Positions 1 to 64,000 of a stretch of 64,000 bases of DNA are shown here, piece after piece. The notes under the pieces were generated by a model, which saw only the letters and a list, made by a program, of their open reading frames with translations, made no database searches and was not told where the DNA came from. A program made the position numbers and the translations under genes. Within the stretch, counting starts at the first letter, position 1; every line of letters starts with the position of its first letter. This stretch comes from Bacteroidota bacterium (GTDB taxonomy: Bacteria; Bacteroidota; Ignavibacteria; UBA10030; UBA8401). The DNA lies in the NCBI GenBank assembly GCA_008933835.1, contig WBUG01000003.1, positions 1 to 64,000 of the forward strand, read 5' to 3'.

Positions 1-574
1 CCTTCTCCATCCGTTCATCGGTGTCTCCCCACCGCGCCATCGCGGAGTCGGGTCCGGCGAACTCCCCGCGGGCATCATCGCCGAAGCGGAACGATTCCAG
101 CGCGCGCCCGTTCCGGATACGCTCCATCAGCACGCCGGCTCCTACCTTCGTCCTGGCGTACAGGAAGTACACCTTCAGTTCGTTCCTCGCCAGGCGCATC
201 GCCGCGTCGGTCTCGGCGTCGCTCAGCATCACGCGCTGCGAGATCTCGCGCCGGTACAGCTCGTCCCGCACGAGCATCCGCTCGACGGCGCGCACGGCGG
301 ACTCGACCGCCGGGTCGTCGCCGAGTCCCGTCTGTTTCGCCCTCTGTGCGAGCAGTTTCTCTCCGATGAGCGAAAGGAGGAAGTCGGCTTTGGACCGGTC
401 GGAGGCGTCGCGGCTCTGACGGAGGGACGGGGTGAGTTCGTAGCGGGAGAGGAACTCCCGGCGGGTGATGGTGATGTCGCCCACCGTCGCCAGCGGTTCG
501 TCGTCGAGGGGCTGTGCCGCGAGCGGAAGGACCGCCAGCAGGAAGATCGTCATCCGGCGGAGGAGGTCAGACAT
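1..574 (-). CDS. SurA/PpiC-like peptidyl-prolyl isomerase, N-terminal part (cut by window edge)
   Basis: About 191 codons are present; the gene continues past the left edge. The translation opens MSDLLRRMTIFLLAVLPLAAQ, a short signal peptide ending in an AAQ-type cleavage site (Met-8 at 553 is an alternative start). It continues with LATVGDITITRREFLSRYEL and a helical region (SLIGEKLLAQRAKQTGLGDD), the pattern at the N-terminus of SurA-type periplasmic chaperones, and the same layout as the complete homologue at 59406-61253. The parvulin domain would lie outside the window, so catalysis cannot be judged. It starts inside the stop region of the upstream membrane-protein gene (8-bp overlap), so it is the last visible gene of the uvrD operon. 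Expected role: outer-membrane or secreted protein folding in the periplasm. Confidence 0.75.
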   Translation of the reverse strand, partial: MSDLLRRMTIFLLAVLPLAAQPLDDEPLATVGDITITRREFLSRYELTPSLRQSRDASDRSKADFLLSLIGEKLLAQRAKQTGLGDDPAVESAVRAVERMLVRDELYRREISQRVMLSDAETDAAMRLARNELKVYFLYARTKVGAGVLMERIRNGRALESFRFGDDARGEFAGPDSAMARWGDTDERMEK

Positions 575-1270
575 ACCGCACCGCCAGGGAGAGGGCGAAC
601 GGGAGCCCGAGCAGTACGGCATGCCCGAGCATCGGCGCGATGAGACTGCCGGTCTTCCAGTACGCCGTCGCGCTGTACGAACCGATGAGCAGCGCGAGCG
701 CCGTGTCTCCTCCCGGCAGGGCGAACGGAGCCTCCGCCGGCAGGATGGCGAAGAGGAGGACCGGGATCGCGACCGCCGCGGGTACGGGACCCAGCCGGCG
801 TTCGTATCCGATGCTCTTGGCGAGCATGGTCTGGAAGAAACCGAAGAAGAGGATCTGAGACGCGACCGGGGAGGACATCCAGAGGATCAGCATCGACAGG
901 AGCACGGCGGCTCCGGAGTCCGCCGTCCCTTCCCAGCCGGCACGGAGCGGAGCATCCGTCATGACGGCGAACGCGGCGACGCTCACGGCCGCGGCGTACG
1001 CACCGGCGGTCCAGCGCATCGACGCGGGAAGGTTCTTCGAGTTGATGCCGAAACTCCACAGATGGCCGCGGGAGACGAAGAGGATGCCGAGGAAACCGGC
1101 GGCGAACATCCACGCGTGGTGTTCGAAACGGAAGGCGAGCATGGAGGGCACGGGGACCGGCACCGCCGTCGACAGAAGGCGAAGGTCGGTGAACGCCGCC
1201 GCGCACAGGACGAAGAGCGCCGCGGCACCGATGACCGGAAGATCGGGTTGTCTCTCCGCTGCGGAGGCCA

Positions 1271-1271
<1 letters not shown>
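567..1271 (-). CDS. CPBP/CAAX-protease-like multi-pass membrane protein, active site degenerate
   Basis: A very hydrophobic protein of about 234 residues with six or more predicted membrane segments. The stretch SQILFFGFFQTMLAKS sits where CPBP/CAAX-type proteins carry EExxxRG, and GHAVLLGL resembles their last conserved His motif. The catalytic glutamates and arginine are missing, so protease activity is unlikely if the family assignment is right. ATG at 1271 overlaps the uvrD stop as TGATG; a GTG at 1274 is also possible. It is translationally coupled to uvrD upstream and to the SurA-like gene downstream. The family call rests on motif resemblance only; it could be another small polytopic family. 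Confidence 0.55.
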
Positions 1272-3514
<2,243 letters not shown>

Positions 3515-3558
3515 TGGTTCTTCTTCGACAATGAGTGGATGGGGCGTGGAATGCGGGG

Positions 3559-3589
3559 ATAAAATACGAAAATCGGCGGGGAACTACAA
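3559..3589 (-). promoter_or_regulatory. Promoter of uvrD (TTG-N20-TATTTTAT)
   Basis: On the minus strand, TTG at 3589-3587 is followed after 20 bp by TATTTTAT at 3566-3559. This fits the recurring TTG-N19/20-TAnnTT element of the window and gives a leader of about 40 nt before the TTG start. Confidence 0.55.
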
Positions 3590-3597
3590 CGGCGGTA

Positions 3598-4107
3598 TCA
3601 CACGAGGATGGCGCCTTCGGCACGGAGCAGGAACTCTTTCGTCTTGATGCCGGCCGCATATCCGGTGAGGGAGCCGTCCGTGCCGATGACGCGATGACAC
3701 GGGATGATGATGGGGATGGGGTTCTCGCTGTTCGCACGGCCCACCGCTTGGAAGCCTCTCGGTACGCCGGTGCGCCGCGCGAGTTGCTTGTAGGAGATGG
3801 TGGAACCGTACGGGATGTTGCGGAGCTCCTTCCAGACGCGGAGCTGGAACGAGGTGCCGATGAGGTCCATCGGCGCGGTGAACTTCGCCAGCTTGCCGTT
3901 GAAGTACCGGTTGAGCTGATCGATGATCTCCCGGTTGCGGCTCTTGTTCTCCACCACATCCTCTTCATTGAAATGCGCGGCGAGCCACGCGAAGAAGTCC
4001 TTCTTCGTCTCCTTCGGAATGCAGATCTTGCACACCCCCTTCTCGGTCGAGGCGACGTAGATCGTACCGATCTTGGAGTCGAACGATGTGCAGTAGATCT
4101 TGGGCAT
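3598..4107 (-). CDS. ogt: Methylated-DNA--[protein]-cysteine S-methyltransferase (O6-alkylguanine repair)
   Basis: A suicide DNA-repair protein that transfers O6-methyl groups from guanine to its own cysteine. The active-site signature IPCHRVIG is present (Cys at about residue 137), followed by GYAAGIKTKEFLLRAEG as expected. The wing-helix segment TISYKQLARRTGVPRGFQAV is also typical. The start is placed at the ATG at 4107 (MPKIYCTSF, 169 aa). An in-frame ATG at 4173 would add 22 residues unrelated to the family and would start upstream of the predicted promoter (4139-4169), which supports the shorter form. Single-gene unit upstream of uvrD, which has its own promoter. Confidence 0.93.
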   Translation of the reverse strand: MPKIYCTSFDSKIGTIYVASTEKGVCKICIPKETKKDFFAWLAAHFNEEDVVENKSRNREIIDQLNRYFNGKLAKFTAPMDLIGTSFQLRVWKELRNIPYGSTISYKQLARRTGVPRGFQAVGRANSENPIPIIIPCHRVIGTDGSLTGYAAGIKTKEFLLRAEGAILV

Positions 4108-4138
4108 TCGGATCAGGCGTTGATGGGGGAACCGGGGC

Positions 4139-4169
4139 AAAATATAGAAAAGAGTTCTCTGGCGTTCAA
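4139..4169 (-). promoter_or_regulatory. Promoter of ogt (TTG-N20-TATATTTT)
   Basis: Minus strand: TTG at 4169-4167, 20-bp spacer, TATATTTT (followed by G) at 4146-4139. One of the best matches to the recurring promoter. It lies about 30 nt upstream of the chosen ATG. Confidence 0.6.
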
Positions 4170-4185
4170 GCAATCGCCGAAAATA

Positions 4186-4219
4186 AAAAGCGGGATGTGC
4201 CTTCGAACATCCCGCTTTG
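4186..4219 (-). terminator. Intrinsic terminator of the T9SS propeller operon
   Basis: Ten-bp stem AGCGGGATGT/ACATCCCGCT (4189-4198 and 4207-4216) with an 8-nt loop. On the minus strand the stem is followed by TTTTTATTTT. It closes the unit of three T9SS genes ending at 4354. The 4220-4353 stretch between it and the stop codon shows no other feature. Confidence 0.8.
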
Positions 4220-4353
4220 TTGCTTGGGACCGCACCGGAGTTCCCACCTCCCCAGATGGAAGCCGTATGCAGCGCCCAAAACCGAACTGTCTGACTTAAA
4301 GTGTTTTATGAGCGATACCGTTCACCGGATTATGTTCTGAGTACTTCGCATGC

Positions 4354-6603
4354 TCATTTCAGCAGCAGCATCTTCCGTGTGACCCGTCCCCCGCCGGCCG
4401 ATAGCGCACAGAAGTATGTGCCGCTCGGAAGTCCGGCCGCATCGAACCGGATCGTGTGCGTTCCCGCCTCCTTCACACCTTCCGCCAACCGCCCCACCTC
4501 ACGTCCGGCCGCATCGTAGACCGTGAGCGAGACGGGACCGCGGACCGCCAGCGAGTAGCGCAGTGTCGTGGAGGGATTGAACGGATTCGGAAAATTCTGC
4601 TCAAGTGCGAACGATACGACGGTACTCCGTTCCCGGGGACCCTCAGCCGACAGGAGCGGATGGGAGGTCCGGTACGTTGAGTATCCATAGTTGCTCGCGT
4701 CGTTCATGCCGATGACGGTGTACGGCCCCGACAGCGCCGCGGAGGAGACCCGCAGTGCGCCGAAGGTCGGGGGAAGGTCACCGGTGATGTCGTTCCACTG
4801 CGTACCGCCGTCGGTCGAGACGAACAGCTTCTTCGCCGACGTGGAGACGAAGAGACGGCTGCCGGCGGAAGCATACCCGCTCAGGTAGTTGAAGAACGCC
4901 GCTCCGGTGTAGACGCCCTTCCAGCTGTTTCCCTGGTCCGTGCTGACGGAGAGTTTCCCTCCGGCGGCGGTGGAACCGTACGAACCGGCGGCGAGCATTC
5001 CGCCCGCCGAAGCGAGGAACTGTACTGCGGCGGTCCCGAGGGAATCCTTCCCCACCGGCTGCCACACCGTGCTCGTATCGGTCCAGCGGTGCACACCATT
5101 ATTGGCGGACATGAACAGTGCCCCGTTATGGACCACGAGCCGGTGGATATCGGCGGTGCTCCACCCGGCGTTCATCGCGCTCCATGTGTGGCCGGAATCC
5201 TGACTCCGCTGCACTCCGCTCCCCTTCACGCCGGCGTACCACGCCGTGCCCCATTTCACGACGGCCGAGACCGTCTTCCCGTACATGAACTGTGCGTTGG
5301 ACGGGTAACGCCATGTGCGGCCGCGGTCGAACGAACGCGCCACACCGCTGCCGGCCGTTCCGGCGAAGAGCGTGTCGCCGGAGAGCGCGAGCGCGTTGAA
5401 GTTGATGGTGTATCCCAGACCGCCGGAGGACTGCGACCAGGTCGCGGCGCCGTCGCCGCTGCGCAGCAGACCCCACCGGTTGGCGGCGGCATAGACGGTG
5501 TCGCCGTCGGTCAGCATCGCGTTCACATACACCCGCGCCGGCAGTCCTCGTCCGAACGGATGGAACGAAACGCCGCCGTCGAGACTGCGGTGAAGCCCGA
5601 GCAGACCGAGTCCGGCGAACATCTGTCCGTTCACCGTGCACAGCGAGTTCAGCTGCGGTTCGGAGTATCCTGCCAACGACGGGATGGGATGCCACGTGGC
5701 GCCGTTGTCGGTGCTCCGTTTGATGGTCTCGGGAGCGTTGGAGAGCCCTGTCTGCGCGATACCGGCATAGATGCCCGCATCGGTCCATATCATCCGCGAC
5801 ACGGTCGGGATGCCGCCGTTCGGCGCGGTGAGTCCCGTCCCCGCATCGGTGACGAGCTGCCAGGTCTTTCCGCCGTCCACGGAACGGTGCGCCGTACCGA
5901 TGCCGTTCACCATGTACGAAAAGAGCGTGTCGTTCCGGGCGATGAGCTCCTTCCCGTTCAGGTAGTGCGTCCCTCCCTGGCTCAAGTTGGTGAGCACCAC
6001 GCTCCAGTTCTTCCCCTCATCGGTGGACTTGAACAGTGTATCGCTGACGATGTACATCACCGGGCCGTCCACCGCCAGACCGGTGAACTGGTTCTTGGCG
6101 ACCTTCGACGCGGTCCAGTTCTGTCCTCCGTTGTAGGACGAGTAGAGCACGTTCACGGAGTGGATGTGCACGCCGTTCGGCGTGACGTAGATCCGCCCTT
6201 CAGAGACGTACCCGGCGTAGAGGATGCGGAGCGTTCCGGGAGTGACGGCGGTCCACTGCGTGCCGGAGTTCGTGCTGCGGTAGAGCCGCCCCTGCGCCGT
6301 CGCGGGTTCAAGGTAGGACGCATAGACGGTGTCGTTCTTCACCGCCACGGAGTACCCGACGCCGTAGGTCCCGGACGAGACGGCCAGACCGGCGTTCACC
6401 GGCCCCCATGTTTCGCCGGCGTCCGTCGAACGGTAGAAACCGTATCCGAAATTACCGTTGCGGAGCGTGGTCCCTGCCAAGAGCGTTCCTCCGGAGGAGG
6501 CCGCGATATCGGTGATCCACACCTCCTGAGGACCGCGCGCGTCCCACGACTGGGCGGCGATGATGACCGGAACGACGAGCGAGATGAACAGCGGACGGAA
6601 CAT
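4354..6603 (-). CDS. T9SS-exported beta-propeller protein (BNR/sortilin-like repeats), 749 aa
   Basis: An N-terminal signal peptide (MFRPLFISLVVPVIIAAQ) is followed by many Asp-box/BNR-type repeats of the form S-x-D-x-G-x-x-W (STDAGETW, STNSGTQW, STDEGKNW, SVDGGKTW, STDNGATW, SQDSGHTW, STDQGNSW, STDGGTQW), as in sortilin/YCF48-like propellers. The last ~80 residues are a type A T9SS sorting domain: FALEQNFPNPFNPSTTLRY, LTVYDAAGREV and the basic end TRKMLLLK. The protein should cross the outer membrane through T9SS and be released or surface-attached. The repeats bind no recognisable substrate. It is last of three collinear T9SS genes (24 bp after the previous one), with a good AAGGAG ribosome site and a terminator after it. 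Confidence 0.88.
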   Translation of the reverse strand: MFRPLFISLVVPVIIAAQSWDARGPQEVWITDIAASSGGTLLAGTTLRNGNFGYGFYRSTDAGETWGPVNAGLAVSSGTYGVGYSVAVKNDTVYASYLEPATAQGRLYRSTNSGTQWTAVTPGTLRILYAGYVSEGRIYVTPNGVHIHSVNVLYSSYNGGQNWTASKVAKNQFTGLAVDGPVMYIVSDTLFKSTDEGKNWSVVLTNLSQGGTHYLNGKELIARNDTLFSYMVNGIGTAHRSVDGGKTWQLVTDAGTGLTAPNGGIPTVSRMIWTDAGIYAGIAQTGLSNAPETIKRSTDNGATWHPIPSLAGYSEPQLNSLCTVNGQMFAGLGLLGLHRSLDGGVSFHPFGRGLPARVYVNAMLTDGDTVYAAANRWGLLRSGDGAATWSQSSGGLGYTINFNALALSGDTLFAGTAGSGVARSFDRGRTWRYPSNAQFMYGKTVSAVVKWGTAWYAGVKGSGVQRSQDSGHTWSAMNAGWSTADIHRLVVHNGALFMSANNGVHRWTDTSTVWQPVGKDSLGTAAVQFLASAGGMLAAGSYGSTAAGGKLSVSTDQGNSWKGVYTGAAFFNYLSGYASAGSRLFVSTSAKKLFVSTDGGTQWNDITGDLPPTFGALRVSSAALSGPYTVIGMNDASNYGYSTYRTSHPLLSAEGPRERSTVVSFALEQNFPNPFNPSTTLRYSLAVRGPVSLTVYDAAGREVGRLAEGVKEAGTHTIRFDAAGLPSGTYFCALSAGGGRVTRKMLLLK

Positions 6604-6627
6604 GGGTCGAGCGTTCTCCTTCTTCGA

Positions 6628-8766
6628 TCATTTCATGAACATCATTTTCCGCGTGAGGGACGTTCCCCCGGCGGTCATGCGGATGAGGTACGTGCCGCTC
6701 GAAAGTCCGTGCGGCATGAAGTCGACCGAGTGTCCCCCCGCGGCGTGCGGACCGTCGGCGAGCACCGCAACGGTGCGGCCGAGCATGTCATGAACAGTCA
6801 GCCGGACCTCGGAAGGACGCCCCAGCGTGAACCGGATGCGTGTCGAGGGGTTGAACGGATTGGGATAGTTGTGCTCCAGTGCGAATGACGATGGTCCGAG
6901 AGTACGTTCTCCATCCCGTACGGCGGTGGTGACGGCCGCACTGCGGTACATCCCGCCGGACGTTCCGGCGAAGAGATGTCCTGACGCCGAAGCGAAGAGC
7001 GTACGGATGGTCGTTTGATTGTCGATGAGGCCGATACTGGGGAGGATCTCGCTCCATGATACGCCGCCGTTGGTCGAGCGGTAGACGATGGAATTGATGC
7101 CGTTCTTAGCGCCGCCGAAGAAGAGGTGCCCGTCCCGGTCCACCGTCACATGGATGCCGTACGGTTTCACTTTCTGCGTATCGATGCGGACCCAGTTCTC
7201 TCCCGCATCGGTGGAACGGAACAGTCCGGCGTCGCTGCCGCAGAAGAGGTCGCCGCCCGAAGCAATAGCGAGACTGTGCACCATCGTATTCCCCATGCCG
7301 TTCTTCATTTCGGTCCACGTGCTGCCGCTGTCGGTGGAACGCATGACACCCGATCCGGAGAAGGAGCGGAACGCGAACAAGCTCCCGTCGTCTCGCTGCC
7401 GCAGGAAGGTCGCCGGCGTGTTGGAGACCTTTGTCCAAACTTTGCCGTGGTCCATGCTGCGGAAAATGCCGGTACTGGTTGCAGCGATGATGGAAGCGAA
7501 CTTCGTTCCGAGGACCGCATTGACGTAACCGCTGAGGACGGTGATGCCTGAAATGGCCTTGAAGGTCGCCCCCTGGTCCGTCGAGCGGAAGAGCTTCGCG
7601 GGATAGAAATTGTCCCCCACGATGATGGTGTCGCCGTGGAATCCCACGGAGGGGACCCCGTTCACACCGGTGTTGAGGTGCTTCCAGGTCGTCCCGTTAT
7701 CGGTGGTACGATAGAGGTTCTGGTAGGCGCTTCCGCCGGCGGCGACGTACACTTCTCCGTTCGCCCGTTCGGTGAACGCGGTGACGTTCGGATACGCGAC
7801 CGGAAGCGGTTTCCAGGTCGCACCATTGTCGGTCGAACGGTAGGTCTGGTCCTGCGACAGGAAGAGATGTCCCTGTGCGTTGACATGGATACCGGAGAAT
7901 CCGAAGGAAGGGGTCTGGAGCGGTGCCCAGGTCGCGCCGTTGTCGGTGGAGGCGTGGAGCCATTCCGGAAGACCGTTGGAGGACGACATGCCGACGAACA
8001 CTGTTCCGTTCGGCGCCGCCGTGACATCGGCGATGTATGACGATGCGAACGCCGCGAGGTACCAGCTGTTCCCGCCGTCGGTGGACGCCCGCAGACCGTT
8101 CCCGGTCCGGACATAGAGGGTGCCGTTCGGATGGACGACGGCCTTAAAGATGGCGACGGAGTCGAGGCTGTTCGCCCCTTTCGTCCACGTCACGCCGGCA
8201 TCGGTGGAACGAAGCGCGTACCCCCGTTCCGGGTTCCCGTTGCTGCGGGTGAAGGCGTACCAGACCGAACCGTCGTACGTCGCCATGGCGGAGATGGCAG
8301 TGTCCGCTCCGAGCTGCGCGGCGCCCGCGGCTTTTGTGAAGTTCGTACCGTTGTCCGTCGACCGGTAGATGCCGCCGGTCGTTCCGACCACGACCACGCC
8401 GGAGGTGTTCGCCAGCACGGACGAGCACGATGTCTCGGTGATCCCATTGCCGACCACGGTCCAGCTCGCTCCGCGGTTCGTCGAGCGGGAGAGGCGCTGC
8501 TGGTTCTGCGCCAGGAAGATGTTCCCGGCGGGGACCACATGGATGTCCTGCACATAGTTCACGATGACCGCCGGCGACCAGCTCTCGCCGTTGTTCGCCG
8601 AACGGGTGAATCCGGAGTTCATCGTACCGAACACCGTGTCTCCCCCGCCGAACCGCACCTCGTTCAGCCCCACGCTGTACGGAGCGGTGCGGTTCCAGAA
8701 CGCCTGCGCGTGTGCCGCTGAGCCGCACATCACCGTCAACAATACCGCCGTCATCACTTTCATCAT
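6628..8766 (-). CDS. T9SS-exported beta-propeller protein (BNR/sortilin-like repeats), 712 aa
   Basis: The start is set at the ATG at 8766 (MMKVMTAVLLTVMCGSAAHAQ, a clean signal peptide), preceded by GGGGGAAG at a normal distance; a longer in-frame ATG at 8823 would place a polar stretch before the signal. The body has repeated Asp-box motifs (SANNGESW, STNRGASW, STDNGTNF, STDAGVTW, STDGGNSW, STDNGATW, STDQGATF, STDSGSTW, STNGGVSW). The C-terminus has FALEHNYPNPFNPSTRIRF, LTVHDMLGRTV and the basic tail TRKMMFMK, a T9SS type A sorting domain. It lies 53 bp after the 852-aa propeller gene and 24 bp before the 749-aa one, in a likely single operon. Likely role: surface or secreted propeller; ligand unknown. 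Confidence 0.88.
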   Translation of the reverse strand: MMKVMTAVLLTVMCGSAAHAQAFWNRTAPYSVGLNEVRFGGGDTVFGTMNSGFTRSANNGESWSPAVIVNYVQDIHVVPAGNIFLAQNQQRLSRSTNRGASWTVVGNGITETSCSSVLANTSGVVVVGTTGGIYRSTDNGTNFTKAAGAAQLGADTAISAMATYDGSVWYAFTRSNGNPERGYALRSTDAGVTWTKGANSLDSVAIFKAVVHPNGTLYVRTGNGLRASTDGGNSWYLAAFASSYIADVTAAPNGTVFVGMSSSNGLPEWLHASTDNGATWAPLQTPSFGFSGIHVNAQGHLFLSQDQTYRSTDNGATWKPLPVAYPNVTAFTERANGEVYVAAGGSAYQNLYRTTDNGTTWKHLNTGVNGVPSVGFHGDTIIVGDNFYPAKLFRSTDQGATFKAISGITVLSGYVNAVLGTKFASIIAATSTGIFRSMDHGKVWTKVSNTPATFLRQRDDGSLFAFRSFSGSGVMRSTDSGSTWTEMKNGMGNTMVHSLAIASGGDLFCGSDAGLFRSTDAGENWVRIDTQKVKPYGIHVTVDRDGHLFFGGAKNGINSIVYRSTNGGVSWSEILPSIGLIDNQTTIRTLFASASGHLFAGTSGGMYRSAAVTTAVRDGERTLGPSSFALEHNYPNPFNPSTRIRFTLGRPSEVRLTVHDMLGRTVAVLADGPHAAGGHSVDFMPHGLSSGTYLIRMTAGGTSLTRKMMFMK

Positions 8767-8819
8767 CGTATCACTTCCCCCAGTGTTGGTCCAAGGATCG
8801 CAGCGCCGGACGGGCTGCC

Positions 8820-11378
8820 TCATTTCAACAGCATCATCTTCCGCGTGAGGTCCACCGCTCCGGCCTGCAGCCGGCAGAAGTACAGGCCGGACGAGAGTCC
8901 CTGCGCATGGAACGCCGCTTCGTACGTGCCGGCCTCCATCTCCCCTTCGGTGAGCGTCGCCACCTTCCGGCCGACCACGTCATACACCGAAAGAGTCACC
9001 TTCGACGCCGCCGGCACGGAGAACCGGATGACGGTCGAAGGATTGAAGGGATTGGGATAGTTCTGCTGCAGGATGAATCCCTCGGGTGCCGTCGTACGGA
9101 CGCGCTGCACGGATTCGAGCGCTCCCGGATCGTTGATATAGGCGGCGAAGTTCTGCGAACTGTAACCGTCGATGTAACCGAAATATCCGGAGACGTAGAT
9201 GTTCCCCCGTGTATCGGCGCGGGCCATCGCCATGTCCTGCTGGAAGCTGCTGGTCGCCGTGCCGAGGTTCTCCCACGTGGTGCCGTTCCAGCGGGCGAAG
9301 TATTTGTAGGCGGCGTTGCCGCCGATGGAGGTGAACTTCCCGACGATGTACAACCGTCCCGACTTGTCCACCGCCATGTCCGTGATGCCGGACGTGTTCC
9401 CCTTCAACCCGAGCGAGACCGTGTCCCACGTACTGCCGTTCCATTTCGCGATGTGCCACACCGCCTTGGTGCCGATGGAATCGAACTTCCCGGCGACATA
9501 AAGGTCGTTGCCGACCACCGCCATGGCCGTGATGACCGCCTGTGAGGCGCTCTTGTTGTACCGGAACTCCGCTCCGCCGACGGACGACCACGCCGAACCG
9601 TCCCACCGCGCTACGGCGGATGCCGGCATGGTTCCCGCCGTGGTGAAGCTCCCCGCGGCGAACAGTTCGTTCCCTTTCACCGCCAGGGCGTAGACCGTTC
9701 CCTTCGATGCACCCGAACGGATACCGGTCCCGATGGAATCCCACGCCGTTCCGTTCCACCGCACGATGCTGTACGCCGTCTTCTGGTTCGGGAAGACCCC
9801 GAACGGCGCGTCGAACGAACCGGCCACGACGATGTCCGAACCGTACCGGACGATGGCGCGGACGTCCGAACCGAACGAACCGGGCTGACCGGGACCGTTC
9901 ATGCTCTGGAACGATGAACCATTCCATTTGATGACCCCCATGGAATTGACGCCGTTGAAGGAGGAAAAACCGCCGCCGATGTACAGGACGGTATCGTCGC
10001 TGGCGAGGGCGCGGACGGTGGAGGTGTTCTTGTAGCTGCCTGTGCCGACCGAATCCCACCGCTGACCGTTCCACCGCGCCAGACGGCGCGCCGGGGTGGC
10101 GCCGGCGTAGTTGAACTCGCCGCCGACGAACACGTCGCCGTTGGAACGTTCGTGGAGCGTGAAGACGGCGCCGTCCGGGAAACCGTGCGTGTTCTTCCCG
10201 ACGAGGGCGCTCCAGCGTTCGTTGACGATGTCGTACGACGCCGCGCCGGTCGTCCCCACGCCACCGGGGTATTTGAAGTCACCACAGAGCAGGAGGCGGC
10301 CGCCGGAGAGGATCATATCGTTCACCCGCGGATTCTGTCCGTACTGCGACGAGGTGATGCCGGTGCCGAGCTTCTCCCATGTTTTGCCGTTCCAGCGCGA
10401 GACCGCGTCCACCGTGCTGTTGGCCGACGAAGGGGCGCGCACGCCGGCGACGTAGACCCGTCCGAGGGAATCGACCTCGACCTGCGTCAGTTCGGTCGTC
10501 GTACCGGCACCGAGCGTGTCCCACGAACTCCCGTTCCACCGCGCGATGCAGTTGGCGATCTTCCCGCCCGCCCTGTTGAACGCTCCGACGACGTACAGCG
10601 TATCGCCGTGGACGGCGATGTCGTTCACATGCGCCCTCGCCGTCGTCCCGGACACGCCGGCCACCGAACCGGTGAGGCCCGTCGCCACCGTGTCCCACGT
10701 GCTGCCGTTCCACTTCATGATGGCGACGTTCTCCTTATCGAACGTGCTCACGGAATAGGTCGCCGAGTAGATGCGGCCGTCCGGCGTGACGGTGAAGGCA
10801 CGGTTGGTGACGCTGTTGTTGGAGTTCGCGAGCGACAGCGAACCGATCGAATCCCACGTGCTCCCGTTCCACACGGCCACGCCTTTCACCGAAAGGGTGC
10901 CTGCCTTCGTGAACGGCCCGACGACATACAGTTTTCCGTTCCGGTACTGCATCCTCGTTGGCGCGCTGAACGCGGACATCGAGTATGCCCCCGGCACCGA
11001 ATCCCATTTCGTACCGTTCCATTTGACGATTCCCCTTTTCGCCAATGGACCGACACCCATGTACGGGCCGGAGACGTAGACATCCTCGCCGTCACCCGCC
11101 GCCATCGCGACCACGGGGAACGACGAACCGTAGAAGCCGCCCGGAACGGAATCCCACCCGGTCGCCTGGCGCCAGCGCGCGAAGAAGTTCGTCCGGACAC
11201 CGAACGCGTAATCGAATCCGCCGCCGAGGTAGAGCGTCCCGGACGACGTCAGTGCGATGCCGGTCGGCACGTTATTGTTCGTTCCGTTCTGGCCGTACCG
11301 CAACGACCAGTATCCCTGTCCGGACAACGGCGCCGTCAGCACGACGGCGATCACGAGCGTCAGTATCGTTCGATTCAC
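8820..11378 (-). CDS. T9SS-exported WNG-repeat beta-propeller protein, 852 aa
   Basis: The start is a GTG at 11378 (product MNRTILTLVIAVVLTAPLSGQ, a signal peptide), because AAAGGGGGAG lies just upstream; an in-frame ATG at 11489 would begin before the previous small gene ends. About fifteen repeats of the type ARWNGSSWDTLG or VKWNGTKWDSVP alternate with LYVVGxFxxAG strands, a pattern of delta-60/kelch-like propellers distinct from the Asp-box repeats of its two operon partners. The end has ILQQNYPNPFNPSTVIRF, LSVYDVVGRKV and LTRKMMLLK, a T9SS sorting domain. It follows the receiver fragment by 13 bp and is the first large gene behind the sigma-54 promoter at 11620-11635. Confidence 0.87.
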   Translation of the reverse strand: MNRTILTLVIAVVLTAPLSGQGYWSLRYGQNGTNNNVPTGIALTSSGTLYLGGGFDYAFGVRTNFFARWRQATGWDSVPGGFYGSSFPVVAMAAGDGEDVYVSGPYMGVGPLAKRGIVKWNGTKWDSVPGAYSMSAFSAPTRMQYRNGKLYVVGPFTKAGTLSVKGVAVWNGSTWDSIGSLSLANSNNSVTNRAFTVTPDGRIYSATYSVSTFDKENVAIMKWNGSTWDTVATGLTGSVAGVSGTTARAHVNDIAVHGDTLYVVGAFNRAGGKIANCIARWNGSSWDTLGAGTTTELTQVEVDSLGRVYVAGVRAPSSANSTVDAVSRWNGKTWEKLGTGITSSQYGQNPRVNDMILSGGRLLLCGDFKYPGGVGTTGAASYDIVNERWSALVGKNTHGFPDGAVFTLHERSNGDVFVGGEFNYAGATPARRLARWNGQRWDSVGTGSYKNTSTVRALASDDTVLYIGGGFSSFNGVNSMGVIKWNGSSFQSMNGPGQPGSFGSDVRAIVRYGSDIVVAGSFDAPFGVFPNQKTAYSIVRWNGTAWDSIGTGIRSGASKGTVYALAVKGNELFAAGSFTTAGTMPASAVARWDGSAWSSVGGAEFRYNKSASQAVITAMAVVGNDLYVAGKFDSIGTKAVWHIAKWNGSTWDTVSLGLKGNTSGITDMAVDKSGRLYIVGKFTSIGGNAAYKYFARWNGTTWENLGTATSSFQQDMAMARADTRGNIYVSGYFGYIDGYSSQNFAAYINDPGALESVQRVRTTAPEGFILQQNYPNPFNPSTVIRFSVPAASKVTLSVYDVVGRKVATLTEGEMEAGTYEAAFHAQGLSSGLYFCRLQAGAVDLTRKMMLLK

Positions 11379-11391
11379 TGCTCCCCCTTTA

Positions 11392-11592
11392 TTATGGTTT
11401 TTCGGATGACGGCCCGCAGCCAAGTTCATCGGTCTCCCCCAGAATGAACTTGATGGGAATCTGCCGGCAGATCCTTCTCGCCGTCTCACTGTCCGTCGCG
11501 GTCATGACGCTGTATCCTTCCCGCGTCAGCAGCTCACGGAGCTTTCGAAGTTCCTGTGTGTTCTTGTCGATAATGAGGATGTGTTCCGGCAT
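11392..11592 (-). CDS. Truncated response-regulator receiver fragment (66 aa)
   Basis: MPEHILIIDKNTQELRKLRE... matches the first half of a CheY-like receiver: beta-1 ILIIDKN with only one acidic-pocket residue (Asp-9), helix 1, and GYSVMTATDSETARRI as beta-2/helix 2. At beta-3, where the phospho-acceptor Asp should be, it reads KFILGETDEL, and the protein ends 14 residues later. It therefore cannot be a working phospho-receiver. It is either a decayed gene or a small non-phosphorylated partner protein. It is the first gene behind the sigma-54 promoter and lies 13 bp before the 852-aa T9SS gene. No strong Shine-Dalgarno is visible. Confidence 0.55.
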   Translation of the reverse strand: MPEHILIIDKNTQELRKLRELLTREGYSVMTATDSETARRICRQIPIKFILGETDELGCGPSSEKP

Positions 11593-11619
11593 TGTTCGGC
11601 TTTCGCTTGCCGAAGATAT

Positions 11620-11635
11620 TGCAAAGACCGGACCA
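11620..11635 (-). promoter_or_regulatory. Sigma-54 (-24/-12) promoter of the T9SS propeller operon
   Basis: On the minus strand the 16 bases TGGTCCGGTCTTTGCA match the sigma-54 consensus (TGGCACG-N4-TTGCA) with the required GG-N10-GC spacing and a perfect TTTGCA -12 half. Transcription would start near 11609, about 17 nt before the receiver-fragment ATG. The next gene upstream encodes a sigma-54 activator, which supports the call. Confidence 0.65.
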
Positions 11636-11696
11636 GATTATCCTTAAAGGAACCTGTCAGGTGGAAGGATTTGAGGGAATTGAAAGGCGTGTCAGG

Positions 11697-11757
11697 CCGG
11701 TGTCGCACGGCGGCGACACCGGCGGTGAAAACCGGTGTCGGAAGATTGCGACACCGG
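11697..11757. promoter_or_regulatory. Four evenly spaced CCGGTGTCG half-sites: candidate enhancer (UAS) for the sigma-54 activator
   Basis: Two palindromes share one half-site: CCGGTGTCG at 11697-11705 and 11732-11740, and its complement CGACACCGG at 11714-11722 and 11749-11757. Half-sites start every 17-18 bp. They lie about 60-120 bp upstream of the -24 element, the normal place for bacterial enhancer-binding-protein sites. The second palindrome also serves as a possible terminator (next entry). Confidence 0.5.
11724..11757 (-). terminator. Possible terminator of the sigma-54 activator gene
   Basis: On the minus strand the stem CCGGTGTCG/CGACACCGG (loop of 8) is followed by TTTTCACC, 8 bp after the activator stop codon. 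The T-run is short, so termination may be partial. The same bases may double as a protein-binding palindrome. Confidence 0.45.
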
Positions 11758-11764
11758 ACTCAGT

Positions 11765-13483
11765 TCAGAGGTCGATGGAGAGTTGTGAAAGGAGTTTATA
11801 GAAGTGCGTCCGGTTGATGCCGAGGGTCTGAGCCGCTTCGGACTTGGACTTCGCCTGGCGCAGCACCCGAATTATATAGAGACGGCGGAACTCGGTCTCG
11901 GCCTCTTCCAGCGTTTTTCCGCCGTACACGACCGGTGCGTTCCGTTCGGATTCCACGATCTCCGGCGGCAGGTCTTCCGGTCCGATATCGGTCCCCTTCA
12001 TCAGCACCACGGCTCGCTGGACGATGTTGTCCAGTTCGCGGACGTTCCCGGGGAAATGATAGCTCTCGAGGACGGCGAGGGCTTCGGGAGTGATACCGGG
12101 AAGCCGGTCCGGCGCGTGTTTCCGGATGAAGAAACGGACGAGCTCGTCGATGTCCTCACGGCGGTCGCGCAGCGGCGGCATCGTCAGTTCGATGACCTTC
12201 AGTCGGTAGTACAGGTCCTCGCGAAAGGTTCCGGCGGCCACCATTTCCGGGATGTTGCGGTTGGTCGCGACGATGACCCGCACATCGATCTTCCGGGTCT
12301 GTACGCCGCCGAGCCGTTCGATCTCCCGGTTCTGCAGCATCCGCAGCAATTTCGCCTGCAGGTTCACGCTCATCTCCCCGATCTCGTCCAGGAAGAGCGT
12401 CCCGCCGTCGGCCAGTTCGATCTTCCCCGGTTTGGACCGTGTGGCTCCAGTGAACGCGCCGCTCTCGTATCCGAACAGTTCCGACTCAAGAAGGTCGTTC
12501 GGGATGGCACCGCAGTTGATGGTGACGAACGGACGGGCGGAGCGGCGGCTGTTGCGGTGGATGGCGTTCGCCAGCAGGTCCTTCCCCGTTCCGTTCTCGC
12601 CGAGCAGGATAACCCCCGCATCGGTCGACGCGATGCGCGATGCGACCTTCAGCACGTCGAAGAGCGCCCGGCTTCCGCCGATGATGTCGTCGCAGCGGAA
12701 CTCGCGCCGGAGGTCTTCGAACCGCATCACCGCGTCGGCGACCAGCTTCTTCTCCAGCGTGGTGATCTCGGACGAGATCTCGAACCCGCGGACGATCTGC
12801 CGTGCGAAGGAGAGCAGGTACACCAGGTCCGCCTCCGTGAATCCGTGCTCCCGGTTCCTCCGGTCGATGTACACCGCGCCGAACACCCGCGCTCCCGCCG
12901 CAAGCGGAACGCACATCGCGGCCGTGATGCCGAGCCGCACGATGCTGTGCTGCTGCGCCATCGCATCGTCGAACTGCGGGAACTGCGTCGGTTCGGACCG
13001 GGCGATGGTGTTGCGGATGACCGTCATGCTCATCTCTTTCGCGTCGGGGTTCGATTCCGGGTCCATGTTGCACGCCACCACCCCGTCCGGTCTCCCATCA
13101 CGGTCCGCCAGCACGATGAACCCTTCGTCCGCGCCGAGCTCTTTCACGACGGTCGTCACCGCCTTCTCCATCAGCGCCCGCATCTCCGTCTCGGAGGTGA
13201 AGAGGATACCGGAGGCGTAGAGGACCTCGTACTGCCGTTTCGCTTCGGTCATGCGCTCCAGGGAACGCTCGAGACGTTCGGCAGCGTCGAACGCGGTGTT
13301 CGTCTCGCCGCTGAGGCGACGGTTGGCCTCCATCACCTGGGCGAAGAGGCGGTCGAGCTTCTTCACGGCGTCGGCAGGCGCTCCGGCGCTCCGGAGCAGC
13401 GTGGAGAGCTCCATGAACTCCGTCGAGATCTGGCCGGTGGCGTCGCTGAGCATTTTCTGGAATCGCTGTCGTGTGTCCGACAT
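11765..13483 (-). CDS. Sigma-54-dependent transcriptional activator with GAF sensor domain (572 aa)
   Basis: Order of parts: a helical, coiled-coil-like N-terminus (1-85), a GAF domain (about 90-235, e.g. LGADEGFIVLADRDG and AGARVFGAVYIDRR), the AAA+ core (about 260-490) and a Fis-type helix-turn-helix (about 525-572, SEAAQTLGINRTHFYKLLSQ). The core has Walker A GENGTGKD (295-302), the sigma-54-contacting GAFTGA loop (342-347) and Walker B TLFLDEIGE. There is no receiver domain, so control is probably through the GAF ligand or by modification. The start is ATG 13483, 10 bp after the Ser/Thr kinase gene, which suggests one operon and the kinase as a possible regulator. A sigma-54 promoter faces the same way 130 bp downstream. 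Confidence 0.92.
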   Translation of the reverse strand: MSDTRQRFQKMLSDATGQISTEFMELSTLLRSAGAPADAVKKLDRLFAQVMEANRRLSGETNTAFDAAERLERSLERMTEAKRQYEVLYASGILFTSETEMRALMEKAVTTVVKELGADEGFIVLADRDGRPDGVVACNMDPESNPDAKEMSMTVIRNTIARSEPTQFPQFDDAMAQQHSIVRLGITAAMCVPLAAGARVFGAVYIDRRNREHGFTEADLVYLLSFARQIVRGFEISSEITTLEKKLVADAVMRFEDLRREFRCDDIIGGSRALFDVLKVASRIASTDAGVILLGENGTGKDLLANAIHRNSRRSARPFVTINCGAIPNDLLESELFGYESGAFTGATRSKPGKIELADGGTLFLDEIGEMSVNLQAKLLRMLQNREIERLGGVQTRKIDVRVIVATNRNIPEMVAAGTFREDLYYRLKVIELTMPPLRDRREDIDELVRFFIRKHAPDRLPGITPEALAVLESYHFPGNVRELDNIVQRAVVLMKGTDIGPEDLPPEIVESERNAPVVYGGKTLEEAETEFRRLYIIRVLRQAKSKSEAAQTLGINRTHFYKLLSQLSIDL

Positions 13484-13493
13484 ACTGTCCTCG

Positions 13494-16400
13494 TTACATG
13501 GATGCAAGAGCGTCCGCGAGCTCCGCGGCGGTCGCAAAACGTGAGGCCGCGTCCTTGGCCAGGCACCGCGCCGCCGCGGCGTCCCATGCCGGCGGCACCT
13601 CCGGTCGGAGCGTCGACGGCGGCGGCGGAACGGTGTTGAAGATGGAATGGATGAGCGCGATCTCGTTCTCCCCTTTGAACGGAAGCGTGTTCGTGAGCAG
13701 TTCGTAGAGGATGACGCCGAGGGAGAAGATGTCGGTCCGCGCGTCCACATCGGTGCTGGTGACCTGTTCCGGCGCCACATAGCCGAGCGTACCGAGCACC
13801 GTTCCGAGCGACGTCATGGTGGTCACCAGCGGTGATTTCGAGAGGCCGAAGTCCATGATGCGGACCCGTCCGTCGTCGCCGAACATCAGATTGCCGGTCT
13901 TCAGGTCGCGGTGCACGATGCCGGCGGCATGGACGGCGGTGAGTCCGCCGCACACCTGCCGGACGATCTCCCGCACTTCCGGCAGCGGGAGCGGATGCCG
14001 CTGCGCGAGACGTTCGCGGAGCGTGCCGCCGCCGAGGAACTCCATCGCGATATATCCGCGTCCCTCCGACTCTCCCGTTTCGTACACGGTGACGATGTTC
14101 GGATGGTCGAACGACGCCAGCAGATGGCCCTCCGCAGCGAGCCGGCGGCGGTTCTCGGGGTCGTTCATCAGTTCCGGGTTCAGGACTTTCACGGCCGCCG
14201 GGCGTTTCGTCACCGTGTCCGCCGCGCGGTAGACCTTCCCCATCCCCCCCTGACCGATGAGTTCACCGAGACGGTATCGGCCGATGTGCTGTGCACGGCG
14301 CCGTTCGTCCCGGACATGTCGCCCCCAGGCCGCCGCGATTCCTGTTCCTGAGGTGACGAGGAACGACAGCACGATGTTCGCGGCCGGAGCGGTACCGGAG
14401 AGCGCATAGACGAGAAGGAGGTGAACGGCGGCGGAGAGGCCGATGGTGACGGACGCGGTCGCCTGCCTCCGCAATCCCGCCGGGGCGGCCAGCAGGAAGA
14501 AGAGCAGGAGCGCCGCTGCGGTCAGGAGCGCTTTGGCGGATTCGATGCGCCAATCCAGCATCGCCGCTGCCCGGCGGACCGAAAGACCCGAAAGGATGAG
14601 CCAATGGAGATAGGCACCCGACTCACGCACGAGCGTGCTCGAAGGAACCGGCAGTATCGTATCACCGCTCTTGAAGCGGATTCGGACCGGCTCCTCCTTC
14701 CCCACGGACTCCGGAAGGATGACTCGGCGCGATGAGTTCGGTATCATCGGCGATGCGCCCTCTCCCACCGTTGCGTTCCACGGACCGGCGGTGACCGTGA
14801 TGCCGGTGCCGCTCCGGTTCCCGCGGTCCGGTTCGAGCCGCAGAACACGTGCCTCTTCCGGATCGAGGTTGTTGCGGTAGAGCACCGCACGGTCTCCGGT
14901 GCCGAGACTGGCGCGTGCGCTTCCGATGAAGAGGTCCAGATCGCCGTCGCCGTCGATGTCCGCGAACGACGGATTCCCGGCGAACTGGAGGCCGACCCGT
15001 TCCGACACCTCGGTGAACCGCATCCCGGCGGAGTTCAGGTAGAGTTTGGAACCAATGAAGAGGTCGAGCCGGCCGTCGTTATTGACGTCCGCCGCCGCCA
15101 TCATTCCGTTGGAGGGTTCCGCATGGAAGATCGTTTCGGTCAGACCGGACCGGGCTCCCTGTTCCGTGAAGCGGCCGTTCCCGTCATTGATGAAGAGAAG
15201 CGGCGGCGCTTTCTGACAGTGCACCGCGAAATCCGCCGCGCCGTCGTTGTTGAAGTCGCCCGGCACGGCGATGGTGGGGGCGATGTCGTTCTCCGCAATG
15301 TAGAGCGGCTGCGATGCGCGCCGGAACGTCCATCCGCCCGCGTTGAGGAAGAGGTCGAAGAAGGAGCCTTTATAGCTGACGTAGTACGGGAGAAGGATGT
15401 CGGTGCGGCCGTCCCCGTTCACATCGGCGAACGCGGCTCCGTACGATGCATGGCCGGTATGCTTCGAGATGCCTGCATCGTCCGTCACGTCGGTGAACCG
15501 CCCGGTCCCGTCGTTCCGGAAGAGCTGGTCCGGAAGGTCATAGTTCGAAATGTACAGGTCCAGGGCACCGTCGCCGTCCAGGTCCACGAACCGAGCGGCG
15601 TTCAGGCCGGACGCGTTCATCTCGCGGAGTGCGAGACCGGAACGTTCTGTCATATCTTCGAATCCGCCGGTGAGCGTACCGCGATGGAGCGTGAAGAGAC
15701 GGTGGTCCGCGATCTGCAGCAGATCCGTTCGGCCGTCATTGTCCACGTCGCCCGCCGCTACGGCGGATGGATCGCGCGGCGCTCCGGACAATCCCCGCTG
15801 CACGGTCACGTCCGTGAAGACCGCCGAGCCGTCGCTCTCATACAAGAGGTTGCTGCTCCCTTCGTTGAAGAGGAAGAGCCCGGGACGTTCGTCCGTCCCT
15901 TCGTCGAGGAAGAGCGCGCCGCGGCCGTGCCGGCGCAGTGACGAGGGACCGGTGACGTCCGTGAAGGAGAAACCGGTGGAGTTGGCAGTGGTGTAGATGC
16001 CGAGTCCCCCGATGATCCAGAGGTCTCTCGCGCCGCCGTTGGCGATGACATCGATGTCCGACAGGACATCATCGTATACGAGGATGGAGGGCTCGGTACG
16101 CCAGACTCCACCGGTACGTTTCAGCAGTGTCGAAGCGTTGCCGACGGCCCACACTTCGTCCGCGCCGATGACCTTGAGAGAGTTGAGCGTTTCGCGCGTT
16201 CCGGACTCTTCTTCGCTCCACTCTCTCCCGTTCCAGCGGATCACCGTCCCCCGTTCACCCACCGCCCATCCGTTGCCCGCATCGGCGAAACGGACCCGGA
16301 ACAGACTCTTCTGTGTCGGCGATGGTGTCCGTTCCCACCGGCCGTTCCGGTACCGGAGGATGACTCCGCCGCGTCCTACCGCCCATCCGTTCCCGTCATC

Positions 16401-17018
16401 GAGCATGCAGATATCGTTCAGGTCGCCGTCATAGGCGTTGACGCGGTCGTCGGTGAGCAGCGGGCTTGCGACCTCCTTCCATGACCGTCCGTCATTATGG
16501 AGGATGTGCCCCTGTTGGCCCACCATCCATCCTTTCCCGTCCGCAAACTGATGGATTCCTTTCATCATCACATGGTCCACGGCATCCCACATAATGACCG
16601 GAAGAGGGACGTCCCGCCGGCCTGCCGGGGAGAACGAGGTGAAGACCGGCCGGTATGCGCCGTCATGGGTACGATGCGTGACGAGGGAGATACCGTGCAT
16701 CGAGTCACGGCTGGCGATGAGGGGAAAATCGGAGTACGGGAAGTGATGGAGCGGCTGCCACTGTCCGCCCCGGAAACGGTACAATTTCCCGGAGAACTCG
16801 CGTCCCCTTCCCCGCGAGACGGCGATGCCGTCGCTGTCGGAGAACATCACGATGCGGGTGCCAAGGTCCACCGACGCCTGCCGGTACCACTGCAACGTGT
16901 CCGCCGCTCCTTCACGGGAGCGCTCTGTACGATCGTCCGGTCCGGAACAGCCTGCAGCGAGGAGGAGCATCAGGGGAACCGTCAGACGGCGCGCTATGTT
17001 CAATCCAATGCAGAACAT
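13494..17018 (-). CDS. Transmembrane Ser/Thr protein kinase with beta-propeller, FG-GAP and UnbV-like ectodomain (1174 aa)
   Basis: Starting at ATG 17018, a signal segment ends in a lipobox-like LLAAGC. The exported part begins with YCF48-like repeats (GNGWAVGRGGVILRYRNGRW, GNGWAVGERGTVIRWNGREW), then five or more FG-GAP/VCBS repeats with Ca-binding-like DxDxDG loops (VDLDGDGALDLY, ADVNGDGRTDIL, GDFNNDGAADFA, ADIDGDGDLDLF), then an ASPIC/UnbV-like segment. Three membrane helices follow, placing the last ~263 residues in the cytoplasm. That part is a Hanks-type kinase: GQGGMGKVY loop, AVKVL lysine, HRDLKTGN catalytic loop, DFG and APE. All catalytic residues are present. The start has no strong ribosome site; a TTG five codons later is an alternative. 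The kinase sits 10 bp before the sigma-54 activator. Confidence 0.88.
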   Translation of the reverse strand: MFCIGLNIARRLTVPLMLLLAAGCSGPDDRTERSREGAADTLQWYRQASVDLGTRIVMFSDSDGIAVSRGRGREFSGKLYRFRGGQWQPLHHFPYSDFPLIASRDSMHGISLVTHRTHDGAYRPVFTSFSPAGRRDVPLPVIMWDAVDHVMMKGIHQFADGKGWMVGQQGHILHNDGRSWKEVASPLLTDDRVNAYDGDLNDICMLDDGNGWAVGRGGVILRYRNGRWERTPSPTQKSLFRVRFADAGNGWAVGERGTVIRWNGREWSEEESGTRETLNSLKVIGADEVWAVGNASTLLKRTGGVWRTEPSILVYDDVLSDIDVIANGGARDLWIIGGLGIYTTANSTGFSFTDVTGPSSLRRHGRGALFLDEGTDERPGLFLFNEGSSNLLYESDGSAVFTDVTVQRGLSGAPRDPSAVAAGDVDNDGRTDLLQIADHRLFTLHRGTLTGGFEDMTERSGLALREMNASGLNAARFVDLDGDGALDLYISNYDLPDQLFRNDGTGRFTDVTDDAGISKHTGHASYGAAFADVNGDGRTDILLPYYVSYKGSFFDLFLNAGGWTFRRASQPLYIAENDIAPTIAVPGDFNNDGAADFAVHCQKAPPLLFINDGNGRFTEQGARSGLTETIFHAEPSNGMMAAADVNNDGRLDLFIGSKLYLNSAGMRFTEVSERVGLQFAGNPSFADIDGDGDLDLFIGSARASLGTGDRAVLYRNNLDPEEARVLRLEPDRGNRSGTGITVTAGPWNATVGEGASPMIPNSSRRVILPESVGKEEPVRIRFKSGDTILPVPSSTLVRESGAYLHWLILSGLSVRRAAAMLDWRIESAKALLTAAALLLFFLLAAPAGLRRQATASVTIGLSAAVHLLLVYALSGTAPAANIVLSFLVTSGTGIAAAWGRHVRDERRRAQHIGRYRLGELIGQGGMGKVYRAADTVTKRPAAVKVLNPELMNDPENRRRLAAEGHLLASFDHPNIVTVYETGESEGRGYIAMEFLGGGTLRERLAQRHPLPLPEVREIVRQVCGGLTAVHAAGIVHRDLKTGNLMFGDDGRVRIMDFGLSKSPLVTTMTSLGTVLGTLGYVAPEQVTSTDVDARTDIFSLGVILYELLTNTLPFKGENEIALIHSIFNTVPPPPSTLRPEVPPAWDAAAARCLAKDAASRFATAAELADALASM

Positions 17019-17057
17019 TGTATAGAGAATGTAAAGAATGTTGCAAGATTTTCCCAA

Positions 17058-17088
17058 TTGGAACATCATGGTCAAATCCGTATCTTCC
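17058..17088 (+). promoter_or_regulatory. Promoter of the HMA-domain gene (TTG-N20-TATCTTCC)
   Basis: TTG at 17058-17060, 20-bp spacer, TATCTTCC at 17081-17088, then a leader of about 22 nt containing AAGGAG before the ATG at 17115. It lies in the 96-bp divergent region shared with the kinase gene. Confidence 0.55.
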
Positions 17089-17114
17089 ATTCATCAACCA
17101 CCGAAGGAGTGCTC

Positions 17115-17522
17115 ATGAAGCATTTTGTCATTGCCGCCCTGCTCACCGTCAGCGTCGCTCTCTATGCGGCGGACAAGACGAAGACCGTCACCCTCTCCGT
17201 GTCGGGCATGACCTGTGAGTCGTGCGCCGGGACGGTCGAGAAGGCGTTGAAGAAAATGGAGGGAGTTCAGAAGGTCTCGGTCAACATCAAGCAGAAGAAC
17301 GCGGTGGTGACGCTCGCTTCGGCCAGCAAGACCTCCGCGGCGGCGCTCGCCAAAGCGGTGACCGACGCCGGATTCACGGCCACCGAATCGAAGGGAGTGA
17401 AAGCCGGAACGGTCCAGAAGAAGATGATGGACGAAGGATGCGGTGACGGATGCTGCGGAGACGAGTGCGGTACCGAAGCGAAGCCGGCGAAGGCGAAGAA
17501 GGGCGACGCGAAGAAATCCTGA
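17115..17522 (+). CDS. Exported heavy-metal-associated (HMA) domain protein with Cys-rich tail (135 aa)
   Basis: A signal peptide (MKHFVIAALLTVSVALYAAD) precedes one ferredoxin-fold HMA domain (about 22-95) with the metal-binding motif GMTCESC (Cys-34, Cys-37), like MerP or the soluble modules of copper ATPases. An unusual tail follows: CGDGCCGDEC (Cys at 109, 113, 114, 118), then a Lys/Ala-rich end. The tail could hold a second metal ion. Function is likely periplasmic binding of Cu, Hg or a similar soft metal; no transporter or metal regulator is adjacent, so the metal is unknown. ATG 17115 has AAGGAG at an ideal distance. Divergent from the kinase gene. Confidence 0.85.
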   Translation: MKHFVIAALLTVSVALYAADKTKTVTLSVSGMTCESCAGTVEKALKKMEGVQKVSVNIKQKNAVVTLASASKTSAAALAKAVTDAGFTATESKGVKAGTVQKKMMDEGCGDGCCGDECGTEAKPAKAKKGDAKKS

Positions 17523-17554
17523 GAACCCGCTGCCGTGACCATCGACGGAAAATA

Positions 17555-17589
17555 CAACGCCGCTGCACCTCCCCAGGGCAGCGGCGTTG
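17555..17589. terminator. Hairpin terminator between convergent genes
   Basis: Twelve-bp stem CAACGCCGCTGC/GCAGCGGCGTTG with an 11-nt loop, between the HMA gene (plus) and the T9SS gene ending at 17641 (minus). On the minus strand it is followed by TATTTTCC. It may serve both directions, though the T-runs are short. Confidence 0.65.
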
Positions 17590-17640
17590 TCGTTTGCTCC
17601 GTTCCGCCTTCGAAGAACGGAGGTTCCGATTCCCTTCCCT

Positions 17641-19725
17641 CTACTTCATCAGCATCATTTTCCGAACTTCAGTACGCCCGTCGACGGTGAGCCGGTAATA
17701 GTACACTCCGCTCGCCCTGGCACCGGCATCGAACGTCGCGCGGTGTTCACCGGCACCCTGTCTCCCGTCCACCAGCGTGTCAACGACACGCCCCAGCGCG
17801 TCATAGACCGTCAGCGTGACGCTCGCGGACGCCGCAAGGTGGTACCGGATGGTCGTCGAAGGATTGAACGGATTCGGATAGTTCTGATGGAGGCTGAACT
17901 GTGCCGGCTCGACAGAGGACCGGAGATGCAGGGACATCAACCCACCGCCGGTCGTGGTATACGCGATGAGACCGGACGATCCGACGGCGTACCCCGACGA
18001 CGGAGAGACGAACCACAGCGCGTTGACGGTCCCGGGACTGGCGATGTCCATCCAGGTGTTGCCGCTGTCGTTCGAGAGGTACATCTTCTTGTTGGTGTTA
18101 CACGCGTATCCGGTCGAGGCATTGACGAACATAATGTCCTTCAGATTCTCGAATCCAATGGTTTTGCTCTTCCAGGTCGCGCCGCCATCGGTGGTCTTCA
18201 ATACCGTCGGGTTGTTCAGCGTTGCCCATCCCGTCAAAGCATCAAGCATAAACAACGAACTGCTCGACGACACGCCGGACACAACCCGGTTCGTCCAGGT
18301 CGTTCCGCCGTTCTCGGTGTTGTAAAGCCCCCCTTTGTCGTCCATCACCACTCCGGTTTGGAGCCCGGTCATGGCGATCTTCGCCAGGGAACGGGTCGTG
18401 GCGATGGAGGAGCGCGTCCATGTGGCGCCGCCGTTCGTGGTAGAGAGCACGGCGCCGCTGTCCGACACCGCCCAGCCGTTATTGGGGTCGACGAAACTTA
18501 CACCGTAGTGCGTCCGTGCGTATCCCGTCGCGAAGGGGGTCCAGGTGATCCCGCCGTTCGTCGTCCGGTACCCTACATTGACGCCTCCCTGCGGATTGCC
18601 CACAACCCAACCGTGCGTTCCGTTCACAAAGTGCATCTGGTGAAGCGTGAACGATGGGAACGTGTTCACCTTCGACCATTGTTGCCCACCGTCGACCGTA
18701 CGGAGGCATTCGTTCTGGGTCGCGACGAATCCCGTATCCTTCGATACGAACTGGACGTCGACGGCTTCGCCGTTGCTCAACCGTACACCTTTTTCACTCC
18801 AGACCGTTCCGCCGTTCGTCGTCTGCGCAAAGAGATAAGAACCGCCAACATTCCATCCGGATAAGGTGTCGACCATGCTGACGAGGCTGGTCCCGGACGA
18901 TGCGGACACCGTCGCCCACGATTTCCCACCGTTCCATGTCTTATAGATGCCGGAACCGAAGACCGTCAACCGAAGGCTATCACGCACATGGATCGACGAG
19001 ACGGTCGCGAAATTCGGGAGGGTCAGCGGAGTCCATGTCGCTCCACCGTTCACGGTACGGTAGATCTTTTGTTGCGATACGAAATAACCGGTGAGGGTAT
19101 CGCAGAAGAACAATCCGTCGATGGATGCGGTCACACCGGTGGTGAGCGGCGTCCAGTGGGCACCGGAGTCGGAGGTCCGCAGCATGGCGCCGTTCTGGGC
19201 ACCGACCCAGCCGTGGTTCATCGAAAGGAAGAAGATGCGGTTGATGGGAGCGGTGAGCGGAACGGCGATGTTCGTCCAGGACCCCCCGCCGTCCGAGGTC
19301 GACACCAGGTACGCCTTGTTCGTGAAACCGCCGGCCATGTACCCGTTCAATGCGTCGAAGAATTGAAGGTCGCCGTAGACGGACGTCTGCCGTGTCCCGA
19401 CGGTGTCCCACGTGAGTCCTCCGTCGGTGGTGCGATGGACGTATCCGGCATAGGTGGGCGAACTCCCGGTCATCCATCCTTTCAGAGAATCGAACATCTG
19501 GATGGCATAGAAGATGCCGCCCACTTTCGTCTTCCCGGACGTCCAGCTCGCCCCCCCGTTCGTGGTCCGGACCATGGTGGAGCCGAGTCCGACGGCGTAC
19601 AGCACGGACGGTTTCGGCGACTGGAGATCGAGGATCAGATTGGACGTCGGCGACGGATGCTGCACGCTCCATTGCGCTGACACCAGGGAACTGAGAAGAC
19701 AGAACGCGGTAATACATCGGACCAT
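17641..19725 (-). CDS. T9SS-exported YCF48-like beta-propeller protein (694 aa)
   Basis: Signal peptide MVRCITAFCLLSSLVSAQ, then about a dozen YCF48-type blades of the pattern GWxVGxxGxxLxTxNGGxxW (TTNGGASW, TTDGGLTW, TVNGGATW, TTNGGTVW, TVDGGQQW, TTNGGITW, TENGGTTW, TTDGGATW, SNDSGNTW). It ends with FSLHQNYPNPFNPSTTIRY, LTVYDALGRVV and EVRKMMLMK, a T9SS type A sorting domain. Start ATG 19725 has GGGGGAAA upstream. It lies 84 bp downstream of the response regulator and in the same direction, so it is a natural candidate target or partner of that two-component system. Ligand or activity unknown. Confidence 0.88.
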   Translation of the reverse strand: MVRCITAFCLLSSLVSAQWSVQHPSPTSNLILDLQSPKPSVLYAVGLGSTMVRTTNGGASWTSGKTKVGGIFYAIQMFDSLKGWMTGSSPTYAGYVHRTTDGGLTWDTVGTRQTSVYGDLQFFDALNGYMAGGFTNKAYLVSTSDGGGSWTNIAVPLTAPINRIFFLSMNHGWVGAQNGAMLRTSDSGAHWTPLTTGVTASIDGLFFCDTLTGYFVSQQKIYRTVNGGATWTPLTLPNFATVSSIHVRDSLRLTVFGSGIYKTWNGGKSWATVSASSGTSLVSMVDTLSGWNVGGSYLFAQTTNGGTVWSEKGVRLSNGEAVDVQFVSKDTGFVATQNECLRTVDGGQQWSKVNTFPSFTLHQMHFVNGTHGWVVGNPQGGVNVGYRTTNGGITWTPFATGYARTHYGVSFVDPNNGWAVSDSGAVLSTTNGGATWTRSSIATTRSLAKIAMTGLQTGVVMDDKGGLYNTENGGTTWTNRVVSGVSSSSSLFMLDALTGWATLNNPTVLKTTDGGATWKSKTIGFENLKDIMFVNASTGYACNTNKKMYLSNDSGNTWMDIASPGTVNALWFVSPSSGYAVGSSGLIAYTTTGGGLMSLHLRSSVEPAQFSLHQNYPNPFNPSTTIRYHLAASASVTLTVYDALGRVVDTLVDGRQGAGEHRATFDAGARASGVYYYRLTVDGRTEVRKMMLMK

Positions 19726-19792
19726 GGTTTCCCCCAGGATGATGGAAATGAATCAGGCTTCGAAGGGTTTGTACGCATTCGCGACCCTAAAA

Positions 19793-19814
19793 TCAATGAC
19801 CCGATTGGGTCATT
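19793..19814. repeat. 22-bp palindrome, copy 1, overlapping the response-regulator stop codon
   Basis: AATGACCC-N4-GGGTCATT with flanking TC. It is identical at 20 of 22 positions to the copy at 20476-20497. The regulator gene ends inside it (stop at 19810-19812). Confidence 0.7.
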
Positions 19815-20445
19815 CAACGATGCGCTCGGTGATGGCTTTGGAGACCGCCTGCGTGCGGGAGTTGACGTGCAGTTTTTCGTAGATGTGCTTGAGGTGGTTG
19901 CGGACCGTCTCGTAACTGATGAAGAGGCGGTCGGCGATCTCGCGGTTGTCATGACCGTGCACCAGCGCCGACAGGATCTCCTTTTCGCGCGCGGTGAGGT
20001 CGTATTCCGCTTTCGGCGGCGTGTTGGCCTTGAAATGCTCGATGATGCGCCGTGCGACGGCGGGAGTCATCGGCGTTCCGCCGGCAGCGGCATCATCGAG
20101 CGCCGTGAGGATGCGGGCGGGAGGTGTCCGTTTCAAGAGGTAACCGTCCGCCCCGGCAAGGATGGCACGGAAGATCGAATCGTCGTCGTCGAACACCGTC
20201 ACCATCACGATGCGGACCGACGGAAGCTCCTTTTTGAGGAGCGGAACGGCGTCGATGCCGGAGCGGCCGGGCAGGTCGATATCAAGGAGGATCACATCGC
20301 AGGCGGGCATGCCGCGCAGCGCCGCCTCGACCGAACCGAACGCCGCGGCCACCACGAAACCGCCGGCGGACGAGAGCAATTCGATGAGCCCCTGACGGAA
20401 ATCAGGATGGTCCTCGATGATGACGATGCGGATCCGGTCGGCCAT
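19810..20445 (-). CDS. NarL/LuxR-type response regulator (211 aa)
   Basis: A receiver domain (1-125) with acidic pocket Glu-11/Asp-12, phospho-acceptor Asp-55 in LLDIDLPG, and a conserved Lys near residue 105 (GYLLKRTPP). A LuxR/GerE helix-turn-helix follows (about 148-205, LTAREKEILSALVHGHDNRE and YETVRNHLKHIYEKLHVNSR). All key residues are intact. It lies 30 bp after the propeller histidine kinase gene and is its obvious partner. It probably acts as a DNA-binding dimer. The stop codon falls within a 22-bp palindrome that also ends the kinase gene, and the T9SS propeller gene follows. Confidence 0.93.
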   Translation of the reverse strand: MADRIRIVIIEDHPDFRQGLIELLSSAGGFVVAAAFGSVEAALRGMPACDVILLDIDLPGRSGIDAVPLLKKELPSVRIVMVTVFDDDDSIFRAILAGADGYLLKRTPPARILTALDDAAAGGTPMTPAVARRIIEHFKANTPPKAEYDLTAREKEILSALVHGHDNREIADRLFISYETVRNHLKHIYEKLHVNSRTQAVSKAITERIVE

Positions 20446-20475
20446 GGTACAATGAGCGAATCGGTGATGGTCGGT

Positions 20476-20497
20476 TCAATGACCTGTTTGGGTCATT
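20476..20497. repeat. 22-bp palindrome, copy 2, overlapping the histidine-kinase stop codon
   Basis: AATGACC-N6-GGTCATT core, 20 of 22 bases shared with copy 1. The kinase stop codon is at 20476-20478. Not followed by a T-run, so not a typical terminator. Confidence 0.7.
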
Positions 20498-23400
20498 TGT
20501 TTGATGACGGAAATGATGGTCCCTCCGCTCTCCCTCGCCTGAACGGTGAACACCGCTCCCATCTCCTCCGCCCGTTTCCGCATATTGTGCATCCCGTTCC
20601 CGCCGAGACGTCCGCCGTCGGACTCCGTCGCGATGCCTGTGCCGTCATCGGCGACCGTGAGACGGATCGAATCCGGCTCGGCGGAGAACGTCACCCGTAT
20701 CTCGGTCGCATGGGCATGCCGGACGACGTTGGTGAGCGCCTCCTTGAAGATGAGATAGAATCCGCGCCGCACATCGTCACTCACCGCCGCCGTGAGGTCG
20801 CCGCCGGCCTCCACCGACTGGCGCAGACCCCGGGCCCGGCAGAGGTCGGCGGTGACCAACCGAAGACGGGAGACAAGGCTCTGCAGCGTGTCGTGCTTGG
20901 GAGAGACCGACCAGACGATGTCGCTCATCGCCTCCTCCGCATCGGACAGGATGCCGCTCGTCTTATCGAGGAACTCACGCACCGCAGCGGGGTCCGAATC
21001 GAGACGGCGTCGTGCCGTTTCAACGAACAGTCCGGCGCTACCGACGGTGGAAGCCAGGTCGTCGTGCAGGTCACGCGCGATGATGTCGCGGGTCCGCTGC
21101 CGCTCTTCGGCGATGCGGCGGTCCTGTTCCAACCGCTCGAGACGGCGCCGGTAGATGCGGTTCGCCCGGAACCGGACGAATCCTCCGACCGTGCCGCCGA
21201 ACAGCAACACGGCGAACGTGCGGAACCACCAGGTCGCCCAGAACGGCGGAACGATGACGATACGGAACGACGCTCCCTCTTCGTTCCATACTCCATCGTT
21301 GTTCGAAGCCTTGACGCGGAACGTGTACTCTCCGGGACCGATATCGGTGTAGTTGGCGAATCGCCGGGTGCCGGCATCGTTCCACGCGGTCTCGAGCCCT
21401 TCGAGCCGGTAGGCATACCGGTTGTTCTGCGGCACTTCGAAGTTCAGTGCGGAGAATTCGAACGAAAAGAAGTTCTCTGTATGCCGGAGCACCGCTTCGG
21501 TAGCGGACAGCAGCGAGTCCCTCGGACGGTTCATCACGGCGAACCGAGTGATGGCGACCGGCGGCGGAACGGTGTTCCGGCCGATCGTGCCGGGATGGAA
21601 CCGAACGACACCTCCCATGCCGCCGAAGTACATCGTTCCGTCCGGATCCTGGAAGTATGAGTTCTGGTTGAACTCATCCAACGGCAGTCCGTCGCGGCTG
21701 GTGAAATTGCGGAACTCGGCCGTACGGGGATCGAACCGGGAGAGTCCCCCGTTGGTGGATATCCACAGACATCCGTCGTCGTCCTCAAGGATGCCGTAGG
21801 CATAGTCGTTGACCATGCCCTCTTTCGTCATGAAACGCCGGATGGAGAACGAACCTCCCGTCTCGTCGATGCGGACCAGTCCCATCCCCATCGTGGCGGC
21901 CCACAGCACTCCGTCGCGGCCGCGATGCAGACAGGTGACGGGGACCCCCGGGGATGAGGCGGTCGGCCGGAGTAGTACCGTATCGATGGAACCGTCGTCG
22001 GTGCGGAGACGGACGAGTCCGCGGGCGTTCGTCCCGGCCCAGGCGGTCGAGTCTTCCACGAGCAATGAGAGGATGTACCGGTGGCCCTGCGATTCGACCG
22101 GCGTATCGTTGAGGATGCGGTCCCACGTTCCGGTCTCCGGCTGATACCGCACGATACCTCGTGTCGTCGCGATCCACAACCGGGAATGGTCATCTTCGGT
22201 GATGGCGTAGATCTTGTTCTCACCGGCGCGTTCCGAAATGTCACCAGAGAAGAGCACCGGTAAAAACCTGTCCAGTTCCTCTTCATACCGGTTAAGTCCG
22301 TACCGATTCCCCGTCCACAATCGGCCGTTGCGGTCACGGTAGATCCAATGGATCCCCTCGCTGCTCAGACCGGCATTCTTCGTGGTGTACGTTCGCCATT
22401 GTGACATCCGTCGGTCGAACCGGAAGAGCTCCTTTTGCGTACCGACCCAGACGGACGAGTCATCGGTGACATGGAGCGCCAGTGGGAACCGCCCGCTGAA
22501 CGGACCAGGCCGCAGGAACGGGACCGGCAGCGGAACGAACCGCTTCCGTTCCGGCGGCAATGCGAAGATGCCGATCTTTGTACCGAACCACAGCACACCG
22601 GTACGGTCTTCCAGCAGGGCATAGACGATGGAATTCGCGATGCCGATCCCGCCATCATCCACACGCCGGAAGCGGAGCAGCCGACGTGACGGTCCGTCCC
22701 TATCGAACTCCGCAAGGAACAATCCGGACTCGGTGGCCGTCCAGAAACGACCCTGTGAGTCCTCCATCACGAACCGGAACGACCGTTCGGACATTGTCTC
22801 GTACCGAGGCCGGACGATCCGCATCTGCACAGTGTCGAACTCGAGCAGACCGGCTCCGTCCGTGGAAACCCAGAATCTTCCGAAGCGGTCCTCCACCGCA
22901 TGGTAGAGCCTCGTCGCAGCGGAAACGCCGAGGGAATCAGGATGGAACGGAACGTACTTCTCCTCTCCTGATTCGCTCGTCATCCGTACACCGCGGGAGA
23001 AGACCGTAAGGAGGCCGCCGGACCGTGTCCGCAATACGGATGCCACGTGTGCATCGGGTCCGACACGGACCGGAGGTTTCAGCGGGCTGCCGGAGGAGTA
23101 CTTCAACAGACCGTACGTGCTCGCCAGACCGATGGTGTCCCCGTCCAGTCTCGCGAATTGACTCGGTCCCAGTTCGTCGGTGGCACCGAACGGCAGCCGG
23201 ATCACCGTTCCCGACCGTCGCTCGAACACGTTCACCCCTCGGTTCGATGTACCAAGCCACAGTCTGCCGTCAGCCGCCTCGGACATGCAGATGATGCTGT
23301 TGACGGAAAGCGAGGACGAATCGTCGGGGTCATGCCGGTACCGTACGAACTCGTATCCGTCGTACCGGTTCAGTCCGTCCCACGTCCCGAACCAGAGGAA

Positions 23401-23535
23401 CCCTTCACGGTCCTGCACGATGGACATCACGGACAACTGCGTGAGTCCCTCTTCAAGTCCGATGCGCTGAAAACGATACGACTGCGACCGGACCACCGAC
23501 GATATGAGCATCACGAAGAAGAGTGTACGCGCCAT
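20476..23535 (-). CDS. Hybrid-type sensor: reg_prop/Y_Y_Y beta-propeller histidine kinase (1019 aa)
   Basis: Signal peptide (MARTLFFVMLISSVVRSQ), two stacked seven-bladed propellers of reg_prop repeats (FLWFGTWDGLNRYDG, GRLWLGTSNRGVNVFE, GRLWTGNRYGLNRYEE, GCLWISTNGGLSRFDP), then a Y_Y_Y domain (YAYRLEGLETAWNDAG, GPGEYTFRVKASNNDG). One membrane helix (FWATWWFRTFAVLLFGG) leads to a cytoplasmic HisKA_3 dimerisation domain with phospho-acceptor His-824 in RDLHDDLAS and a HATPase domain (N box LTNVVRHA, DDGTG, GNGMHNM). Unlike the Bacteroides hybrid systems it carries no receiver; the regulator is the next gene. In related systems this ectodomain senses glycans or other extracellular ligands. Its -7 element ends only 4 nt before the ATG. 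Confidence 0.93.
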   Translation of the reverse strand: MARTLFFVMLISSVVRSQSYRFQRIGLEEGLTQLSVMSIVQDREGFLWFGTWDGLNRYDGYEFVRYRHDPDDSSSLSVNSIICMSEAADGRLWLGTSNRGVNVFERRSGTVIRLPFGATDELGPSQFARLDGDTIGLASTYGLLKYSSGSPLKPPVRVGPDAHVASVLRTRSGGLLTVFSRGVRMTSESGEEKYVPFHPDSLGVSAATRLYHAVEDRFGRFWVSTDGAGLLEFDTVQMRIVRPRYETMSERSFRFVMEDSQGRFWTATESGLFLAEFDRDGPSRRLLRFRRVDDGGIGIANSIVYALLEDRTGVLWFGTKIGIFALPPERKRFVPLPVPFLRPGPFSGRFPLALHVTDDSSVWVGTQKELFRFDRRMSQWRTYTTKNAGLSSEGIHWIYRDRNGRLWTGNRYGLNRYEEELDRFLPVLFSGDISERAGENKIYAITEDDHSRLWIATTRGIVRYQPETGTWDRILNDTPVESQGHRYILSLLVEDSTAWAGTNARGLVRLRTDDGSIDTVLLRPTASSPGVPVTCLHRGRDGVLWAATMGMGLVRIDETGGSFSIRRFMTKEGMVNDYAYGILEDDDGCLWISTNGGLSRFDPRTAEFRNFTSRDGLPLDEFNQNSYFQDPDGTMYFGGMGGVVRFHPGTIGRNTVPPPVAITRFAVMNRPRDSLLSATEAVLRHTENFFSFEFSALNFEVPQNNRYAYRLEGLETAWNDAGTRRFANYTDIGPGEYTFRVKASNNDGVWNEEGASFRIVIVPPFWATWWFRTFAVLLFGGTVGGFVRFRANRIYRRRLERLEQDRRIAEERQRTRDIIARDLHDDLASTVGSAGLFVETARRRLDSDPAAVREFLDKTSGILSDAEEAMSDIVWSVSPKHDTLQSLVSRLRLVTADLCRARGLRQSVEAGGDLTAAVSDDVRRGFYLIFKEALTNVVRHAHATEIRVTFSAEPDSIRLTVADDGTGIATESDGGRLGGNGMHNMRKRAEEMGAVFTVQARESGGTIISVIKQMTQTGH

Positions 23536-23539
23536 GGGG

Positions 23540-23570
23540 GGAAGATACCATAGACGGTCCTTCCGTGCAA
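23540..23570 (-). promoter_or_regulatory. Promoter of the propeller histidine kinase (TTG-N20-TATCTTCC), leaderless
   Basis: Minus strand: TTG at 23570-23568, 20-bp spacer, TATCTTCC at 23547-23540. The ATG begins at 23535, only 4 nt later, so the mRNA would start at or next to the start codon. Confidence 0.55.
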
Positions 23571-23600
23571 CAGCCTTCCCAAGAAAATCGGACCGTCCGG

Positions 23601-23633
23601 TTGCAATAAACTACCGACTTCATTATACTTTCC
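23601..23633 (+). promoter_or_regulatory. Promoter of acs (TTG-N20-TATACTTTCC)
   Basis: TTG at 23601-23603, 20 bp, then TATACTTTCC at 23624-23633. The -7 part is slightly off the usual TAnnTT register. The leader to ATG 23684 would be about 45 nt. Confidence 0.45.
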
Positions 23634-23683
23634 CACCGGACTCCGTGACGGAGGCGGAATTCACCATCCACGAGGAGCGAACC

Positions 23684-25600
23684 ATGAGTCAAGAGAGCGC
23701 TGCCAAGCAGAACCCGGCCGTCGACGAGATCTACCATCCATCACCGGACATCGTCGCGCAAGCCAACGTGCCCGATCCCGAACGGCTCCGGGAAGAGGCC
23801 GCACGGGACATTCAGGCGTACTGGGCGAAGCGGGCGGAGGAACTGGAATGGTACGCTCCCTGGGAGAAGGTGCTGGACGATTCGAACAAGCCGTTCTATC
23901 AATGGTTCACCGGCGGCAAGACGAACATCGTGCTGAACGCGCTCGACCGGCATGTCCGGACCTGGCGCCGGAACAAGCTCGCGCTCATCTGGGAGAGCGA
24001 GAAAGGGGACCTGCGGACGCTGTCGTACCACGCGCTGAACCGCGAGGTGTGCAAGTTCGCCAACGTCCTCAAGAGCATGGGTGTGGTCAAGGGGGACCGC
24101 GTCACCATCTACATGCCGCGCATCCCCGAGACCGTCATCGCCATGCTTGCCACGGCGAAGATCGGCGCCATCCATTCCGTGGTGTACGGCGGCTTCTCCG
24201 TCGAAGCGCTGCACGGACGCATCGAGGACAGCGAATCGAAGGTCATCATCACCGCCGACGGCGGGAACATGAACGGCAAGAAGGTGGAACTGAAGAAGAT
24301 CGTGGACGAAGCGCTGCAGCGGAGCGGCGCGCCGGAGCACGTGGTGGTGGTGCGGCATCTCGGCCTCGACGTGATGATGGAGCAGGGACGCGACTACTGG
24401 TACCACGAACTGATGTCCCTCCCCCTCACCCGCAATCCGATGCGGTGCGAGACCGAAGTGATGGACGCCGAAGATCCCCTCTTCATCCTCTACACCTCCG
24501 GCACGACGGGAAAACCGAAGGCCATCCTCCACACGCACGGCGGATACTCCGTGGGGGTGCATGCGACGCTCAAGGACGTGTTCGACCTGAAGGAGGAGGA
24601 CCGCTGGTGGTGCACGGCCGATCCGGGGTGGATCACCGGCCACTCCTACATCGTGTACGCCCCCCTGCTCGCCGGCGCCACGTCGTTCATGTACGAAGGC
24701 GCCCCGACGTATCCGTATCCGGACCGGTGGTGGTCCATGATCGAGAAGTACGGCATCACCATCTTCTACTCCACTCCGACCGCCATCCGCGGACTGATGC
24801 GCTTCGGCACCTCGTGGCCGAACCGGCACGACCTCTCCTCGCTTCGTCTGCTCGGCAGCGTCGGCGAGCCGATCAATCCGGAGGCGTGGCGCTGGTTCCA
24901 CAAGAACATCGGCAAGGAGAAGTGCCCTATCATGGACACCTGGTGGCAGACCGAGACCGGCGCGTTCATGATCGCGCCGATGCCCGCCATGCCGCTGAAG
25001 CCCGGCTCCGGCACCAAACCGCTCCCCGGCATCACCGCTGAAGTGGTGAACGAAGAGGGGAAACCGGTGAAGGACGGCGACGAGGGTTTCCTCGTGCTGA
25101 AGAACCCATGGCCGGCGATGATGCGGACCATCTTCAAGGACCCGGACCGGTACGTCCAGACGTACTGGAGCAAGTTCAAGGACTTCTACTTCGTCGGTGA
25201 TTCGGCGCGGCGGGACAAGGACGGCTACTTCTGGATCATCGGACGCGTGGACGACGTCATCAAGGTGAGCGGCTACCGGCTCGGCACCGCAGAGCTCGAG
25301 TCCGCCTTCATCACGCACCACGCCGTCGCCGAGGCGGCGGTCATCGGTCTGCCGCACGAAGTGAAAGGGGTCGCCATCCACGCGTACCTCATCCTCAAAG
25401 CCGGCCATGAACCGGGCGAGGAACTGGCGGAGGACATCCGCAAGCACATCGCGCACGAGATGGGACCCATCGCGAAACCGGAGAAGATCGAGTTCGTGAA
25501 GACGCTCCCCAAGACCCGCAGCGGCAAGATCATGCGCCGCGTGTTGAAGGCTCGCGCTCAGGGGATGAGCGAAGGGGACATTTCGACGCTGGAGGAGTGA
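23684..25600 (+). CDS. acs: Acetyl-CoA synthetase (AMP-forming)
   Basis: Converts acetate, ATP and CoA to acetyl-CoA, AMP and PPi. The adenylate-forming motif YTSGTTGKPKAILHTHGG, the A5 motif DTWWQTETG, the hinge region GRVDDVIKVSGYRLG and the C-terminal acetylatable-lysine motif KTRSGKIMRRVLK are all present. Length (638 aa) fits Acs. The start at ATG 23684 (MSQESAAKQN) has GGAGCG upstream; the longer in-frame extension would overlap the predicted promoter. Single-gene unit with its own promoter and terminator, divergent from the histidine kinase. Confidence 0.96.
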   Translation: MSQESAAKQNPAVDEIYHPSPDIVAQANVPDPERLREEAARDIQAYWAKRAEELEWYAPWEKVLDDSNKPFYQWFTGGKTNIVLNALDRHVRTWRRNKLALIWESEKGDLRTLSYHALNREVCKFANVLKSMGVVKGDRVTIYMPRIPETVIAMLATAKIGAIHSVVYGGFSVEALHGRIEDSESKVIITADGGNMNGKKVELKKIVDEALQRSGAPEHVVVVRHLGLDVMMEQGRDYWYHELMSLPLTRNPMRCETEVMDAEDPLFILYTSGTTGKPKAILHTHGGYSVGVHATLKDVFDLKEEDRWWCTADPGWITGHSYIVYAPLLAGATSFMYEGAPTYPYPDRWWSMIEKYGITIFYSTPTAIRGLMRFGTSWPNRHDLSSLRLLGSVGEPINPEAWRWFHKNIGKEKCPIMDTWWQTETGAFMIAPMPAMPLKPGSGTKPLPGITAEVVNEEGKPVKDGDEGFLVLKNPWPAMMRTIFKDPDRYVQTYWSKFKDFYFVGDSARRDKDGYFWIIGRVDDVIKVSGYRLGTAELESAFITHHAVAEAAVIGLPHEVKGVAIHAYLILKAGHEPGEELAEDIRKHIAHEMGPIAKPEKIEFVKTLPKTRSGKIMRRVLKARAQGMSEGDISTLEE

Positions 25601-25654
25601 CCGTATTCGCGCGGGGGGCTGGTTTCTTTTCTTCCGTACGGTACGAAAAGTGAT

Positions 25655-25701
25655 GAAGCCCCGTTCGTCGGTTGACACCGATGGACGGGGCTTCCCTTTT
25701 T
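25655..25701 (+). terminator. Intrinsic terminator of acs
   Basis: Stem GAAGCCCCGT/ACGGGGCTTC (25655-25664 and 25685-25694) followed by CCTTTTT. The rest of the gap to 25829 shows no gene or clear site. Confidence 0.8.
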
Positions 25702-25829
25702 CGGTCCTTCCACCCTGTCACCGTGCGAAGCCATCGCGGAAGGACGGCGACTTTCGTCCGGCCGAGGCGGCGGAGCGATGCGTAATGCCGGGAAGTGAGG
25801 ACGGGAACGGAGGGTGCGCGGCGGGGATG

Positions 25830-26459
25830 TCAGAGAAATTCGACGAGCAGATTGTACCCGAGCACCATGCTGACGGCGAGCATGAGCAGACCGAAGAAAC
25901 GGGTGATGCGCTTGAGCGTGACCGGTTCGAAACGCATCTTGTGCTTCTCCACGAGGGCGATGAGCGTGACGAACCAGATGGAGACACCCGCACCGGTGCC
26001 GAGCGCGAAGAAGGCGTTGTCATACGCCGTGGGTTCGATGAGATGGTATCCGTGAACGATACCGCCGATGGTCACCCAGTAGGCGAGGAACGACGGATTG
26101 GAGAAGTACATCGCCATGCCCATCAGCAGGTACCGCTTGAACCCCGGTGAGTCCTTGTCCTCCGCCTGCAGATGGAACTCCGGCAGCCGGAAGAAGGAGG
26201 TCTTCACGCCGTACACGAAGAAGATCGCGAAGGTGGCGATGCGGAACGTGAGCTCGAGCGAAGGGTACGAGATGAGGGTGGAAATCCCGAACAGCGCCGC
26301 TCCGCAGTAGATGACGTCCATGACCGCGGAGCCGATGCCGATGAGGAGCCCGTGCGTCGTGCGGTTGTGCAGCGCCTTCATCATCACCGCCAGGTTGATG
26401 GGACCCACGGGGATGGTGGTGAGGTAGCCGATGATGAATCCGACGACGAAGGCGATCAT
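25830..26459 (-). CDS. LysE-family translocator (putative amino-acid exporter, 209 aa)
   Basis: A six-helix inner-membrane protein. The N-terminal helix carries IPVGPINLAVMMKAL, the LysE/RhtB signature around Pro-Gly-Pro, and the rest (FVYGVKTSFF, YFSNPSFLAYWVTIGG) follows the family, including the N-P-x-x motif. The start ATG 26459 gives MIAFVVGFIIGYLTTIPVGP and a normal family length; the in-frame ATG 26522 would lie upstream of the predicted transcription start. Substrate cannot be inferred; no LysR-type regulator is next to it. It lies directly downstream of the Dus gene but seems to have its own promoter in the end of that gene. Confidence 0.8.
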   Translation of the reverse strand: MIAFVVGFIIGYLTTIPVGPINLAVMMKALHNRTTHGLLIGIGSAVMDVIYCGAALFGISTLISYPSLELTFRIATFAIFFVYGVKTSFFRLPEFHLQAEDKDSPGFKRYLLMGMAMYFSNPSFLAYWVTIGGIVHGYHLIEPTAYDNAFFALGTGAGVSIWFVTLIALVEKHKMRFEPVTLKRITRFFGLLMLAVSMVLGYNLLVEFL

Positions 26460-26492
26460 GAAATTCCGTTCATTGGTGCGACGAGCGACAGC

Positions 26493-26522
26493 GTAATTTA
26501 GGAACTTTTCACGAACATGCAA
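26493..26522 (-). promoter_or_regulatory. Promoter of the LysE-family gene (TTG-N19-TAAATTAC)
   Basis: Minus strand: TTG at 26522-26520, 19 bp, TAAATTAC at 26500-26493, overlapping the last codons of the Dus gene. Leader of about 30 nt to ATG 26459. Confidence 0.45.
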
Positions 26523-27543
26523 GCGCCGTCGTATCGGGCGCCGGCATCTCGGGGGCGTGTCCGTACAGCGCCGGGTCGATGAAGCCCTTCGCCCGAACGG
26601 AGAGCAGGATCTCTTCGATGGGCTTCACCTCCAGGAACTGCATGAGATGGTTCCGCAGCTTCGAAGCGTTCGGAACGCCGCGCAGATACCCGATGTAGAA
26701 CTTCCGCATCTCGATGACGCCGCGGCGCTCGCCTTTGAACTCCGCCGACGACTTCAGCAGGTCGAGACAGACGTCGAGCCGTTCGGCCAGTGGACGTTCC
26801 TTCGCCGTCTCTCCCGTCGCGAAATAGTGCTTCACATCGGAGAAGATCCACGGATTGTCGATCGCCGCGCGGCCGATCATCACACCGTCGCAACCGGTCT
26901 CGTCGAACACCTCACGGATCTGGACCGGGTCCGTGAGACTTCCGTTGACGATGACCGGAATGCGCACCGCCTCCTTCACTTTCGGGATCCACGTGTAGTC
27001 CGGCGTTCCGCTATGTCCCTGCGAGCGGGTCCGGCAGTGCACCGTGAGGGCCTTCACGCCGATCCCCTCCAGCATCTTCGCCACCTCCACGATGCGGATG
27101 GACGATTCGTCCCAGCCGAGCCGCGTCTTCACTGTCACCGGCAGGTCGGTCGCCCGCACAACGTTGGAGACGATGCGCTCCATCCGCGGCAGGTCCTTCA
27201 GCAGTCCCGCCCCCGCTCCGCGTCCCGCCACCTGTTTCACCCAGCATCCGGCGTTGATGTCGATGAGGTCCGGACGCAGCGAATCGGCCATCCGCGCCGC
27301 GCCTTCCATCGCCCCTTCGTCCCCGCCGTACAACTGGATGCCGAACGGACGTTCATCCTCGCTGAAGAGCATCTTCTTGAAGGTCCGGTCGTTCTTCCGC
27401 ACCAGCCCGTCCGAGTTCACGAACTCGGTGTACATGATGTCCGCCCCGAACCGTTTGCACATGCGCCGAAACGGACGGTCGGTCACATCCTCCATCGGAG
27501 CGAGGATGAGCGGACGGTCGATATGGACGGAGCCGATGGTCAT
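26509..27543 (-). CDS. dusB: tRNA-dihydrouridine synthase (Dus family)
   Basis: An FMN/NADPH-dependent enzyme reducing uridines in the D-loop of tRNA. The TIM-barrel start PLILAPMEDVTDRPFRRM, the catalytic Cys motif INAGCWVKQVAGRGAGAGLL, VKTRLGWD, LTVHCRTRSQGHSG and the FMN-phosphate motif GCDGVMIGRAAIDNPW are all present. Length (344 aa) is right for DusB. The start is set at ATG 27543, where homology begins; the longer form from 27594 adds an atypical 17 residues. No clear promoter of the recurring type was found within 100 bp. The DusB rather than DusA/C assignment is by general resemblance. Confidence 0.9.
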   Translation of the reverse strand: MTIGSVHIDRPLILAPMEDVTDRPFRRMCKRFGADIMYTEFVNSDGLVRKNDRTFKKMLFSEDERPFGIQLYGGDEGAMEGAARMADSLRPDLIDINAGCWVKQVAGRGAGAGLLKDLPRMERIVSNVVRATDLPVTVKTRLGWDESSIRIVEVAKMLEGIGVKALTVHCRTRSQGHSGTPDYTWIPKVKEAVRIPVIVNGSLTDPVQIREVFDETGCDGVMIGRAAIDNPWIFSDVKHYFATGETAKERPLAERLDVCLDLLKSSAEFKGERRGVIEMRKFYIGYLRGVPNASKLRNHLMQFLEVKPIEEILLSVRAKGFIDPALYGHAPEMPAPDTTALACS

Positions 27544-27673
27544 GAAGAATGAACAGGGGTTAGGTGTTTGGAATTCGGTATTTGCAATGGTCACGAATAC
27601 ATTCTGAAAATATCGTATCTAGCTCCTCATACCTCATACCCAACACCTTCGTTCACTTCCTTGAATGTTACGT

Positions 27674-28690
27674 TCAATTCGTTTTGATGTGCTGCACGAT
27701 ATACTCCGCGAACTGCTTCGTGCCGACCGCGGAGTCCGGATTCAGGTCCCGCGTCACTTCGTGCGGATTGCGCAGCGTCTCGCGGATGGCCGCGTATATC
27801 TTTTCCGCCGCCCTTTGTTCGCCGAGATGGTTCAGCATCATCGCCGACGCGAGGATGAGGGCGGAGGGATTGGCGATGTCCTTCCCGGCGATGTCCGGCG
27901 CGGAGCCATGCACCGCCTCGAAGATGGCCGCCTCCTTGCCGATGTTGGCGCCGGGAGCGACCCCCAGGCCGCCGACGAGACCGGAACAGAGGTCGGAGAG
28001 GATGTCGCCGAAGAGATTGGTCGTCACGATGACGTCGAACTGGTTCGGATTCAGCACCAGCTGCATCGCCATGTTGTCGATGATGACGTCGTTGCACCGG
28101 ATGTCCGGGAACTCCTCCGCCACCTTCCTCCCCACCTCCAGGAAGAGCCCTCCGGTGAACTTCATGATGTTCGCCTTATGGACGATGGTCACCATCTTCC
28201 GTCCGTTCGCGCGGGCGTAATCGAACGCCGCCCGGACGATGCGTTCGGAACCGTACCGCGTGATGATGCCGATGGTCTCCGCCGCGCTCTTCTGCGCATC
28301 GATATAATGCTCGATCCCCGAGTAGAACTCCTCGATGTTCTCGCGGAACATTACGATGTCCACGTTGTTATATCGGGACGGCACCCCTTCGAACGACTTA
28401 GCGGGACGGAGGTTGATATAGAGGTCGAACTCCTTCCGCAGCGCCACGTTCACACTCCGAAACCCCTTTCCCAGCTGGGTCGTGAGCGGTCCTTTCAGCG
28501 CCACTTTGTTCTGCGCGATGGATGCGATGGTCTGCTCCGGAAGGGGATCCTTATGCCGTTCAATGCCCGCAAGCCCGGCTTGCTGCTCGTCCCAGGAGAT
28601 GGCAACGCCGGTCGCCTCGATGACCCGCACGGCCGCCTCGGTAATGCTCGGGCCGATACCGTCCCCGGGGATGAGTGTCACTCTATACAT
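27674..28690 (-). CDS. Isocitrate/isopropylmalate dehydrogenase family protein, probably NAD-dependent isocitrate dehydrogenase (338 aa)
   Basis: A beta-decarboxylating dehydrogenase. The start IPGDGIGPSITEAAVRVIEA, the substrate motif FRENIEEFYSGIEHY, the metal-binding run DVIVTTNLFGDILSDL and the cofactor loop FEAVHGSAPDIAGKDIANP are all present. The residues after HGSAPDIAGKD are typical of NAD-using members. The FYSGIEH form favours isocitrate (or homoisocitrate) over isopropylmalate; no leucine genes are nearby. Role: most likely the TCA cycle, supplying 2-oxoglutarate, which the KorAB enzyme at 47-50 kb could use or produce. Own promoter; the 27544-27673 gap to Dus is A/T-rich with no clear site. 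Confidence 0.85.
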   Translation of the reverse strand: MYRVTLIPGDGIGPSITEAAVRVIEATGVAISWDEQQAGLAGIERHKDPLPEQTIASIAQNKVALKGPLTTQLGKGFRSVNVALRKEFDLYINLRPAKSFEGVPSRYNNVDIVMFRENIEEFYSGIEHYIDAQKSAAETIGIITRYGSERIVRAAFDYARANGRKMVTIVHKANIMKFTGGLFLEVGRKVAEEFPDIRCNDVIIDNMAMQLVLNPNQFDVIVTTNLFGDILSDLCSGLVGGLGVAPGANIGKEAAIFEAVHGSAPDIAGKDIANPSALILASAMMLNHLGEQRAAEKIYAAIRETLRNPHEVTRDLNPDSAVGTKQFAEYIVQHIKTN

Positions 28691-28714
28691 CGGTCACCTT
28701 TGTCTGATTTTCCT

Positions 28715-28745
28715 TCAATATACGAAATGACGCCCGTTTTCCCAA
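28715..28745 (-). promoter_or_regulatory. Promoter of the isocitrate dehydrogenase family gene (TTG-N20-TATATTGA)
   Basis: Minus strand: TTG at 28745-28743, 20 bp, TATATTGA at 28722-28715; AAAGGTGA follows as ribosome site before ATG 28690. It faces away from the ubiA-type promoter at 28773. Confidence 0.6.
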
Positions 28746-28772
28746 GGAAGGGCTCCGGAGCATTTTCCGGCT

Positions 28773-28802
28773 TTGTTCAAACTCAATTTTTCGGTACCTT
28801 TA
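28773..28802 (+). promoter_or_regulatory. Promoter of the menaquinone gene block (TTG-N19-TACCTTTA)
   Basis: TTG at 28773-28775, 19 bp, TACCTTTA at 28795-28802, about 30 nt before the TTG start codon at 28834. Confidence 0.55.
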
Positions 28803-28833
28803 TTACTCTATATTCTATACCGGATTATCCGAA

Positions 28834-29661
28834 TTGAAAAAGTACCTCAGCTTCATCAAAATTGAACATACGCTCTTCTCGCTGCCGATGATCTACAGCG
28901 GCGTCTTCCTCGCCGCCCGGGAAGCTCCCTCCTGGTCCCTGCTCGGACTGGTGCTCACCGCCGCTGTCGGGGCGCGGCTGGTGGCGATGACGCTCAACCG
29001 CATCATCGACCGGGAGATCGACAAGCGGAATCCCCGCACCATCGGCCGGGAACTGCCGAGCGGCGCCATGAAGCTGGCGGAGAGCTATCTTGTGCTCATC
29101 GCCGGTCTGGCGCTCTACCTCTTATCGGCGAAGCTCATCTCCGATTTCTGTTTCAACCTCTCCCCCATTCCTCTCATCGTCTTCATCATCTATCCGTATC
29201 TCAAGCGGTTCACCCCCCTCGCCCATTTCGGTGTTGGGATGGGGCTGGCCATGGGACCGCTGGGGGGCTTCTTCGCCGTCACCGGTTCGGCGGAACGGCT
29301 GGGCGAAGCGATGCTGCTGCCGCTCTTCAATCTGTTCTGGGCGACGGGGTTCGACATCATCTACTCGACGCTGGACGAGGAGTTCGACCGGAAGGCCGGA
29401 CTCTTTTCGTTCCCCTCCCGGTTCGGTAAGAAACGCGCACTGATGATCTCGGGCGCGCTGCATCTGCTTTCGTTCGGTGTGCTGGTGGCGCTCGTCGCCA
29501 TCTCCCTGAAGGCGCTCATCGCCCTTCCCTTCCTCGCCCTTTCCGGTTTTCTGCTCTGGCTGGAACAGCGGAAAGCGGAGGATGTGGAGCTGGCGTTCTT
29601 CAAGATCAATATCGTGGTCGGCCTCAGCATCCTCCTCATGGTCCTCGTGAGCGTCCTATGA
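28834..29661 (+). CDS. mqnP: UbiA-type prenyltransferase of menaquinone synthesis
   Basis: An integral membrane prenyltransferase that attaches the polyprenyl tail to an aromatic acid. The aspartate-rich motif NRIIDREIDKRNPRT (N-x3-D-x3-D) is present, the second Asp-rich region reads YSTLDEEFDRKAGLFSFP, and eight or nine hydrophobic helices are visible in 275 residues. The start codon is TTG at 28834. Its companions are UbiX- and UbiD-type genes and the MqnE-A and MqnC genes, so the likely substrate is 1,4-dihydroxy-6-naphthoate rather than 4-hydroxybenzoate. That substrate is inferred from context. Its stop overlaps the next ATG (ATGA). Confidence 0.88.
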   Translation: MKKYLSFIKIEHTLFSLPMIYSGVFLAAREAPSWSLLGLVLTAAVGARLVAMTLNRIIDREIDKRNPRTIGRELPSGAMKLAESYLVLIAGLALYLLSAKLISDFCFNLSPIPLIVFIIYPYLKRFTPLAHFGVGMGLAMGPLGGFFAVTGSAERLGEAMLLPLFNLFWATGFDIIYSTLDEEFDRKAGLFSFPSRFGKKRALMISGALHLLSFGVLVALVAISLKALIALPFLALSGFLLWLEQRKAEDVELAFFKINIVVGLSILLMVLVSVL

Positions 29662-30209
29662 AGATCGTCCTGGGCATCACCGGCAGCTCCGGCGCCGTGT
29701 ACGCGCTGGATTTCCTCAAGAAGAGCACGGCGGACAAGTACCTCGTCGTGAGCAAGTGGGGGAAGGTCCTCCTCAAGGACGAACTGAAGATGTCGGAAGA
29801 GGAGCTGCAGCCGTACGTCAAACGGCAGTTCGACGACCGCGACCTGACCGCGCCCATCGCCTCCGGCTCGAACCATTTCGATGCGTTCGTCATCCTTCCC
29901 TGCTCCACCTCCACGCTGGGGAAGATCGCCTCGGGCATCGGCGACTCGCTCATCACCCGCACCGCACAGGTGGCGCTGAAGGAGCGATACCGGCTCATCC
30001 TCTGCGTCCGCGAGACGCCGATGTCCACCCTCGCACTGGAGCAGTGCGCGAAGCTCTCGTCGTACGGCGCCGTCATCATGCCCATCTCGCCGCCGCTCTA
30101 CTTCGTTCCGCAGACCGTGGACGAGTACGTCGGCGCCTTCACGGAGAAGGTCCTCGCCGCTGTCGGCGAACGCCGCGGCCGCGGCTGGCGGTCCGAGGAA
30201 CTGGAGTGA
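29658..30209 (+). CDS. ubiX: UbiX-type flavin prenyltransferase
   Basis: Makes prenylated FMN, the cofactor of the UbiD-type decarboxylase encoded next. The start MKIVLGITGSSGAVYALDFL and the later PCSTSTLGKIASGIGDSLITR and LCVRETPMSTLALEQ are typical UbiX/Pad1 motifs for FMN and dimethylallyl-phosphate binding. Length (183 aa) is normal. Coupled to the prenyltransferase gene by a 4-bp overlap and followed by ubiD after 2 bp, so the three are co-translated. Confidence 0.93.
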   Translation: MKIVLGITGSSGAVYALDFLKKSTADKYLVVSKWGKVLLKDELKMSEEELQPYVKRQFDDRDLTAPIASGSNHFDAFVILPCSTSTLGKIASGIGDSLITRTAQVALKERYRLILCVRETPMSTLALEQCAKLSSYGAVIMPISPPLYFVPQTVDEYVGAFTEKVLAAVGERRGRGWRSEELE

Positions 30210-30211
30210 CC

Positions 30212-31978
30212 ATGTTCGACAATCTGCAGGACTTCCTGAAGCATCTCGAAAAGAACGGCGAGCTCCATCGCGTCGGCGTGGAAGTGGACCCCGAACTCGA
30301 GATCACCGAGATCGCCGTACGCGCCCTCCGCCTCGGCAAACCCGCCCTCCTCTTCGAACGGGTGAAGGGAGCCGACTTCCCGCTCGTCATCAACATGCTC
30401 GCCAGCGAGCGCCGTATCGAGCTCGCGCTCGGCCGTCATCCGGACGAACTCGGGGAGCAGCTCATCGGCTTCGCGGAACGGATGATGCCGCCGTCGCCGA
30501 AGGTGCTCTTCCAGGAGACGGCGATGGTGAAGCGGTTCCTCGCCGCACGGCCGAAGACGATCACCATCGCGCGTTCGCAGGCGGTGATCGAACCGCCGAA
30601 CCTTTCCGCCCTTCCCATCCTCAAGACGTGGCCCGGGGACGGAGGCCGTTTCGTCACACTGCCGCAGGTGGTGACGTACGATCCGAAGAGCGGAAAGCGG
30701 AACATCGGCATGTACCGCATCCAGAAGTTCGACGACCGCACCACCGGCATGCACTGGCAGATCGGCAAAGGGGGCGGATATCACTACCACACCGCGGAGA
30801 GCATGAACCGTCCGCTCGAAACGGCGCTCGTCATCGGCTCGGACCCGGCGCTGCTCCTGGCCACCGTTGCCGCGCTGCCTGAGGGGATCGACGAGGCGAT
30901 GTTCGCCGGGTTCCTGCGCGGCAAACCGACCGAGTTCGTGAGCGGGCGTTCGGTGAACATCCAGGTCCCCGCCAACGCGGAGTTCATCTTCGAAGGGATC
31001 GTGAAGCCGCAGGAGCGGCGTCTCGAGGGGCCGTTCGGGGACCACTTCGGCCACTACTCCGCTGCCGCCGACTATCCGGTGTTCCACATCCATACGATGA
31101 CGCGCCGGAAGGACCCGGTGTACCCCGCCACCATCGTCGGCATCCCGCCGATGGAGGACAAGTACATCGGCGACGCCACCCAGCAGATCCTCGGTCCGCT
31201 CGCGCGGCTCATCCACCACGAAGTGAAGAACGTCTGGGCGTACTACGAGGCCGGCTTCCACAACCTGCTCGTCGTGTCGGTGAACGAACGCTACCGCAAG
31301 GAGGCGATGAAGGCGGCGCTCGGACTGATGGGAACGGGACAGCTCTCCCTCACCAAGTGCCTCATCACCGTCTCCGAGCACGTGGACGTCCGGAACTTCA
31401 ACGAAGTGATGAAGGCGGTCCGGGAGAACTTCGACCCGCACCTCGATTTCGTGATGATCCCGAAGGTGCCGCTGGACACGCTGGACTTCACGTCGTTCAC
31501 GATGAACCTCGGAAGCAAGATGATCATCGACGCCACGGACAAGCACCGTCTGAGACCCAAAGTGAACGCCAAGAAGCTCACCGAAACGGTGAAATCCCTC
31601 ACGTCGTTCGACCGGCGCATCGTCGACGCGCGACTCGTGGAGGGGGCGCTCCTTCTGGTGAAGGTGAAGAAGGACGGCGCGGCGGTCATCCGGAAGGTGG
31701 TGAAGCATCCGGACCTCGCCGGCATCGCCATGGCGGCCACCGTCAGCTTCGACGTGGACATCAACGAGCAGGAGAGTTTCATCTGGGGGCTCTTCACCCG
31801 GTTCGACTGCGAACGGGACGTCATCTTCACCGAACAGAAGCTCATCGGCATCTCCCCCATCTACCGCGGGATCCTCGGCATCGACGCCACGTGGAAGACG
31901 GGGTACCCCGAACCGCTCGCGATGGACGACGCCGTGGTGAAGAAGGTGGACGAGCGGTGGGACAGTTACTGGCGGTGA
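30212..31978 (+). CDS. mqnL: UbiD-type prFMN-dependent decarboxylase of menaquinone synthesis
   Basis: Decarboxylates the prenylated naphthoate (or a related acid) using prenyl-FMN. The protein (588 aa) has the UbiD pattern: TMVKRFLAARPK, RNIGMYRIQKFDDRTTGMHW with the cofactor-binding Arg/His run, EFIFEGIVKPQERRLEGPFGDH containing the catalytic Glu-x-Arg network, and IPPMEDKYIGDATQQI. The start is ATG 30212, 2 bp after ubiX. Context with MqnE-A and MqnC supports the futalosine route (MqnL) rather than ubiquinone synthesis; that part is inference. Confidence 0.88.
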   Translation: MFDNLQDFLKHLEKNGELHRVGVEVDPELEITEIAVRALRLGKPALLFERVKGADFPLVINMLASERRIELALGRHPDELGEQLIGFAERMMPPSPKVLFQETAMVKRFLAARPKTITIARSQAVIEPPNLSALPILKTWPGDGGRFVTLPQVVTYDPKSGKRNIGMYRIQKFDDRTTGMHWQIGKGGGYHYHTAESMNRPLETALVIGSDPALLLATVAALPEGIDEAMFAGFLRGKPTEFVSGRSVNIQVPANAEFIFEGIVKPQERRLEGPFGDHFGHYSAAADYPVFHIHTMTRRKDPVYPATIVGIPPMEDKYIGDATQQILGPLARLIHHEVKNVWAYYEAGFHNLLVVSVNERYRKEAMKAALGLMGTGQLSLTKCLITVSEHVDVRNFNEVMKAVRENFDPHLDFVMIPKVPLDTLDFTSFTMNLGSKMIIDATDKHRLRPKVNAKKLTETVKSLTSFDRRIVDARLVEGALLLVKVKKDGAAVIRKVVKHPDLAGIAMAATVSFDVDINEQESFIWGLFTRFDCERDVIFTEQKLIGISPIYRGILGIDATWKTGYPEPLAMDDAVVKKVDERWDSYWR

Positions 31979-32089
31979 ACCGCCCGCACCGGGACACGGG
32001 AAGACCCACATCCTGACAGGAAGAACGCACTACGAACGGGCGAAGGCTCCGACGCTGATCCATCCCCGTTCCGAGACCGAAACAACGAC

Positions 32090-33949
32090 ATGAACACGAA
32101 CATCCATTTCCGGGACAAGAACCTCCACCCCGTCTGGGACAAGGTGCAGCGCGGCGAGCGGCTGACCCTGCAGGACGGACTCATCCTGTTCGCCTCGCCG
32201 GACGTCATCTCCATCGGTAAGATGGCGCACGCGGTACAGCGGATGAAGAGCGGCGACGCGGTCTACTACGTCGTCAATCAGAAGATCGAGCCGACGAACA
32301 TCTGCGTCCTCTCCTGCTCGTTTTGCGATTTCGCGGTGAAGCAGGGGTCCCCCGAAGCGTACGAAATGACCGTCGCCGACATTCTCGCCAAGCTGAACTC
32401 CGACGTGCACGAGGTGCACATCACCGGTGGTCTCCATCCGGACTGGCCGTGGGAGTACTACGTCGGCATGGTGCGCGACATCAAGAAGGCGTTCCCGCAG
32501 CTGGACGTGAAGGCGTTCACCGCGGTGGAGATCGACTTCTTCCACAAGAAGTTCAAGATGCCCATCGCCGAAGTGCTGCGTCAGCTCTACGACGCCGGTC
32601 TTCGCACGATGCCCGGCGGCGGCGCCGAGGTCTTCTCCGAACGGGTGCGGAAGCTCCTCTTCAACCAGAAGATCGGCGCGAAGACCTGGTTCGACGTCCA
32701 CACCACCGCTCACCGCATGGGCATCCCGTCCAACGCCACGCTCCTCTACGGCCACATCGAAACGTACGAGGAACGGGTCGGCCACATGCTCCGTCTCCGC
32801 GAGGCGCAGGACCAGACCGGCGGGTTCCTCTCCTTCATCCCGCTGGCGTTCCAGCCGGGCGATACGGGCATCAAACCGAAGAACGAGTTCACCTCCGCCA
32901 TCGAGGACCTGAAGACCATCGCCGTGTCGCGACTGATGCTCGACAACGTTCCGCACATCAAGGCGTACTGGGTGATGCTCACCGAAGAGGTCGCCTCGGT
33001 CGCATTGAACTTCGGGGCGGACGACATGGACGGCACCGTGGGGGGCGAGAAGATCGCGCACGACGCCGGAGCGGTCAGTCCCATGGCGATGGCCAAAGAG
33101 AAGCTCGTGAAGATCATCACCGACGCCGGGAAGATCCCGGTGGAACGCGACGTCTACTATAACGCCCTGAACGTCGACGCCGCCAACGTGATCGGCCAGA
33201 TCCCGTACCTAAACTCGGTCCCGTTCTACGCCCACTTCGAGCAGCGGCAGTTCAAGATGCTCCCCATCGCCCCGCGGCGCATGGGCGTGCTCGCACAGAA
33301 GGGACAGATCGACGCCGGCCTCTTCTCCCTGATGGACTACTTCGCGCAGGAAGAGTCCCTCGAAGCGGCCCGGTTCGGCATCGCGTCGCGCGATCAGGTG
33401 AAGAGCGTCATCCTGCTGACCAACGAGGGATGGCGCGGCCTGCATGGAAAGACCATCGGCATCATCGACGACACGGCCACCTCCGTGAAACTGCTGCAGG
33501 TGCTGTTGGAGAAGAAATACGGCGTCAAGGCGAACCTGGAACGGATGCACGCCGGAGTGAACGATTACTCGCGCTACGATGCCGTGATGCTCATCGGCGA
33601 TGCGGCGCTGCGGGCGGTGAAGGAGGGCGGAACCGGGTTCTACCTCTGTTACGACCTCGCCAAGGAATGGTATGACTGGCAGAAGATGCCATTCGTCTTC
33701 GCGGTATGGGCCTACCGCCGCACCCTCCCGCCGGAGCGGAAAGCGGAGCTGAACGAGCTGATCGACACGGCGCTGCAGCGAGGCGAAGCGGAGATCGAGA
33801 CGGTCGGCGCGGTGCACGGCCGGCGCATCCACCTCACACCCGAAGAATCGGCGGAGTTCCTGCAGGGATTCAATTACCGGCTCGGTGACCGGGAGCAAGA
33901 GGCGATGCGGCTGTTCAAAAAACTGATTGAAGAAGTGGAAGTTAGTTAG
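32090..33949 (+). CDS. mqnE-mqnA: MqnE-MqnA fusion: aminofutalosine synthase joined to chorismate dehydratase (619 aa)
   Basis: Residues 1 to about 365 are a radical SAM enzyme with the cluster motif C-x3-C-x2-C (Cys-72, 76, 79 in ICVLSCSFCDF), HITGGLHPDWPWEYY and PGGGAEVFSERVR, matching MqnE, which builds aminodeoxyfutalosine from the MqnA product and SAM. From about 368 (IGQIPYLNSVPFYAHFEQ) the sequence is a periplasmic-binding-fold domain like MqnA, which dehydrates chorismate to 3-enolpyruvylbenzoate (LAQKGQIDAGLFSLMDYF, GKTIGIIDDTATSVKLLQ, FVFAVWAYRR). The two catalyse consecutive steps, so the fusion could channel the intermediate. Reading frame is continuous across the junction. No MqnB or MqnD gene is in the window. 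Confidence 0.9.
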   Translation: MNTNIHFRDKNLHPVWDKVQRGERLTLQDGLILFASPDVISIGKMAHAVQRMKSGDAVYYVVNQKIEPTNICVLSCSFCDFAVKQGSPEAYEMTVADILAKLNSDVHEVHITGGLHPDWPWEYYVGMVRDIKKAFPQLDVKAFTAVEIDFFHKKFKMPIAEVLRQLYDAGLRTMPGGGAEVFSERVRKLLFNQKIGAKTWFDVHTTAHRMGIPSNATLLYGHIETYEERVGHMLRLREAQDQTGGFLSFIPLAFQPGDTGIKPKNEFTSAIEDLKTIAVSRLMLDNVPHIKAYWVMLTEEVASVALNFGADDMDGTVGGEKIAHDAGAVSPMAMAKEKLVKIITDAGKIPVERDVYYNALNVDAANVIGQIPYLNSVPFYAHFEQRQFKMLPIAPRRMGVLAQKGQIDAGLFSLMDYFAQEESLEAARFGIASRDQVKSVILLTNEGWRGLHGKTIGIIDDTATSVKLLQVLLEKKYGVKANLERMHAGVNDYSRYDAVMLIGDAALRAVKEGGTGFYLCYDLAKEWYDWQKMPFVFAVWAYRRTLPPERKAELNELIDTALQRGEAEIETVGAVHGRRIHLTPEESAEFLQGFNYRLGDREQEAMRLFKKLIEEVEVS

Positions 33950-33957
33950 TACCTTGC
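33927..33957 (+). promoter_or_regulatory. Internal promoter of the TIR-like gene (TTG-N20-TACCTTGC)
   Basis: TTG at 33927-33929, 20 bp, TACCTTGC at 33950-33957. The element straddles the mqnE-A stop codon (33947-33949) and leaves a leader of about 24 nt. Confidence 0.5.
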
Positions 33958-33984
33958 TGTTCATCATTGCATAGAACGGAACCG

Positions 33985-34884
33985 ATGGACCATCAGCTGC
34001 TGACGAAATTGCAGGAACTCATCCAGCAGGGCGAAAAGCTCGTGCCGGAGGGCGGATTGGAATTCTCCGGCTACAACGCCAAGATGCAGAGCCAATACCT
34101 CCTGTGGCGCAAGAACGGGCTCGACGTGCTGACCAAAGTGGGCGAGAAGGCGGCGGTCATGCGGGAAAAGGTCACCAAGGACGAGAACGGCGCGTACTTC
34201 TATCAGAACTCCGCCCAGCTCATCCTCGAGACGCTGAAGCAGGCCCTCCCCATCGTCGAAGCCGATGTGAAGAAGAACGGTCCGAAACCGGCACCGGCTC
34301 CCCCGCCGCCGCCCGCTCCGAAACCGGAACCGGCACCCGCACCGGCGCCGGCCCCGAAACCGGAACCGGCTCCCGCACCGAAGCCCGAGCCGAAGCCAGA
34401 ACCGGCCCCGGCCAAACCGGCGCCCGCTCCGAAACCGGAACAGCCGAAACCCGAAGCGCCGAAAGCCGCTCCGGCACCCGCCGCACCGGCGGCGTCGCAG
34501 AAGGAAGTGCTCATCATCTCCTCGTCGGAGACCGAGCTCCAGTCACAGCTCACCTCCTTCCTGAAGGAGATCAGCATCGAACCGGTGGTGTTCAAACGCG
34601 GTACGGCACAGGACGCCATCATCTCGTTCGTGGACCAGCATCCCGGCGTCCGCTATGCCTACTACCTCTTCAACGCCGAGGATGTCAACATTGCGATGTT
34701 CGAAATGGGATTCCTCATGGGCCGCGTCGGCAACCACAAGGTCGTCTGCGTCCATATGAAGGAGGACGCTCCGCCGAAGGGTCTCCCCGGCGTCAGCTAC
34801 AAAGAGATCGTCGTGAAGCTCGAGGAGATCAGCTTCGGACTCATCAAGGACCTGAAAGCGGCCGGATACTCCGTCTCCATCTGA
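33985..34884 (+). CDS. TIR-like (CAP12-type) domain protein with helical N-terminus and Pro-rich linker (299 aa)
   Basis: Three parts are visible. Residues 1-96 form an amphipathic helical domain (LLTKLQELIQQGEKLV, YLLWRKNGLDVLTKVG). Residues 99-172 are a Lys-Pro-Ala-Glu linker of KPEPAPAP repeats. Residues 173-299 resemble the predicted nucleotide-binding TIR-like family (PF10137): KEVLIISSSETELQSQL, AQDAIISFVDQHPGVRYA, then VNIAMFEMGFLMGRVGNHKV, with Asn and Glu-240 at the place of the family's NVxFELG catalytic motif. The end reads LIKDLKAAGYSVSI, as in that family. In defence systems such domains cleave NAD or bind cyclic nucleotides; here the function is unknown. The start is ATG 33985. 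Own promoter and terminator inside the menaquinone block. Confidence 0.72.
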   Translation: MDHQLLTKLQELIQQGEKLVPEGGLEFSGYNAKMQSQYLLWRKNGLDVLTKVGEKAAVMREKVTKDENGAYFYQNSAQLILETLKQALPIVEADVKKNGPKPAPAPPPPPAPKPEPAPAPAPAPKPEPAPAPKPEPKPEPAPAKPAPAPKPEQPKPEAPKAAPAPAAPAASQKEVLIISSSETELQSQLTSFLKEISIEPVVFKRGTAQDAIISFVDQHPGVRYAYYLFNAEDVNIAMFEMGFLMGRVGNHKVVCVHMKEDAPPKGLPGVSYKEIVVKLEEISFGLIKDLKAAGYSVSI

Positions 34885-34903
34885 CCGGCGGACACCATCA
34901 TGA

Positions 34904-34939
34904 CCTTGCCGGACGGCGGATCCGACGGCAAGGTTTTTT
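34904..34939 (+). terminator. Intrinsic terminator after the TIR-like gene
   Basis: Stem CCTTGCCG/CGGCAAGG (34904-34911 and 34926-34933) followed by TTTTTT, ending 9 nt before the mqnC start. It would separate mqnC from the upstream genes unless read-through occurs. Confidence 0.8.
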
Positions 34940-34948
34940 ATTGACACC

Positions 34949-36043
34949 ATGACCCTCGCAGAACTCTACCGTGACATCCGCGGCGGCCGCCGCCTCACCC
35001 CCGAAGAGGGGCTCTTCCTGCTTCGCAACGCGCAGCTGCTGGACCTCGGCGATCTCGCCAACGAGATCCGGTTCCGGAAGAATCCCGAATCCGCCGTCAC
35101 CTTCGTTCTCGACTCCAATCCGAACTACACCAACGTCTGCACCATCGACTGCATCTTCTGCGCCTTCTACCGTCATCCGGGCGAAGAAGGGGTCTACACG
35201 CACACCGTGGACGAGATGATCGCGAAGTTCAAGGATTCCGCCGCGAAAGGAATCACCACGATCCTGCTGCAGGGCGGCGTGAATCCCGACCTGCCGTTCG
35301 ACTACTATCTGGAGATGGTCTCCCGGACGGTGAAGGAAGTTCCCGAGATCCATCCGCACTTCTTCTCGACGTCGGAGATCCTCGAGATGGCGCGCGTGTC
35401 GGGACTCTCCCTCACGGAGGTCCTCTCGCGGTTGTGGGAGGCGGGACTCCGCTCCATTCCCGGCGGCGGGGCCGAGATCCTGTCCGACCGCGTGAAGAAG
35501 AAGATCAGCAGCAAGAAAGGGACCTCCGAGGACTGGCTGGGCGTGATGCGCGAGGCGCACCGGCTCGGTTACAGGACCACCGCGACGATGATGTACGGTC
35601 ATTTGGAGAAGGACGAGGACATCGTGGAGCATCTGGAATCCGTCCGGCGCCTTCAGGACGAGCACCGCGGGTTCACGGCGTTCATACCGTGGAGCTTCAA
35701 GCCCGGCAACACGCCGCTGGAGAAGATCATCCCGACCTACGCCACGCCGAAACGGTACCTGGAGATGATCGCCTTCTCACGCATCTATCTGGACAATGTG
35801 GACCACATCCAGGCGTCGTGGTTCAGCGAAGGGAAGAAGACCGGACAGATCGCGCTGCACTTCGGGGCGGACGATTTCGGGGGGACGCTGCTGGAGGAGA
35901 ACGTGCATGCCGCGGCGAACTTCGTGAACAAGACCAACACCGAGGAGTGCATTTCGCTCATCCACGATTCCGGTTTCGACGCCGCACAGCGCGGAACGCT
36001 CTACGACATCAAACGGGTGATACCAAGAATAAAGGCGGCCTGA
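34949..36043 (+). CDS. mqnC: Cyclic dehypoxanthinyl futalosine synthase (radical SAM)
   Basis: Cyclises dehypoxanthine futalosine in the futalosine menaquinone pathway. The [4Fe-4S] motif is C-x3-C-x2-C in VCTIDCIFCAFYRHPGEEGV. The motifs ILLQGGVNPDLPFDYYLEM, GLRSIPGGGAEILSDRVKKK and TATMMYGHLEKDEDIVEHL match MqnC. Length (364 aa) is normal. The ATG lies 9 nt after the T-run of the preceding terminator, with no good ribosome site, so either read-through from mqnE-A or a start very near the ATG must supply the message. A terminator overlaps its stop. Confidence 0.93.
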   Translation: MTLAELYRDIRGGRRLTPEEGLFLLRNAQLLDLGDLANEIRFRKNPESAVTFVLDSNPNYTNVCTIDCIFCAFYRHPGEEGVYTHTVDEMIAKFKDSAAKGITTILLQGGVNPDLPFDYYLEMVSRTVKEVPEIHPHFFSTSEILEMARVSGLSLTEVLSRLWEAGLRSIPGGGAEILSDRVKKKISSKKGTSEDWLGVMREAHRLGYRTTATMMYGHLEKDEDIVEHLESVRRLQDEHRGFTAFIPWSFKPGNTPLEKIIPTYATPKRYLEMIAFSRIYLDNVDHIQASWFSEGKKTGQIALHFGADDFGGTLLEENVHAAANFVNKTNTEECISLIHDSGFDAAQRGTLYDIKRVIPRIKAA

Positions 36044-36056
36044 CAGCCGCCTTTTT
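36031..36056. terminator. Bidirectional terminator between mqnC and the phosphomutase gene
   Basis: Stem AAAGGCGGC/GCCGCCTTT with a 6-nt loop containing the mqnC stop region; TTTTT follows on the plus strand and TTTATT on the minus strand. Confidence 0.8.
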
Positions 36057-36080
36057 CGTTTCCCCCCTCTCCGCCGCCGT

Positions 36081-37511
36081 TCACAGACCGGCGAGCCTCT
36101 TCCCTTCCGCCAACAGCATCCGCACTTCGTCGTCCTTCTGACCCTCGGCGTAGATGCGCACAAGCGGTTCTGTCTGCGAGGTCCGGACGAGCAGCCAGCG
36201 GGCATTGCCGAGAAGGAACTTCACGCCGGTGAGGGCCGTCCCTTCGCGGTACGTGCGGACCGACTGTACGGCGAACCCGCCGAGCGTCTCTCCACCGGTC
36301 ATCGCCGCCAAACGGGGCAGAATGTCGGCCCGGTCCGGACGGTCGTACGGCGCGTCGATGCGGTCGTAATGCACTTCACCCACCACGTCGTACACCTCCC
36401 GCATGATCTCCTTCAGCGTCCGCCCCGTCACCGCGATCATCTCGCAGAAGAGCAGTCCGGTCAGGATGCCGTCCCGCTCCGGCAGGTGATGCTTGAACCC
36501 GAAGCCCCCGCTCTCTTCGCCGCCGAAGAGGAAATCCTCTTTCAGCATCACTTCGGTGATGTACTTGAATCCCACGCTCACATCGAACACCTCCGCTCCG
36601 CGGCGCTGGGCGAGCATGCGCACTTTGTCCGTGACCGAGGCGGACTTGATGACAGCGCCGTTCCATCCCTTGTTCACCTGCAGATGCCAGACGAGCGCGA
36701 GGATGTTCTCCTGCGCCGTCATCCAGGTGCCGTCCTCGTACACGATGGAGCACCGGTCCGCATCGCCGTCCGTCGCGATGCCGAGCAGCGCATCGGTCAC
36801 GGCGGTGTTGTAGAGGAGCGGACCGAGGTTCTGTGCGATGGGCTCCGGCAGTCGGTCATAGAACCGTTCGTCCGGCGTACCGAAGATGGTCTGCGCCCTC
36901 CAGCCGAGCGGAGCAAGGATCTCTTCGAGCAGCGTTCCCCCCGCCCCGCCCATCGAGTCGATCATCACGCTCGCCCGCGCGCTGTCGGTCCGCGCGAACT
37001 CCCGGAGCGCCTGCATGTCCACCACCGTGCCGAGATGGGCGAGGTACGCCGGCAGGAGGTCGATGGTGCGGACGAGCGCGGGATCACTCTTCCCTTCGGT
37101 CGTCGCACGGAGTTCCGCTTCCACGTCGCGGGTCCGGTCGGACATGAAGGGGCCGCCGTACGCCCCTTTGAACTTGATGCCGTTGTAGTCCGGCGGGTTG
37201 TGACTGGCCGTGATCATCACCCCTGCTGAGCATCCGTGATGCCGGACGGCGAAGGAGAGGACCGGAGTGGGAACGATGGAGGATGCGAGGATGACCGGAT
37301 GTCCGTGGGCCGAGAGGATCTCGGCGAAGAGCGATGCGAAATGTTTCGAACGGCGGCGTCCGTCGTATGCGATGGCGACGCTCGATCCCGCGTCTCCGGT
37401 CGAATGAAGATGCCGGACGAACGCCTCTGCCACACGGGTCACGTTCAGGTCGGTGAAGACCGAGTCGAGCAGCGCCCGCCAGCCGTCCGTACCGAACCGG
37501 ATGTCACGCAT
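36081..37511 (-). CDS. Phosphoglucomutase/phosphomannomutase family protein (476 aa)
   Basis: An alpha-D-phosphohexomutase interconverting hexose 1- and 6-phosphates. The catalytic phosphoserine loop MITASHNPPDYNGIKFKG, the Mg-binding loop ATDGDADRCSIV, the sugar-binding loop FGGEESGGFGFKHH and the phosphate-binding loop RTSQTEPLVRIYAEG are all present. The start is ATG 37511 (MRDIRFGTDGWRAL), overlapping the end of the zinc-ribbon gene by 8 bp. Whether it prefers glucose, mannose or glucosamine phosphate cannot be read from the sequence. Confidence 0.93.
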   Translation of the reverse strand: MRDIRFGTDGWRALLDSVFTDLNVTRVAEAFVRHLHSTGDAGSSVAIAYDGRRRSKHFASLFAEILSAHGHPVILASSIVPTPVLSFAVRHHGCSAGVMITASHNPPDYNGIKFKGAYGGPFMSDRTRDVEAELRATTEGKSDPALVRTIDLLPAYLAHLGTVVDMQALREFARTDSARASVMIDSMGGAGGTLLEEILAPLGWRAQTIFGTPDERFYDRLPEPIAQNLGPLLYNTAVTDALLGIATDGDADRCSIVYEDGTWMTAQENILALVWHLQVNKGWNGAVIKSASVTDKVRMLAQRRGAEVFDVSVGFKYITEVMLKEDFLFGGEESGGFGFKHHLPERDGILTGLLFCEMIAVTGRTLKEIMREVYDVVGEVHYDRIDAPYDRPDRADILPRLAAMTGGETLGGFAVQSVRTYREGTALTGVKFLLGNARWLLVRTSQTEPLVRIYAEGQKDDEVRMLLAEGKRLAGL

Positions 37512-38088
37512 CGCCGTTCCCCTCCTCCGGTTCCCGGTGGGCGATGACCTCCATGGCATCGAAGTACTGCTCCACCGGCACGAAGATCTTGAGAGGATAT
37601 TTGAAGATGGTTCGACCGAGCGCGTTGTCGATGAATCCGTCCGCCAGCGTCGCGATGTTCCCGGTGTTCCGGGGATTCGTGGTGATGCCGTGGCTCTCCA
37701 GTTTGCCTCGGACGATCTCCGCTTCCATGTAATCCGGGGAGGTGTGCACGAGCGCCCATCCTTCCGAGATCTCGACGAGCGCATGGTCCGGACAGAGGTG
37801 GTAGACCCCTTTCCGGGTCAGGCATTCATCGCAGAAGAGCTGCTGACAGACGATGCAGACGCCGGTGGAGATGTGCAGCGGATGCCGGGTGCAGGAGTAC
37901 TGGTCCGCGGCGTACAGCGTGCCGCACCGGGGACAATAGTCCGAGTCCAATCCCATATCGCCGCCGCAGACATCGCACGTGTCCATCGGATCCGGCGCCG
38001 GAAGTGTGCCGATAAGCATCGCGCTGCAGTCCGCGCAGACGCGGGCTTCATCGGTGTATTCGGTACGGCAGTCGGGGCAAAATTTCAT
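37504..38088 (-). CDS. Zinc-ribbon protein with a DUF2007-like C-terminal domain (194 aa)
   Basis: The N-terminal half is built of CxxC pairs (FCPDCRTEY, VCADCSAM, CDVCGGD, YCPRCGTLY, GVCIVCQQLFCDECL), several zinc ribbons or a small B-box-like finger. The second half (WALVHTSPDYMEAEIVRGKL, then YPLKIFVPVEQYFDAMEVIA) resembles the DUF2007 'putative signal transducing protein' fold. The start is ATG 38088 (MKFCPDCRTEY); the in-frame region upstream is the A/T-rich repeat. Function unknown. It overlaps the phosphomutase gene by 8 bp. Confidence 0.75.
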   Translation of the reverse strand: MKFCPDCRTEYTDEARVCADCSAMLIGTLPAPDPMDTCDVCGGDMGLDSDYCPRCGTLYAADQYSCTRHPLHISTGVCIVCQQLFCDECLTRKGVYHLCPDHALVEISEGWALVHTSPDYMEAEIVRGKLESHGITTNPRNTGNIATLADGFIDNALGRTIFKYPLKIFVPVEQYFDAMEVIAHREPEEGNGDA

Positions 38089-38107
38089 AACATTGATGAA
38101 AACGCTA

Positions 38108-38186
38108 TTGAATTGAATCATTGATTCATTGAACCATTGAATCAATGAACCAATGAATCAACGAATCAATGAATCAATGAATCAAT
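38108..38186. repeat. Imperfect AATCAATG-type octamer array
   Basis: About 79 bp of repeated ATTGAATC / AATCAATG units (ATTGAATTGAATCATTGATTC on one side, AATGAATCAATGAATCAATT on the other). The array is partly self-complementary, the orientation switching near 38130. It fills most of the gap between the zinc-ribbon gene and ychF. Confidence 0.8.
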
Positions 38187-38207
38187 TCCTCTGCGCAGAA
38201 CGAGTTT

Positions 38208-39302
38208 TTAAACGTTAAAGAGAAAATGACAGATATCTCCGTCCTCCATCACGTACTCCCTGCCTTCGACGTGGAGCAGTCCGGCGCTCTTGACGGCCGC
38301 TTCGGTCTTCAGCCGGAACAGGTCGTCGCACTTCATGATCTCGGCACGGATGAATCCTTTTTCGAAGTCGGTGTGGATGACCCCAGCCGCCTCCGGTGCC
38401 ATGGCCCCTTTGCGGAGGGTCCACGCATGCACTTCCTTCGGACCGGCGGTGAAGAAGGTGATGAGACCCAGCAGGTCCATCCCTTCACGCACGACCTGCT
38501 GCAGTCCGGACTCCTTCAAGCCAAGACCGTCCAGAAACTCCTTCCGGTCCGCCGCCGGCAGTTCCGCCACCTCGGCCTCCACCGCAGCGCTCACCACCAC
38601 CACCTTCGCCCCCTCCTTCGCCGCGATCTCCCTCACCCGCTCCACATAGGCGTTGCCGGTGGTGATCTCTTTCTCATGGACGTTGCAGACGTACATCACC
38701 GGTTTGTTCGTCAGCAGATGCATGTCGCGCAGCCAGAGCCGTTCCTCATCGTTCGATACCGAGGCGTACCGGGCGAGGCGTCCGGTCGCGAGATGCTCTT
38801 TCACCTTCCCGTAGAAGTCCGCTTCCGGTTTGAATTTCTTGTCGCTTTTGGCACGGCGGTCGGCGTCCTGCTGTTTCTTTTCGATGGTCTCGAGGTCCTT
38901 CAGGATGAGCTCCGTCTCGATGACCTCAATGTCCCGTTTCGGGTCGACCGAACCGTCCACATGAATGACGTTCGGATCGTCGAAGCAGCGGACGACATGC
39001 GCGATGGCGTCGACATCCCGGATATGCGACAGGAATTGGTTGCCGAGTCCCTCCCCCTTGCTGGCACCCTTCACCAGACCGGCGATGTCCACGAACTCGA
39101 TGGATGACGGTACGATCTTCGGACTGTTGTAGATGGCGACGAGCTTGTCGATACGTTCGTCCGCCACCAACACCACGCCGACGTTCGGTTCGATGGTGCA
39201 GAACGGGTAGTTGGCCGCCTCCGCACCGGCGGCGGTGATGGCGTTGAACAGAGTGGATTTTCCGACGTTCGGGAGACCGACGATACCGCAATTGAAGCCC
39301 AT
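38208..39302 (-). CDS. ychF: Ribosome-binding ATPase YchF (Obg-family GTPase fold)
   Basis: A universally conserved ribosome-associated ATPase linked to translation and stress. Walker [16 protein letters not shown] at the N-terminus, switch/G3 region [20 protein letters not shown], the NxxE-type base motif in [10 protein letters not shown] (instead of GTPase NKxD, explaining ATP preference), a coiled-coil insertion and a C-terminal TGS domain ([20 protein letters not shown]). Length (364 aa) is standard. A possible -7 element (TATCTTCC, 39354-39347) lies about 45 nt upstream, but its -33 partner is poor. Confidence 0.95.
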
Positions 39303-39398
39303 GGAAGTATCACGCTAATTGGAGGAAGAGGATTGCGTTGAATGCAGGAAGATACGGAAAAAATGGAGGCCAAAAAAGCGTTGCCTTTCGACTGGAGT

Positions 39399-39965
39399 TC
39401 ACCGGTCATACCGTCCCCTCATCCGGTACGGAACGCTTTTTCGATCGATCAGTTCATTCGATTCCCGGATGAACGAGATGCGATCTCCAAATGCCGTAAG
39501 GAGATATTCAGAGTTCAGCGGTATCGATGTCCCTCCGCCCGCATAATCCGGGTAACTGGAGTGCGGCCAATCACGTAACCGGAAAACGATCCCGGCCCGG
39601 AGCGGATTCTGATGAATATAATGGCACAGAGTGATGAGGTACGACAATTGGTCGACCTCGATCGTTTTGCTGTGCTGCTGAAAGAGACTCCCGTGCCGAA
39701 GCGATTGCTTATTGATCGCTTTGGTGTAGGACGACAGGAGGATACCGATGTTGTGCTTCAGACGGTCCGTTTCGGTGGTGGTGACTTTGATGCAGAAATG
39801 AAAATGCGTCGGCATCAGACAATAAGCGACCGTCTCGACCGATGGAGATACCAGCCGTTTGTACTTCTCAAGGAAGAACCGGTAGTTCCGCTCTTCTTTG
39901 AACACGGTCTCCCCGTTATTTGAGCGATTGTAAAGATGGTAGAATTTCCCGGTTTCAAGGATCAT
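39399..39965 (-). CDS. REP-associated tyrosine transposase-like protein (Y1/HUH family, RAYT)
   Basis: A single-strand DNA transposase-like protein of 188 aa. The HUH motif is in LMPTHFHFCIKV, the catalytic Tyr probably in SSYTKAINKQ, and YHLYNRSNNGETVF and LITLCHYIHQNPLRAGIV are typical of the REP-associated branch of the IS200/IS605 superfamily. It is clearly A/T-richer than its neighbours, suggesting separate origin. No inverted-repeat IS ends were found; two hairpins lie just upstream (39982-40011 and 40028-40059). RAYTs are often domesticated single-copy genes that act on REP hairpins. Confidence 0.85.
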   Translation of the reverse strand: MILETGKFYHLYNRSNNGETVFKEERNYRFFLEKYKRLVSPSVETVAYCLMPTHFHFCIKVTTTETDRLKHNIGILLSSYTKAINKQSLRHGSLFQQHSKTIEVDQLSYLITLCHYIHQNPLRAGIVFRLRDWPHSSYPDYAGGGTSIPLNSEYLLTAFGDRISFIRESNELIDRKSVPYRMRGRYDR

Positions 39966-39981
39966 TGCAACCTCTCTATCA

Positions 39982-40011
39982 GGTGGAGCCCATCTTTAAA
40001 TGGACTACACC
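39982..40011. repeat. Imperfect hairpin upstream of the RAYT gene
   Basis: GGTGGAGCCCAT and ATGGACTACACC pair at 10 of 12 positions around a 6-nt loop. REP-like in size and position; only one copy seen. Confidence 0.4.
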
Positions 40012-40027
40012 GACGCTGAAACGAAAA

Positions 40028-40059
40028 ACGCCCATCCTTGATCGTCAAGGAATGGGCGT
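40028..40059. repeat. Long hairpin between RAYT and argC
   Basis: ACGCCCATCCTTGA / TCAAGGAATGGGCGT with a 3-nt loop and one bulge. On the minus strand it is followed by TTTTTCGTTT, so it looks like a terminator, yet no minus-strand gene lies upstream; a REP-like role is possible. Confidence 0.5.
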
Positions 40060-40172
40060 CATGATCGGGCAATGGAGCACATCACACCGATGGGCTTCCC
40101 TGAAGATACAACTCAAGCGGTTCTTTCGCCACCTCCGGACCCTCCGTGCACGAAAATATTTCATTATCGTTT

Positions 40173-40203
40173 TTGCATATTTATACAATATTGTGTATAT
40201 TTA
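40173..40203 (+). promoter_or_regulatory. argC promoter (TTG-N20-TATATTTA), leaderless
   Basis: TTG at 40173-40175, 20 bp, TATATTTA at 40196-40203, with the argC ATG at 40210, 6 nt later. No ribosome-binding site exists in between. Confidence 0.6.
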
Positions 40204-40207
40204 TACA
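40174..40207. promoter_or_regulatory. Tandem ArgR boxes overlapping the argC promoter
   Basis: TGCATATTTATACA at 40174-40187 and TGTATATTTATACA at 40194-40207, each a near-palindrome like known ARG boxes, with centres 20 bp apart (two helical turns). They cover both promoter elements. argR is the fourth gene of this cluster. Confidence 0.7.
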
Positions 40208-40209
40208 TT

Positions 40210-41235
40210 ATGAAGCAGCGCGTCTCCATCATCGGCGCGTCCGGATATTCCGGCGCGGAACTCCTCTCTCTCCTTTCGCGGCATCCGTACGCGGAGGTCA
40301 CCTCGGTCTTCGCCAATTCCTCCGCCGGTAAACGGGTGGAGGAGTTATATCCGGCCTTCCGCGGCACCGCGGCCGGCTCGCTCGTCTATGGCGAATTCTC
40401 TCCGGCGGCCGTTGCGAAGGACGACATCGTCTTCATCGCGCTCCCCTCCGGCGAAGCGATGAAACACGTGCCGGCCCTCATTGATGCCGGCAAGAGGGTC
40501 ATCGATCTCGGCGGGGATTTCCGTCTCAAGGATTCTTCCCTCTATACCAAGTACTACAAACATGATCACACCGCGGCGTCGTACCTTCCGAAAGCGGTGT
40601 ACGGTCTGCCGGAATGGAACGCGGACGCGATCCGTTCCGCACAGCTCATCGCCAATCCGGGCTGCTATGTGACGAGCGCGCTCCTCCCCCTCCTGCCGTT
40701 GCTGAAAGAGGGTCTGGTGGAGCCGAACGGCATCGTCATCAGTTCGATGTCCGGCGTCTCCGGCGCCGGCCGCAGCGCATCAACGGAGCTCTCCTTCACC
40801 GAAGTGAACGAATCAGTGAAGGCATACAAAGCGACGGTGCACCAGCATACGCCGGAAATCGAGACGGTGCTCACGGACTTCGGCGGCCGGACGGCGACAG
40901 TGACCTTCGTGCCGCACCTCATTCCCGTCACACGGGGAATCTTCTCGACCATGTACCTCCGTCCGGCCGCTCCGCTCACGGCGGACGATATCCGAGCGGT
41001 GCTCACGAGGCAGTATGCCTCCGCACCGTTCGTCCGGCTCATCGGAGAAGCATCGCCGGAGATCAAGCATGTGCAGCACACCAATTTCATCGATATCGGC
41101 TGGAAACCGGATCCGCGGAACGGAACACTGGTGCTCTTCTCGGTCATCGACAATCTCGTCAAAGGGGCGGCCGGCCAGGCGGTCCAGAACATGAACCTCC
41201 TCATCGGAGCGAACGAAACGGAAGGATTACGCTGA
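40210..41235 (+). CDS. argC: N-acetyl-gamma-glutamyl-phosphate reductase
   Basis: Third step of arginine synthesis: NADPH reduction of N-acetylglutamyl phosphate. The N-terminal Rossmann motif IIGASGYSGAELLSLLSRHP and the catalytic Cys in NPGCYVTSALLPLLPL are present, as is the later HTPEIE region. Length (341 aa) is standard. The start at ATG 40210 is fixed by the Rossmann strand (MKQRVSIIGASGYSG). It heads argC-argJ-argB-argR-argG and is controlled by the ArgR boxes just upstream. Confidence 0.96.
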   Translation: MKQRVSIIGASGYSGAELLSLLSRHPYAEVTSVFANSSAGKRVEELYPAFRGTAAGSLVYGEFSPAAVAKDDIVFIALPSGEAMKHVPALIDAGKRVIDLGGDFRLKDSSLYTKYYKHDHTAASYLPKAVYGLPEWNADAIRSAQLIANPGCYVTSALLPLLPLLKEGLVEPNGIVISSMSGVSGAGRSASTELSFTEVNESVKAYKATVHQHTPEIETVLTDFGGRTATVTFVPHLIPVTRGIFSTMYLRPAAPLTADDIRAVLTRQYASAPFVRLIGEASPEIKHVQHTNFIDIGWKPDPRNGTLVLFSVIDNLVKGAAGQAVQNMNLLIGANETEGLR

Positions 41236-41236
41236 C

Positions 41237-42454
41237 ATGCACAAACATTCCATGAAGACCGTCTCCGGCGGTGTCTGTGCCGCACAGGGCTTCCTCGCCT
41301 CGGGCATCTTCGCCGGTATCAAGAAGAAGAAGAAGGACGTCGCGCTCATCTACTCGACCGTTCCCGCCCTCGCGGCAGGGGTCTTCACGCAGAGCCGCAC
41401 CGTCGCGGCGTGCGTCACCCTGGACCGACAGAAACTGCGCCGCTCCGGCACCGCCCGCGCCATTCTGGTGAACAGCGGTAACGCCAACGCCTGCACCGGC
41501 GAACGGGGCATGATGAACGCGAAACAGTCTGCGGCCACCACCGCCGCCGCGCTCGGCATCAAGGAATCGCAGGTGCTGGTCTCCTCCACGGGCGTCATCG
41601 GTCAGTTCCTGCCGATGGAGAAGCTCACCGCCGGGGTCTATGACGCGGTCGCCGCGCTGAGCGCGGACGGAGGAGCGGACGCCGCGCTCGGTATCTGCAC
41701 CACGGACACGTTTCCGAAGGAGTACGCGGTCCAGATCGACATCGGCGGCGTACCGGTGCGCATCGGCGGCATCGCGAAGGGCTCCGGCATGATTGCACCG
41801 AACATGGCGACCATGCTCGCGTTCATCACCACGGACGTCCGCATCTCCCACCCGATGCTGACAAAGGCGTTCGCGCGTGCCAATGACATGTCGTTCAACC
41901 GCATCACGGTGGACGGTGATACGAGCACCAATGACATGGCCGTCATCCTCGCCAACGGACAGGCGGAGAACCGGACCATCACCGCCGAAGGGAAAGATTT
42001 CACCCTTTTCTACGCCGCGCTGGAGCATGTCCTCATCGTCCTCTCCAAGATGATCGTGAAGGACGGCGAAGGGGCGACCAAATTCATCGAGGTGACCGTG
42101 AAGGGGGCGAAGACCAAGCACGAAGCGGAGACCGCCTGCCGCACCGTCTGCACGTCGTCCCTCGTCAAGACCGCCATCCACGGCGAGGACGCCAACTGGG
42201 GCCGCATCCTCGCGGCGGTCGGCCGTTCCGGCATCCGGTTCCGGCCGGAGCGGACGGAGATCTTCTTCGACGACCTGCGCATCCTCGGCGCTGACTACGA
42301 CATCCGGTTCTCGGAAGAGCGAGCCAAGAAGGTGCTCGAACAAAAGGAACTCTCCGTCACGGTGGACCTCCACGGCGGGAAACATTCCGCCACGTTCTGG
42401 ACCTGCGACCTCTCGGCGGAGTATGTGCGGATCAATGGATCGTACAGGACGTGA
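41237..42454 (+). CDS. argJ: Glutamate N-acetyltransferase / ornithine acetyltransferase
   Basis: Transfers acetyl from N-acetylornithine to glutamate, giving the cyclic arginine pathway. The self-cleavage site MIAPNMATMLAFITTD has the catalytic Thr of the Ala-Thr-Met-Leu motif. Also visible are ILVNSGNANACTGERG and the C-terminal AAVGRSG region. Length (405 aa) fits ArgJ. It begins 1 nt after the argC stop. Whether it can also use acetyl-CoA (bifunctional type) is unclear; no argA is in the window. Confidence 0.96.
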   Translation: MHKHSMKTVSGGVCAAQGFLASGIFAGIKKKKKDVALIYSTVPALAAGVFTQSRTVAACVTLDRQKLRRSGTARAILVNSGNANACTGERGMMNAKQSAATTAAALGIKESQVLVSSTGVIGQFLPMEKLTAGVYDAVAALSADGGADAALGICTTDTFPKEYAVQIDIGGVPVRIGGIAKGSGMIAPNMATMLAFITTDVRISHPMLTKAFARANDMSFNRITVDGDTSTNDMAVILANGQAENRTITAEGKDFTLFYAALEHVLIVLSKMIVKDGEGATKFIEVTVKGAKTKHEAETACRTVCTSSLVKTAIHGEDANWGRILAAVGRSGIRFRPERTEIFFDDLRILGADYDIRFSEERAKKVLEQKELSVTVDLHGGKHSATFWTCDLSAEYVRINGSYRT

Positions 42455-42588
42455 GCGAAGCGCAGAGGCCTCGGACCGGAGAAGTGCGGAACTTCCTATG
42501 GATCGCTTGATCCAGCGGATCATCGGACAATGAGAGTGGATGCGGATCTCGGCATCCGGGAACGAACGATAACAACAGATCGGAAGCC

Positions 42589-43431
42589 ATGGTACAGTCG
42601 AAAGAAGAAGTGCTCATCGAGGTCCTCCCCTACATCCAGAAGTACGAGGGGAAGACGTTCGTCGTGAAGTACGGCGGGGCGGCGCAGACGGAGCAGGAAC
42701 TGAAGACGACCTTCGCGAAGGACGTCACCATCCTGAAGAAGATCGGCATCAACATCATCATCGTGCACGGGGGCGGCAAGGAGATCACCGAGACCGCCTA
42801 CAAGCTCGGCATCGAAACGCAGTTCGTGAACGGTCACCGCTACACCGACCGTCGGATGGTGGACGTGGTGAAGATGGTGCTCGCCGGAAAGATCAACAAG
42901 GAGATCGTCGCCCTCATCAACCAGAACGACGGGGACGCGGTCGGCATCAGCGGTGTTGACGACAATCTCTTCATCGCCGAAAAGCATCTCGAAGAGGGGG
43001 CGGACATCGGCCTGGTCGGCACCATCACCCGCGTCAACACGGCGCTCATCGGCATGTTCCTCTCCAATAAGCTGATGCCGGTCATCGCGCCGTTCGGAGT
43101 CGGTACGGACGGCACCATTTACAACGTCAATGCGGACCTCGCCGCCGCCGCGGTCGCCACCGCCGTGAAGGCCGAAAAGCTCGTCTACCTCAGCGACGTC
43201 GAAGGGGTGATGGCCGGCGGCTCGCTCGTCTCGACGCTGACGGAGTCCGACAGCCGGAAACTGCTTGATGACGGCGTCATCACCGGCGGCATGATCCCCA
43301 AGATCAACTCCGCCTTCTCCACGCTCCACGCCGGCGTCAATAAGGTGCATATGATCGACGGACGGCGCAAGCATTCGCTCCTCCTCGAGATCTTCACCGA
43401 CGAAGGTATCGGCACGGAACTCGTCCGCTGA
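42589..43431 (+). CDS. argB: Acetylglutamate kinase
   Basis: Phosphorylates N-acetylglutamate. The amino-acid-kinase glycine loops FVVKYGGAAQTEQELK and IIIVHGGGKEITETA, and the C-terminal ITGGMIPKINSAFSTLHAGV, are diagnostic. Length 280 aa. The N-terminal helix needed for arginine-inhibited hexamers is short (MVQSKEEVLIEVLPYIQKYE), as in many ArgB enzymes. The 134-bp gap after argJ contains no strong promoter of the recurring type. Confidence 0.95.
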   Translation: MVQSKEEVLIEVLPYIQKYEGKTFVVKYGGAAQTEQELKTTFAKDVTILKKIGINIIIVHGGGKEITETAYKLGIETQFVNGHRYTDRRMVDVVKMVLAGKINKEIVALINQNDGDAVGISGVDDNLFIAEKHLEEGADIGLVGTITRVNTALIGMFLSNKLMPVIAPFGVGTDGTIYNVNADLAAAAVATAVKAEKLVYLSDVEGVMAGGSLVSTLTESDSRKLLDDGVITGGMIPKINSAFSTLHAGVNKVHMIDGRRKHSLLLEIFTDEGIGTELVR

Positions 43432-43438
43432 GCGCCCC

Positions 43439-43882
43439 ATGAACAAACCGCAGCGCCAATACGCCATCAAGGAGCTCGTCCTCAGCCGTGAGGTGGGCAG
43501 TCAGGAAGAGCTCGCCGCCCTGCTGAAGAAACGCGGATTCGACGTCACGCAGGCGACCCTGTCGCGCGACCTCGCCGAACTGGGCGTCTCGCGCCACCAC
43601 ACGGACGCCGGGCTCCGCTATGCCCTCGGCGCTCCGGAGAACGAGCTCAAGCACACACCGCTCGTCACCCAAGAGGTCACCGCCGTCGAGCAGAACGAGG
43701 TGATGATCGTCATCCGCACGCTGCCGGGACGGGCTCCGGGCGTCGCGTCGTACCTCGACTCGCTCCGCCATCCCTCCATCCTCGGCACTGTGGCGGGCGA
43801 TGACACCGTCTTCGTCTCCCCCGCCAGCGTCAAGCGCATCTCCGCCACCATGAAACTCATCAAAGAACTCCTCTTCTCATAA
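43439..43882 (+). CDS. argR: Arginine repressor ArgR
   Basis: An arginine-responsive DNA-binding hexamer. The winged helix has VTQATLSRDLAELGVSR (recognition helix with the Ser-Arg pair) and the C-terminal oligomerisation/arginine-binding part reads LPGRAPGVASYLDS and GTVAGDDTVFV. Length (147 aa) is typical. It begins 7 nt after argB and precedes argG by 24 bp, so it is in the operon it is expected to control; the operator at 40174-40207 gives a simple feedback loop. Confidence 0.95.
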   Translation: MNKPQRQYAIKELVLSREVGSQEELAALLKKRGFDVTQATLSRDLAELGVSRHHTDAGLRYALGAPENELKHTPLVTQEVTAVEQNEVMIVIRTLPGRAPGVASYLDSLRHPSILGTVAGDDTVFVSPASVKRISATMKLIKELLFS

Positions 43883-43906
43883 CTCAACCATAAAGGAATC
43901 AGCAAC

Positions 43907-45148
43907 GTGAAACGACCCAAGATCGCCGTCGCCTACTCCGGAGGACTCGACACCTCCGTCATCGTGAAATGGCTGCAGGAGAAATACAACGCGGACATCA
44001 TCACCGTCACCGGAAACCTCGGTCAGAAGAAGGAGCTCATCGGCGTCCCCGAAAAGGCGTACAAGTCCGGCGCCAAGAAGGTGTTCATGCAGAACCTCGA
44101 GAAGGAGTTCGTCGAGGAGTACATCTTCCCCGCCCTCAAAGCGGGGGCGCTGTACGAGCACACCTATCCCATGGCGACCTCGCTCGGCCGCCCGCTGCTC
44201 GCCAAAGCGCTGGCGGAGGTCGCCAAGCGTGAGAAGTGCACGCACGTGGCGCACGGATGCACCGGCAAGGGGAACGACCAGGTCCGCTTCGAAGTGGCCG
44301 TCATGTCCCTCGCACCGGAGCTGAAGGTGCTCGCCCCGCTCCGCGAATGGGAGTTCAAGTCCCGCGAAGAGGAAGTGGAATACTGCCAGAAGCACGGCAT
44401 CCCGGTGAAGGCGACGAAGGACAGCCCGTACTCCATCGACGAGAACATCTGGGGCACGAGCATCGAATGCGGTATCCTTGAGGACCCCATGGAGGTCGCT
44501 CCGCAGGACGCGTACCAGCGGACCGTCGCTCCGGAGAAGGCGCCGGACCATCCGACCTACGTCACCATCGAGTTCAAGGAAGGGGTGCCGGTGAAACTGA
44601 ACGGCGTGAAGATGGACGGCGTTTCGCTCATCCACAAGCTCAATGATATCGCCGGTGCCAACGGCGTCGGACGACTGGACCTGGTCGAGAACCGTCTGGT
44701 GGGCATCAAGTCCCGCGAGATCTATGAAGCCCCCGCCGCGGTCACGCTGCACTTCGCGCACCGCGAACTGGAACGGCTCACCCTGGACAAAGAGACGATG
44801 CACTACAAGGCGAAGCTCGCCAACGACTACGCCGCCATCATCTATAACGGCACCTGGTTCTCCCCGTTCCGTCAGGCGCTCGATGCGTTCGTGAACGAGA
44901 CGCAGAAGTGCGTCACCGGACTGGTGAAGCTGAAGCTCTACAAAGGGAACGTGGAGGTGGCCGGACGCACCTCTCCCTATTCCCTCTATGACATGAAACT
45001 CGCCACCTACACGGTGGAGGATACGTTCGACCACTCCGCGGCCGAAGGGTTCATCAAGATCTACGGCCTCCCCTACAAGACCGTCAACGCGGTGAACCGG
45101 CGGAAGTTCGCCGGTGTGAAGAAGGTGCTCAAGCGGAAGAAACGCTGA
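43907..45148 (+). CDS. argG: Argininosuccinate synthase
   Basis: ATP-dependent joining of citrulline and aspartate. The P-loop [15 protein letters not shown], the citrulline-binding [14 protein letters not shown] and [17 protein letters not shown] are characteristic. Length (413 aa) is standard. GTG start at 43907 with AAAGGA upstream. Last gene of the arg operon; argD, argF and argH must be elsewhere. Confidence 0.96.
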
Positions 45149-45157
45149 CCAGCCACC

Positions 45158-45191
45158 GGAACGGCGGGCCGATGCCCGCCGTTCCGTTTTT
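45158..45191 (+). terminator. Terminator of the arg operon
   Basis: Twelve-bp stem GGAACGGCGGGC/GCCCGCCGTTCC with a 4-nt loop, followed by GTTTTT. Confidence 0.9.
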
Positions 45192-45206
45192 AAACCCCCG
45201 CTTCGG

Positions 45207-45236
45207 TTGATATTTTGACGGATTTCAGTATTTTGG
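45207..45236 (+). promoter_or_regulatory. Promoter of the heme sensor gene (TTG-N19-TATTTTGG)
   Basis: TTG at 45207-45209, 19 bp, TATTTTGG at 45229-45236, then a 20-nt leader with GAGGAG before ATG 45261. Very close to the Bacteroidota consensus. Confidence 0.65.
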
Positions 45237-45260
45237 TTCACTCACCAGCGAGGAGTTCCC

Positions 45261-46715
45261 ATGTTCCGCAACCTGAGCATCAGCGCGAAACTGTTCCTGA
45301 CCTTCGTTCCCATCTTCGCCTTCGGCATCGGCCTGAGCGTCTATCTCACCACCGTTTCCCAGGAGGAGCAGATGCAGGCGCAGGCGCTCGAAAGTGCGAC
45401 GCAGAAGGCGCGCATCGTCCGCGAAGCGCTGGTGAACATGATGGTGGAGAGCCAGGTGGTGGACGACCGATGGCTCGAGCGGGTACGGACCGTGGCGGAC
45501 CTGAACGATCTGTACATCCGCATCGACACCGCCTCGCTCCGGCTGGCGGAGGACTACATGGACAGTTCACGGACCGTCCGGTTGTGGGAACGGGTGCAGA
45601 AGGCACAGGCGAAAGACGAGTTCGACAATCGGTACGGCGCCGAAGTGCTCACCACCGGGAAGCAGCAATGGCTGCGCATCGGCGATAACTTCCGCGCCAT
45701 GATCCCCTTCGCGGCGGAGAAGAAATGTCAGCGTTGTCACGACGTCCGCATCGGCGACGTGCTCGGCGTCGCCCATATCGAGTTCCCCCTCACCGCCATC
45801 ATCAAGGCCAACGAAGAGAACGCCCGCCGCACCGCGTTCATCTCCGGCGGCATCGCCCTGCTCGTCATCGGCGCCGGATTCGTCTTCTTCCGCTCGCTCG
45901 TCCAGCGGCCGTTGAAACGGCTGGAGAAGGCGGCCGAGGAGATCGGCAAGGGTGAGATGTCCGCCGAACTCGATCTTCCGGAGGGCGGCGACGAAGTGGG
46001 ACGCCTCGCCTCGTCGTTCGCCCGCATGCGGCAGGCGCTGCGGCAGAGCCAGGAATCGATGCGCATCTCCACCGTCGGACAGGTGGCCGCGTCGCTCGTG
46101 CAGGATTTCCGTAGCCCTATCAAGGAGATCGAACAGATCCTGTCCGAGGTCCGCACCACGACGATGGAGAACGCCCGGCGGGACGAATTGCTCGTCACCG
46201 CGACGGAGGCCGCCCATCTCGTCAACCGCATGACGCAGGACCTCATCGACTATACGTCCGGAAGCATCCGCGTCGAGAAGCGTCTCTCCAGCGTCGGCAA
46301 GATGCTGCGCGGCGTCGCGGCGTCGGTCAAGCCGGACCTCGACCGGCAGGAGATCGCACTGAACGTCCACGCTGCGTACGATGCGTCGGCGATGATCGAT
46401 CCCGAGCGGACCCTGCGTGCGCTCGACAACATCATCAGCTATGCCGCGAACTACGTTCCGGCCGGCGGCGCCATCACGCTCCGCTCCGATGCGGCGGACG
46501 GCCGCCTCATCCTCACCATCACCGATAACGGCAGCGGCATCCCGTCGGCGTTCCGCGAGAAGATCTTCGAACCGTTCGTGAAGGTGGTGCAGGGCGGAGG
46601 CGTCGGACTGGACCTGGCGCTGGCGAAGAAGATCATCGAACTGCAGAGAGGGAACATCGCTCTCACCTCGGAGGAAGGACAGGGAACAAGCTACACCATC
46701 ACCCTGCCGATGTGA
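45261..46715 (+). CDS. Histidine-kinase-like sensor with periplasmic c-type heme motif, phospho-His missing (484 aa)
   Basis: Membrane helix 1 (about 10-30), a periplasmic domain (31-190) with one CxxCH heme-c site (Cys-156, Cys-159, His-160 in EKKCQRCHDVR) of the Tll0287/DUF3365 kind, membrane helix 2 (192-212), a HAMP linker (213-265), a HisKA-like helix pair and a HATPase domain (LDNIISYAANYV, DNGSGIP, GVGLDLALAKKIIELQ). In the HisKA region the expected A-x-x-x-H-E-(L/I)-R-(N/T)-P reads AASLVQDFRSP, with Gln-281 where the phosphorylated His should be. It may be a pseudokinase, an ATP-binding partner, or use another residue. No response regulator is adjacent. Likely redox or ligand (NO/CO) sensing. 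Confidence 0.82.
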   Translation: MFRNLSISAKLFLTFVPIFAFGIGLSVYLTTVSQEEQMQAQALESATQKARIVREALVNMMVESQVVDDRWLERVRTVADLNDLYIRIDTASLRLAEDYMDSSRTVRLWERVQKAQAKDEFDNRYGAEVLTTGKQQWLRIGDNFRAMIPFAAEKKCQRCHDVRIGDVLGVAHIEFPLTAIIKANEENARRTAFISGGIALLVIGAGFVFFRSLVQRPLKRLEKAAEEIGKGEMSAELDLPEGGDEVGRLASSFARMRQALRQSQESMRISTVGQVAASLVQDFRSPIKEIEQILSEVRTTTMENARRDELLVTATEAAHLVNRMTQDLIDYTSGSIRVEKRLSSVGKMLRGVAASVKPDLDRQEIALNVHAAYDASAMIDPERTLRALDNIISYAANYVPAGGAITLRSDAADGRLILTITDNGSGIPSAFREKIFEPFVKVVQGGGVGLDLALAKKIIELQRGNIALTSEEGQGTSYTITLPM

Positions 46716-46721
46716 CCGCCG

Positions 46722-46757
46722 GACCGGCGTCCCACTCCGTTCGGACGCCGGTCTTTT
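46722..46757 (+). terminator. Terminator of the heme sensor gene
   Basis: Eleven-bp stem GACCGGCGTCC/GGACGCCGGTC with a 10-nt loop, followed by TTTTCTCC. Confidence 0.85.
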
Positions 46758-46792
46758 CTCCGCACCATTCCCCCGCTCGATGCATCTTACCA

Positions 46793-46823
46793 TTGATAAT
46801 GGTCGGTTCTTCCTCTATCTTTC
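46793..46823 (+). promoter_or_regulatory. Promoter of korAB (TTG-N20-TATCTTTC)
   Basis: TTG at 46793-46795, 20 bp, TATCTTTC at 46816-46823. It predicts an unusually long leader of about 240 nt before korA. Confidence 0.55.
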
Positions 46824-47066
46824 CAGTCAGACACATGAGCGAACGCCTTCACAAGATTGCGATTTCGGCTCATTCCATTCGCAAACCTGGCAATCCCATA
46901 GGATAAAAGGATAAAATACTCGGTATTTTCGCTCCCAAAGAATGGAACAGCTTTTGCATCATTTTCAATGATTTCGCCCATCCGGGCAGAGGAAGAGCAA
47001 CCGTTCACCACTACTTCAGGATCAGCGGACGCTTCGGCGGACGCGCAAACGTAAAAGGCAGGAACC
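46824..47066 (+). other. Long korA leader with a possible 23-codon ORF
   Basis: A clearly A/T-richer, gene-free stretch. It holds a short ORF (ATG 46835 to 46906, product beginning MSERLHKIAISAHSIRK) only 11 nt after the -7 element, and a 7-bp palindrome AAAATAC-TCG-GTATTTT right after it. No known riboswitch pattern was recognised. It may be a regulatory leader, a leader-peptide gene, or a decayed remnant. Confidence 0.35.
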
Positions 47067-48905
47067 ATGGAGAAACAGACACGCACGCTGGATGAGGTCA
47101 CCATCCGGTTCGCCGGCGATTCCGGCGACGGCATGCAGCTCACCGGCGGTCAGTTCACCAACACTTCGGCGGCGATGGGGAACGATCTGAGCACCCTTCC
47201 CGATTACCCGGCGGAGATCCGTGCACCGAAGGACACCACCTACGGCGTCAGCGGTTTCCAGATCCACTTCGGTGCGACCGAGATCAACACCCCCGGCGAC
47301 CATTGCGACGTGCTCGTGGCGATGAACGCCGCTTCGCTCAAGGTGAACCTCCGCTCCCTCATCGACGGCGGGATCATCATCGTGAACACCGACGGATTCG
47401 GCGACAAGAACCTGAAGCTCGCCGGGTACACACAAAGCCCCCTCGCCGACGGGTCGCTCTCGAAATACCAGGTCTTCCAGGTCGACATCACGAAGCTGAC
47501 CAACCTCGCTCTGGCGGACATGAACCTCTCCCCGAAGATCGTCGACAAGACGAAGAACTTCTTCGCGCTCGGGATGATGTACTGGATATTCAACCGTACG
47601 CTCGACAACACGCTGCAGTGGATCTCGGAGAAGTTCGAGAAGAAGCCCGAGATGATCGAAGCGAACACCCGCGTGATGAAGGCGGGTTGGAACTACGCCG
47701 AGACCACGGACGTCTTCGCGGTCCGCTATGAAGTGAAGCCCGCTCCCCTCACCCCCGGCAAGTACCGGAACATCAGCGGGAACCAGGCGGCGGCGCTCGG
47801 TCTCGTGGCCGCGGCCGAGAAGGCGAACCTGGACCTCTTCCTCGGCACGTATCCCATCACCCCGGCGAGCGACATCCTGCACGAGCTCTCCAACTACAAG
47901 AACTTCGGCGTGCGCACCTTCCAGGCGGAGGACGAGATCGCCGGCATCACGAGCGCCATCGGCGCGTCGTTCGGCGGCGCGCTGGCCGCCACCACCACGA
48001 GCGGTCCGGGCGTCGCCCTCAAGACCGAAGCGATGGGTCTGGCGGTGATGGTGGAACTTCCGCTCGTCATCGTGAACGTACAGCGCGGCGGTCCGAGCAC
48101 CGGACTGCCGACCAAGACGGAGCAGGCGGACCTGCTGCAGGCCGTCTACGGCCGCAACGGCGAGGCACCCATTCCGGTCATCGCCGCTTCGACGCCGAGC
48201 GACTGCTTCAACGCCTGCTTCGAGGCATCGCGCATCGCCCTGAAGTACATGACGCCGGTGATGGTGCTGACGGACGGCTACCTCGGCAACGGTTCCGAAC
48301 CGTGGCTCGTCCCCTCCGTGAAGGACCTTCCGGAGATCGCGCCGAAGTTCCGGAAGGAACCCGAGGGATATCTTCCCTACAAGCGCGACGAGCGGACGCT
48401 CTCGCGGGAATGGGCCATCCCCGGCACCCCGGGTCTGGAACACCGCATCGGTGGTCTCGAAAAACAGGACGGCTCCGGCAATATCAATTACGAACCGGAG
48501 AACCACGACAAGATGGTGAAGTTGCGCGCCGCAAAGGTGGACCGCATCGCCGATGATATCCCGGCCGCGGCCGTCGAAGGGGACGCCTCGGGCGACCTGC
48601 TCGTGGTGGGCTGGGGCGGTACGTACGGAACGCTCAAGACCGCCGTCGAGCGCAAACGGAAGGAAGGCAAAAAGGTCTCGCACCTTCACCTGAAGCACCT
48701 CCATCCGCTGCCGAAGAACGTCGGCGACATCCTGAAGAAGTTCAAACACGTCCTGGTGCCCGAAATCAACCTCGGTCAGCTCTCCAAGATCCTCCGCGAG
48801 CGGTACCTCGTCCCCACCGTCGGACTGAACAAGGTGCAGGGACTCCCCTTCCGCTCCGTCGAGATCGAACAGAAAATCGAAGAAATCCTGGGAGGCAAAC
48901 AATAA
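47067..48905 (+). CDS. korA: 2-oxoacid:ferredoxin oxidoreductase subunit alpha (gamma-alpha fusion, KorA-type)
   Basis: Part of the CoA-dependent oxidative decarboxylase that makes (or, in reverse, uses) succinyl-CoA or acetyl-CoA with ferredoxin as carrier. Residues 1 to about 190 are the gamma domain ([20 protein letters not shown]), the rest the alpha subunit ([58 protein letters not shown]). Length (612 aa) matches two-subunit KorAB. The stop overlaps the korB start by 1 bp (TAATG). 2-Oxoglutarate is the likeliest substrate; pyruvate cannot be excluded. Confidence 0.93.
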
Positions 48906-49954
48906 TGAGCACGCTCATCAACGACGTCATCACGCACGACACCGTGGCCGCGGTAAAATACACCACCAAGGATTTCTCGTCCGATCAGGACGTCCGCTGG
49001 TGCCCGGGATGCGGCGACTACTCCATCCTCGCCCAGGTGCAGCGCGTCATGCCGGAACTGAACATCCCGAAAGAGAAGATCGTCTTCGTCTCCGGCATCG
49101 GATGTTCGAGCCGGTTCCCCTACTACATGAGCACGTACGGCTTCCACGGCATCCACGGCCGCGCCACCGCCATCGCCACGGGACTGAAGATCGCCCGTCC
49201 GGACCTCTCGGTCTGGGTCGCGACCGGCGACGGTGACGGCCTCTCCATCGGCGGCAACCACATGATCCACACGCTGCGCCGGAACGTGGACCTGAACATC
49301 CTCCTCTTCAACAACCAGATCTACGGTCTGACGAAGGGACAGTACTCCCCCACCTCCGAGTTCGGCAAAGTGACGAAGTCCACGCCGTACGGCTCGGTGG
49401 ACATGCCGTTCAATCCGGCCTCCCTCGCGCTCGGTTCCGCCGGCACGTTCGTGGCGCGTTCCATGGACCGCGATCCGAAGCACATGCAGACCATCATCAA
49501 ACGGGCGGCGGAACACAAGGGGACGTCGTTCGTCGAGGTGTACCAGAACTGCAACGTGTTCAACGACGGTGCCTTCTTCCAGTTCACCGAGAAGGAGACG
49601 AAGTCCGACAGCGTCGTGTTCCTGGAGCACGGCAAACCGCTCGTCTTCGGCAAAGAGAACGACAAGGGGATCAAACTGGACGGTTTCTCCCCCGTCGTCG
49701 TGTCGCTGAAGGACGGTTCGCATTCCGCGAACGACCTGCTCGTGCACAACGAGAAGGATTCCACCCTGGCGTTCATCCTCGCCAACATGACCTACAACCT
49801 CGAACTCCCCCGGCCGTTCGGCATCTTCCTGGCCATCGACCGTCCGCGGTACGAGGACGAGATCTCCAAACAGGTCGATTCAGCGGTCTCGAAACGGGGC
49901 CGCGGTTCGCTCGAAAAGCTGCTCAACAGCGGGGACACCTGGGTCATCCAGTGA
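48905..49954 (+). CDS. korB: 2-oxoacid:ferredoxin oxidoreductase subunit beta (KorB-type)
   Basis: The thiamine-diphosphate and [4Fe-4S] subunit. Cluster ligands include Cys in [12 protein letters not shown] and the later [11 protein letters not shown]. The TPP motif is [12 protein letters not shown] ending in NIL-LFNN. Length 349 aa. No delta (ferredoxin-like) subunit is nearby, so the enzyme is the two-subunit type using a separate ferredoxin. Confidence 0.93.
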
Positions 49955-49978
49955 CCGGTACCGGGGCGTCCGCTCCGA

Positions 49979-50010
49979 AGGCGATGCTTCTTTGAAGCAT
50001 CGCCTTTTTT
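49979..50010 (+). terminator. Terminator of korAB
   Basis: Twelve-bp perfect stem AGGCGATGCTTC/GAAGCATCGCCT, 3-nt loop, run of six T. The nrnA promoter elements are embedded in its loop and right arm. Confidence 0.92.
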
Positions 50011-50021
50011 GTTTATTTTTC
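49992..50021 (+). promoter_or_regulatory. Promoter of nrnA (TTG-N19-TATTTTTC), leaderless
   Basis: TTG at 49992-49994, 19 bp, TATTTTTC at 50014-50021, then CCC and the ATG at 50025. The -33 element begins in the terminator loop. Confidence 0.55.
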
Positions 50022-50024
50022 CCC

Positions 50025-51026
50025 ATGCAGAACGAGATACAGACCCTCACCCGACTCATCGAGACCGGCACTTCCTTCGTCCTGACGACGCACATCAATC
50101 CGGACGGGGACGCCATCGGCAGTGAGACCGCACTGGCGCGGTTCCTGGCGGACCGCGGCAAGCGGGTCCACATCCTCAACCACAGCGCGACGCCGGAGAA
50201 CCTCTCCTTCCTGAACGACGTCCATCCGGTGCTGCATTACGATGCCGCTCTCCATGCGGACCTCATCGTCACCGCGGACCGCTTCTTCGTGATGGACTGC
50301 AACGCCCGCCAGCGCTTCGCCGCGCTCACCGACGCGTTCGACCGGTCCAATGCCGAAACGGTCATCATCGACCACCATCTCGAGCACGAATCGTTCGCCG
50401 ACCTGAACATCATCGACACTGAAACGCCGGCGACGTGCGAGCTGCTCTACCTGCTCCTCCACGCCATCGATCCGAACGGCATCACACTCCCCGTCGCGAC
50501 GGCGCTGTACACCGGCATCATGACCGACACACAGTCGTTCCGCCTGCCGCTGACGGACGAGATGACGCACATCATCGCGGCGGACCTGCTGCGCCGCGGC
50601 GTGCAGTCGCACGAGATCTACCAGCACGTGTACGAGAACGGAACGCTCGGCACCATGCAGCTGCTCGGCGCCGCCCTCGATTCCATCTCCCTGCACCATG
50701 GCGGACTCGTCGCGGTCATGACCCTCACCCGCGACATCTTCCGCGGCACGGGCACAAAGGAATCGGACGTGGACAACCTCACCGCGTACGTCCTCGGCAT
50801 CAAGGGTGTCCGCATCGGCATCGTCATCGTCGAACTGGACCAGGGGATCAAGATCTCGTTCCGTTCCAAGGGGACCATTCCCGTCAACGAGCTGGCGAAA
50901 CACTACGGCGGCGGTGGTCACCGCAACGCCGCAGGAGCGCGGCTGCAGGAGACCGACCTCGCATCGCTGTCGGACCGCCTGCTCCGCGACATCACTGCAT
51001 TCATCCACCAAAGGCATATCGCATGA
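50025..51026 (+). CDS. nrnA: DHH/DHHA1 phosphoesterase, NrnA-type oligoribonuclease / pAp phosphatase
   Basis: Degrades short RNA and dephosphorylates 3'-phosphoadenosine 5'-phosphate in the family. Metal motifs are in order: THINPDGDAIGSETAL, VMDCNARQRF, VIIDHHLEHESF (the DHH motif), ALYTGIMTDTQSFRL, and the C-terminal DHHA1 motif YGGGGHRNAAGARL. Length (333 aa) is normal. The start is ATG 50025 (MQNEIQTLTRLIETG). It overlaps pepA by 4 bp (ATGA). Substrate preference between nano-RNA and pAp, or c-di-AMP-derived products, cannot be decided. Confidence 0.9.
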   Translation: MQNEIQTLTRLIETGTSFVLTTHINPDGDAIGSETALARFLADRGKRVHILNHSATPENLSFLNDVHPVLHYDAALHADLIVTADRFFVMDCNARQRFAALTDAFDRSNAETVIIDHHLEHESFADLNIIDTETPATCELLYLLLHAIDPNGITLPVATALYTGIMTDTQSFRLPLTDEMTHIIAADLLRRGVQSHEIYQHVYENGTLGTMQLLGAALDSISLHHGGLVAVMTLTRDIFRGTGTKESDVDNLTAYVLGIKGVRIGIVIVELDQGIKISFRSKGTIPVNELAKHYGGGGHRNAAGARLQETDLASLSDRLLRDITAFIHQRHIA

Positions 51027-52516
51027 CGTTCACCGCCGTTTCCGCTCCGCTCTCCTCGCTCTCCGCCGAACTCGCCGCGTTCATCATCTTCCGGGACCCG
51101 CCGCGGTACAAGGAGAGCATCCGAACGCTGCAGGGATTCATCGGCTGGAAGAGCCTCACACCGGTGATGGAGAGGGATTTCGCCGCCAAAGAGGGGGAAA
51201 CGCTGCTCGTCTATTCCGAATCTCCGAAGGTACGCCGCGTACTGCTGGTGGGAGCCGGGGATGCGAAAAGCTTCACGCTGGAACGCCTCCGCCGCGCCGC
51301 CGCTTCCGCCGCCAAACGGGCGAAAGCGCTCAAGTGTTCGTCGGTGCTGCTCCATCCCGGCGCAGCCGCCGATGTGCTCGACGCCGACGCCGGTTCGATG
51401 GGCACCGCCATCGCCGAAGGGGCCCTCCTCTCGATGTACAAGTTCGACCGGTACCTCTCCACGAAGAGCACGCCCGCACCGAAGAAGTTCACCGTCGCCG
51501 CTCACGGCGCATCGTTCGCCGCGGCGATGAACGCGGGACTCCGCCGCGGCATCGTCCTCGCCGAGGCGGTGCGTCATGCCCGCGACCTCGCCAACGCCCC
51601 TGGCAGCGAGATCTATCCCGAGACCCTCGCCCGGGACGCTCAAGCCTCCGGCCGCCGGCACGGGTTCTCCGTGCGCGTCCTGACGGAACGGGAGATCCTC
51701 CGGGCGAAGATGGGGGGCGTGCTCGCTGTCAGTCAGGGTTCCGTTCGGAAACCGCGGTTCATCATCATGGAGCACGGGCGTCGGTTCGCTTCCCGCGGGA
51801 CCGTCGTCCTCGTCGGCAAAGGGGTCACGTTCGATACGGGGGGCATCTCCATCAAACCGGCGGCGAACATGGCCGAGATGAAGATGGACATGAGCGGCGC
51901 CGCGGCGGTCATCGGAACGATGGAAGCGTCGGCGCGTCTGAAGGTGAAGCGGCACATCGTGGGCCTGGTACCGGCCGTCGAGAACATGCCGAGCGGGTCC
52001 GCCGTAAAGCCGGGGGATATCGTCCGGCACCTCAACGGAAAGACCTCTGAAGTGGACAACACCGACGCCGAAGGACGCCTTATCCTGGCGGACGCGCTTT
52101 CCTACGCCGTACGGTACAAGCCTTCACTCGTCGTCGACCTCGCCACGCTCACCGGGGCGGTGGTGGTGGCGCTGGGCCATTACGCCACGGGCATGATGGG
52201 GAACGATACGGCAGTGATGGAGTCGATGTCCGCCGCCGGTGAATCGACGTACGAACGAGTCTGGCCCCTCCCGTTGTTCGACGAATATGAGAAATTGATC
52301 AAGAGCGACGTCGCCGACGTGAAGAACGTGGGGGGACGATGGGCGGGGGCCATCACGGCAGGATGGTTCCTGAAGAAGTTCATCGGCGACCATCCGTGGG
52401 TGCATCTGGACATCGCCGGGACGGCCATACTCGAAGCGGACCAGGACTACACGCCGCGCGGAGGGTCCGGCGTGGGTGTGCGCCTGCTGACGGAGTTCCT
52501 GCGCCGCTGGAAGTGA
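51023..52516 (+). CDS. pepA: Leucyl aminopeptidase (M17 family)
   Basis: A two-metal cytosolic aminopeptidase. The metal-binding and catalytic regions VGKGVTFDTGGISIKPA, KMDMSGAAAVIGTM and the M17 signature NTDAEGRLILADALSY are intact. The C-terminal catalytic domain ends ILEADQDYTPRGGSGVGVRL. Length (497 aa) is standard. Its ATG overlaps the nrnA stop, so the two are co-translated; functional link: recycling of peptides and oligonucleotides. PepA proteins can also bind DNA, but nothing here shows that. Confidence 0.94.
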   Translation: MTFTAVSAPLSSLSAELAAFIIFRDPPRYKESIRTLQGFIGWKSLTPVMERDFAAKEGETLLVYSESPKVRRVLLVGAGDAKSFTLERLRRAAASAAKRAKALKCSSVLLHPGAAADVLDADAGSMGTAIAEGALLSMYKFDRYLSTKSTPAPKKFTVAAHGASFAAAMNAGLRRGIVLAEAVRHARDLANAPGSEIYPETLARDAQASGRRHGFSVRVLTEREILRAKMGGVLAVSQGSVRKPRFIIMEHGRRFASRGTVVLVGKGVTFDTGGISIKPAANMAEMKMDMSGAAAVIGTMEASARLKVKRHIVGLVPAVENMPSGSAVKPGDIVRHLNGKTSEVDNTDAEGRLILADALSYAVRYKPSLVVDLATLTGAVVVALGHYATGMMGNDTAVMESMSAAGESTYERVWPLPLFDEYEKLIKSDVADVKNVGGRWAGAITAGWFLKKFIGDHPWVHLDIAGTAILEADQDYTPRGGSGVGVRLLTEFLRRWK

Positions 52517-52615
52517 GAGAACGCCGGAACGGAACCCTCCGGCGGCGGAATCGGTTTCAGGGAATGGGGACGGTCCGAGCCGTCCCATCGTCATCAACAC
52601 ATAGGAGGGATCCAG

Positions 52616-53173
52616 ATGAGAACCGTCTCTTTGCTGCTTCTTCTGTGCGGACTGGCCGTCGCCGGCACTCCCGCCACGGTCGAGAACTTCACGCTGACCG
52701 ACTATAACGGAAAGAAGGTCTCGCTGACCGATTTCAAGGATGCCAAGGCCATCGTGCTGATGTTCGTCGCCACGGAATGCCCCGTGTCGAACGCCTACAA
52801 CGGACGGTACAACGCGCTCGCGGCGGAATACGGGGCACGGAACGTCGCCTTCATCGGCATCAACAGCAACAAGGCCGAATCCGCGCAGGCGGTGAAGGAG
52901 CATGCGAAGGAGCACGGATTCACCTTCCCTATCCTCAAGGACGAGAAGAACGTCATCGCCGACCGGCTCGACGCGCAGCGTACGCCGGAGATCTACGTGC
53001 TGCATCCTTCGTCCCGCGCGGTGCTGTACCACGGCCGCATCGACGACTCACAGCGTGAAGAGAGGATCACGTCGCGCGACCTCGCCGCAGCCTTGAACGA
53101 GATCCTCGCCGGCAAACCGGTCACCGTCACCGAGACGAAAGCGTTCGGCTGCACCATCAAGAGAGTGAATTGA
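52616..53173 (+). CDS. Exported thioredoxin-fold redoxin with single CPVS cysteine (185 aa)
   Basis: Signal peptide MRTVSLLLLLCGLAVAG, then an AhpC/TSA-type redoxin domain (NFTLTDYNGKKVSLTDF, VLMFVATECPVSNAYNGRY, FTFPILKDEKNVIADRLDAQ, RTPEIYVLHPSS). The active-site position has Cys-Pro-Val-Ser, so there is no resolving cysteine in the usual place; a second Cys is near the end (FGCTIKR). This redoxin subgroup is known from many environmental genomes without a tested function. Strong AGGAGG ribosome site. Its stop overlaps the next start (TTGA). Confidence 0.82.
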   Translation: MRTVSLLLLLCGLAVAGTPATVENFTLTDYNGKKVSLTDFKDAKAIVLMFVATECPVSNAYNGRYNALAAEYGARNVAFIGINSNKAESAQAVKEHAKEHGFTFPILKDEKNVIADRLDAQRTPEIYVLHPSSRAVLYHGRIDDSQREERITSRDLAAALNEILAGKPVTVTETKAFGCTIKRVN

Positions 53174-53673
53174 TCCCCCTCCCATCGACACTCCGCCGCT
53201 GGACCGTCACGCTCCTCGCCGCGCTCGCCGTTGTGACCGCGGCTCCGGCGCAGAACGTGACGGCGGCGGACAGTACGGCGATCCGCCGTCTCATCGGCGA
53301 ACGGAACGGACGCCTCCTCGTCCTGAACGTCTGGGCCACCTGGTGCCTGCCGTGCCGGGAGGAGTTCCCGGCGCTGAACCGGCTCCACCGCTATGGCCGG
53401 ACGAACGGCGTCGACGTCGTCGCGCTGTCGGTGGACTATCCCGACGAAGTACGGACGAAGATCGTCCCGTTCCTGACGACGGTGCGGGCGGAGATGCCGG
53501 TGATGGTGGCGGACGTCGAACCGCAGGACCGTCTTTTCGCGATGTTCGATCCGGAATGGAGCGGCGCCATCCCGATGACGTTCGTGTACGACACGGCCGG
53601 GACGCTTCGGCGGTCCCTGCTCGGCAAGCGCACCTTCGAGCAGTTCCGTGCCGCGGTCGATTCCCTCCGCTGA
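53170..53673 (+). CDS. Exported TlpA/ResA-like thioredoxin (167 aa)
   Basis: A signal peptide (RRWTVTLLAALAVVTAAPAQN) and a thioredoxin fold with a complete CxxC site in NVWATWCLPCREEFPALNRL and cis-Pro in AIPMTFVYD. The start is TTG at 53170, overlapping the upstream stop. Role: reduction of disulfides in the periplasm, possibly of the preceding redoxin or of apocytochrome c; neither is shown. Length and layout fit TlpA-type proteins. Confidence 0.88.
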   Translation: MIPLPSTLRRWTVTLLAALAVVTAAPAQNVTAADSTAIRRLIGERNGRLLVLNVWATWCLPCREEFPALNRLHRYGRTNGVDVVALSVDYPDEVRTKIVPFLTTVRAEMPVMVADVEPQDRLFAMFDPEWSGAIPMTFVYDTAGTLRRSLLGKRTFEQFRAAVDSLR

Positions 53674-53679
53674 CGCCGT

Positions 53680-55047
53680 ATGATCACCTTCCTTCCCCTC
53701 GGCGGCGCAACGGACATCGGCGCATCGTGTTATTATCTGGACGTGGAGGGGACCGGCATCGTCCTGGACTGCGGTTCCCATCCCCGGCGTACCGGAGCGG
53801 ACTCGCTCCCCCGTTTCGCCCTGCTCGAAGAACGGAACGTGGACGTCGCGCTCATCACCCACGCGCATCAGGACCACATCGATTCGCTCCCGTACCTCGT
53901 TCAGCACCATCCGTACATCCGCATCGTGTCGACGCCGCAGACCCGCGCGCTGGCCGAGATCACCCTGCACAATTCGGCGAACATCCTGCGCGAGCAGCTC
54001 ACGGAGGACGATCCGGTCCGTCCCTATACGCACGAAGAGATCGACCTGCTCATCCAGAGCATCGAATGGCGCTCCTACAAGGAACGGTTCACCGTCGACG
54101 GATACCGGCACGGCAGCGATGAACCGGTCACCGCCTCCTTCCACGATGCCGGACACATCCTCGGTTCTGCCGGAATCCTCATCGAGCACGGCGGGCGGTC
54201 GGTCTATTACACGGGCGACATCAACCTCGACCGCCAATCCCTCCTCCCCGGAGCGTCGCTCCCCGACGGACCGGTGGACGTGCTCGTCATCGAAACGACG
54301 CACGGCGCCACCGACGACGCGCTGCTGCCGGACCGCCTATCCGAAGAGCGGCGTCTCGCCCGGACCGCCAACGCGGTACTGGAACGGGGAGGCGGCATCC
54401 TCATCCCCGTCTTCGCGCTCGGCAAGATGCAGGAACTTCTCTCCACGCTCTGGCGTCTGATGGAGAAGGGACAGCTCGCGCGGACCGACATCCTCACCGG
54501 GGGCGTCGGAGCCCGGCTCAATACGGTGTACGACCGGAACCGGTTCGTCGTCCCTTATAACGACACTGCAATGGTGCTCGGAGACATTCCGGTTCTCGAC
54601 CTGTTCGAAGCGGACACCTTCGACGCGTTGGCACGGCGTCAGGGCATCGTGCTGGCGACCAGCGGCATGGTCATCGAGGGAACGGCGTCGTACCGCCTGG
54701 CGCAGCACTGGCTGCTGCAGCACCGCAACGCCATCTTCACCGTAGGATACATGGACCCCGAAACGCCCGGCCATCGGATTCGCCATGCCGACCGCAACGG
54801 CACCGTCCAGCTCACGCCCGTTTCCGAGCCGCAGACGGTCCGCTGTGACATCGAACGATTCCGGTTTTCCGCCCATAGCACGCGGTCCGGCCTCCTCTCC
54901 ATCGTGGAACGGCTGAACCCACGCGTCGTCATTCTGGTCCACGGAGACATGGCGGCCATCGATTGGATGGGATATTCCATCTTGAAGGCGTTCCCGCATA
55001 TCAAGGTGCACGGTGCGGAGGTCGGAAAACCGGTGACGCTGTTCTGA
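53680..55047 (+). CDS. MBL-fold beta-CASP hydrolase with RNA-specificity domain (455 aa)
   Basis: A metallo-beta-lactamase-fold protein. The first metal motif is THAHQDHIDSLPYL (HxHxDH), followed by HDAGHILGSAGILIEHGG and YYTGDIN. The beta-CASP part has GGGILIPVFALGKMQELL and LATSGMVIEGTASYRLAQ, and the C-terminal RMMBL segment has CDIERFRFSAHSTRSGLLSI and ILVHGDM. All metal ligands seem present. Such proteins are archaeal/bacterial CPSF-like ribonucleases; the RNA target is unknown. It starts 7 bp after the TlpA-like gene. Confidence 0.88.
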   Translation: MITFLPLGGATDIGASCYYLDVEGTGIVLDCGSHPRRTGADSLPRFALLEERNVDVALITHAHQDHIDSLPYLVQHHPYIRIVSTPQTRALAEITLHNSANILREQLTEDDPVRPYTHEEIDLLIQSIEWRSYKERFTVDGYRHGSDEPVTASFHDAGHILGSAGILIEHGGRSVYYTGDINLDRQSLLPGASLPDGPVDVLVIETTHGATDDALLPDRLSEERRLARTANAVLERGGGILIPVFALGKMQELLSTLWRLMEKGQLARTDILTGGVGARLNTVYDRNRFVVPYNDTAMVLGDIPVLDLFEADTFDALARRQGIVLATSGMVIEGTASYRLAQHWLLQHRNAIFTVGYMDPETPGHRIRHADRNGTVQLTPVSEPQTVRCDIERFRFSAHSTRSGLLSIVERLNPRVVILVHGDMAAIDWMGYSILKAFPHIKVHGAEVGKPVTLF

Positions 55048-55059
55048 CCGACATTCCAG

Positions 55060-55090
55060 TTTCCCATCGCCACTCTTTTTCGTATCTTGA
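55060..55090 (+). promoter_or_regulatory. Promoter of the GWxTD gene (TTT-N20-TATCTTGA), leaderless
   Basis: TATCTTGA at 55083-55090 with TTT (not TTG) 20 bp upstream at 55060-55062. ATG 55095 follows after 4 nt. Confidence 0.45.
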
Positions 55091-55094
55091 CACG

Positions 55095-56360
55095 ATGAAA
55101 CTCTTCCGAACGTTCCCCCTTCTGCTGCTCCTCTCCTTCTCCGCAGCCTTCCTGCCGGCACAGGAGCAGGTGCGCCGCGAGCATACCGGCTCGGACCTCA
55201 TCCTGTTCGAAGCCCATCATCTTCCGGCGTCGTCCGACTCCTCCCCGGTCGCGGTCCTGTACCGCATCCGGCACGACTTTTTCGTCTTCACCCGGGGAGC
55301 GGAGGAGAAGAACGGCGGGTTCACCGCCTCCGGCTCCATCGCCGTCGAGATACTGGACTCCGCCGGCACATCGGTGGACCGGCGCATCGCCGAGCTCTCC
55401 CTCCGCAGCGATGACAACTCCATCGCCGGACTCCGAAAGGGTTCCGTGACCGGATCGTTCACATTCCGGCTCCACCCGGGACGGTACCGCGTGCTCTTCC
55501 GGGCGGAGGATATCGAGACCAAACGGTTGTCGCCGAACCTCGAACGTCCGCTCACCGTGCCGAACCGTCCGGCGTTCTTCGCTTCTTCGTTCATACCCGG
55601 GAATGCCGCCGGGGATTCCATCGTGCCGTTCACGCTCGGAGGTGACCTTCGCTTCTCCTCACCTGGTTCGTTCTTTGCGTCGGTTCCGCCGGCTGCCGCC
55701 GGTCCGCTTCGTCTCACCGTCACCCGCCGCGATCCGGAGGATGACGACGCCCGCGAGACGGTGTACGACACCACGGTGCTTCCCCTTCGCCGTACGGACA
55801 TGAAGTTCGCCGGACTCACGATGCCGGCCGTACTGGAACTGCCGATGCGTTCGATGGAACTGCCGCAGGGCCGTTATGAACTCACCGTCGCATCCGGAGA
55901 CTCGCTGAAGGAAACGGTGCCGTTCGGAGTCCGCTGGCCGGAAATGCCGCAGTCGCTCAACGACCTCGAACTGGCGACGCTGCCGCTCCAGCACATCATG
56001 GAACGGGACGTCTACTCGGAGCTCCGCAAGGGCTCCCGCCCGGCCCGCATCCGGAAGTTCGAGGAGTACTGGAAGTCCAAGGACCCCACTCCCGGCACCG
56101 CCCTGAACGAGCGGATGACCGAATTCTACCGGCGGGTCGACCATACCATTCCCGCCTATGCGACGCTGAAGGAACCGAACGGCTCACTGTCCGACCGCGG
56201 GAAGGTGTACATCCTCTACGGCCGGCCCACCACCACGGACCGGAGGCTCTCCCCCGGGTCGGTGCCGCAGGAAGTGTGGAAATATGATTCGCTGAAGAAG
56301 ACGTTCATCTTTGAAGACCCGCGCCGGCAGGGGAATTATACGCTCATCGAACGCCAATGA
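55095..56360 (+). CDS. GWxTD-domain-containing exported protein (421 aa)
   Basis: Signal peptide MKLFRTFPLLLLLSFSAAFLPAQ. The middle is all-beta and unrecognised. The last ~100 residues (IRKFEEYWKSKDPTPGTALN, EFYRRVDHTIPAYAT, GKVYILYGRPTTTDRR, VPQEVWKYDS) are a GWxTD domain, common in Bacteroidota/Ignavibacteria, without known biochemical role; the G-W-x-T-D motif itself is not literal here. The start is ATG 55095, fixed by the signal peptide. The stop overlaps the pdxA ATG. Confidence 0.82.
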   Translation: MKLFRTFPLLLLLSFSAAFLPAQEQVRREHTGSDLILFEAHHLPASSDSSPVAVLYRIRHDFFVFTRGAEEKNGGFTASGSIAVEILDSAGTSVDRRIAELSLRSDDNSIAGLRKGSVTGSFTFRLHPGRYRVLFRAEDIETKRLSPNLERPLTVPNRPAFFASSFIPGNAAGDSIVPFTLGGDLRFSSPGSFFASVPPAAAGPLRLTVTRRDPEDDDARETVYDTTVLPLRRTDMKFAGLTMPAVLELPMRSMELPQGRYELTVASGDSLKETVPFGVRWPEMPQSLNDLELATLPLQHIMERDVYSELRKGSRPARIRKFEEYWKSKDPTPGTALNERMTEFYRRVDHTIPAYATLKEPNGSLSDRGKVYILYGRPTTTDRRLSPGSVPQEVWKYDSLKKTFIFEDPRRQGNYTLIERQ

Positions 56361-57352
56361 CACCCCGCATCGCCATCACCATCGGTGACTTCAACGGCAT
56401 CGGTCCCGAAGTGACCCTGAAGAGCCTCGCCGATCCGCTCCTCCGCCGCGAGTTCCATCCGCTCCTCATCGGTCCCGTGGAACTCTTTCGGCACTACGCC
56501 GCGATGTTCAGACTGCCGCTCGTGCTGGAGGAGGTGGAATCGGCCGGCACGAAACCCTCTGCGGGGACCATTCCCGTGCTCCCGTCGCATCCCGTCTCGC
56601 TGAAGCAACTGCAGATCGGGATCACAGCGCCCGATGCCGGCGTCTGCGCCGGCACGGCCATCGAGAAGGCCATCGCGCTCTGCATGACGCAGCAAGCGGA
56701 CGCGATGGTGACGGCGCCGGTCTCAAAGGAGGCGCTCCACTACGCCGGGTACAATTTCCCGGGACAGACGGAGATGCTGGCGCTGCTCACCCGTTCCGAG
56801 TCCGTCACGATGATGCTCATTGCCGGCTCCTTCCGTGTGGCGCTGGCGACGGTGCACGTGCCCGTCCGTGCCGTCTCCGAGAACCTCACCGTCGAGCGCA
56901 TCGTGGGCCGGCTGACGACGGTGGACCGGGCGCTGCGGAACGATCTCGGCGTCAGTTCGCCGCGCATCGCCGTGCTCGGCCTGAACCCCCACGCGGGCGA
57001 GAACGGCGCCATCGGAACCGAGGAGAAGACCATCATCGCACCGGCCATCGCCAATGCGGCCGGACTCGGCATCGCCGCCGAGGGGCCGTTCCCTGCGGAC
57101 GGATTCTTCGGTGCCGGCGATCACAAACGCTACGATGCGGTGATGGCGATGTACCATGACCAGGGCCTCATCCCGCTCAAGATGACGGGCTTCGACCAGG
57201 GAATCAATTTCTCGGCGGGACTGAAGATCGTGCGCACGTCCCCCGATCACGGCACCGCGTTCGGCATCGCCGGCAAAGGGACCGCCGACCCGGGGAGCAT
57301 GAAGGCCGCCATCCGTCTCGCCGTCTCCATCGCCCACCAACGGAAACGCTGA
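56357..57352 (+). CDS. pdxA: 4-hydroxythreonine-4-phosphate dehydrogenase
   Basis: Pyridoxal-phosphate synthesis (DXP-dependent route). The motifs TIGDFNGIGPEVTLKSL, MVTAPVSKEALHYAGYNFPG with its metal His region (QTEMLALL), LGLNPHAGENGAIGTEE and AMYHDQGLIPLKM are diagnostic. Length (331 aa) is standard. Translationally coupled on both sides (ATGA with the GWxTD gene, TGATG with ftsE). PdxJ and other pathway genes are not in the window. Confidence 0.95.
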   Translation: MTPRIAITIGDFNGIGPEVTLKSLADPLLRREFHPLLIGPVELFRHYAAMFRLPLVLEEVESAGTKPSAGTIPVLPSHPVSLKQLQIGITAPDAGVCAGTAIEKAIALCMTQQADAMVTAPVSKEALHYAGYNFPGQTEMLALLTRSESVTMMLIAGSFRVALATVHVPVRAVSENLTVERIVGRLTTVDRALRNDLGVSSPRIAVLGLNPHAGENGAIGTEEKTIIAPAIANAAGLGIAAEGPFPADGFFGAGDHKRYDAVMAMYHDQGLIPLKMTGFDQGINFSAGLKIVRTSPDHGTAFGIAGKGTADPGSMKAAIRLAVSIAHQRKR

Positions 57353-58020
57353 TGCTCGTACAGCTCGAGAACGTCACCGTCAAACACGACCGGCACGTCA
57401 TCCTGAAGGAGATCTCCTTCACGGTGGAGGCCGGCGAATTCGTCAACGTCGTCGGGGAATCGGGGGCGGGCAAGAGCAGTCTGCTGCGGCTGCTGTACAT
57501 GGACCTGAAGCCGGACACCGGCACGGTCGCCGTGGGCGAGTATACGTCACACAGCATTACGCCGTCCGAAGTGCCGTACCTCCGCCGGAAGCTCGGCATC
57601 ATCTTTCAGGATTTCAAACTGCTGGAGGACCGGTCGGTGTACGACAACGTGGCGTTCGCGCTCCATGTGACCGGAGCGACGTCGGGGGAGATCCGGAAGA
57701 AGGTGGTGACGGTGCTGACGCAGGTGGGATTGAGCCATAAGCGGAACGCGATGCCGCACCAGCTCTCGGGGGGCGAGCAGCAGCGGGTCTGCATCGCCCG
57801 CGCGCTGGTGAACGAACCGTTCCTCATCCTCGCGGACGAGCCGACGGGGAACCTCGATCCGGGCACGTCGCTGGACATCCTGAAACTGTTGCTGGAGATC
57901 AACCACAAGGGGACGGCGGTGCTGATGACGACGCACAACTACGACCTGGTGCGCAAGGCGGGGGGACGCATCCTGCAGATCAAGGAACGGCAGATCCGCG
58001 AAGTGCAGCTGAAGCAGTGA
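57352..58020 (+). CDS. ftsE: FtsE-like ABC transporter ATP-binding protein
   Basis: Walker [19 protein letters not shown]-loop [23 protein letters not shown] signature [17 protein letters not shown], Walker [14 protein letters not shown] and the switch His in TTHNYDL are all present. [15 protein letters not shown] is the FtsE form. FtsE works with the membrane protein FtsX at the divisome to control cell-wall hydrolases, but no ftsX follows: the next gene is convergent. A MacB/LolD-type role is an alternative. Length 222 aa. Confidence 0.88.
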
Positions 58021-58035
58021 ACGTACCGGAGCGCG

Positions 58036-58287
58036 TCAGGCGGTGACCTGCTCCACGCGGCACACCTCCGGCACATCGCGCAGCAAACGACGCTCCACGC
58101 CGGCGCGGAGCGTCATTCGCGACATCGGACATCCCACGCAAGCACCGGTGAGTCTCACCTCCACGAACCCGTCCTCGCGCACCTTCACCAGCTCCACATC
58201 ACCCCCGTCCGCCTGAAGGAACGGCCGCACCGCCTCGAGCGAGCGCCGGACCCGTTCCTCCACCGTTCCGTCAGTCCCCTGTTCCAT
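58036..58287 (-). CDS. NifU-like C-terminal domain protein (Nfu-type Fe-S carrier, 83 aa)
   Basis: A complete small Nfu domain: VRRSLEAVRPFLQADGGDVE, FVEVRLTGACVGCPMSRMTL (CxxC cluster ligands) and VEQVTA. It would hold a [4Fe-4S] cluster for delivery as a dimer. It lies 4 bp after the Mrp-type ATPase gene, a common Fe-S assembly pairing. ATG start at 58287. Confidence 0.93.
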   Translation of the reverse strand: MEQGTDGTVEERVRRSLEAVRPFLQADGGDVELVKVREDGFVEVRLTGACVGCPMSRMTLRAGVERRLLRDVPEVCRVEQVTA

Positions 58288-58291
58288 GGCC

Positions 58292-59380
58292 TCAGTTGTC
58301 TCCGAGCGAGATCTCGATGGGAGCGGACATCGCCGCGTGGTTGCTGATGCTCACCTGGGCGGCGAGACCGCGGGCGATGGCGCGGAAGATCTTCGCCGGT
58401 TCGCTCTCCGGTTCCCCGTCCACCACCGGACGGCCGCTGTCGCTGCCGACCCGGATCTTGGTGTAGATGGGGATCTCGCCGATGAAGGGCACCTTGAACT
58501 GTTCCGCCACCCGCTTTCCGCCCCCCGTATCGAAGATGTTCTCCCGTTCGCCGCTCGCGCTCACGAAGTAGCTCATGTTCTCCACCACGCCGAGGATGGG
58601 GACGTTCACCTTCTGGAACATCGCCATCCCGCGCCGCGCATCGGCGAGGGACATCTCCTGCGGCGTGGTGACGATGACCGCGCCGGAGAGGGGGATCTGC
58701 TGCACCAGCGTGAGCTGGATGTCGCCGGTGCCCGGAGGCATGTCGAACACCAGGTAGTCGAGTTCGCCCCACTGCACGTCCGTCAGGAACTGCTTCACGG
58801 CGCCGCTGGCCATCGGACCGCGCCAGATGATGGCCTGCGTCGGATCGATGAGGAAGCCGATGGACATCACTTTCACGCCGTACTTCTCCAGCGGCAGCAG
58901 CTTCTGGTTGTGCATCATCGGCTTTTCGTTGATGTTGAACATCAGCGGGACGCTCGGGCCGTAGATGTCGCAGTCGATGAGCCCCACGCGCGCTCCCTCT
59001 TTGGCCAGCGCCACCGCCAGGTTCGCCGCCACCGTCGACTTGCCGACCCCTCCCTTTCCGCTCGCCACGGCGATGGTGTTCTTCACGCCGGTGAGGACGG
59101 GGGCCTGCTGCACCGACGCGCGCTGCGTCACGCTCGCCGTCATCGTCACCGTCACGCTCTTCACGGTCGGGAAGGTGGAACGGACGACCGATTCGGCCTG
59201 CCGTTTGAAATCGTCCTTCACGGGACACGCGGGGGTGGTGAGATCGATGGTGAACGACACCGCGTCGCCGTCGATGACGATGTCCTTGACGAAGTTCAGC
59301 GTCACGATGTCGCGGTGCAGGTCTGGGTCCCTGATGACCCGAAGGGCGTTGAGCAGGTTTTCAGCGTTCAGTGCGGGCAT
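58292..59380 (-). CDS. mrp: Mrp/NBP35-family ATPase (Fe-S cluster carrier), 362 aa
   Basis: An N-terminal MIP18/DUF59 domain (LNALRVIRDPDLHRDIVTLN) and a deviant Walker A ASGKGGVGKSTVAANLAVAL of the MinD/Mrp class, plus FDMPPGTGDIQL and TTPQEMSLADARRGM. The Cys pair that binds the bridging Fe-S cluster in NBP35-type proteins is absent: after VVENMSYFV the sequence is SASGERENIF. This absence occurs in other members, so cluster binding is uncertain. ATG 59380 with AAAGGA upstream. It follows the SurA-like gene by 25 bp and precedes Nfu. Confidence 0.92.
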   Translation of the reverse strand: MPALNAENLLNALRVIRDPDLHRDIVTLNFVKDIVIDGDAVSFTIDLTTPACPVKDDFKRQAESVVRSTFPTVKSVTVTMTASVTQRASVQQAPVLTGVKNTIAVASGKGGVGKSTVAANLAVALAKEGARVGLIDCDIYGPSVPLMFNINEKPMMHNQKLLPLEKYGVKVMSIGFLIDPTQAIIWRGPMASGAVKQFLTDVQWGELDYLVFDMPPGTGDIQLTLVQQIPLSGAVIVTTPQEMSLADARRGMAMFQKVNVPILGVVENMSYFVSASGERENIFDTGGGKRVAEQFKVPFIGEIPIYTKIRVGSDSGRPVVDGEPESEPAKIFRAIARGLAAQVSISNHAAMSAPIEISLGDN

Positions 59381-59405
59381 GCCTATCCTTTGTGTATGTC
59401 GGTGT

Positions 59406-61253
59406 TCATTGATTCAAACGTTCCTGCCGGCGCCATTCGTAGATCCATTCGGTCTGCCGGTTGGTCTGGGGCACGGCGATCATCCGTCCGCCGAAACCGA
59501 TGTGGCGCCATGTGACCATGCTGTGCTGCGTCGTTTCGACGCGGCCGAGGGCGGCCTCATCGATGGTAACATCGTACTTCCGGGCGAGGGTTCCGATGAA
59601 GCGGTCGAGGGTCTGCTGCCGCTTCCGCTGCGCGAGCTGGGCGCGGATGCGCTCCCGGACCGGGCCGAAGTCGGCGCGGAGCGAATCGTCGTGCACGCGC
59701 CGTTCCAGCACGGTGTAGATGATGAAGCCGTTCTTCGCGCGGTACGGGCCCTCCACCTCTCCCGGGACCGAAGAGGCGATGTACGGCGCGATGTCCGGAC
59801 GGGAACGCAGGTCGAAGAATCCGGTCTCCCCTCCCCGCGCCGCGGAGGCGGCGTCCGTCGAATGCCCCTTCGCCAGCACGGCGAACGGTTCACCACGTTT
59901 CAGCCGCTCGCGGAGGTTCTTGGCGAGCGGCAGACTGTCCGTGATGATCTGCCGGAGACGCACCTCCACGGCGGCGCCGTACGCCGAGGGGGAACGCTGA
60001 TACTCCTCTTCGATCTCCCGCTCCGTCACGGTGACGGAGTCCGCCACACGCCGCAGCAGCAGCATCCCTTTGCGGTTGTCCATCCAGGTGGCGAGGTCGT
60101 GCCGAACGCTTTCGGACTGCTGCAGGTTTCGCCGCATCCCTTCGCGCGACAGCAGTTCGTTCTGGATGACCGTCTTGATGTTGTTGTTGAGCACCCACTC
60201 CACGTACTCGCGCCGCATGTTCGGGAAGACGATGTAGTTGTTCCGCAGTCCCTGGACCACCTCGGCGAACGTCATCGGCTCGCCGGCGTCGAACGTGACG
60301 AAGGGCCGGTCGCGGTCCGCCCCCAGTTCCCGGTCGATCTCGTCCAGCAGCGCCACGGTGAGAAGGTAGACGTTCTTCGTGCGGAACGCCGCGGAATCGG
60401 AGGACATGCGGCGGTGGACGGTGTCCGCCAGCCGCTGGAAGAGGGCTCCGTCCGCTTCCGCGCGGTGCGGCGCGGTGACCGATGCGAACGCGACGGCTGC
60501 GAGCGAATCCTCCTTGCGCTGGCTGATGACGTTCTTGACCTTCGTGAGCTGGTCCTGACCGCTGAACTTCGACGCCTGCGGATTCGAGTACCGCTTCAGC
60601 AGCCGCGCCATCACGAGACCGTACACCTTCGATTCCACCGGGGCGGAGAGACTGTCCGCACCGATGGCGAACGCCGCCTCTTCCAGCGCACGGTCGGCCG
60701 AACCGAACCCGATCTGCACGGTGTCGACAGGAACGTACAGCGAGTCGAGGTACTTCCGGAGCACCGCCCGTTTGTTCCGCGCCTGGCGGACCTTCTTCCG
60801 GAGCAGTTCCCCCTCCTCCCGGCTGAGGATGCCGAGGATCTCGACCTCCAGCTCCGAGCCGAACCGCTTCAGCCCTTCGCGCATCTCGGCGGCGGAGATC
60901 TTCACGTTCGGCAGGACCGACTGTTTGTAGAACTCGTCGCGGACGAACATGCGCGAAAGGTTCCGCTGGATGGCGAGCGAGACGCTGTCCTCCCCCAGTC
61001 CCTGTTCCGAGGCTTCGAGCGCGAGCAGCTTCTCCGCGACGAGCGAGTAGAGGAACTCCTTCTTCGTGTAATCCTGCCGGGCGGTGTTCTCCTTCTGCGG
61101 CCACGGCATCAGTTCGAACCGTTCCAGGTAATCGCGCGCGGTCACCGGGCGGCCGCCCACGACGGCGAGCGTGTCCTGCGGTAGACCGGTACTGCGGAAA
61201 CCGAACTGTGCCGCGGCGAGCTGGACCGCCGTCAGAAAGAGGATGATCCTCAT
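59406..61253 (-). CDS. SurA/PpiC-type peptidyl-prolyl isomerase (615 aa)
   Basis: Signal peptide ([16 protein letters not shown]), a SurA-like N-domain ([20 protein letters not shown]), a long helical middle, and a C-terminal parvulin domain ([48 protein letters not shown]). A periplasmic foldase for outer-membrane or T9SS cargo proteins would fit the lineage. It overlaps purC by 4 bp. It is a full-length relative of the partial protein at 1-574. Confidence 0.88.
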
Positions 61254-62140
61254 GATACCGTGCTCCCCGTGAGCTGCAGCAGCGCCTTGCGGTAGAGGGC
61301 GGCGGTGCGGTCGATCACCACGTCCGGCATCACCGGTCCCGGGGGACGTTTGTTGAAGTTGATGGAGAGAAGGTAGTCGCGGACGTACTGTTTATCGTAG
61401 CTGTTCTGCCCCTTCCCGGGTTCGTACGTCTCCTTCGGCCAGAACCGGGAGGAGTCAGGGGTGAGCAGTTCATCGATGAGGATGAGCTCGCCGTCCATCA
61501 CGCCGAACTCCATCTTGGTGTCCGCGATGATGATACCGCGCTCCTCGGCGATGGCGGTCGCGCGGCGGAAGATGGAGACCGCCGCGTCGCGGACCCGTTC
61601 GCTCAGCTCCTTCCCTTCCCGCTCCACCATCACGGCGAAGGGGATGTTCTCGTCGTGCACGCCGAGCTCCGCCTTGGTCGAGGGGGTGAAGATGACCTCG
61701 GGGAGGCGCTGGCTTTCGACGAGACCGGCGGGAAGAGGGATGCCGCACACCGTGCCGGTGGTGCGGTAGTCCTGCCAGCCGGAGCCGGAAAGGTACCCCC
61801 GGACGATGCACTCCACGGAGAGCGGACGGGTCTTCTTCACGAGCATGCTGCGGCCCCGGAGCTGTTCTTTGTACGGCGCGCACACGGCGGGGAACTGCTC
61901 CACGTCCGTGGAGACCACATGGTTCGGGATGATGTCCTTGGTCCGGTCGAACCAGAACGCGGAGATCTGGGTGAGGACCTTTCCCTTGTCCGGGATCCCC
62001 TGCGGCATCACCACGTCGAACGCGGAGAGCCGGTCCGTCGCGACGAAGAGCAGATGCTCGCCGAGATCGTAGATGTCGCGCACCTTCCCGCGTTTCAGGA
62101 AGGTCAGTCCGGGGAACGAAGTGTCCGTGATGATGGCCAT
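61250..62140 (-). CDS. purC: Phosphoribosylaminoimidazole-succinocarboxamide synthase (SAICAR synthetase)
   Basis: A purine biosynthesis step joining CAIR and aspartate. The sequence [53 protein letters not shown] and [15 protein letters not shown] are the standard ATP- and substrate-binding motifs. Length (296 aa) is that of the longer fungal/Bacteroidota-type enzyme. It begins 5 bp after aat and overlaps the SurA-like gene by 4 bp. Confidence 0.96.
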
Positions 62141-62145
62141 GGCGG

Positions 62146-62754
62146 TCAGACGAATGTGCGCTCGAGCCGGAGCGCCGAATCCAGTCGGCGGAGATATTCC
62201 CGTTTCGGGACGGCGACGCCGCCGAGCGACGCCAGATGCGGTGTGAGGTACTGCGTGTCCAGGAGCGTGTATCCCCGTTCGGTGAGCCGTTCCGTCAGCC
62301 GGACGAGCGCCACTTTGGAGGCGTCCGTGCGGCGGCTGAACATCGACTCGCCGAAGAAGGCGCCGCCGATGGCGACGCCGTAGAGTCCGCCGGCGAGGGT
62401 CCCCTCATGCCAGCATTCCACCGAGTGGGCGAAGCCGAGCCGGTGCAGGCGGAGGTAGCTCTCGATGATGCCGCGCGAGATCCAGACCTCCGGCCGTTCC
62501 GCGCAGGCGCGGATGACCGCGGCGAAGTCCGTATCGATGCGGACGTCGAAGGTCCCCGACCGCAGCGTACGGCGGAGGGACCGGGAGACGATCACTCCGT
62601 CCAGCGGAATGATCCCCCGTTCCTCCGGGGCATACCAGGAGATCTCGCCGTCCGGTCCGGCGGCCATCGGGAAGTATCCGCCGCAGTACGCGGCGAGCAG
62701 GAAATCGCTGTCGATGTACCGCGTGCCGTCCGGTGCCGTTGCGTAGGTCTTCAC
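62146..62754 (-). CDS. aat: Leucyl/phenylalanyl-tRNA--protein transferase
   Basis: An N-end-rule enzyme adding Leu or Phe to proteins with basic N-termini. Conserved motifs: [72 protein letters not shown] and [21 protein letters not shown] start at 62754. Length 202 aa. First gene of the aat-purC-SurA-like-mrp-nfu run. Confidence 0.95.
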
Positions 62755-62760
62755 GCTCCG

Positions 62761-62806
62761 AAAAAAATGGAATGCCGAGCTTTCAGTGTTCCGAAAGACT
62801 CGGCAT
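62761..62806 (-). terminator. Terminator of pfkA
   Basis: Stem ATGCCGAG/CTCGGCAT extended by pairing TTTC/GAAAG, then TTCCATTTTTTT on the minus strand. It separates pfkA from aat. Confidence 0.85.
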
Positions 62807-62832
62807 GGTGTTCTCTTCGTTCCGGAGAGACG

Positions 62833-63933
62833 TCACTCGTCTCCGAAGCTGGTGCCGACGTGCCGCGCCGCACTGACGATCTCGCCGTCCGGCGGAACGA
62901 GCCGCTGGCGGGAGATGGCGTCCTTGATGAGCACGCTCGTCACATGGATCCCTTTCAGGCTCACCATCCGCCCGAAGTCCCCCTTCACCGCCAGCTCCAC
63001 CGCTTTGGTGCCGTAGCGGGTGGCCAGCACGCGGTCGTACGCCGTGGGGCTTCCGCCGCGCTGCAGGTGTCCGAGGATGGTGGTGCGGGTTTCGAGTCCG
63101 GTCTCTTTGGTGATGCGGCTGCTGATGTGCTCGCCGATGCCGCCGAACCGGATCGGGTCCGTACGCTTGATGTCGGTCTCCTTGATGACGATCTCTTCAT
63201 CGGCCGCCTTGGCCCCTTCGGCCACGCAGACGATGCTGTAGCGGTTGCCGCGGGTGCTGCGCTCGATGACCCGGCGCATCACGCTCTCCCACTTGAACGG
63301 CATCTCGGGCAGCAGGATGACGTCCGCGCCGCCGGCGAGTCCCGCCTCCAGCGCGATCCATCCCGCGTACCGTCCCATCACTTCGATGACCATCACGCGG
63401 TGATGGGCCGACGCCGTGGTGTGCAGACGGTCGATGGCCTCCGTGGCGATGGAGAGCGCCGTGTCGAACCCGAAGGTCTGGTCCGTGGCGTCCAGGTCGT
63501 TGTCGATGGTCTTCGGCACCCCGATGATGTTGATGCCCATCTCCGCCAGCTTGTTGGAGATGTGCATGGTGCCGTCGCCGCCGATGGCGATGAGACAGTC
63601 GAGCCCCCATCCCTTATAATGCTTCAGGATCTTGGACGATGCGTCGACGATCTCGATGCCGTTCAGTCCTTCGACGGGATAATGGTATGGGTCCCCTTTG
63701 TTGGAGGTGCCGAGGATGGTCCCTCCCAGTCCGATGATGCCGGCGATGTCGTCGCGGGTGAGTTCGCGCATCCGGCCTTCGACGAATCCTTCGAAACCGT
63801 CTTCGATGCCGACCACGGTGATGCCGTAGTCGTTCATGGCGGGTTTGGCCACGCCGCGGATGACCGCGTTCAGGCCGGGACAGTCGCCGCCGCCGGTGAG
63901 GATTCCGATGCGTTTGATCTTCTTATTGGTCAT
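62833..63933 (-). CDS. pfkA: 6-phosphofructokinase
   Basis: Phosphorylates fructose 6-phosphate. The sequence GILTGGGDCPGLNAVIRG, LIAIGGDGTMHISNKLAEMG, VPKTIDNDLDATDQTFG, VIEVMGRYAGWIALEAGLAG and LGHLQRGGSPTAYDRVLATR cover the active site. GGDGT (Gly rather than Asp) is the ATP-type signature, while PKTIDND (Lys) is the form seen in PPi-dependent and mixed-substrate group III enzymes. ATP use is most likely. Length (366 aa) fits that group. ATG 63933. Confidence 0.94.
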   Translation of the reverse strand: MTNKKIKRIGILTGGGDCPGLNAVIRGVAKPAMNDYGITVVGIEDGFEGFVEGRMRELTRDDIAGIIGLGGTILGTSNKGDPYHYPVEGLNGIEIVDASSKILKHYKGWGLDCLIAIGGDGTMHISNKLAEMGINIIGVPKTIDNDLDATDQTFGFDTALSIATEAIDRLHTTASAHHRVMVIEVMGRYAGWIALEAGLAGGADVILLPEMPFKWESVMRRVIERSTRGNRYSIVCVAEGAKAADEEIVIKETDIKRTDPIRFGGIGEHISSRITKETGLETRTTILGHLQRGGSPTAYDRVLATRYGTKAVELAVKGDFGRMVSLKGIHVTSVLIKDAISRQRLVPPDGEIVSAARHVGTSFGDE

Positions 63934-63977
63934 TCGTTCCTATGCTGTTCTATTGGTCGATATCGTGTAGTGCAGGG

Positions 63978-63985
63978 TCAATGTA
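63978..63985 (-). promoter_or_regulatory. Possible -7 element of pfkA (TACATTGA)
   Basis: Minus-strand TACATTGA at 63985-63978. The expected TTG would lie about 20 bp further upstream, just beyond the window edge, so the promoter is incomplete. Confidence 0.3.
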
Positions 63986-64000
63986 CGCAAAATTGGCATG

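Follow-up and report, generated by a model that had tools for sequence, protein, structure and literature searches.

The locus lies in a window of 64,000 nucleotides, the whole stretch of DNA analysed here, and its genes are read from the minus strand. Furthest upstream is a gene for a membrane Ser/Thr kinase (about 13494 to 17009, the upper end being set at an in-frame codon). The protein carries a YCF48-like propeller and FG-GAP repeats at its N-terminus, two hydrophobic segments, and the kinase domain at its C-terminus. Its ectodomain matches the YCF48-like propeller family, which is found also in T9SS cargo genes close by. The kinase gene ends ten bases before a second gene (11765 to 13483) whose 572-aa product, by family searches and alignment, is a sigma-54 activator composed of an N-terminal region, a GAF domain, an AAA+ domain and a helix-turn-helix. 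The PF00158 match reaches 236 bits, and the protein has the attributes of an enhancer-binding protein, namely a sigma-54 interaction domain with GAFTGA, a Walker A motif and a C-terminal Fis-type helix-turn-helix. NifA (TIGR01817) was its best NCBIfam match, at 369.6 bits against a cut-off of 528.85, so that it does not belong to that family.

Downstream of the activator gene, beyond an intergenic region holding two palindromes and a 16-mer, stands a proposed operon. Its first gene (11392 to 11592) encodes a 66-aa half-receiver, followed by a propeller protein of 852 aa (8820 to 11378), a BNR/Vps10-type propeller protein recognised by family search (6628 to 8823, an ORF of 731 aa) and, as the proposed last gene, a BNR-type propeller protein of 749 aa (4354 to 6603). 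All three propeller proteins end in a T9SS type-A sorting domain (TIGR04183, PF18962), scoring 34.5-35.6 bits with TIGR04183 against a cut-off of 23. The original prediction spoke of a T9SS operon; this holds for the cargo, while the family search found no T9SS translocon or motor genes among the proteins of the operon. A SprA homologue is on another contig (C25), away from the window, which fits a T9SS in the source organism. A housekeeping-type element, TTG-N20-TATATT (4141 to 4169, minus strand), precedes an ogt-like gene (3598 to about 4104), and this element of its own suggests that the operon ends before that gene.

The candidate promoter is the 16-mer at 11620 to 11635, which reads TGGTCCGGTCTTTGCA on the minus strand. 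Direct reading bears out the predicted layout of GG at -24 (11634-11633) and GC at -12 (11622-11621) with ten bases between and a complete TTTGCA half, the -24 half being TGGTCC against an ideal TGGCAC. The predicted +1 falls at 11609, and the ATG at 11592 comes 17 nt downstream of it. Pattern frequency was rejected as evidence for the 16-mer because the count equals chance, TGG-N8-TTGCA with at most one mismatch giving 30 matches in the 64-kb window against 29.4 expected; exact TGGYNCN5TTGCA occurs 10 times across the genome and 29 times in the reversed control, that is, less often than in the control. What makes the 16-mer persuasive is its context, the activator gene and the palindromes, and not the bare pattern. 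An approximate sigma-54 matrix, based on the generally known consensus, gives 16 bits or more to only two sites of the 64 kb, and the 16-mer is one of them. The top-scoring sigma-54-like site of the window is TGGAACAGCTTTTGCA (46943-46958, plus strand, 17.9 bits). At a separate locus in genome G000 (L038, contig C47), two divergent TGGCAC-N5-TTGCA sites, at 8355-8370 on the minus strand and 8521-8536 on the plus strand, both lie some 700-850 bp downstream of another activator gene, one that bears a receiver.

It had also been claimed that housekeeping promoter elements, common in the window, are missing here. They are indeed enriched, with 4 copies of TTG-N19-TAnnTT and 8 of TTG-N20-TAnnTT in the window against 0.9 and 0.7 expected, and neither form is present between 11592 and 11765. 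A looser scan of the minus strand from 11593 to 11825, allowing spacers of 16-23 nt and one mismatch, gave no match either. Lack of an rpoN gene had been named as the result that would tell against a sigma-54 promoter; the source genome has one, with an intact RpoN box (ARRTVAKYRES), and rpoN was present in all 19 of the genomes checked.

Between the activator gene, which ends 130 bp upstream of the 16-mer, and the 16-mer itself lie two exact palindromes of 22 bp, both GGTGTCG-N8-CGACACC. The proximal one (11699 to 11720) is centred at about -101 and the distal one (11734 to 11755), 35 bp from it, at about -136, and the two are conserved in relatives. Enhancer sites of this activator family are usually centred around such positions. 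No exact copy beyond this pair occurs in the 3.57-Mb genome, and among the matches with at most one mismatch in the source genome there is no second pair. Such matches number 28 in G000 against 44 in the reversed control, so that a genome-wide regulon built on these palindromes was rejected; because they are no commoner than in the control, we claim no wider regulon.

Palindromes behind the 3' end of a gene might also be intrinsic terminators or RNA hairpins of the activator transcript, the GG-N10-GC being accidental and the operon being served by read-through from the kinase promoter or by another sigma factor. The arms do extend to CCGGTGTCG and CGACACCGG, TTTT follows the first hairpin, and sites resembling GG-N10-GC are frequent by chance. 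However, no terminator was called on the minus strand here, hairpins would need neither the pairing of sites nor a promoter, and the comparison with relatives argues against this explanation, which we regard as very improbable. Across many genomes the spacing of 32-35 bp is kept, as is a -24/-12 element at similar distance: in relatives two TGTYGC-N6-GCRACA sites with this spacing precede the half-receiver gene, and the -24/-12 element mostly follows the beginning of the proximal site by 56-86 bp. The enhancer-like sites accompany the half-receiver also where the latter is not next to the 3' end of the gene for the activator (the second site of G017, and G001, G007, G031, G060, G240, G290 and G296). 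The layout is kept where another gene than the activator precedes it, and likewise where the arms are short and AT-rich.

Half-receiver homologues of 63-76 aa were found at 19 loci, and their upstream regions allowed the arrangement to be counted. The pattern [TC]GG[ACT][ACG][CT]N5TTG is present on the sense strand of 16 of the 19 regions (shuffled sequences: mean 0.42, maximum 4) and on the reverse strand of none of them. By a strict rule, 13 of 19 have two palindromes spaced 32-35 bp (shuffles: 0). The shuffle figures overstate independence because the regions are homologous and the patterns were refined after the sequences had been viewed. Our conclusion is independent of the precise figures.

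Orthologues of the activator occur in 23 of the 391 genomes of the class at 50-81% identity, the next best matches being at about 39%, and further ones are found in assemblies labelled Ignavibacteria, Bacteroidota, Calditrichota and one Deltaproteobacteria. GAFTGA and GENGTGKD are invariant among them and the C-terminal helix-turn-helix is nearly so, and in 24 of 28 loci the activator gene is preceded by that of the kinase. Several families of the class have the palindrome pair together with the activator orthologue and the half-receiver, and each of the seven genomes with a half-receiver among the 98 of the order also carries this activator. The half-receiver is not universal, since none was found at the Calditrichota-type loci L115 and L117. 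These associations matter for a second alternative, in which the 16-mer is a sigma-54 promoter driven by another activator while the neighbouring one acts elsewhere. The source genome does encode 13 full sigma-54 activator ATPases, and enhancer specificity is not something that sequence can prove; set against the co-occurrence in several families, the distribution within the order and the near-invariant helix-turn-helix, we give this alternative very little weight.

The half-receiver itself consists of beta-alpha-beta-alpha-beta only. It matches PF00072 over profile positions 1-46 of 111 with 20.4 bits against a cut-off of 30.2, and was not accepted as a full receiver domain: it ends after beta-3 (FILGE), where the phospho-acceptor Asp would sit. 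In the PDB the structural model (mean pLDDT 73) finds its matches among receiver halves, with a best E of 0.0095, and this half-fold aligns with receivers at a TM of about 0.7 of the query. Perhaps the frame is just a leader or relic and the 852-aa cargo protein the first real gene, as its mere 63-76 codons and a truncated receiver under the Pfam cut-off would allow; this would not conflict with the promoter reading. We nevertheless think it a very small chance, as the frame is linked with the activator in 19 loci, and its synonymous differences (0.72-1.01, near saturation) far exceed the nonsynonymous ones (0.11-0.34), a ratio by which the half-receiver is judged to be under purifying selection.

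In our view the 16-mer is highly likely to be a sigma-54 promoter that the adjacent activator turns on through the palindromes, the adjacent kinase being a probable switch. The claim that this operon uses a different sigma factor is supported in essence by the presence of rpoN, the neighbouring GAFTGA activator, the well-placed palindromes and the conserved layout. The motif, palindrome pair, activator, rpoN and conservation of layout are properties of the sequence; palindrome binding, the start site, phosphorylation, the signal and the role of the half-receiver are what we infer from them. On this proposal the activator would bind both palindromes (at about -101 and -136), the DNA would loop, and the AAA+ domain would open the closed complex of RNA polymerase and sigma-54. 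Opening would depend on the activator, and the operon would therefore stay silent as long as the activator is off. The membrane Ser/Thr kinase is the probable switch: a stimulus from outside the cytoplasm would be sensed by its propeller/FG-GAP ectodomain, and the target of its kinase domain would be the activator or a partner; that the kinase acts on this activator is suggested by gene linkage. Once active, the promoter would drive the half-receiver together with the three T9SS-exported propeller proteins. Being made from the activator's presumed own target promoter, the half-receiver might in turn regulate the activator or kinase, which is a guess, though it provides a concrete small candidate for a feedback partner.

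The genes that follow the half-receiver, judged by eye from their tails and signal-like N-termini, vary from genome to genome. The next gene is by appearance a T9SS cargo gene in G000, G017, G001, G007, G060 and G375, lipoprotein-like in G190, G167, G132, G361 and G296, and codes for a small barrel-like exported protein in G015, Ig113 and perhaps G031. In both G017 and G018 the unit of palindromes and -24/-12 element stands directly behind the activator and before a long T9SS cargo gene, and G017 has a second unit before another T9SS cargo gene. By the same inspection the frame after the half-receiver is not exported-looking in G123 and G196, and no exported neighbour was seen in G334; in G240 and G290 what follows the half-receiver is the activator gene. 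In related bacteria the layout recurs as a probable switch for the expression of exported surface proteins, with the reservation that not every locus has an exported neighbour. The lipoprotein-like proteins of the five loci are about 255 aa long and mutually alike, with a C-terminus resembling VKYNY...VKSVNVKVN.

Sigma-54 promoters, enhancer pairs and GAF-type activators are textbook elements. With NtrC/NifA-type activators the present unit shares the GAF-AAA+-Fis order, paired dyads about 100-140 bp upstream and GG-N10-GC, and differs in its site sequence (TGTYGC-N6-GCRACA) and its target genes. The remFG-sprCDBF operon of Flavobacterium psychrophilum, in the same broad phylum, likewise has a sigma-54 (SM4) promoter before genes for a T9SS-exported surface protein, one that was tested by promoter mutagenesis (PMC9723704). 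There, however, a second, SM5-type promoter contributes, and the parts of that report drawn on here describe no linked activator, kinase, enhancer pair or half-receiver (PMC9723704). A close analogue in design is the PEP-CTERM/PrsK-PrsR system, in which an activator-binding motif and a -24(GG)/-12(GC) element precede genes for exported proteins with C-terminal sorting signals, and in which the regulatory site and its activator have a common phylogenetic profile (PMC1569441). PrsR is a receiver-bearing response regulator that works with a histidine kinase on many scattered genes (PMC1569441), whereas the activator here has a GAF domain and no receiver and is paired with a Ser/Thr kinase, and the sites were found in its own neighbourhood. 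PorXY-SigP of Porphyromonas gingivalis resembles our case as a dedicated signalling pathway for T9SS-related genes; it differs, as far as the consulted portions of those papers go, in using a two-component system and an ECF sigma factor on machinery genes, and no sigma-54 (PMC4800418, PMC8265659). In the open-access literature we did not find the kinase-activator-half-receiver module with its enhancer pair described, nor anything relevant that links a Ser/Thr kinase to such an activator or FG-GAP to sigma-54. With activator, sites, promoter and targets all named, the regulatory unit is testable. It also suggests how a poorly studied lineage activates the production of T9SS cargo and further exported proteins, in agreement with the sprB precedent.

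The -12 element varies among orthologous loci. GC is intact in G000 and in the near relatives G017 (two sites), G018, G001 and G015, but the corresponding bases are GG in G007, GA in G031 and G060, and GT in Ig113, and in more distant families they are mostly GT or GA (TTGT or TTGA for TTGC, as seen in L132-L145). As the -12 C is replaced by T, A or G in distant orthologues, the full consensus is not conserved family-wide. Genome-wide matches to TGGCACN5TTGNA have the C in 4 of 11 cases in G000, 6 of 15 in G017 and none of 17 in three distant genomes. In the helix-turn-helix region of sigma-54, the SPRG of solved sigma-54 structures is replaced by TDFG in genomes of the near group and by SPQG in those of the AT-rich distant group. 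Loss of the -12 C may go with these changes, although counts this small, from genomes of differing composition, make the association suggestive only. A wider reading would join a FG-GAP/propeller kinase, a receiver-less activator and feedback by a non-phosphorylatable half-receiver into a three-part module, with loss of the -12 C over part of its range, perhaps alongside the sigma-54 changes. We hold this reading tentatively and as somewhat doubtful; if true, it would be an undescribed signalling module controlling local exported-protein genes. The -12 differences are themselves a natural experiment on how sigma-54 recognises the base beside the DNA fork.

Follow-up and report, generated by a model that had tools for sequence, protein, structure and literature searches.

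A predicted two-propeller receptor Ser/Thr kinase co-inherited with a sigma-54 activator and a half-receiver gene in Ignavibacteria

The window analyzed here, a stretch of 64,000 nucleotides from a member of the class Ignavibacteria (Bacteroidota; assembly GCA_008933835.1, contig WBUG01000003.1), carries a gene for a receptor Ser/Thr kinase of 1174 aa (13494..17018), followed by genes for a sigma-54 activator, a half-receiver and three T9SS-sorted propeller proteins. All of these features lie on the minus strand. The kinase reading frame is open over 13494-17090, and a further in-frame ATG lies upstream at 17090; this start was rejected because the starts of the relatives fall near 17018. The predicted kinase domain occupies residues ~913-1171 (13506..14282), at the C-terminus of the protein. 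Pkinase (PF00069) matched residues 915-1162 with an E-value of 2e-52, and the nearest PDB sequences were those of PknE and PknB. Lys944, Glu963, the HRD motif at 1036-1038 (H1036, R1037, and D1038), Asn1043, Asp1056, and G1058 were invariant in 16 relatives, and the domain contains the catalytic Lys, Glu, HRD, Asn, DFG Asp, and substrate loop that characterize Hanks-type kinases. A preliminary description of this DNA had proposed an intact Hanks kinase at the C-terminus, and the sequence is indeed that of an intact, predicted kinase. The PASTA kinase model NF033483 scored 301.9 bits against a cut-off of 450, with the match confined to the kinase part, and no PASTA domain was detected in the protein by Pfam.

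The first half of the ectodomain is a YCF48-like seven-bladed propeller at residues ~48-346 (15981..16877). The Pfam model PSII_BNR (PF14870) matched with an E-value of 8.5e-7, its 28.9 bits lying barely above the cut-off of 27. An AlphaFold2 model built from two sequences, the window copy and one relative, gave a closed propeller for residues 25-365 at a pLDDT of 73. The top Foldseek matches of this model were the YCF48 crystal structures 2xbg and 5oj5 (E 4e-10, TM 0.61-0.66), and seven-bladed propellers aligned to it over residues 48-346 at a Z of ~27 in VIA-align, in line with the YCF48-like propeller suggested beforehand. The long list of Gbeta and WD40 structure matches was not taken as homology. 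The likeness to YCF48, the photosystem II assembly factor, and to other PSII_BNR proteins extends to profile and fold, whereas the propeller here belongs to a larger protein, a receptor kinase, from a T9SS-bearing class, with no link to photosynthesis seen. The match to YCF48 and to seven-bladed propellers is one of common fold and says nothing about the ligand.

The second half of the ectodomain, residues ~365-718 (14865..15926), is, judged from its sequence, an FG-GAP propeller. FG-GAP_3 (PF13517) matched five stretches with an E-value of 8.9e-34. Seven blade-length repeats were counted by eye, and six loops of the DxDxDGxxD type were found, most of them invariant among 13 sequences. When a profile of the FG-GAP relatives was searched against the PDB, human CRTAC1 (9etn) was the best match at 1.3e-15, and integrin alpha-V was matched at ~1e-5. 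An integrin-like FG-GAP part with calcium-type loops had been claimed before, and the sequence supports it. Structure prediction served only the first half of the ectodomain: from the same two sequences, AlphaFold2 returned the FG-GAP/UnbV half at a pLDDT of 41, and this model was set aside.

Between the FG-GAP part and the membrane lies a degenerate UnbV/ASPIC-like segment at residues ~722-800 (14619..14855). The Pfam model UnbV_ASPIC (PF07593) matched 8 of 13 family segments at the same place, the best at 2.4e-7, while the window's own segment had no PF07593 match. Because 8 of the 13 family segments match, the UnbV-like assignment of the preliminary description is right by homology, with the qualification that the window copy itself has degenerated beyond recognition by Pfam. 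In CRTAC1-type proteins an FG-GAP propeller is linked to an UnbV/ASPIC domain. The second half of the ectodomain is like these proteins, both in its profile match to CRTAC1 and in the UnbV domain of its relatives; however, CRTAC1 proteins are not kinases, and the UnbV segment in the window is degenerate.

Three predicted membrane helices, residues ~831-897 (14328..14528), separate the UnbV segment from the kinase. Exactly three hydrophobic peaks were found at this place in all 16 class members tested, and in the same 16 sequences positive charges (Lys and Arg) followed the first and the third peak, with almost none between the second and the third. This positive-inside pattern around the helices suggests that the sensor lies outside and the kinase in the cytoplasm, as had been proposed. 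The N-terminus (residues 1-24, 16947..17018) is a signal sequence with the lipobox LLAAGC. A Cys preceded by G, S, A, or N after an N-terminal hydrophobic stretch was present in 17/17 class members, a count that includes three with a shifted start, called too far in or too far out. Thus the receptor kinase is probably lipidated at its N-terminus, and the membrane anchor that had been offered as a possibility becomes a prediction with a Cys kept in all 17 class members.

The order of the protein, with the sensor at the N-terminus and the kinase at the C-terminus, is the reverse of the common one; this earlier observation was upheld by the sequence and the relatives, and the architecture as a whole lies far beyond what chance would give. 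For prokaryotic Ser/Thr kinases, a published survey of domain architectures reported PQQ and NHL propellers, with the kinase mostly N-terminal and no FG-GAP (PMC1262709). In Mycobacterium tuberculosis, PknD is a transmembrane Hanks kinase with a single six-bladed NHL propeller as its proposed extracytoplasmic sensor (PMC2877116). The present protein shares this general plan with PknD, but the order of PknD is kinase-TM-propeller, and PknD has one NHL propeller and neither an FG-GAP/UnbV part, a lipobox, nor a sigma-54 partner. The preliminary observation on the architecture is thus confirmed and its interpretation supported.

Of 294 genomes sampled from the class, 15 carry full-length relatives of the receptor kinase; these genomes belong to several families, and within each family the distribution is patchy. 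The relatives are ~1180 aa long, have the same domain order, and share 35-61% identity over the sensor region. Distant relatives with ~28% identity occur in family f32, in another class of the phylum, and these have neither the lipobox nor the sigma-54 activator, which indicates that the receptor can work without a sigma-54 partner.

The preliminary description had taken the kinase as a lone odd gene and had overlooked two partners, a sigma-54 activator and a half-receiver gene. The activator (11765..13483, 572 aa) starts 10 bp 3' of the kinase stop and consists of a family-specific N-terminal region, a GAF domain, an AAA+ domain with the GAFTGA loop, and a Fis-type HTH. Pfam matched the AAA+ domain (PF00158) at 2e-70 and HTH_8 at 0.004. 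The GAFTGA loop was invariant in 13 activator relatives, so that the AAA+ domain with GAFTGA and the C-terminal HTH typical of bEBPs are both present; the GAF domain also carries invariant residues. Identity across the activator relatives was 46-81%. The nearest named model was that of NifA (TIGR01817), which the activator matched with 369.7 bits, below the cut-off of 528.85. The activator shares the GAF-AAA+-Fis order and the GAFTGA loop with NifA and NorR, yet it differs from them in falling below the NifA cut-off, in its family-specific N-terminal region, and in a genetic tie to a Ser/Thr kinase instead of a histidine kinase or NifL. Through the FHA-domain sigma-54 activators of Myxococcus, Ser/Thr kinases have been proposed to act on sigma-54 transcription. 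The present activator recalls them in this proposed link, although it has a GAF domain and no FHA domain.

Kinase and activator are linked in most class loci, where the activator lies directly 3' of the kinase (0-112 bp) and the flanking genes differ between families. In loci L046 and L056 the half-receiver gene sits between the two, and in one genus (g68) a glnB-amt block separates them. In a search with the first 240 activator residues, the activator was present in 15/15 kinase genomes and in 1/279 others; in that single exception, G018, the contig begins inside a kinase gene. The window's genome has one sigma-54 gene and ~13 activators. Nitrogen regulation, suggested by the NifA-like activator and glnB-amt, was not accepted as a general role, since only one genus has the glnB-amt block. 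Copper or heavy-metal sensing, suggested by a divergent HMA gene, was likewise set aside, as this gene adjoins the kinase in three f1 loci only.

The half-receiver gene (11392..11592) codes for 66 aa (MPEHILIIDKNTQELRKLRELLTREGYSVMTATDSETARRICRQIPIKFILGE...) and was noticed on reading the sequence at an excess of -24/-12 scores 3' of the activator. It was present in 11 of the loci first examined, and its length across relatives is 63-76 aa. All 11 copies matched the receiver profile PF00072, the best at 2.7e-6 and most of them weakly; in the window copy the match is limited to profile positions 1-46 of 111, with 20.4 bits against a cut-off of 30.2. The window and L030 copies differ at 8, 6, and 31 sites at codon positions 1, 2, and 3, respectively, and divergence mostly at third positions indicates a real protein-coding gene. 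The likeness to response-regulator receiver domains is limited to these first 46 positions, whereas the half-receiver ends before or at the phospho-acceptor and lacks the latter half of the fold. At the phospho-acceptor place E, S, or K is found and not Asp. Since this site is lost, the half-receiver probably acts by binding, in a feedback or adaptor role, and not as a phospho-switch.

The half-receiver was present in 14/15 kinase genomes and in 0/279 others (Fisher p 5e-23, a nominal value that relatedness among the genomes inflates). Profile search gave E-values of 4e-25 or better in these 14 genomes; the next matches, at 4e-10, were mainly longer receiver proteins. As the co-occurrence tests (p 5e-23 and 3e-24) treat genomes as independent, their p-values overstate the case. 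In some genomes the kinase and the half-receiver are on different contigs, so their co-occurrence need not be a matter of linkage alone.

A -24/-12-like element, TGGTCCGGTCTTTGCA (11620..11635), lies 27 bp 5' of the half-receiver ATG. Just 3' of the activator the mean best -24/-12 score was 8.5; the corresponding values were 1.6 for positions 3' of the other genes of these loci and 1.5 for the opposite strand. This excess, which was spotted post hoc in one of three regions inspected, was reached by 0 of 20,000 permutations. Across loci, the distance from the element to the half-receiver ATG is in most cases 23-27 bp. In five loci fetched later, the best site was at 25-26 bp in 4/5, with modest scores weakly above background. 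GG at -24 and GC at -12 with fixed spacing were seen in the window, L030, and L032, the -12 half was GA, GT, or GG in several loci, and L046 and L082 had no clear -24/-12 element. A genome scan for the strict pattern TGGCACNNNNNTTGCW gave five matches, compared with nine for the reversed-pattern control, and was thus uninformative. The element is thus a candidate sigma-54-like promoter, and it is called no more than sigma-54-like because the -12 half in several f14 genomes reads TTGA or TTGT instead of TTGC.

Behind the half-receiver in the window are three T9SS-sorted propeller proteins recognized by TIGR04183. The first (8820..11378, 1.5e-8) and the second (6628..8766, 9.6e-9) are predicted targets, and the third (4354..6603, 6.9e-9) is a possible one. 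T9SS-sorted proteins follow the half-receiver in f1 and in several f14 genomes, those of f1 being propellers themselves, and in other loci a ~256-aa lipoprotein or outer-membrane proteins, called by eye, were found in this position. T9SS cargo is common in the window's genome (~147 matches), so the T9SS genes behind the half-receiver are suggestive only.

We consider it somewhat better than an even chance (about 0.55) that an envelope-sensing receptor kinase controls the sigma-54 activator, which in turn switches on the half-receiver operon. In such a pathway, the two propellers and the UnbV/ASPIC-like segment would lie in the periplasm, with three helices across the inner membrane and the kinase in the cytoplasm. 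The propellers would read a ligand or the state of the envelope, and the kinase, once activated, would switch the adjoining activator by phosphorylation or contact. The active protein, together with sigma-54 RNA polymerase, would then use the -24/-12-type promoter before the half-receiver gene, and the expression of the genes for surface or secreted proteins behind it would change. The half-receiver would serve in this pathway as a binding element, for feedback or as an adaptor, without a phospho-switch. A fuller version is tentative and less probable: that these genes form one undescribed module, in which a two-propeller receptor Ser/Thr kinase, doubly anchored by lipid and helices, acts on a GAF-type sigma-54 activator that is dedicated to it and serves as the substrate, while a truncated receiver is both first target gene and binding regulator (for feedback or as an adaptor), the whole controlling surface and T9SS-secreted proteins.

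The main rival to control by the kinase places the switch of the activator elsewhere: a small molecule on its own GAF domain would set it, as in NorR and NifA, and the kinase, in the same pathway, would phosphorylate other proteins instead, for example the half-receiver or envelope factors. The invariant GAF residues and the position of NifA as nearest named model, below its cut-off, agree with this. An FHA domain is the usual reader of phospho-Thr, and its absence from the activator by Pfam points the same way. However, a direct link is the better match to the near-perfect co-occurrence of kinase and activator and to their adjacency, and we regard the GAF-ligand explanation as rather unlikely.

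The promoter-like element bears on two further explanations. It might be a chance motif or one for a different sigma factor, with the half-receiver a mere neighbor that has another role; the departure of the -12 half from GC in f14 genomes is consistent with this, and so are the modest scores of the five loci added later, but the element keeps a near-fixed distance from the ATG in otherwise unrelated contexts, which argues against it, as do the permutation result and the strict co-occurrence of half-receiver and kinase even when unlinked. This makes a chance origin unlikely. It is more improbable still that the ectodomain has a chiefly structural or adhesive role, its propellers holding on to polymers of the envelope or to secreted proteins, with the kinase tuning the envelope or T9SS machinery directly and the sigma-54 gene regulating its own operon. 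The resemblance of the FG-GAP and UnbV modules to CRTAC1 and integrins and the T9SS genes close by would suit such a role, whereas the catalytic residues are all retained and, in the window as in most loci, the promoter-like element stands 3' of the activator and not 5' of the kinase gene.

A bacterial Ser/Thr kinase as a rule acts on many targets, and few dedicated transcription partners of such kinases are known. Here a receptor kinase, a single sigma-54 activator and a single small receiver fragment are inherited together in genomes of patchy distribution, and this three-gene co-inheritance suggests an undescribed bacterial route from an outside signal to gene activity. In a literature search made mostly without subscription journals, we found no paper on this receptor-kinase architecture or its sigma-54 partner, none joining FG-GAP with Hanks-type kinases, and none joining Ignavibacterium with Ser/Thr kinases and T9SS. 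The set of kinase, activator, and half-receiver offers a defined input, switch, and output, and it may link the cell surface to genes for surface and secreted proteins. In addition, the half-receivers of 63-76 aa form a conserved class of short genes that are easily missed by the usual gene-length cut-offs.

The receptor kinase is not the only Hanks kinase of the window's own genome that lies near a sigma-54 activator gene. On contig C145 (L071:5314-9137), a second, cytosolic-looking Hanks kinase and another GAF-type sigma-54 activator are encoded on the same strand, about 1 kb or less apart. Because of this proximity and shared strand, the kinase/sigma-54 pairing may be more general in this genome, extending beyond the receptor kinase locus.

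Close to the distant receptor kinases of family f32, which belongs to another class (L061, L063, and L064), a full-length response regulator and a histidine kinase are encoded, and no sigma-54 activator lies close to these kinases. In the genus g68 loci L050, L051, and L053, a block of glnB, porin-like, and amt genes lies beside the kinase and activator genes or between them. The N-terminal part of the L053 kinase gene (about 7300-7631; genome G294, contig C45) is interrupted by an in-frame TGA stop at the site of a conserved glycine, which is either an assembly error or the mark of a broken kinase copy.

In the window, a gene coding for a small secreted protein of the heavy-metal-associated type (HMA, GMTCESC; 17115-17522, + strand) is divergent from the receptor kinase gene, 96 bp from its start. 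This divergent arrangement is also found in L030 and L033, and is absent from the other families. A two-component pair lies upstream of the receptor kinase gene, two genes away (19810-23535, - strand); its histidine kinase carries a Reg_prop/Y_Y_Y propeller, and its response regulator is of the LuxR type. Across the whole 3.6-Mb genome, the T9SS sorting domain gave about 147 matches. The top-scoring -24/-12-like site in the entire window, TGGAACAGCTTTTGCA (46943-46958, + strand), is located upstream of an apparent 2-oxoacid:ferredoxin oxidoreductase operon.

What the first reader, a model, noticed from the sequence alone, without database searches (positions are those of the whole stretch)
33985..34884. 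TIR-like protein with Lys-Pro-Glu-Ala linker embedded in the menaquinone genes
The C-terminal 127 residues resemble the CAP12-type TIR-like family known from cyclic-nucleotide defence systems, with the Asn...Glu (VNIAMFEMG) motif kept. A helical N-domain and a ~75-residue KPEPAP linker are joined to it. The gene has its own promoter (33927-33957) straddling the mqnE-A stop and its own strong terminator (34904-34939), so it is a separate unit inserted between mqnE-A and mqnC. No cyclase or other defence gene is adjacent. It may be a stand-alone NAD-consuming or nucleotide-sensing effector, or a housekeeping derivative.
Basis: partly seen in the sequence, partly recalled or inferred. Interest (0 to 1): 0.8.

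Follow-up and report, generated by a model that had tools for sequence, protein, structure and literature searches.

The report
Domesticated TIR-like core protein, probably not defence
A gene that looks at first like a bacterial anti-phage 'TIR' enzyme turns out to be an inherited core gene of two related bacterial families, kept under strong selection even where the vitamin-K genes around it have decayed, and with most known NAD-binding residues lost, so it is more likely a binding or scaffold protein than an immune NAD-destroying enzyme.

Summary
The gene is real: a 299-residue ORF with a conserved 93-residue N-domain, a ~75-residue Pro/Ala/Lys/Glu linker and a PF10137 (CAP12/Pycsar TIR) domain above the Pfam cut-off. 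It does not behave like a defence gene or a recent insert. It occurs once per genome in 17/22 genomes of its family and 30/32 of a second family, and in 0/44 genomes of the order's other families. It lies between mqnE-A and mqnC wherever both were seen, with mostly operon-like gaps, and both domains are under strong purifying selection (dN/dS mostly 0.03-0.18). In seven genomes mqnC is absent or broken while this gene is kept; in one, mqnE-A and mqnC remnants flank it. So it does not need the Mqn enzymes. The TIR pocket is largely gone: Glu240 stays (22/24), but the equivalents of SfSTING Arg78, Asn80 and Asp110 are nearly all lost, and one genus lost the Glu while keeping the N-domain. Best reading: a TIR-like domain domesticated as a binding or scaffold protein; ligand and partner unknown. 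Replacement of the missing futalosine nucleosidase was tested and is disfavoured. All functional statements are inference; no usable structure model was obtained.

The parts
33985..34263 (+). N-terminal domain (residues 1-93), no known family; conserved GGxEFSGYNA..Q..YL.WRK
   Evidence: 18 invariant columns in 20 orthologs; no Pfam match and no significant PDB match; convincing matches only in two families
34264..34503 (+). Pro/Ala/Lys/Glu linker of variable length
   Evidence: direct reading; poorly conserved, dN/dS 0.12-0.57
34504..34881 (+). PF10137 (CAP12/Pycsar) TIR-like domain; Glu240 kept, R78/N80/D110 equivalents and the segment with RARQN lost
   Evidence: pocket residues from PMC9402430
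34904..34939 (+). intrinsic-terminator-like hairpin with T6 tail
   Evidence: fold; similar structures in L002, L005, L007; not listed by the consensus scan
32090..33949 (+). mqnE-mqnA fusion, upstream neighbour
   Evidence: TIGR03700 473.5 bits
34949..36043 (+). mqnC, downstream neighbour
   Evidence: TIGR03699 459.2 bits

Best explanation
It is a vertically inherited core protein of two related families, derived from the CAP12/Pycsar (PF10137) TIR-like lineage and domesticated for a cellular, probably non-immune role. Shown: conservation, synteny, purifying selection, loss of NAD-pocket residues, survival of the gene where the Mqn genes are lost or broken. Inferred: the conserved N-domain binds a partner; the TIR-like domain works as a ligand-binding or dimerising module (or a slow glycosidase on another nucleotide) instead of a NADase; the flexible linker tethers the two. 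The position in the menaquinone cluster is an old gene order and not proof of a step in that pathway.
For: One copy in 17/22 genomes of family f1 and 30/32 of f6 (the two f6 misses are 55% and 69% complete), 0/44 elsewhere in the order, none convincing in a 395-genome phylum sample. Distances track MqnC (rho 0.61 and 0.66, 0 of 2000 permutations each). dN/dS 0.03-0.18 in both domains outside genus g6, linker looser. Seven genomes carry the gene without intact mqnC: G445 has broken mqnC and an mqnE-A stub around an intact copy, G444 an mqnC remnant, G059 none; G036, G044, G056 and G464 show metG-gene-amidohydrolase-ubiE where relatives have Mqn genes in between. It stays constrained among three of these (dN/dS 0.05-0.08 where synonymous sites are not saturated). 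Pocket: R78 equivalent 0/24, N80 4/24, D110 1/24, whole RARQN segment absent. Genus g6 lost Glu240 yet keeps the N-domain and the flanking mqn genes.
Against: Glu240 is kept in 22/24, which is more than expected if catalysis were irrelevant. In f1 the gene is absent from G004, G008 and G014, which also lack mqnC, so a link to quinone metabolism or simple co-deletion remains possible. All ligand and partner statements are untested; structure models were poor. The alignment of canonical and own domains is at low identity.
Confidence: 0.6

Rival explanations
1. Active stand-alone NADase or nucleotide-sensing defence effector (PDC-S35/CAP12-like): infection or a signal oligomerises it and it degrades NAD+.
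For: PF10137 above cut-off; PADLOC candidate PDC-S35 profiles match the C-part at 4e-16, PycTIR at 3.2e-6; Glu240 kept in 22/24.
Against: Near-universal inheritance in two families and no convincing match elsewhere; fixed housekeeping locus; R78, N80, D110 and the loop segment lost; genus g6 lost the Glu; its N-domain shows no detectable relation to those of four canonical relatives (hhalign probability 1%).
Confidence: 0.12
2. It replaces the missing futalosine nucleosidase (MqnB/MTAN step), which lies between the MqnE and MqnC reactions; the TIR-like Glu would cleave the N-glycosidic bond of aminodeoxyfutalosine.
For: Gene order mqnE-A, gene, mqnC; no MqnB over cut-off in 60 genomes of the order; both PF01048 proteins of this genome are purine-nucleoside phosphorylases; 7 of 18 domains weakly hit nucleoside deoxyribosyltransferase-like PF15891 (best 0.0015).
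Against: 35 of 44 genomes of the other families have mqnC and no such gene, and those among the 60 searched have no MqnB either; seven genomes keep the gene without intact mqnC; genus g6 has mqn genes but no Glu.
Confidence: 0.05
3. Accessory or scaffold protein for quinone biosynthesis or respiration, acting with whichever pathway is present.
For: Located in the menaquinone cluster or at its remains; in three genomes without intact mqn genes a menA-type prenyltransferase sits directly beside it; ubiE is nearby in four others; f1 genome G004 lacks mqnC, a MenD hit over cut-off, any match to that menA-type protein, and the gene.
Against: Other families of the order run the same pathway without it; f1 genomes G008/G014 have MenD and a MenA-like protein but lack it; MenD over cut-off was not found in the four mqn-less f6 genomes tested, so their quinone supply is unclear; position alone is inherited gene order.
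Confidence: 0.2

Closest known systems
CAP12/Pycsar TIR family (PF10137), e.g. SfSTING TIR (Cap12)
   Same: Profile match above cut-off; all 18 domains tested hit it; FExGxxxGKxG block with the catalytic Glu
   Different: R78, N80, D110 equivalents and the segment with RARQN lost; no recognisable sensor domain, no adjacent cyclase; core, syntenic gene
PADLOC candidate PDC-S35
   Same: C-terminal match, E 4e-16
   Different: N-domain not detectably related to those of four canonical relatives; long linker; PDC-S35 is a defence candidate with no paper in the library searched
DUF4062 TIR-like NADases (Swarozyc, TEP1; PMC13174449)
   Same: A TIR-like domain; in TEP1 it sits in the vault, not in a bacterial defence system
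   Different: Different family, active NADases; membership not tested here
Amoeba TirB/C/D (PMC13142454)
   Same: CAP12/Pycsar-type TIR domains kept without bacterial sensor or operon; no NADase activity was seen for TirB and TirD
   Different: Horizontal transfer to a eukaryote; TirC is a potent NADase

Membership tests
PF10137 CAP12-PCTIR_TIR domain family | score above Pfam gathering cut-off | tested here: met
   32.7 bits vs 24.7; all 18 orthologous domains hit it
CAP12-type NADase | catalytic Glu (SfSTING E84) | tested here: met
   Glu240, 22/24 orthologs; Ala in genus g6
CAP12-type NADase | pocket residues R78, N80 and cross-dimer D110 | tested here: not met
   R78 place is a gap in 24/24; Asn at N80 place in 4/24 (not in the window's protein); Asp at D110 place in 1/24
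CAP12-type NADase | NAD+ hydrolysis | not testable with these tools
   needs biochemistry
CBASS/Pycsar effector | adjacent cyclase and nucleotide-sensing domain | tested here: not met
   adjacent genes are menaquinone genes; N-domain has no family match. Cyclases elsewhere in the genome were not searched
PDC-S35 candidate | match over the whole profile including its N-terminal part | tested here: not met
   best stretch covers profile 109-258 of 264 only; N-domain comparison with four canonical relatives gave probability 1%
Futalosine nucleosidase MqnB/MTAN | match to PF01048 / TIGR03664 | tested here: not met
   the protein matches neither
Futalosine nucleosidase by function | co-occurrence with mqnE/mqnC | tested here: not met
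   35 genomes with mqnC and without the gene; 7 with the gene and no intact mqnC

The most novel reading that the evidence does not exclude
An immune-type TIR-like domain was taken over, with a new N-domain, as a fixed core protein of two bacterial families and now senses or binds a nucleotide or quinone-linked ligand outside immunity, with its NAD pocket dismantled and its glutamate reused.
Probability: 0.35. Interest if true: 0.65.

Novelty: new variant of a known kind. Interest (0 to 1): 0.45.

Why it matters
Defence catalogues flag such genes from profile hits alone; here genomic behaviour and pocket residues argue for a domesticated core protein. It offers a test case for how bacterial immune-type TIR domains leave immunity, with natural intermediates: one genus without the Glu, and genomes in which the neighbouring operon is decaying around the gene.

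Tried and rejected
Nucleosidase replacement: suggested by gene order and absence of MqnB, disfavoured by phyletic pattern and genus g6. Recent insertion: rejected by synteny. N-domain identity: no Pfam match, no significant PDB match, no hhalign link to PDC-S35-type N-domains. The genome-contig scan gave one match to residues 78-174 only, mostly linker; the viral scan gave one partial match at a contig end.

Full report
What is there. Window 33985-34884 (+) encodes 299 residues: an N-domain (1-93), a Pro/Ala/Lys/Glu linker of about 75 residues, and a C-terminal domain that matches PF10137 (CAP12/Pycsar TIR) above the Pfam cut-off; all 18 orthologous domains tested match it too. PADLOC's candidate PDC-S35 profiles match the same C-part (4e-16) and PycTIR more weakly (3.2e-6). 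The N-domain has no Pfam match and, as a profile, no significant match in PDB sequences. Neighbours are an MqnP-like prenyltransferase, UbiX, the menaquinone decarboxylase TIGR03701, the MqnE-MqnA fusion, and MqnC.

Distribution. With the N-domain profile, the gene is in 17 of 22 genomes of the window's family (f1) and 30 of 32 of family f6, one per genome (two are split over contigs), and in none of 44 genomes of the other families of the order; a 395-genome sample of the phylum adds only one 27-residue match at E 0.0085. Of the five f1 misses, G016's contig ends at mqnC and G020 is 82% complete; G004, G008 and G014 are near-complete and also lack mqnC. The two f6 misses are 55% and 69% complete.

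Locus and inheritance. In the loci with mqn genes the order is mqnE-A, this gene, mqnC, with gaps of mostly tens of bases and small overlaps in some; the longest is 243. Operon membership is likely, but transcription was not measured. A hairpin with T6 follows the gene here and in three relatives, so mqnC may be partly insulated in that subgroup; no promoter was found by the sigma-70 scan. Protein distances correlate with those of MqnC (rho 0.61 for the N-domain, 0.66 for the TIR-like domain; 0 of 2000 permutations each). dN/dS is 0.03-0.18 in both domains for close pairs outside genus g6, linker 0.12-0.57; in genus g6 the C-domain is looser (0.31).

Natural experiments. The f6 gene order with full pathway is bamA-like, holB-like, metG, ubiA, ubiX, ubiD, mqnE-A, gene, mqnC, with an amidohydrolase, an MqnD-like protein and ubiE further on (bamA, holB, metG, amidohydrolase and MqnD named by eye from sequence, UbiE by NCBIfam). 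In G036, G044, G056 and G464 the mqn genes are gone and metG, gene, amidohydrolase, ubiE remain. In genus g18, G445 keeps a stub of mqnE-A and a broken mqnC (three pieces; in-frame stops) around an intact copy; G444 keeps an mqnC remnant; G059 keeps none. Among these three the gene remains constrained (dN/dS 0.05-0.08 where not saturated). The G056 copy is interrupted by a run of N in the assembly. G451 looked like an eighth case, but its contig ends inside the gene. The gene therefore does not depend on the Mqn enzymes. Whether it depends on quinones is open: three of the seven have a menA-type prenyltransferase next to it, the other four only distant homologs elsewhere, and MenD over cut-off was not found in the four mqn-less f6 genomes tested.

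Active site. In SfSTING the NAD pocket uses E84, R78, N80, S10, hydrophobic residues, and D110 from the dimer mate (PMC9402430). In an alignment with 15 PF10137-type proteins of the phylum, the own family keeps Glu (22/24) and the FExGxxxGKxG block, but lacks the segment with RARQN, has Asn at E-4 in only 4/24 and Asp at the D110 place in 1/24; the HGHD, HEQP and IIEK blocks of those relatives are also absent. SfSTING itself need not have those three blocks, so I do not count them as catalytic. Genus g6 has Ala for Glu. I infer that NADase activity is unlikely, not excluded.

Rejected idea with merit. The step between MqnE and MqnC needs a nucleosidase (established knowledge of the futalosine pathway). 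No MqnB over cut-off exists in 60 genomes, and in the genomes checked the PF01048 proteins are purine-nucleoside phosphorylases. A TIR-like glycosidase between the two genes was tempting, but 35 genomes of the other families have mqnC without the gene, seven have the gene without intact mqnC, and g6 has the pathway genes without the Glu.

Conclusion. By domain it belongs to PF10137; by function it is unproven. Most likely it is a domesticated core protein, a binding or scaffold module.

Noticed in passing
L068, L069, L071-L075 (between mqnE-A and mqnC in families f3-f5): The same intergenic place holds other small genes in relatives: ParE-type toxins in L068, L069, L072 and L073, a PIN-domain protein in L075, unidentified ORFs in L071 and L074. 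It may be a tolerant site for accessory genes.
   Followed up: partly
whole order (60 genomes searched): The futalosine pathway is present, but no MqnB over cut-off was found, and the PF01048 proteins checked are purine-nucleoside phosphorylases; which enzyme does the nucleosidase step is unexplained.
   Followed up: partly
L173, L174, L175, L176: Proteins with a PAS-like N-part joined to a MenA/UbiA-like prenyltransferase in f6 genomes that lack mqn genes; the PAS assignment is by eye.
   Followed up: no
L112:4874-5764, L169, L170: A menA-type prenyltransferase occupies the place of the lost mqn genes beside the TIR-like gene in three g18 genomes.
   Followed up: partly
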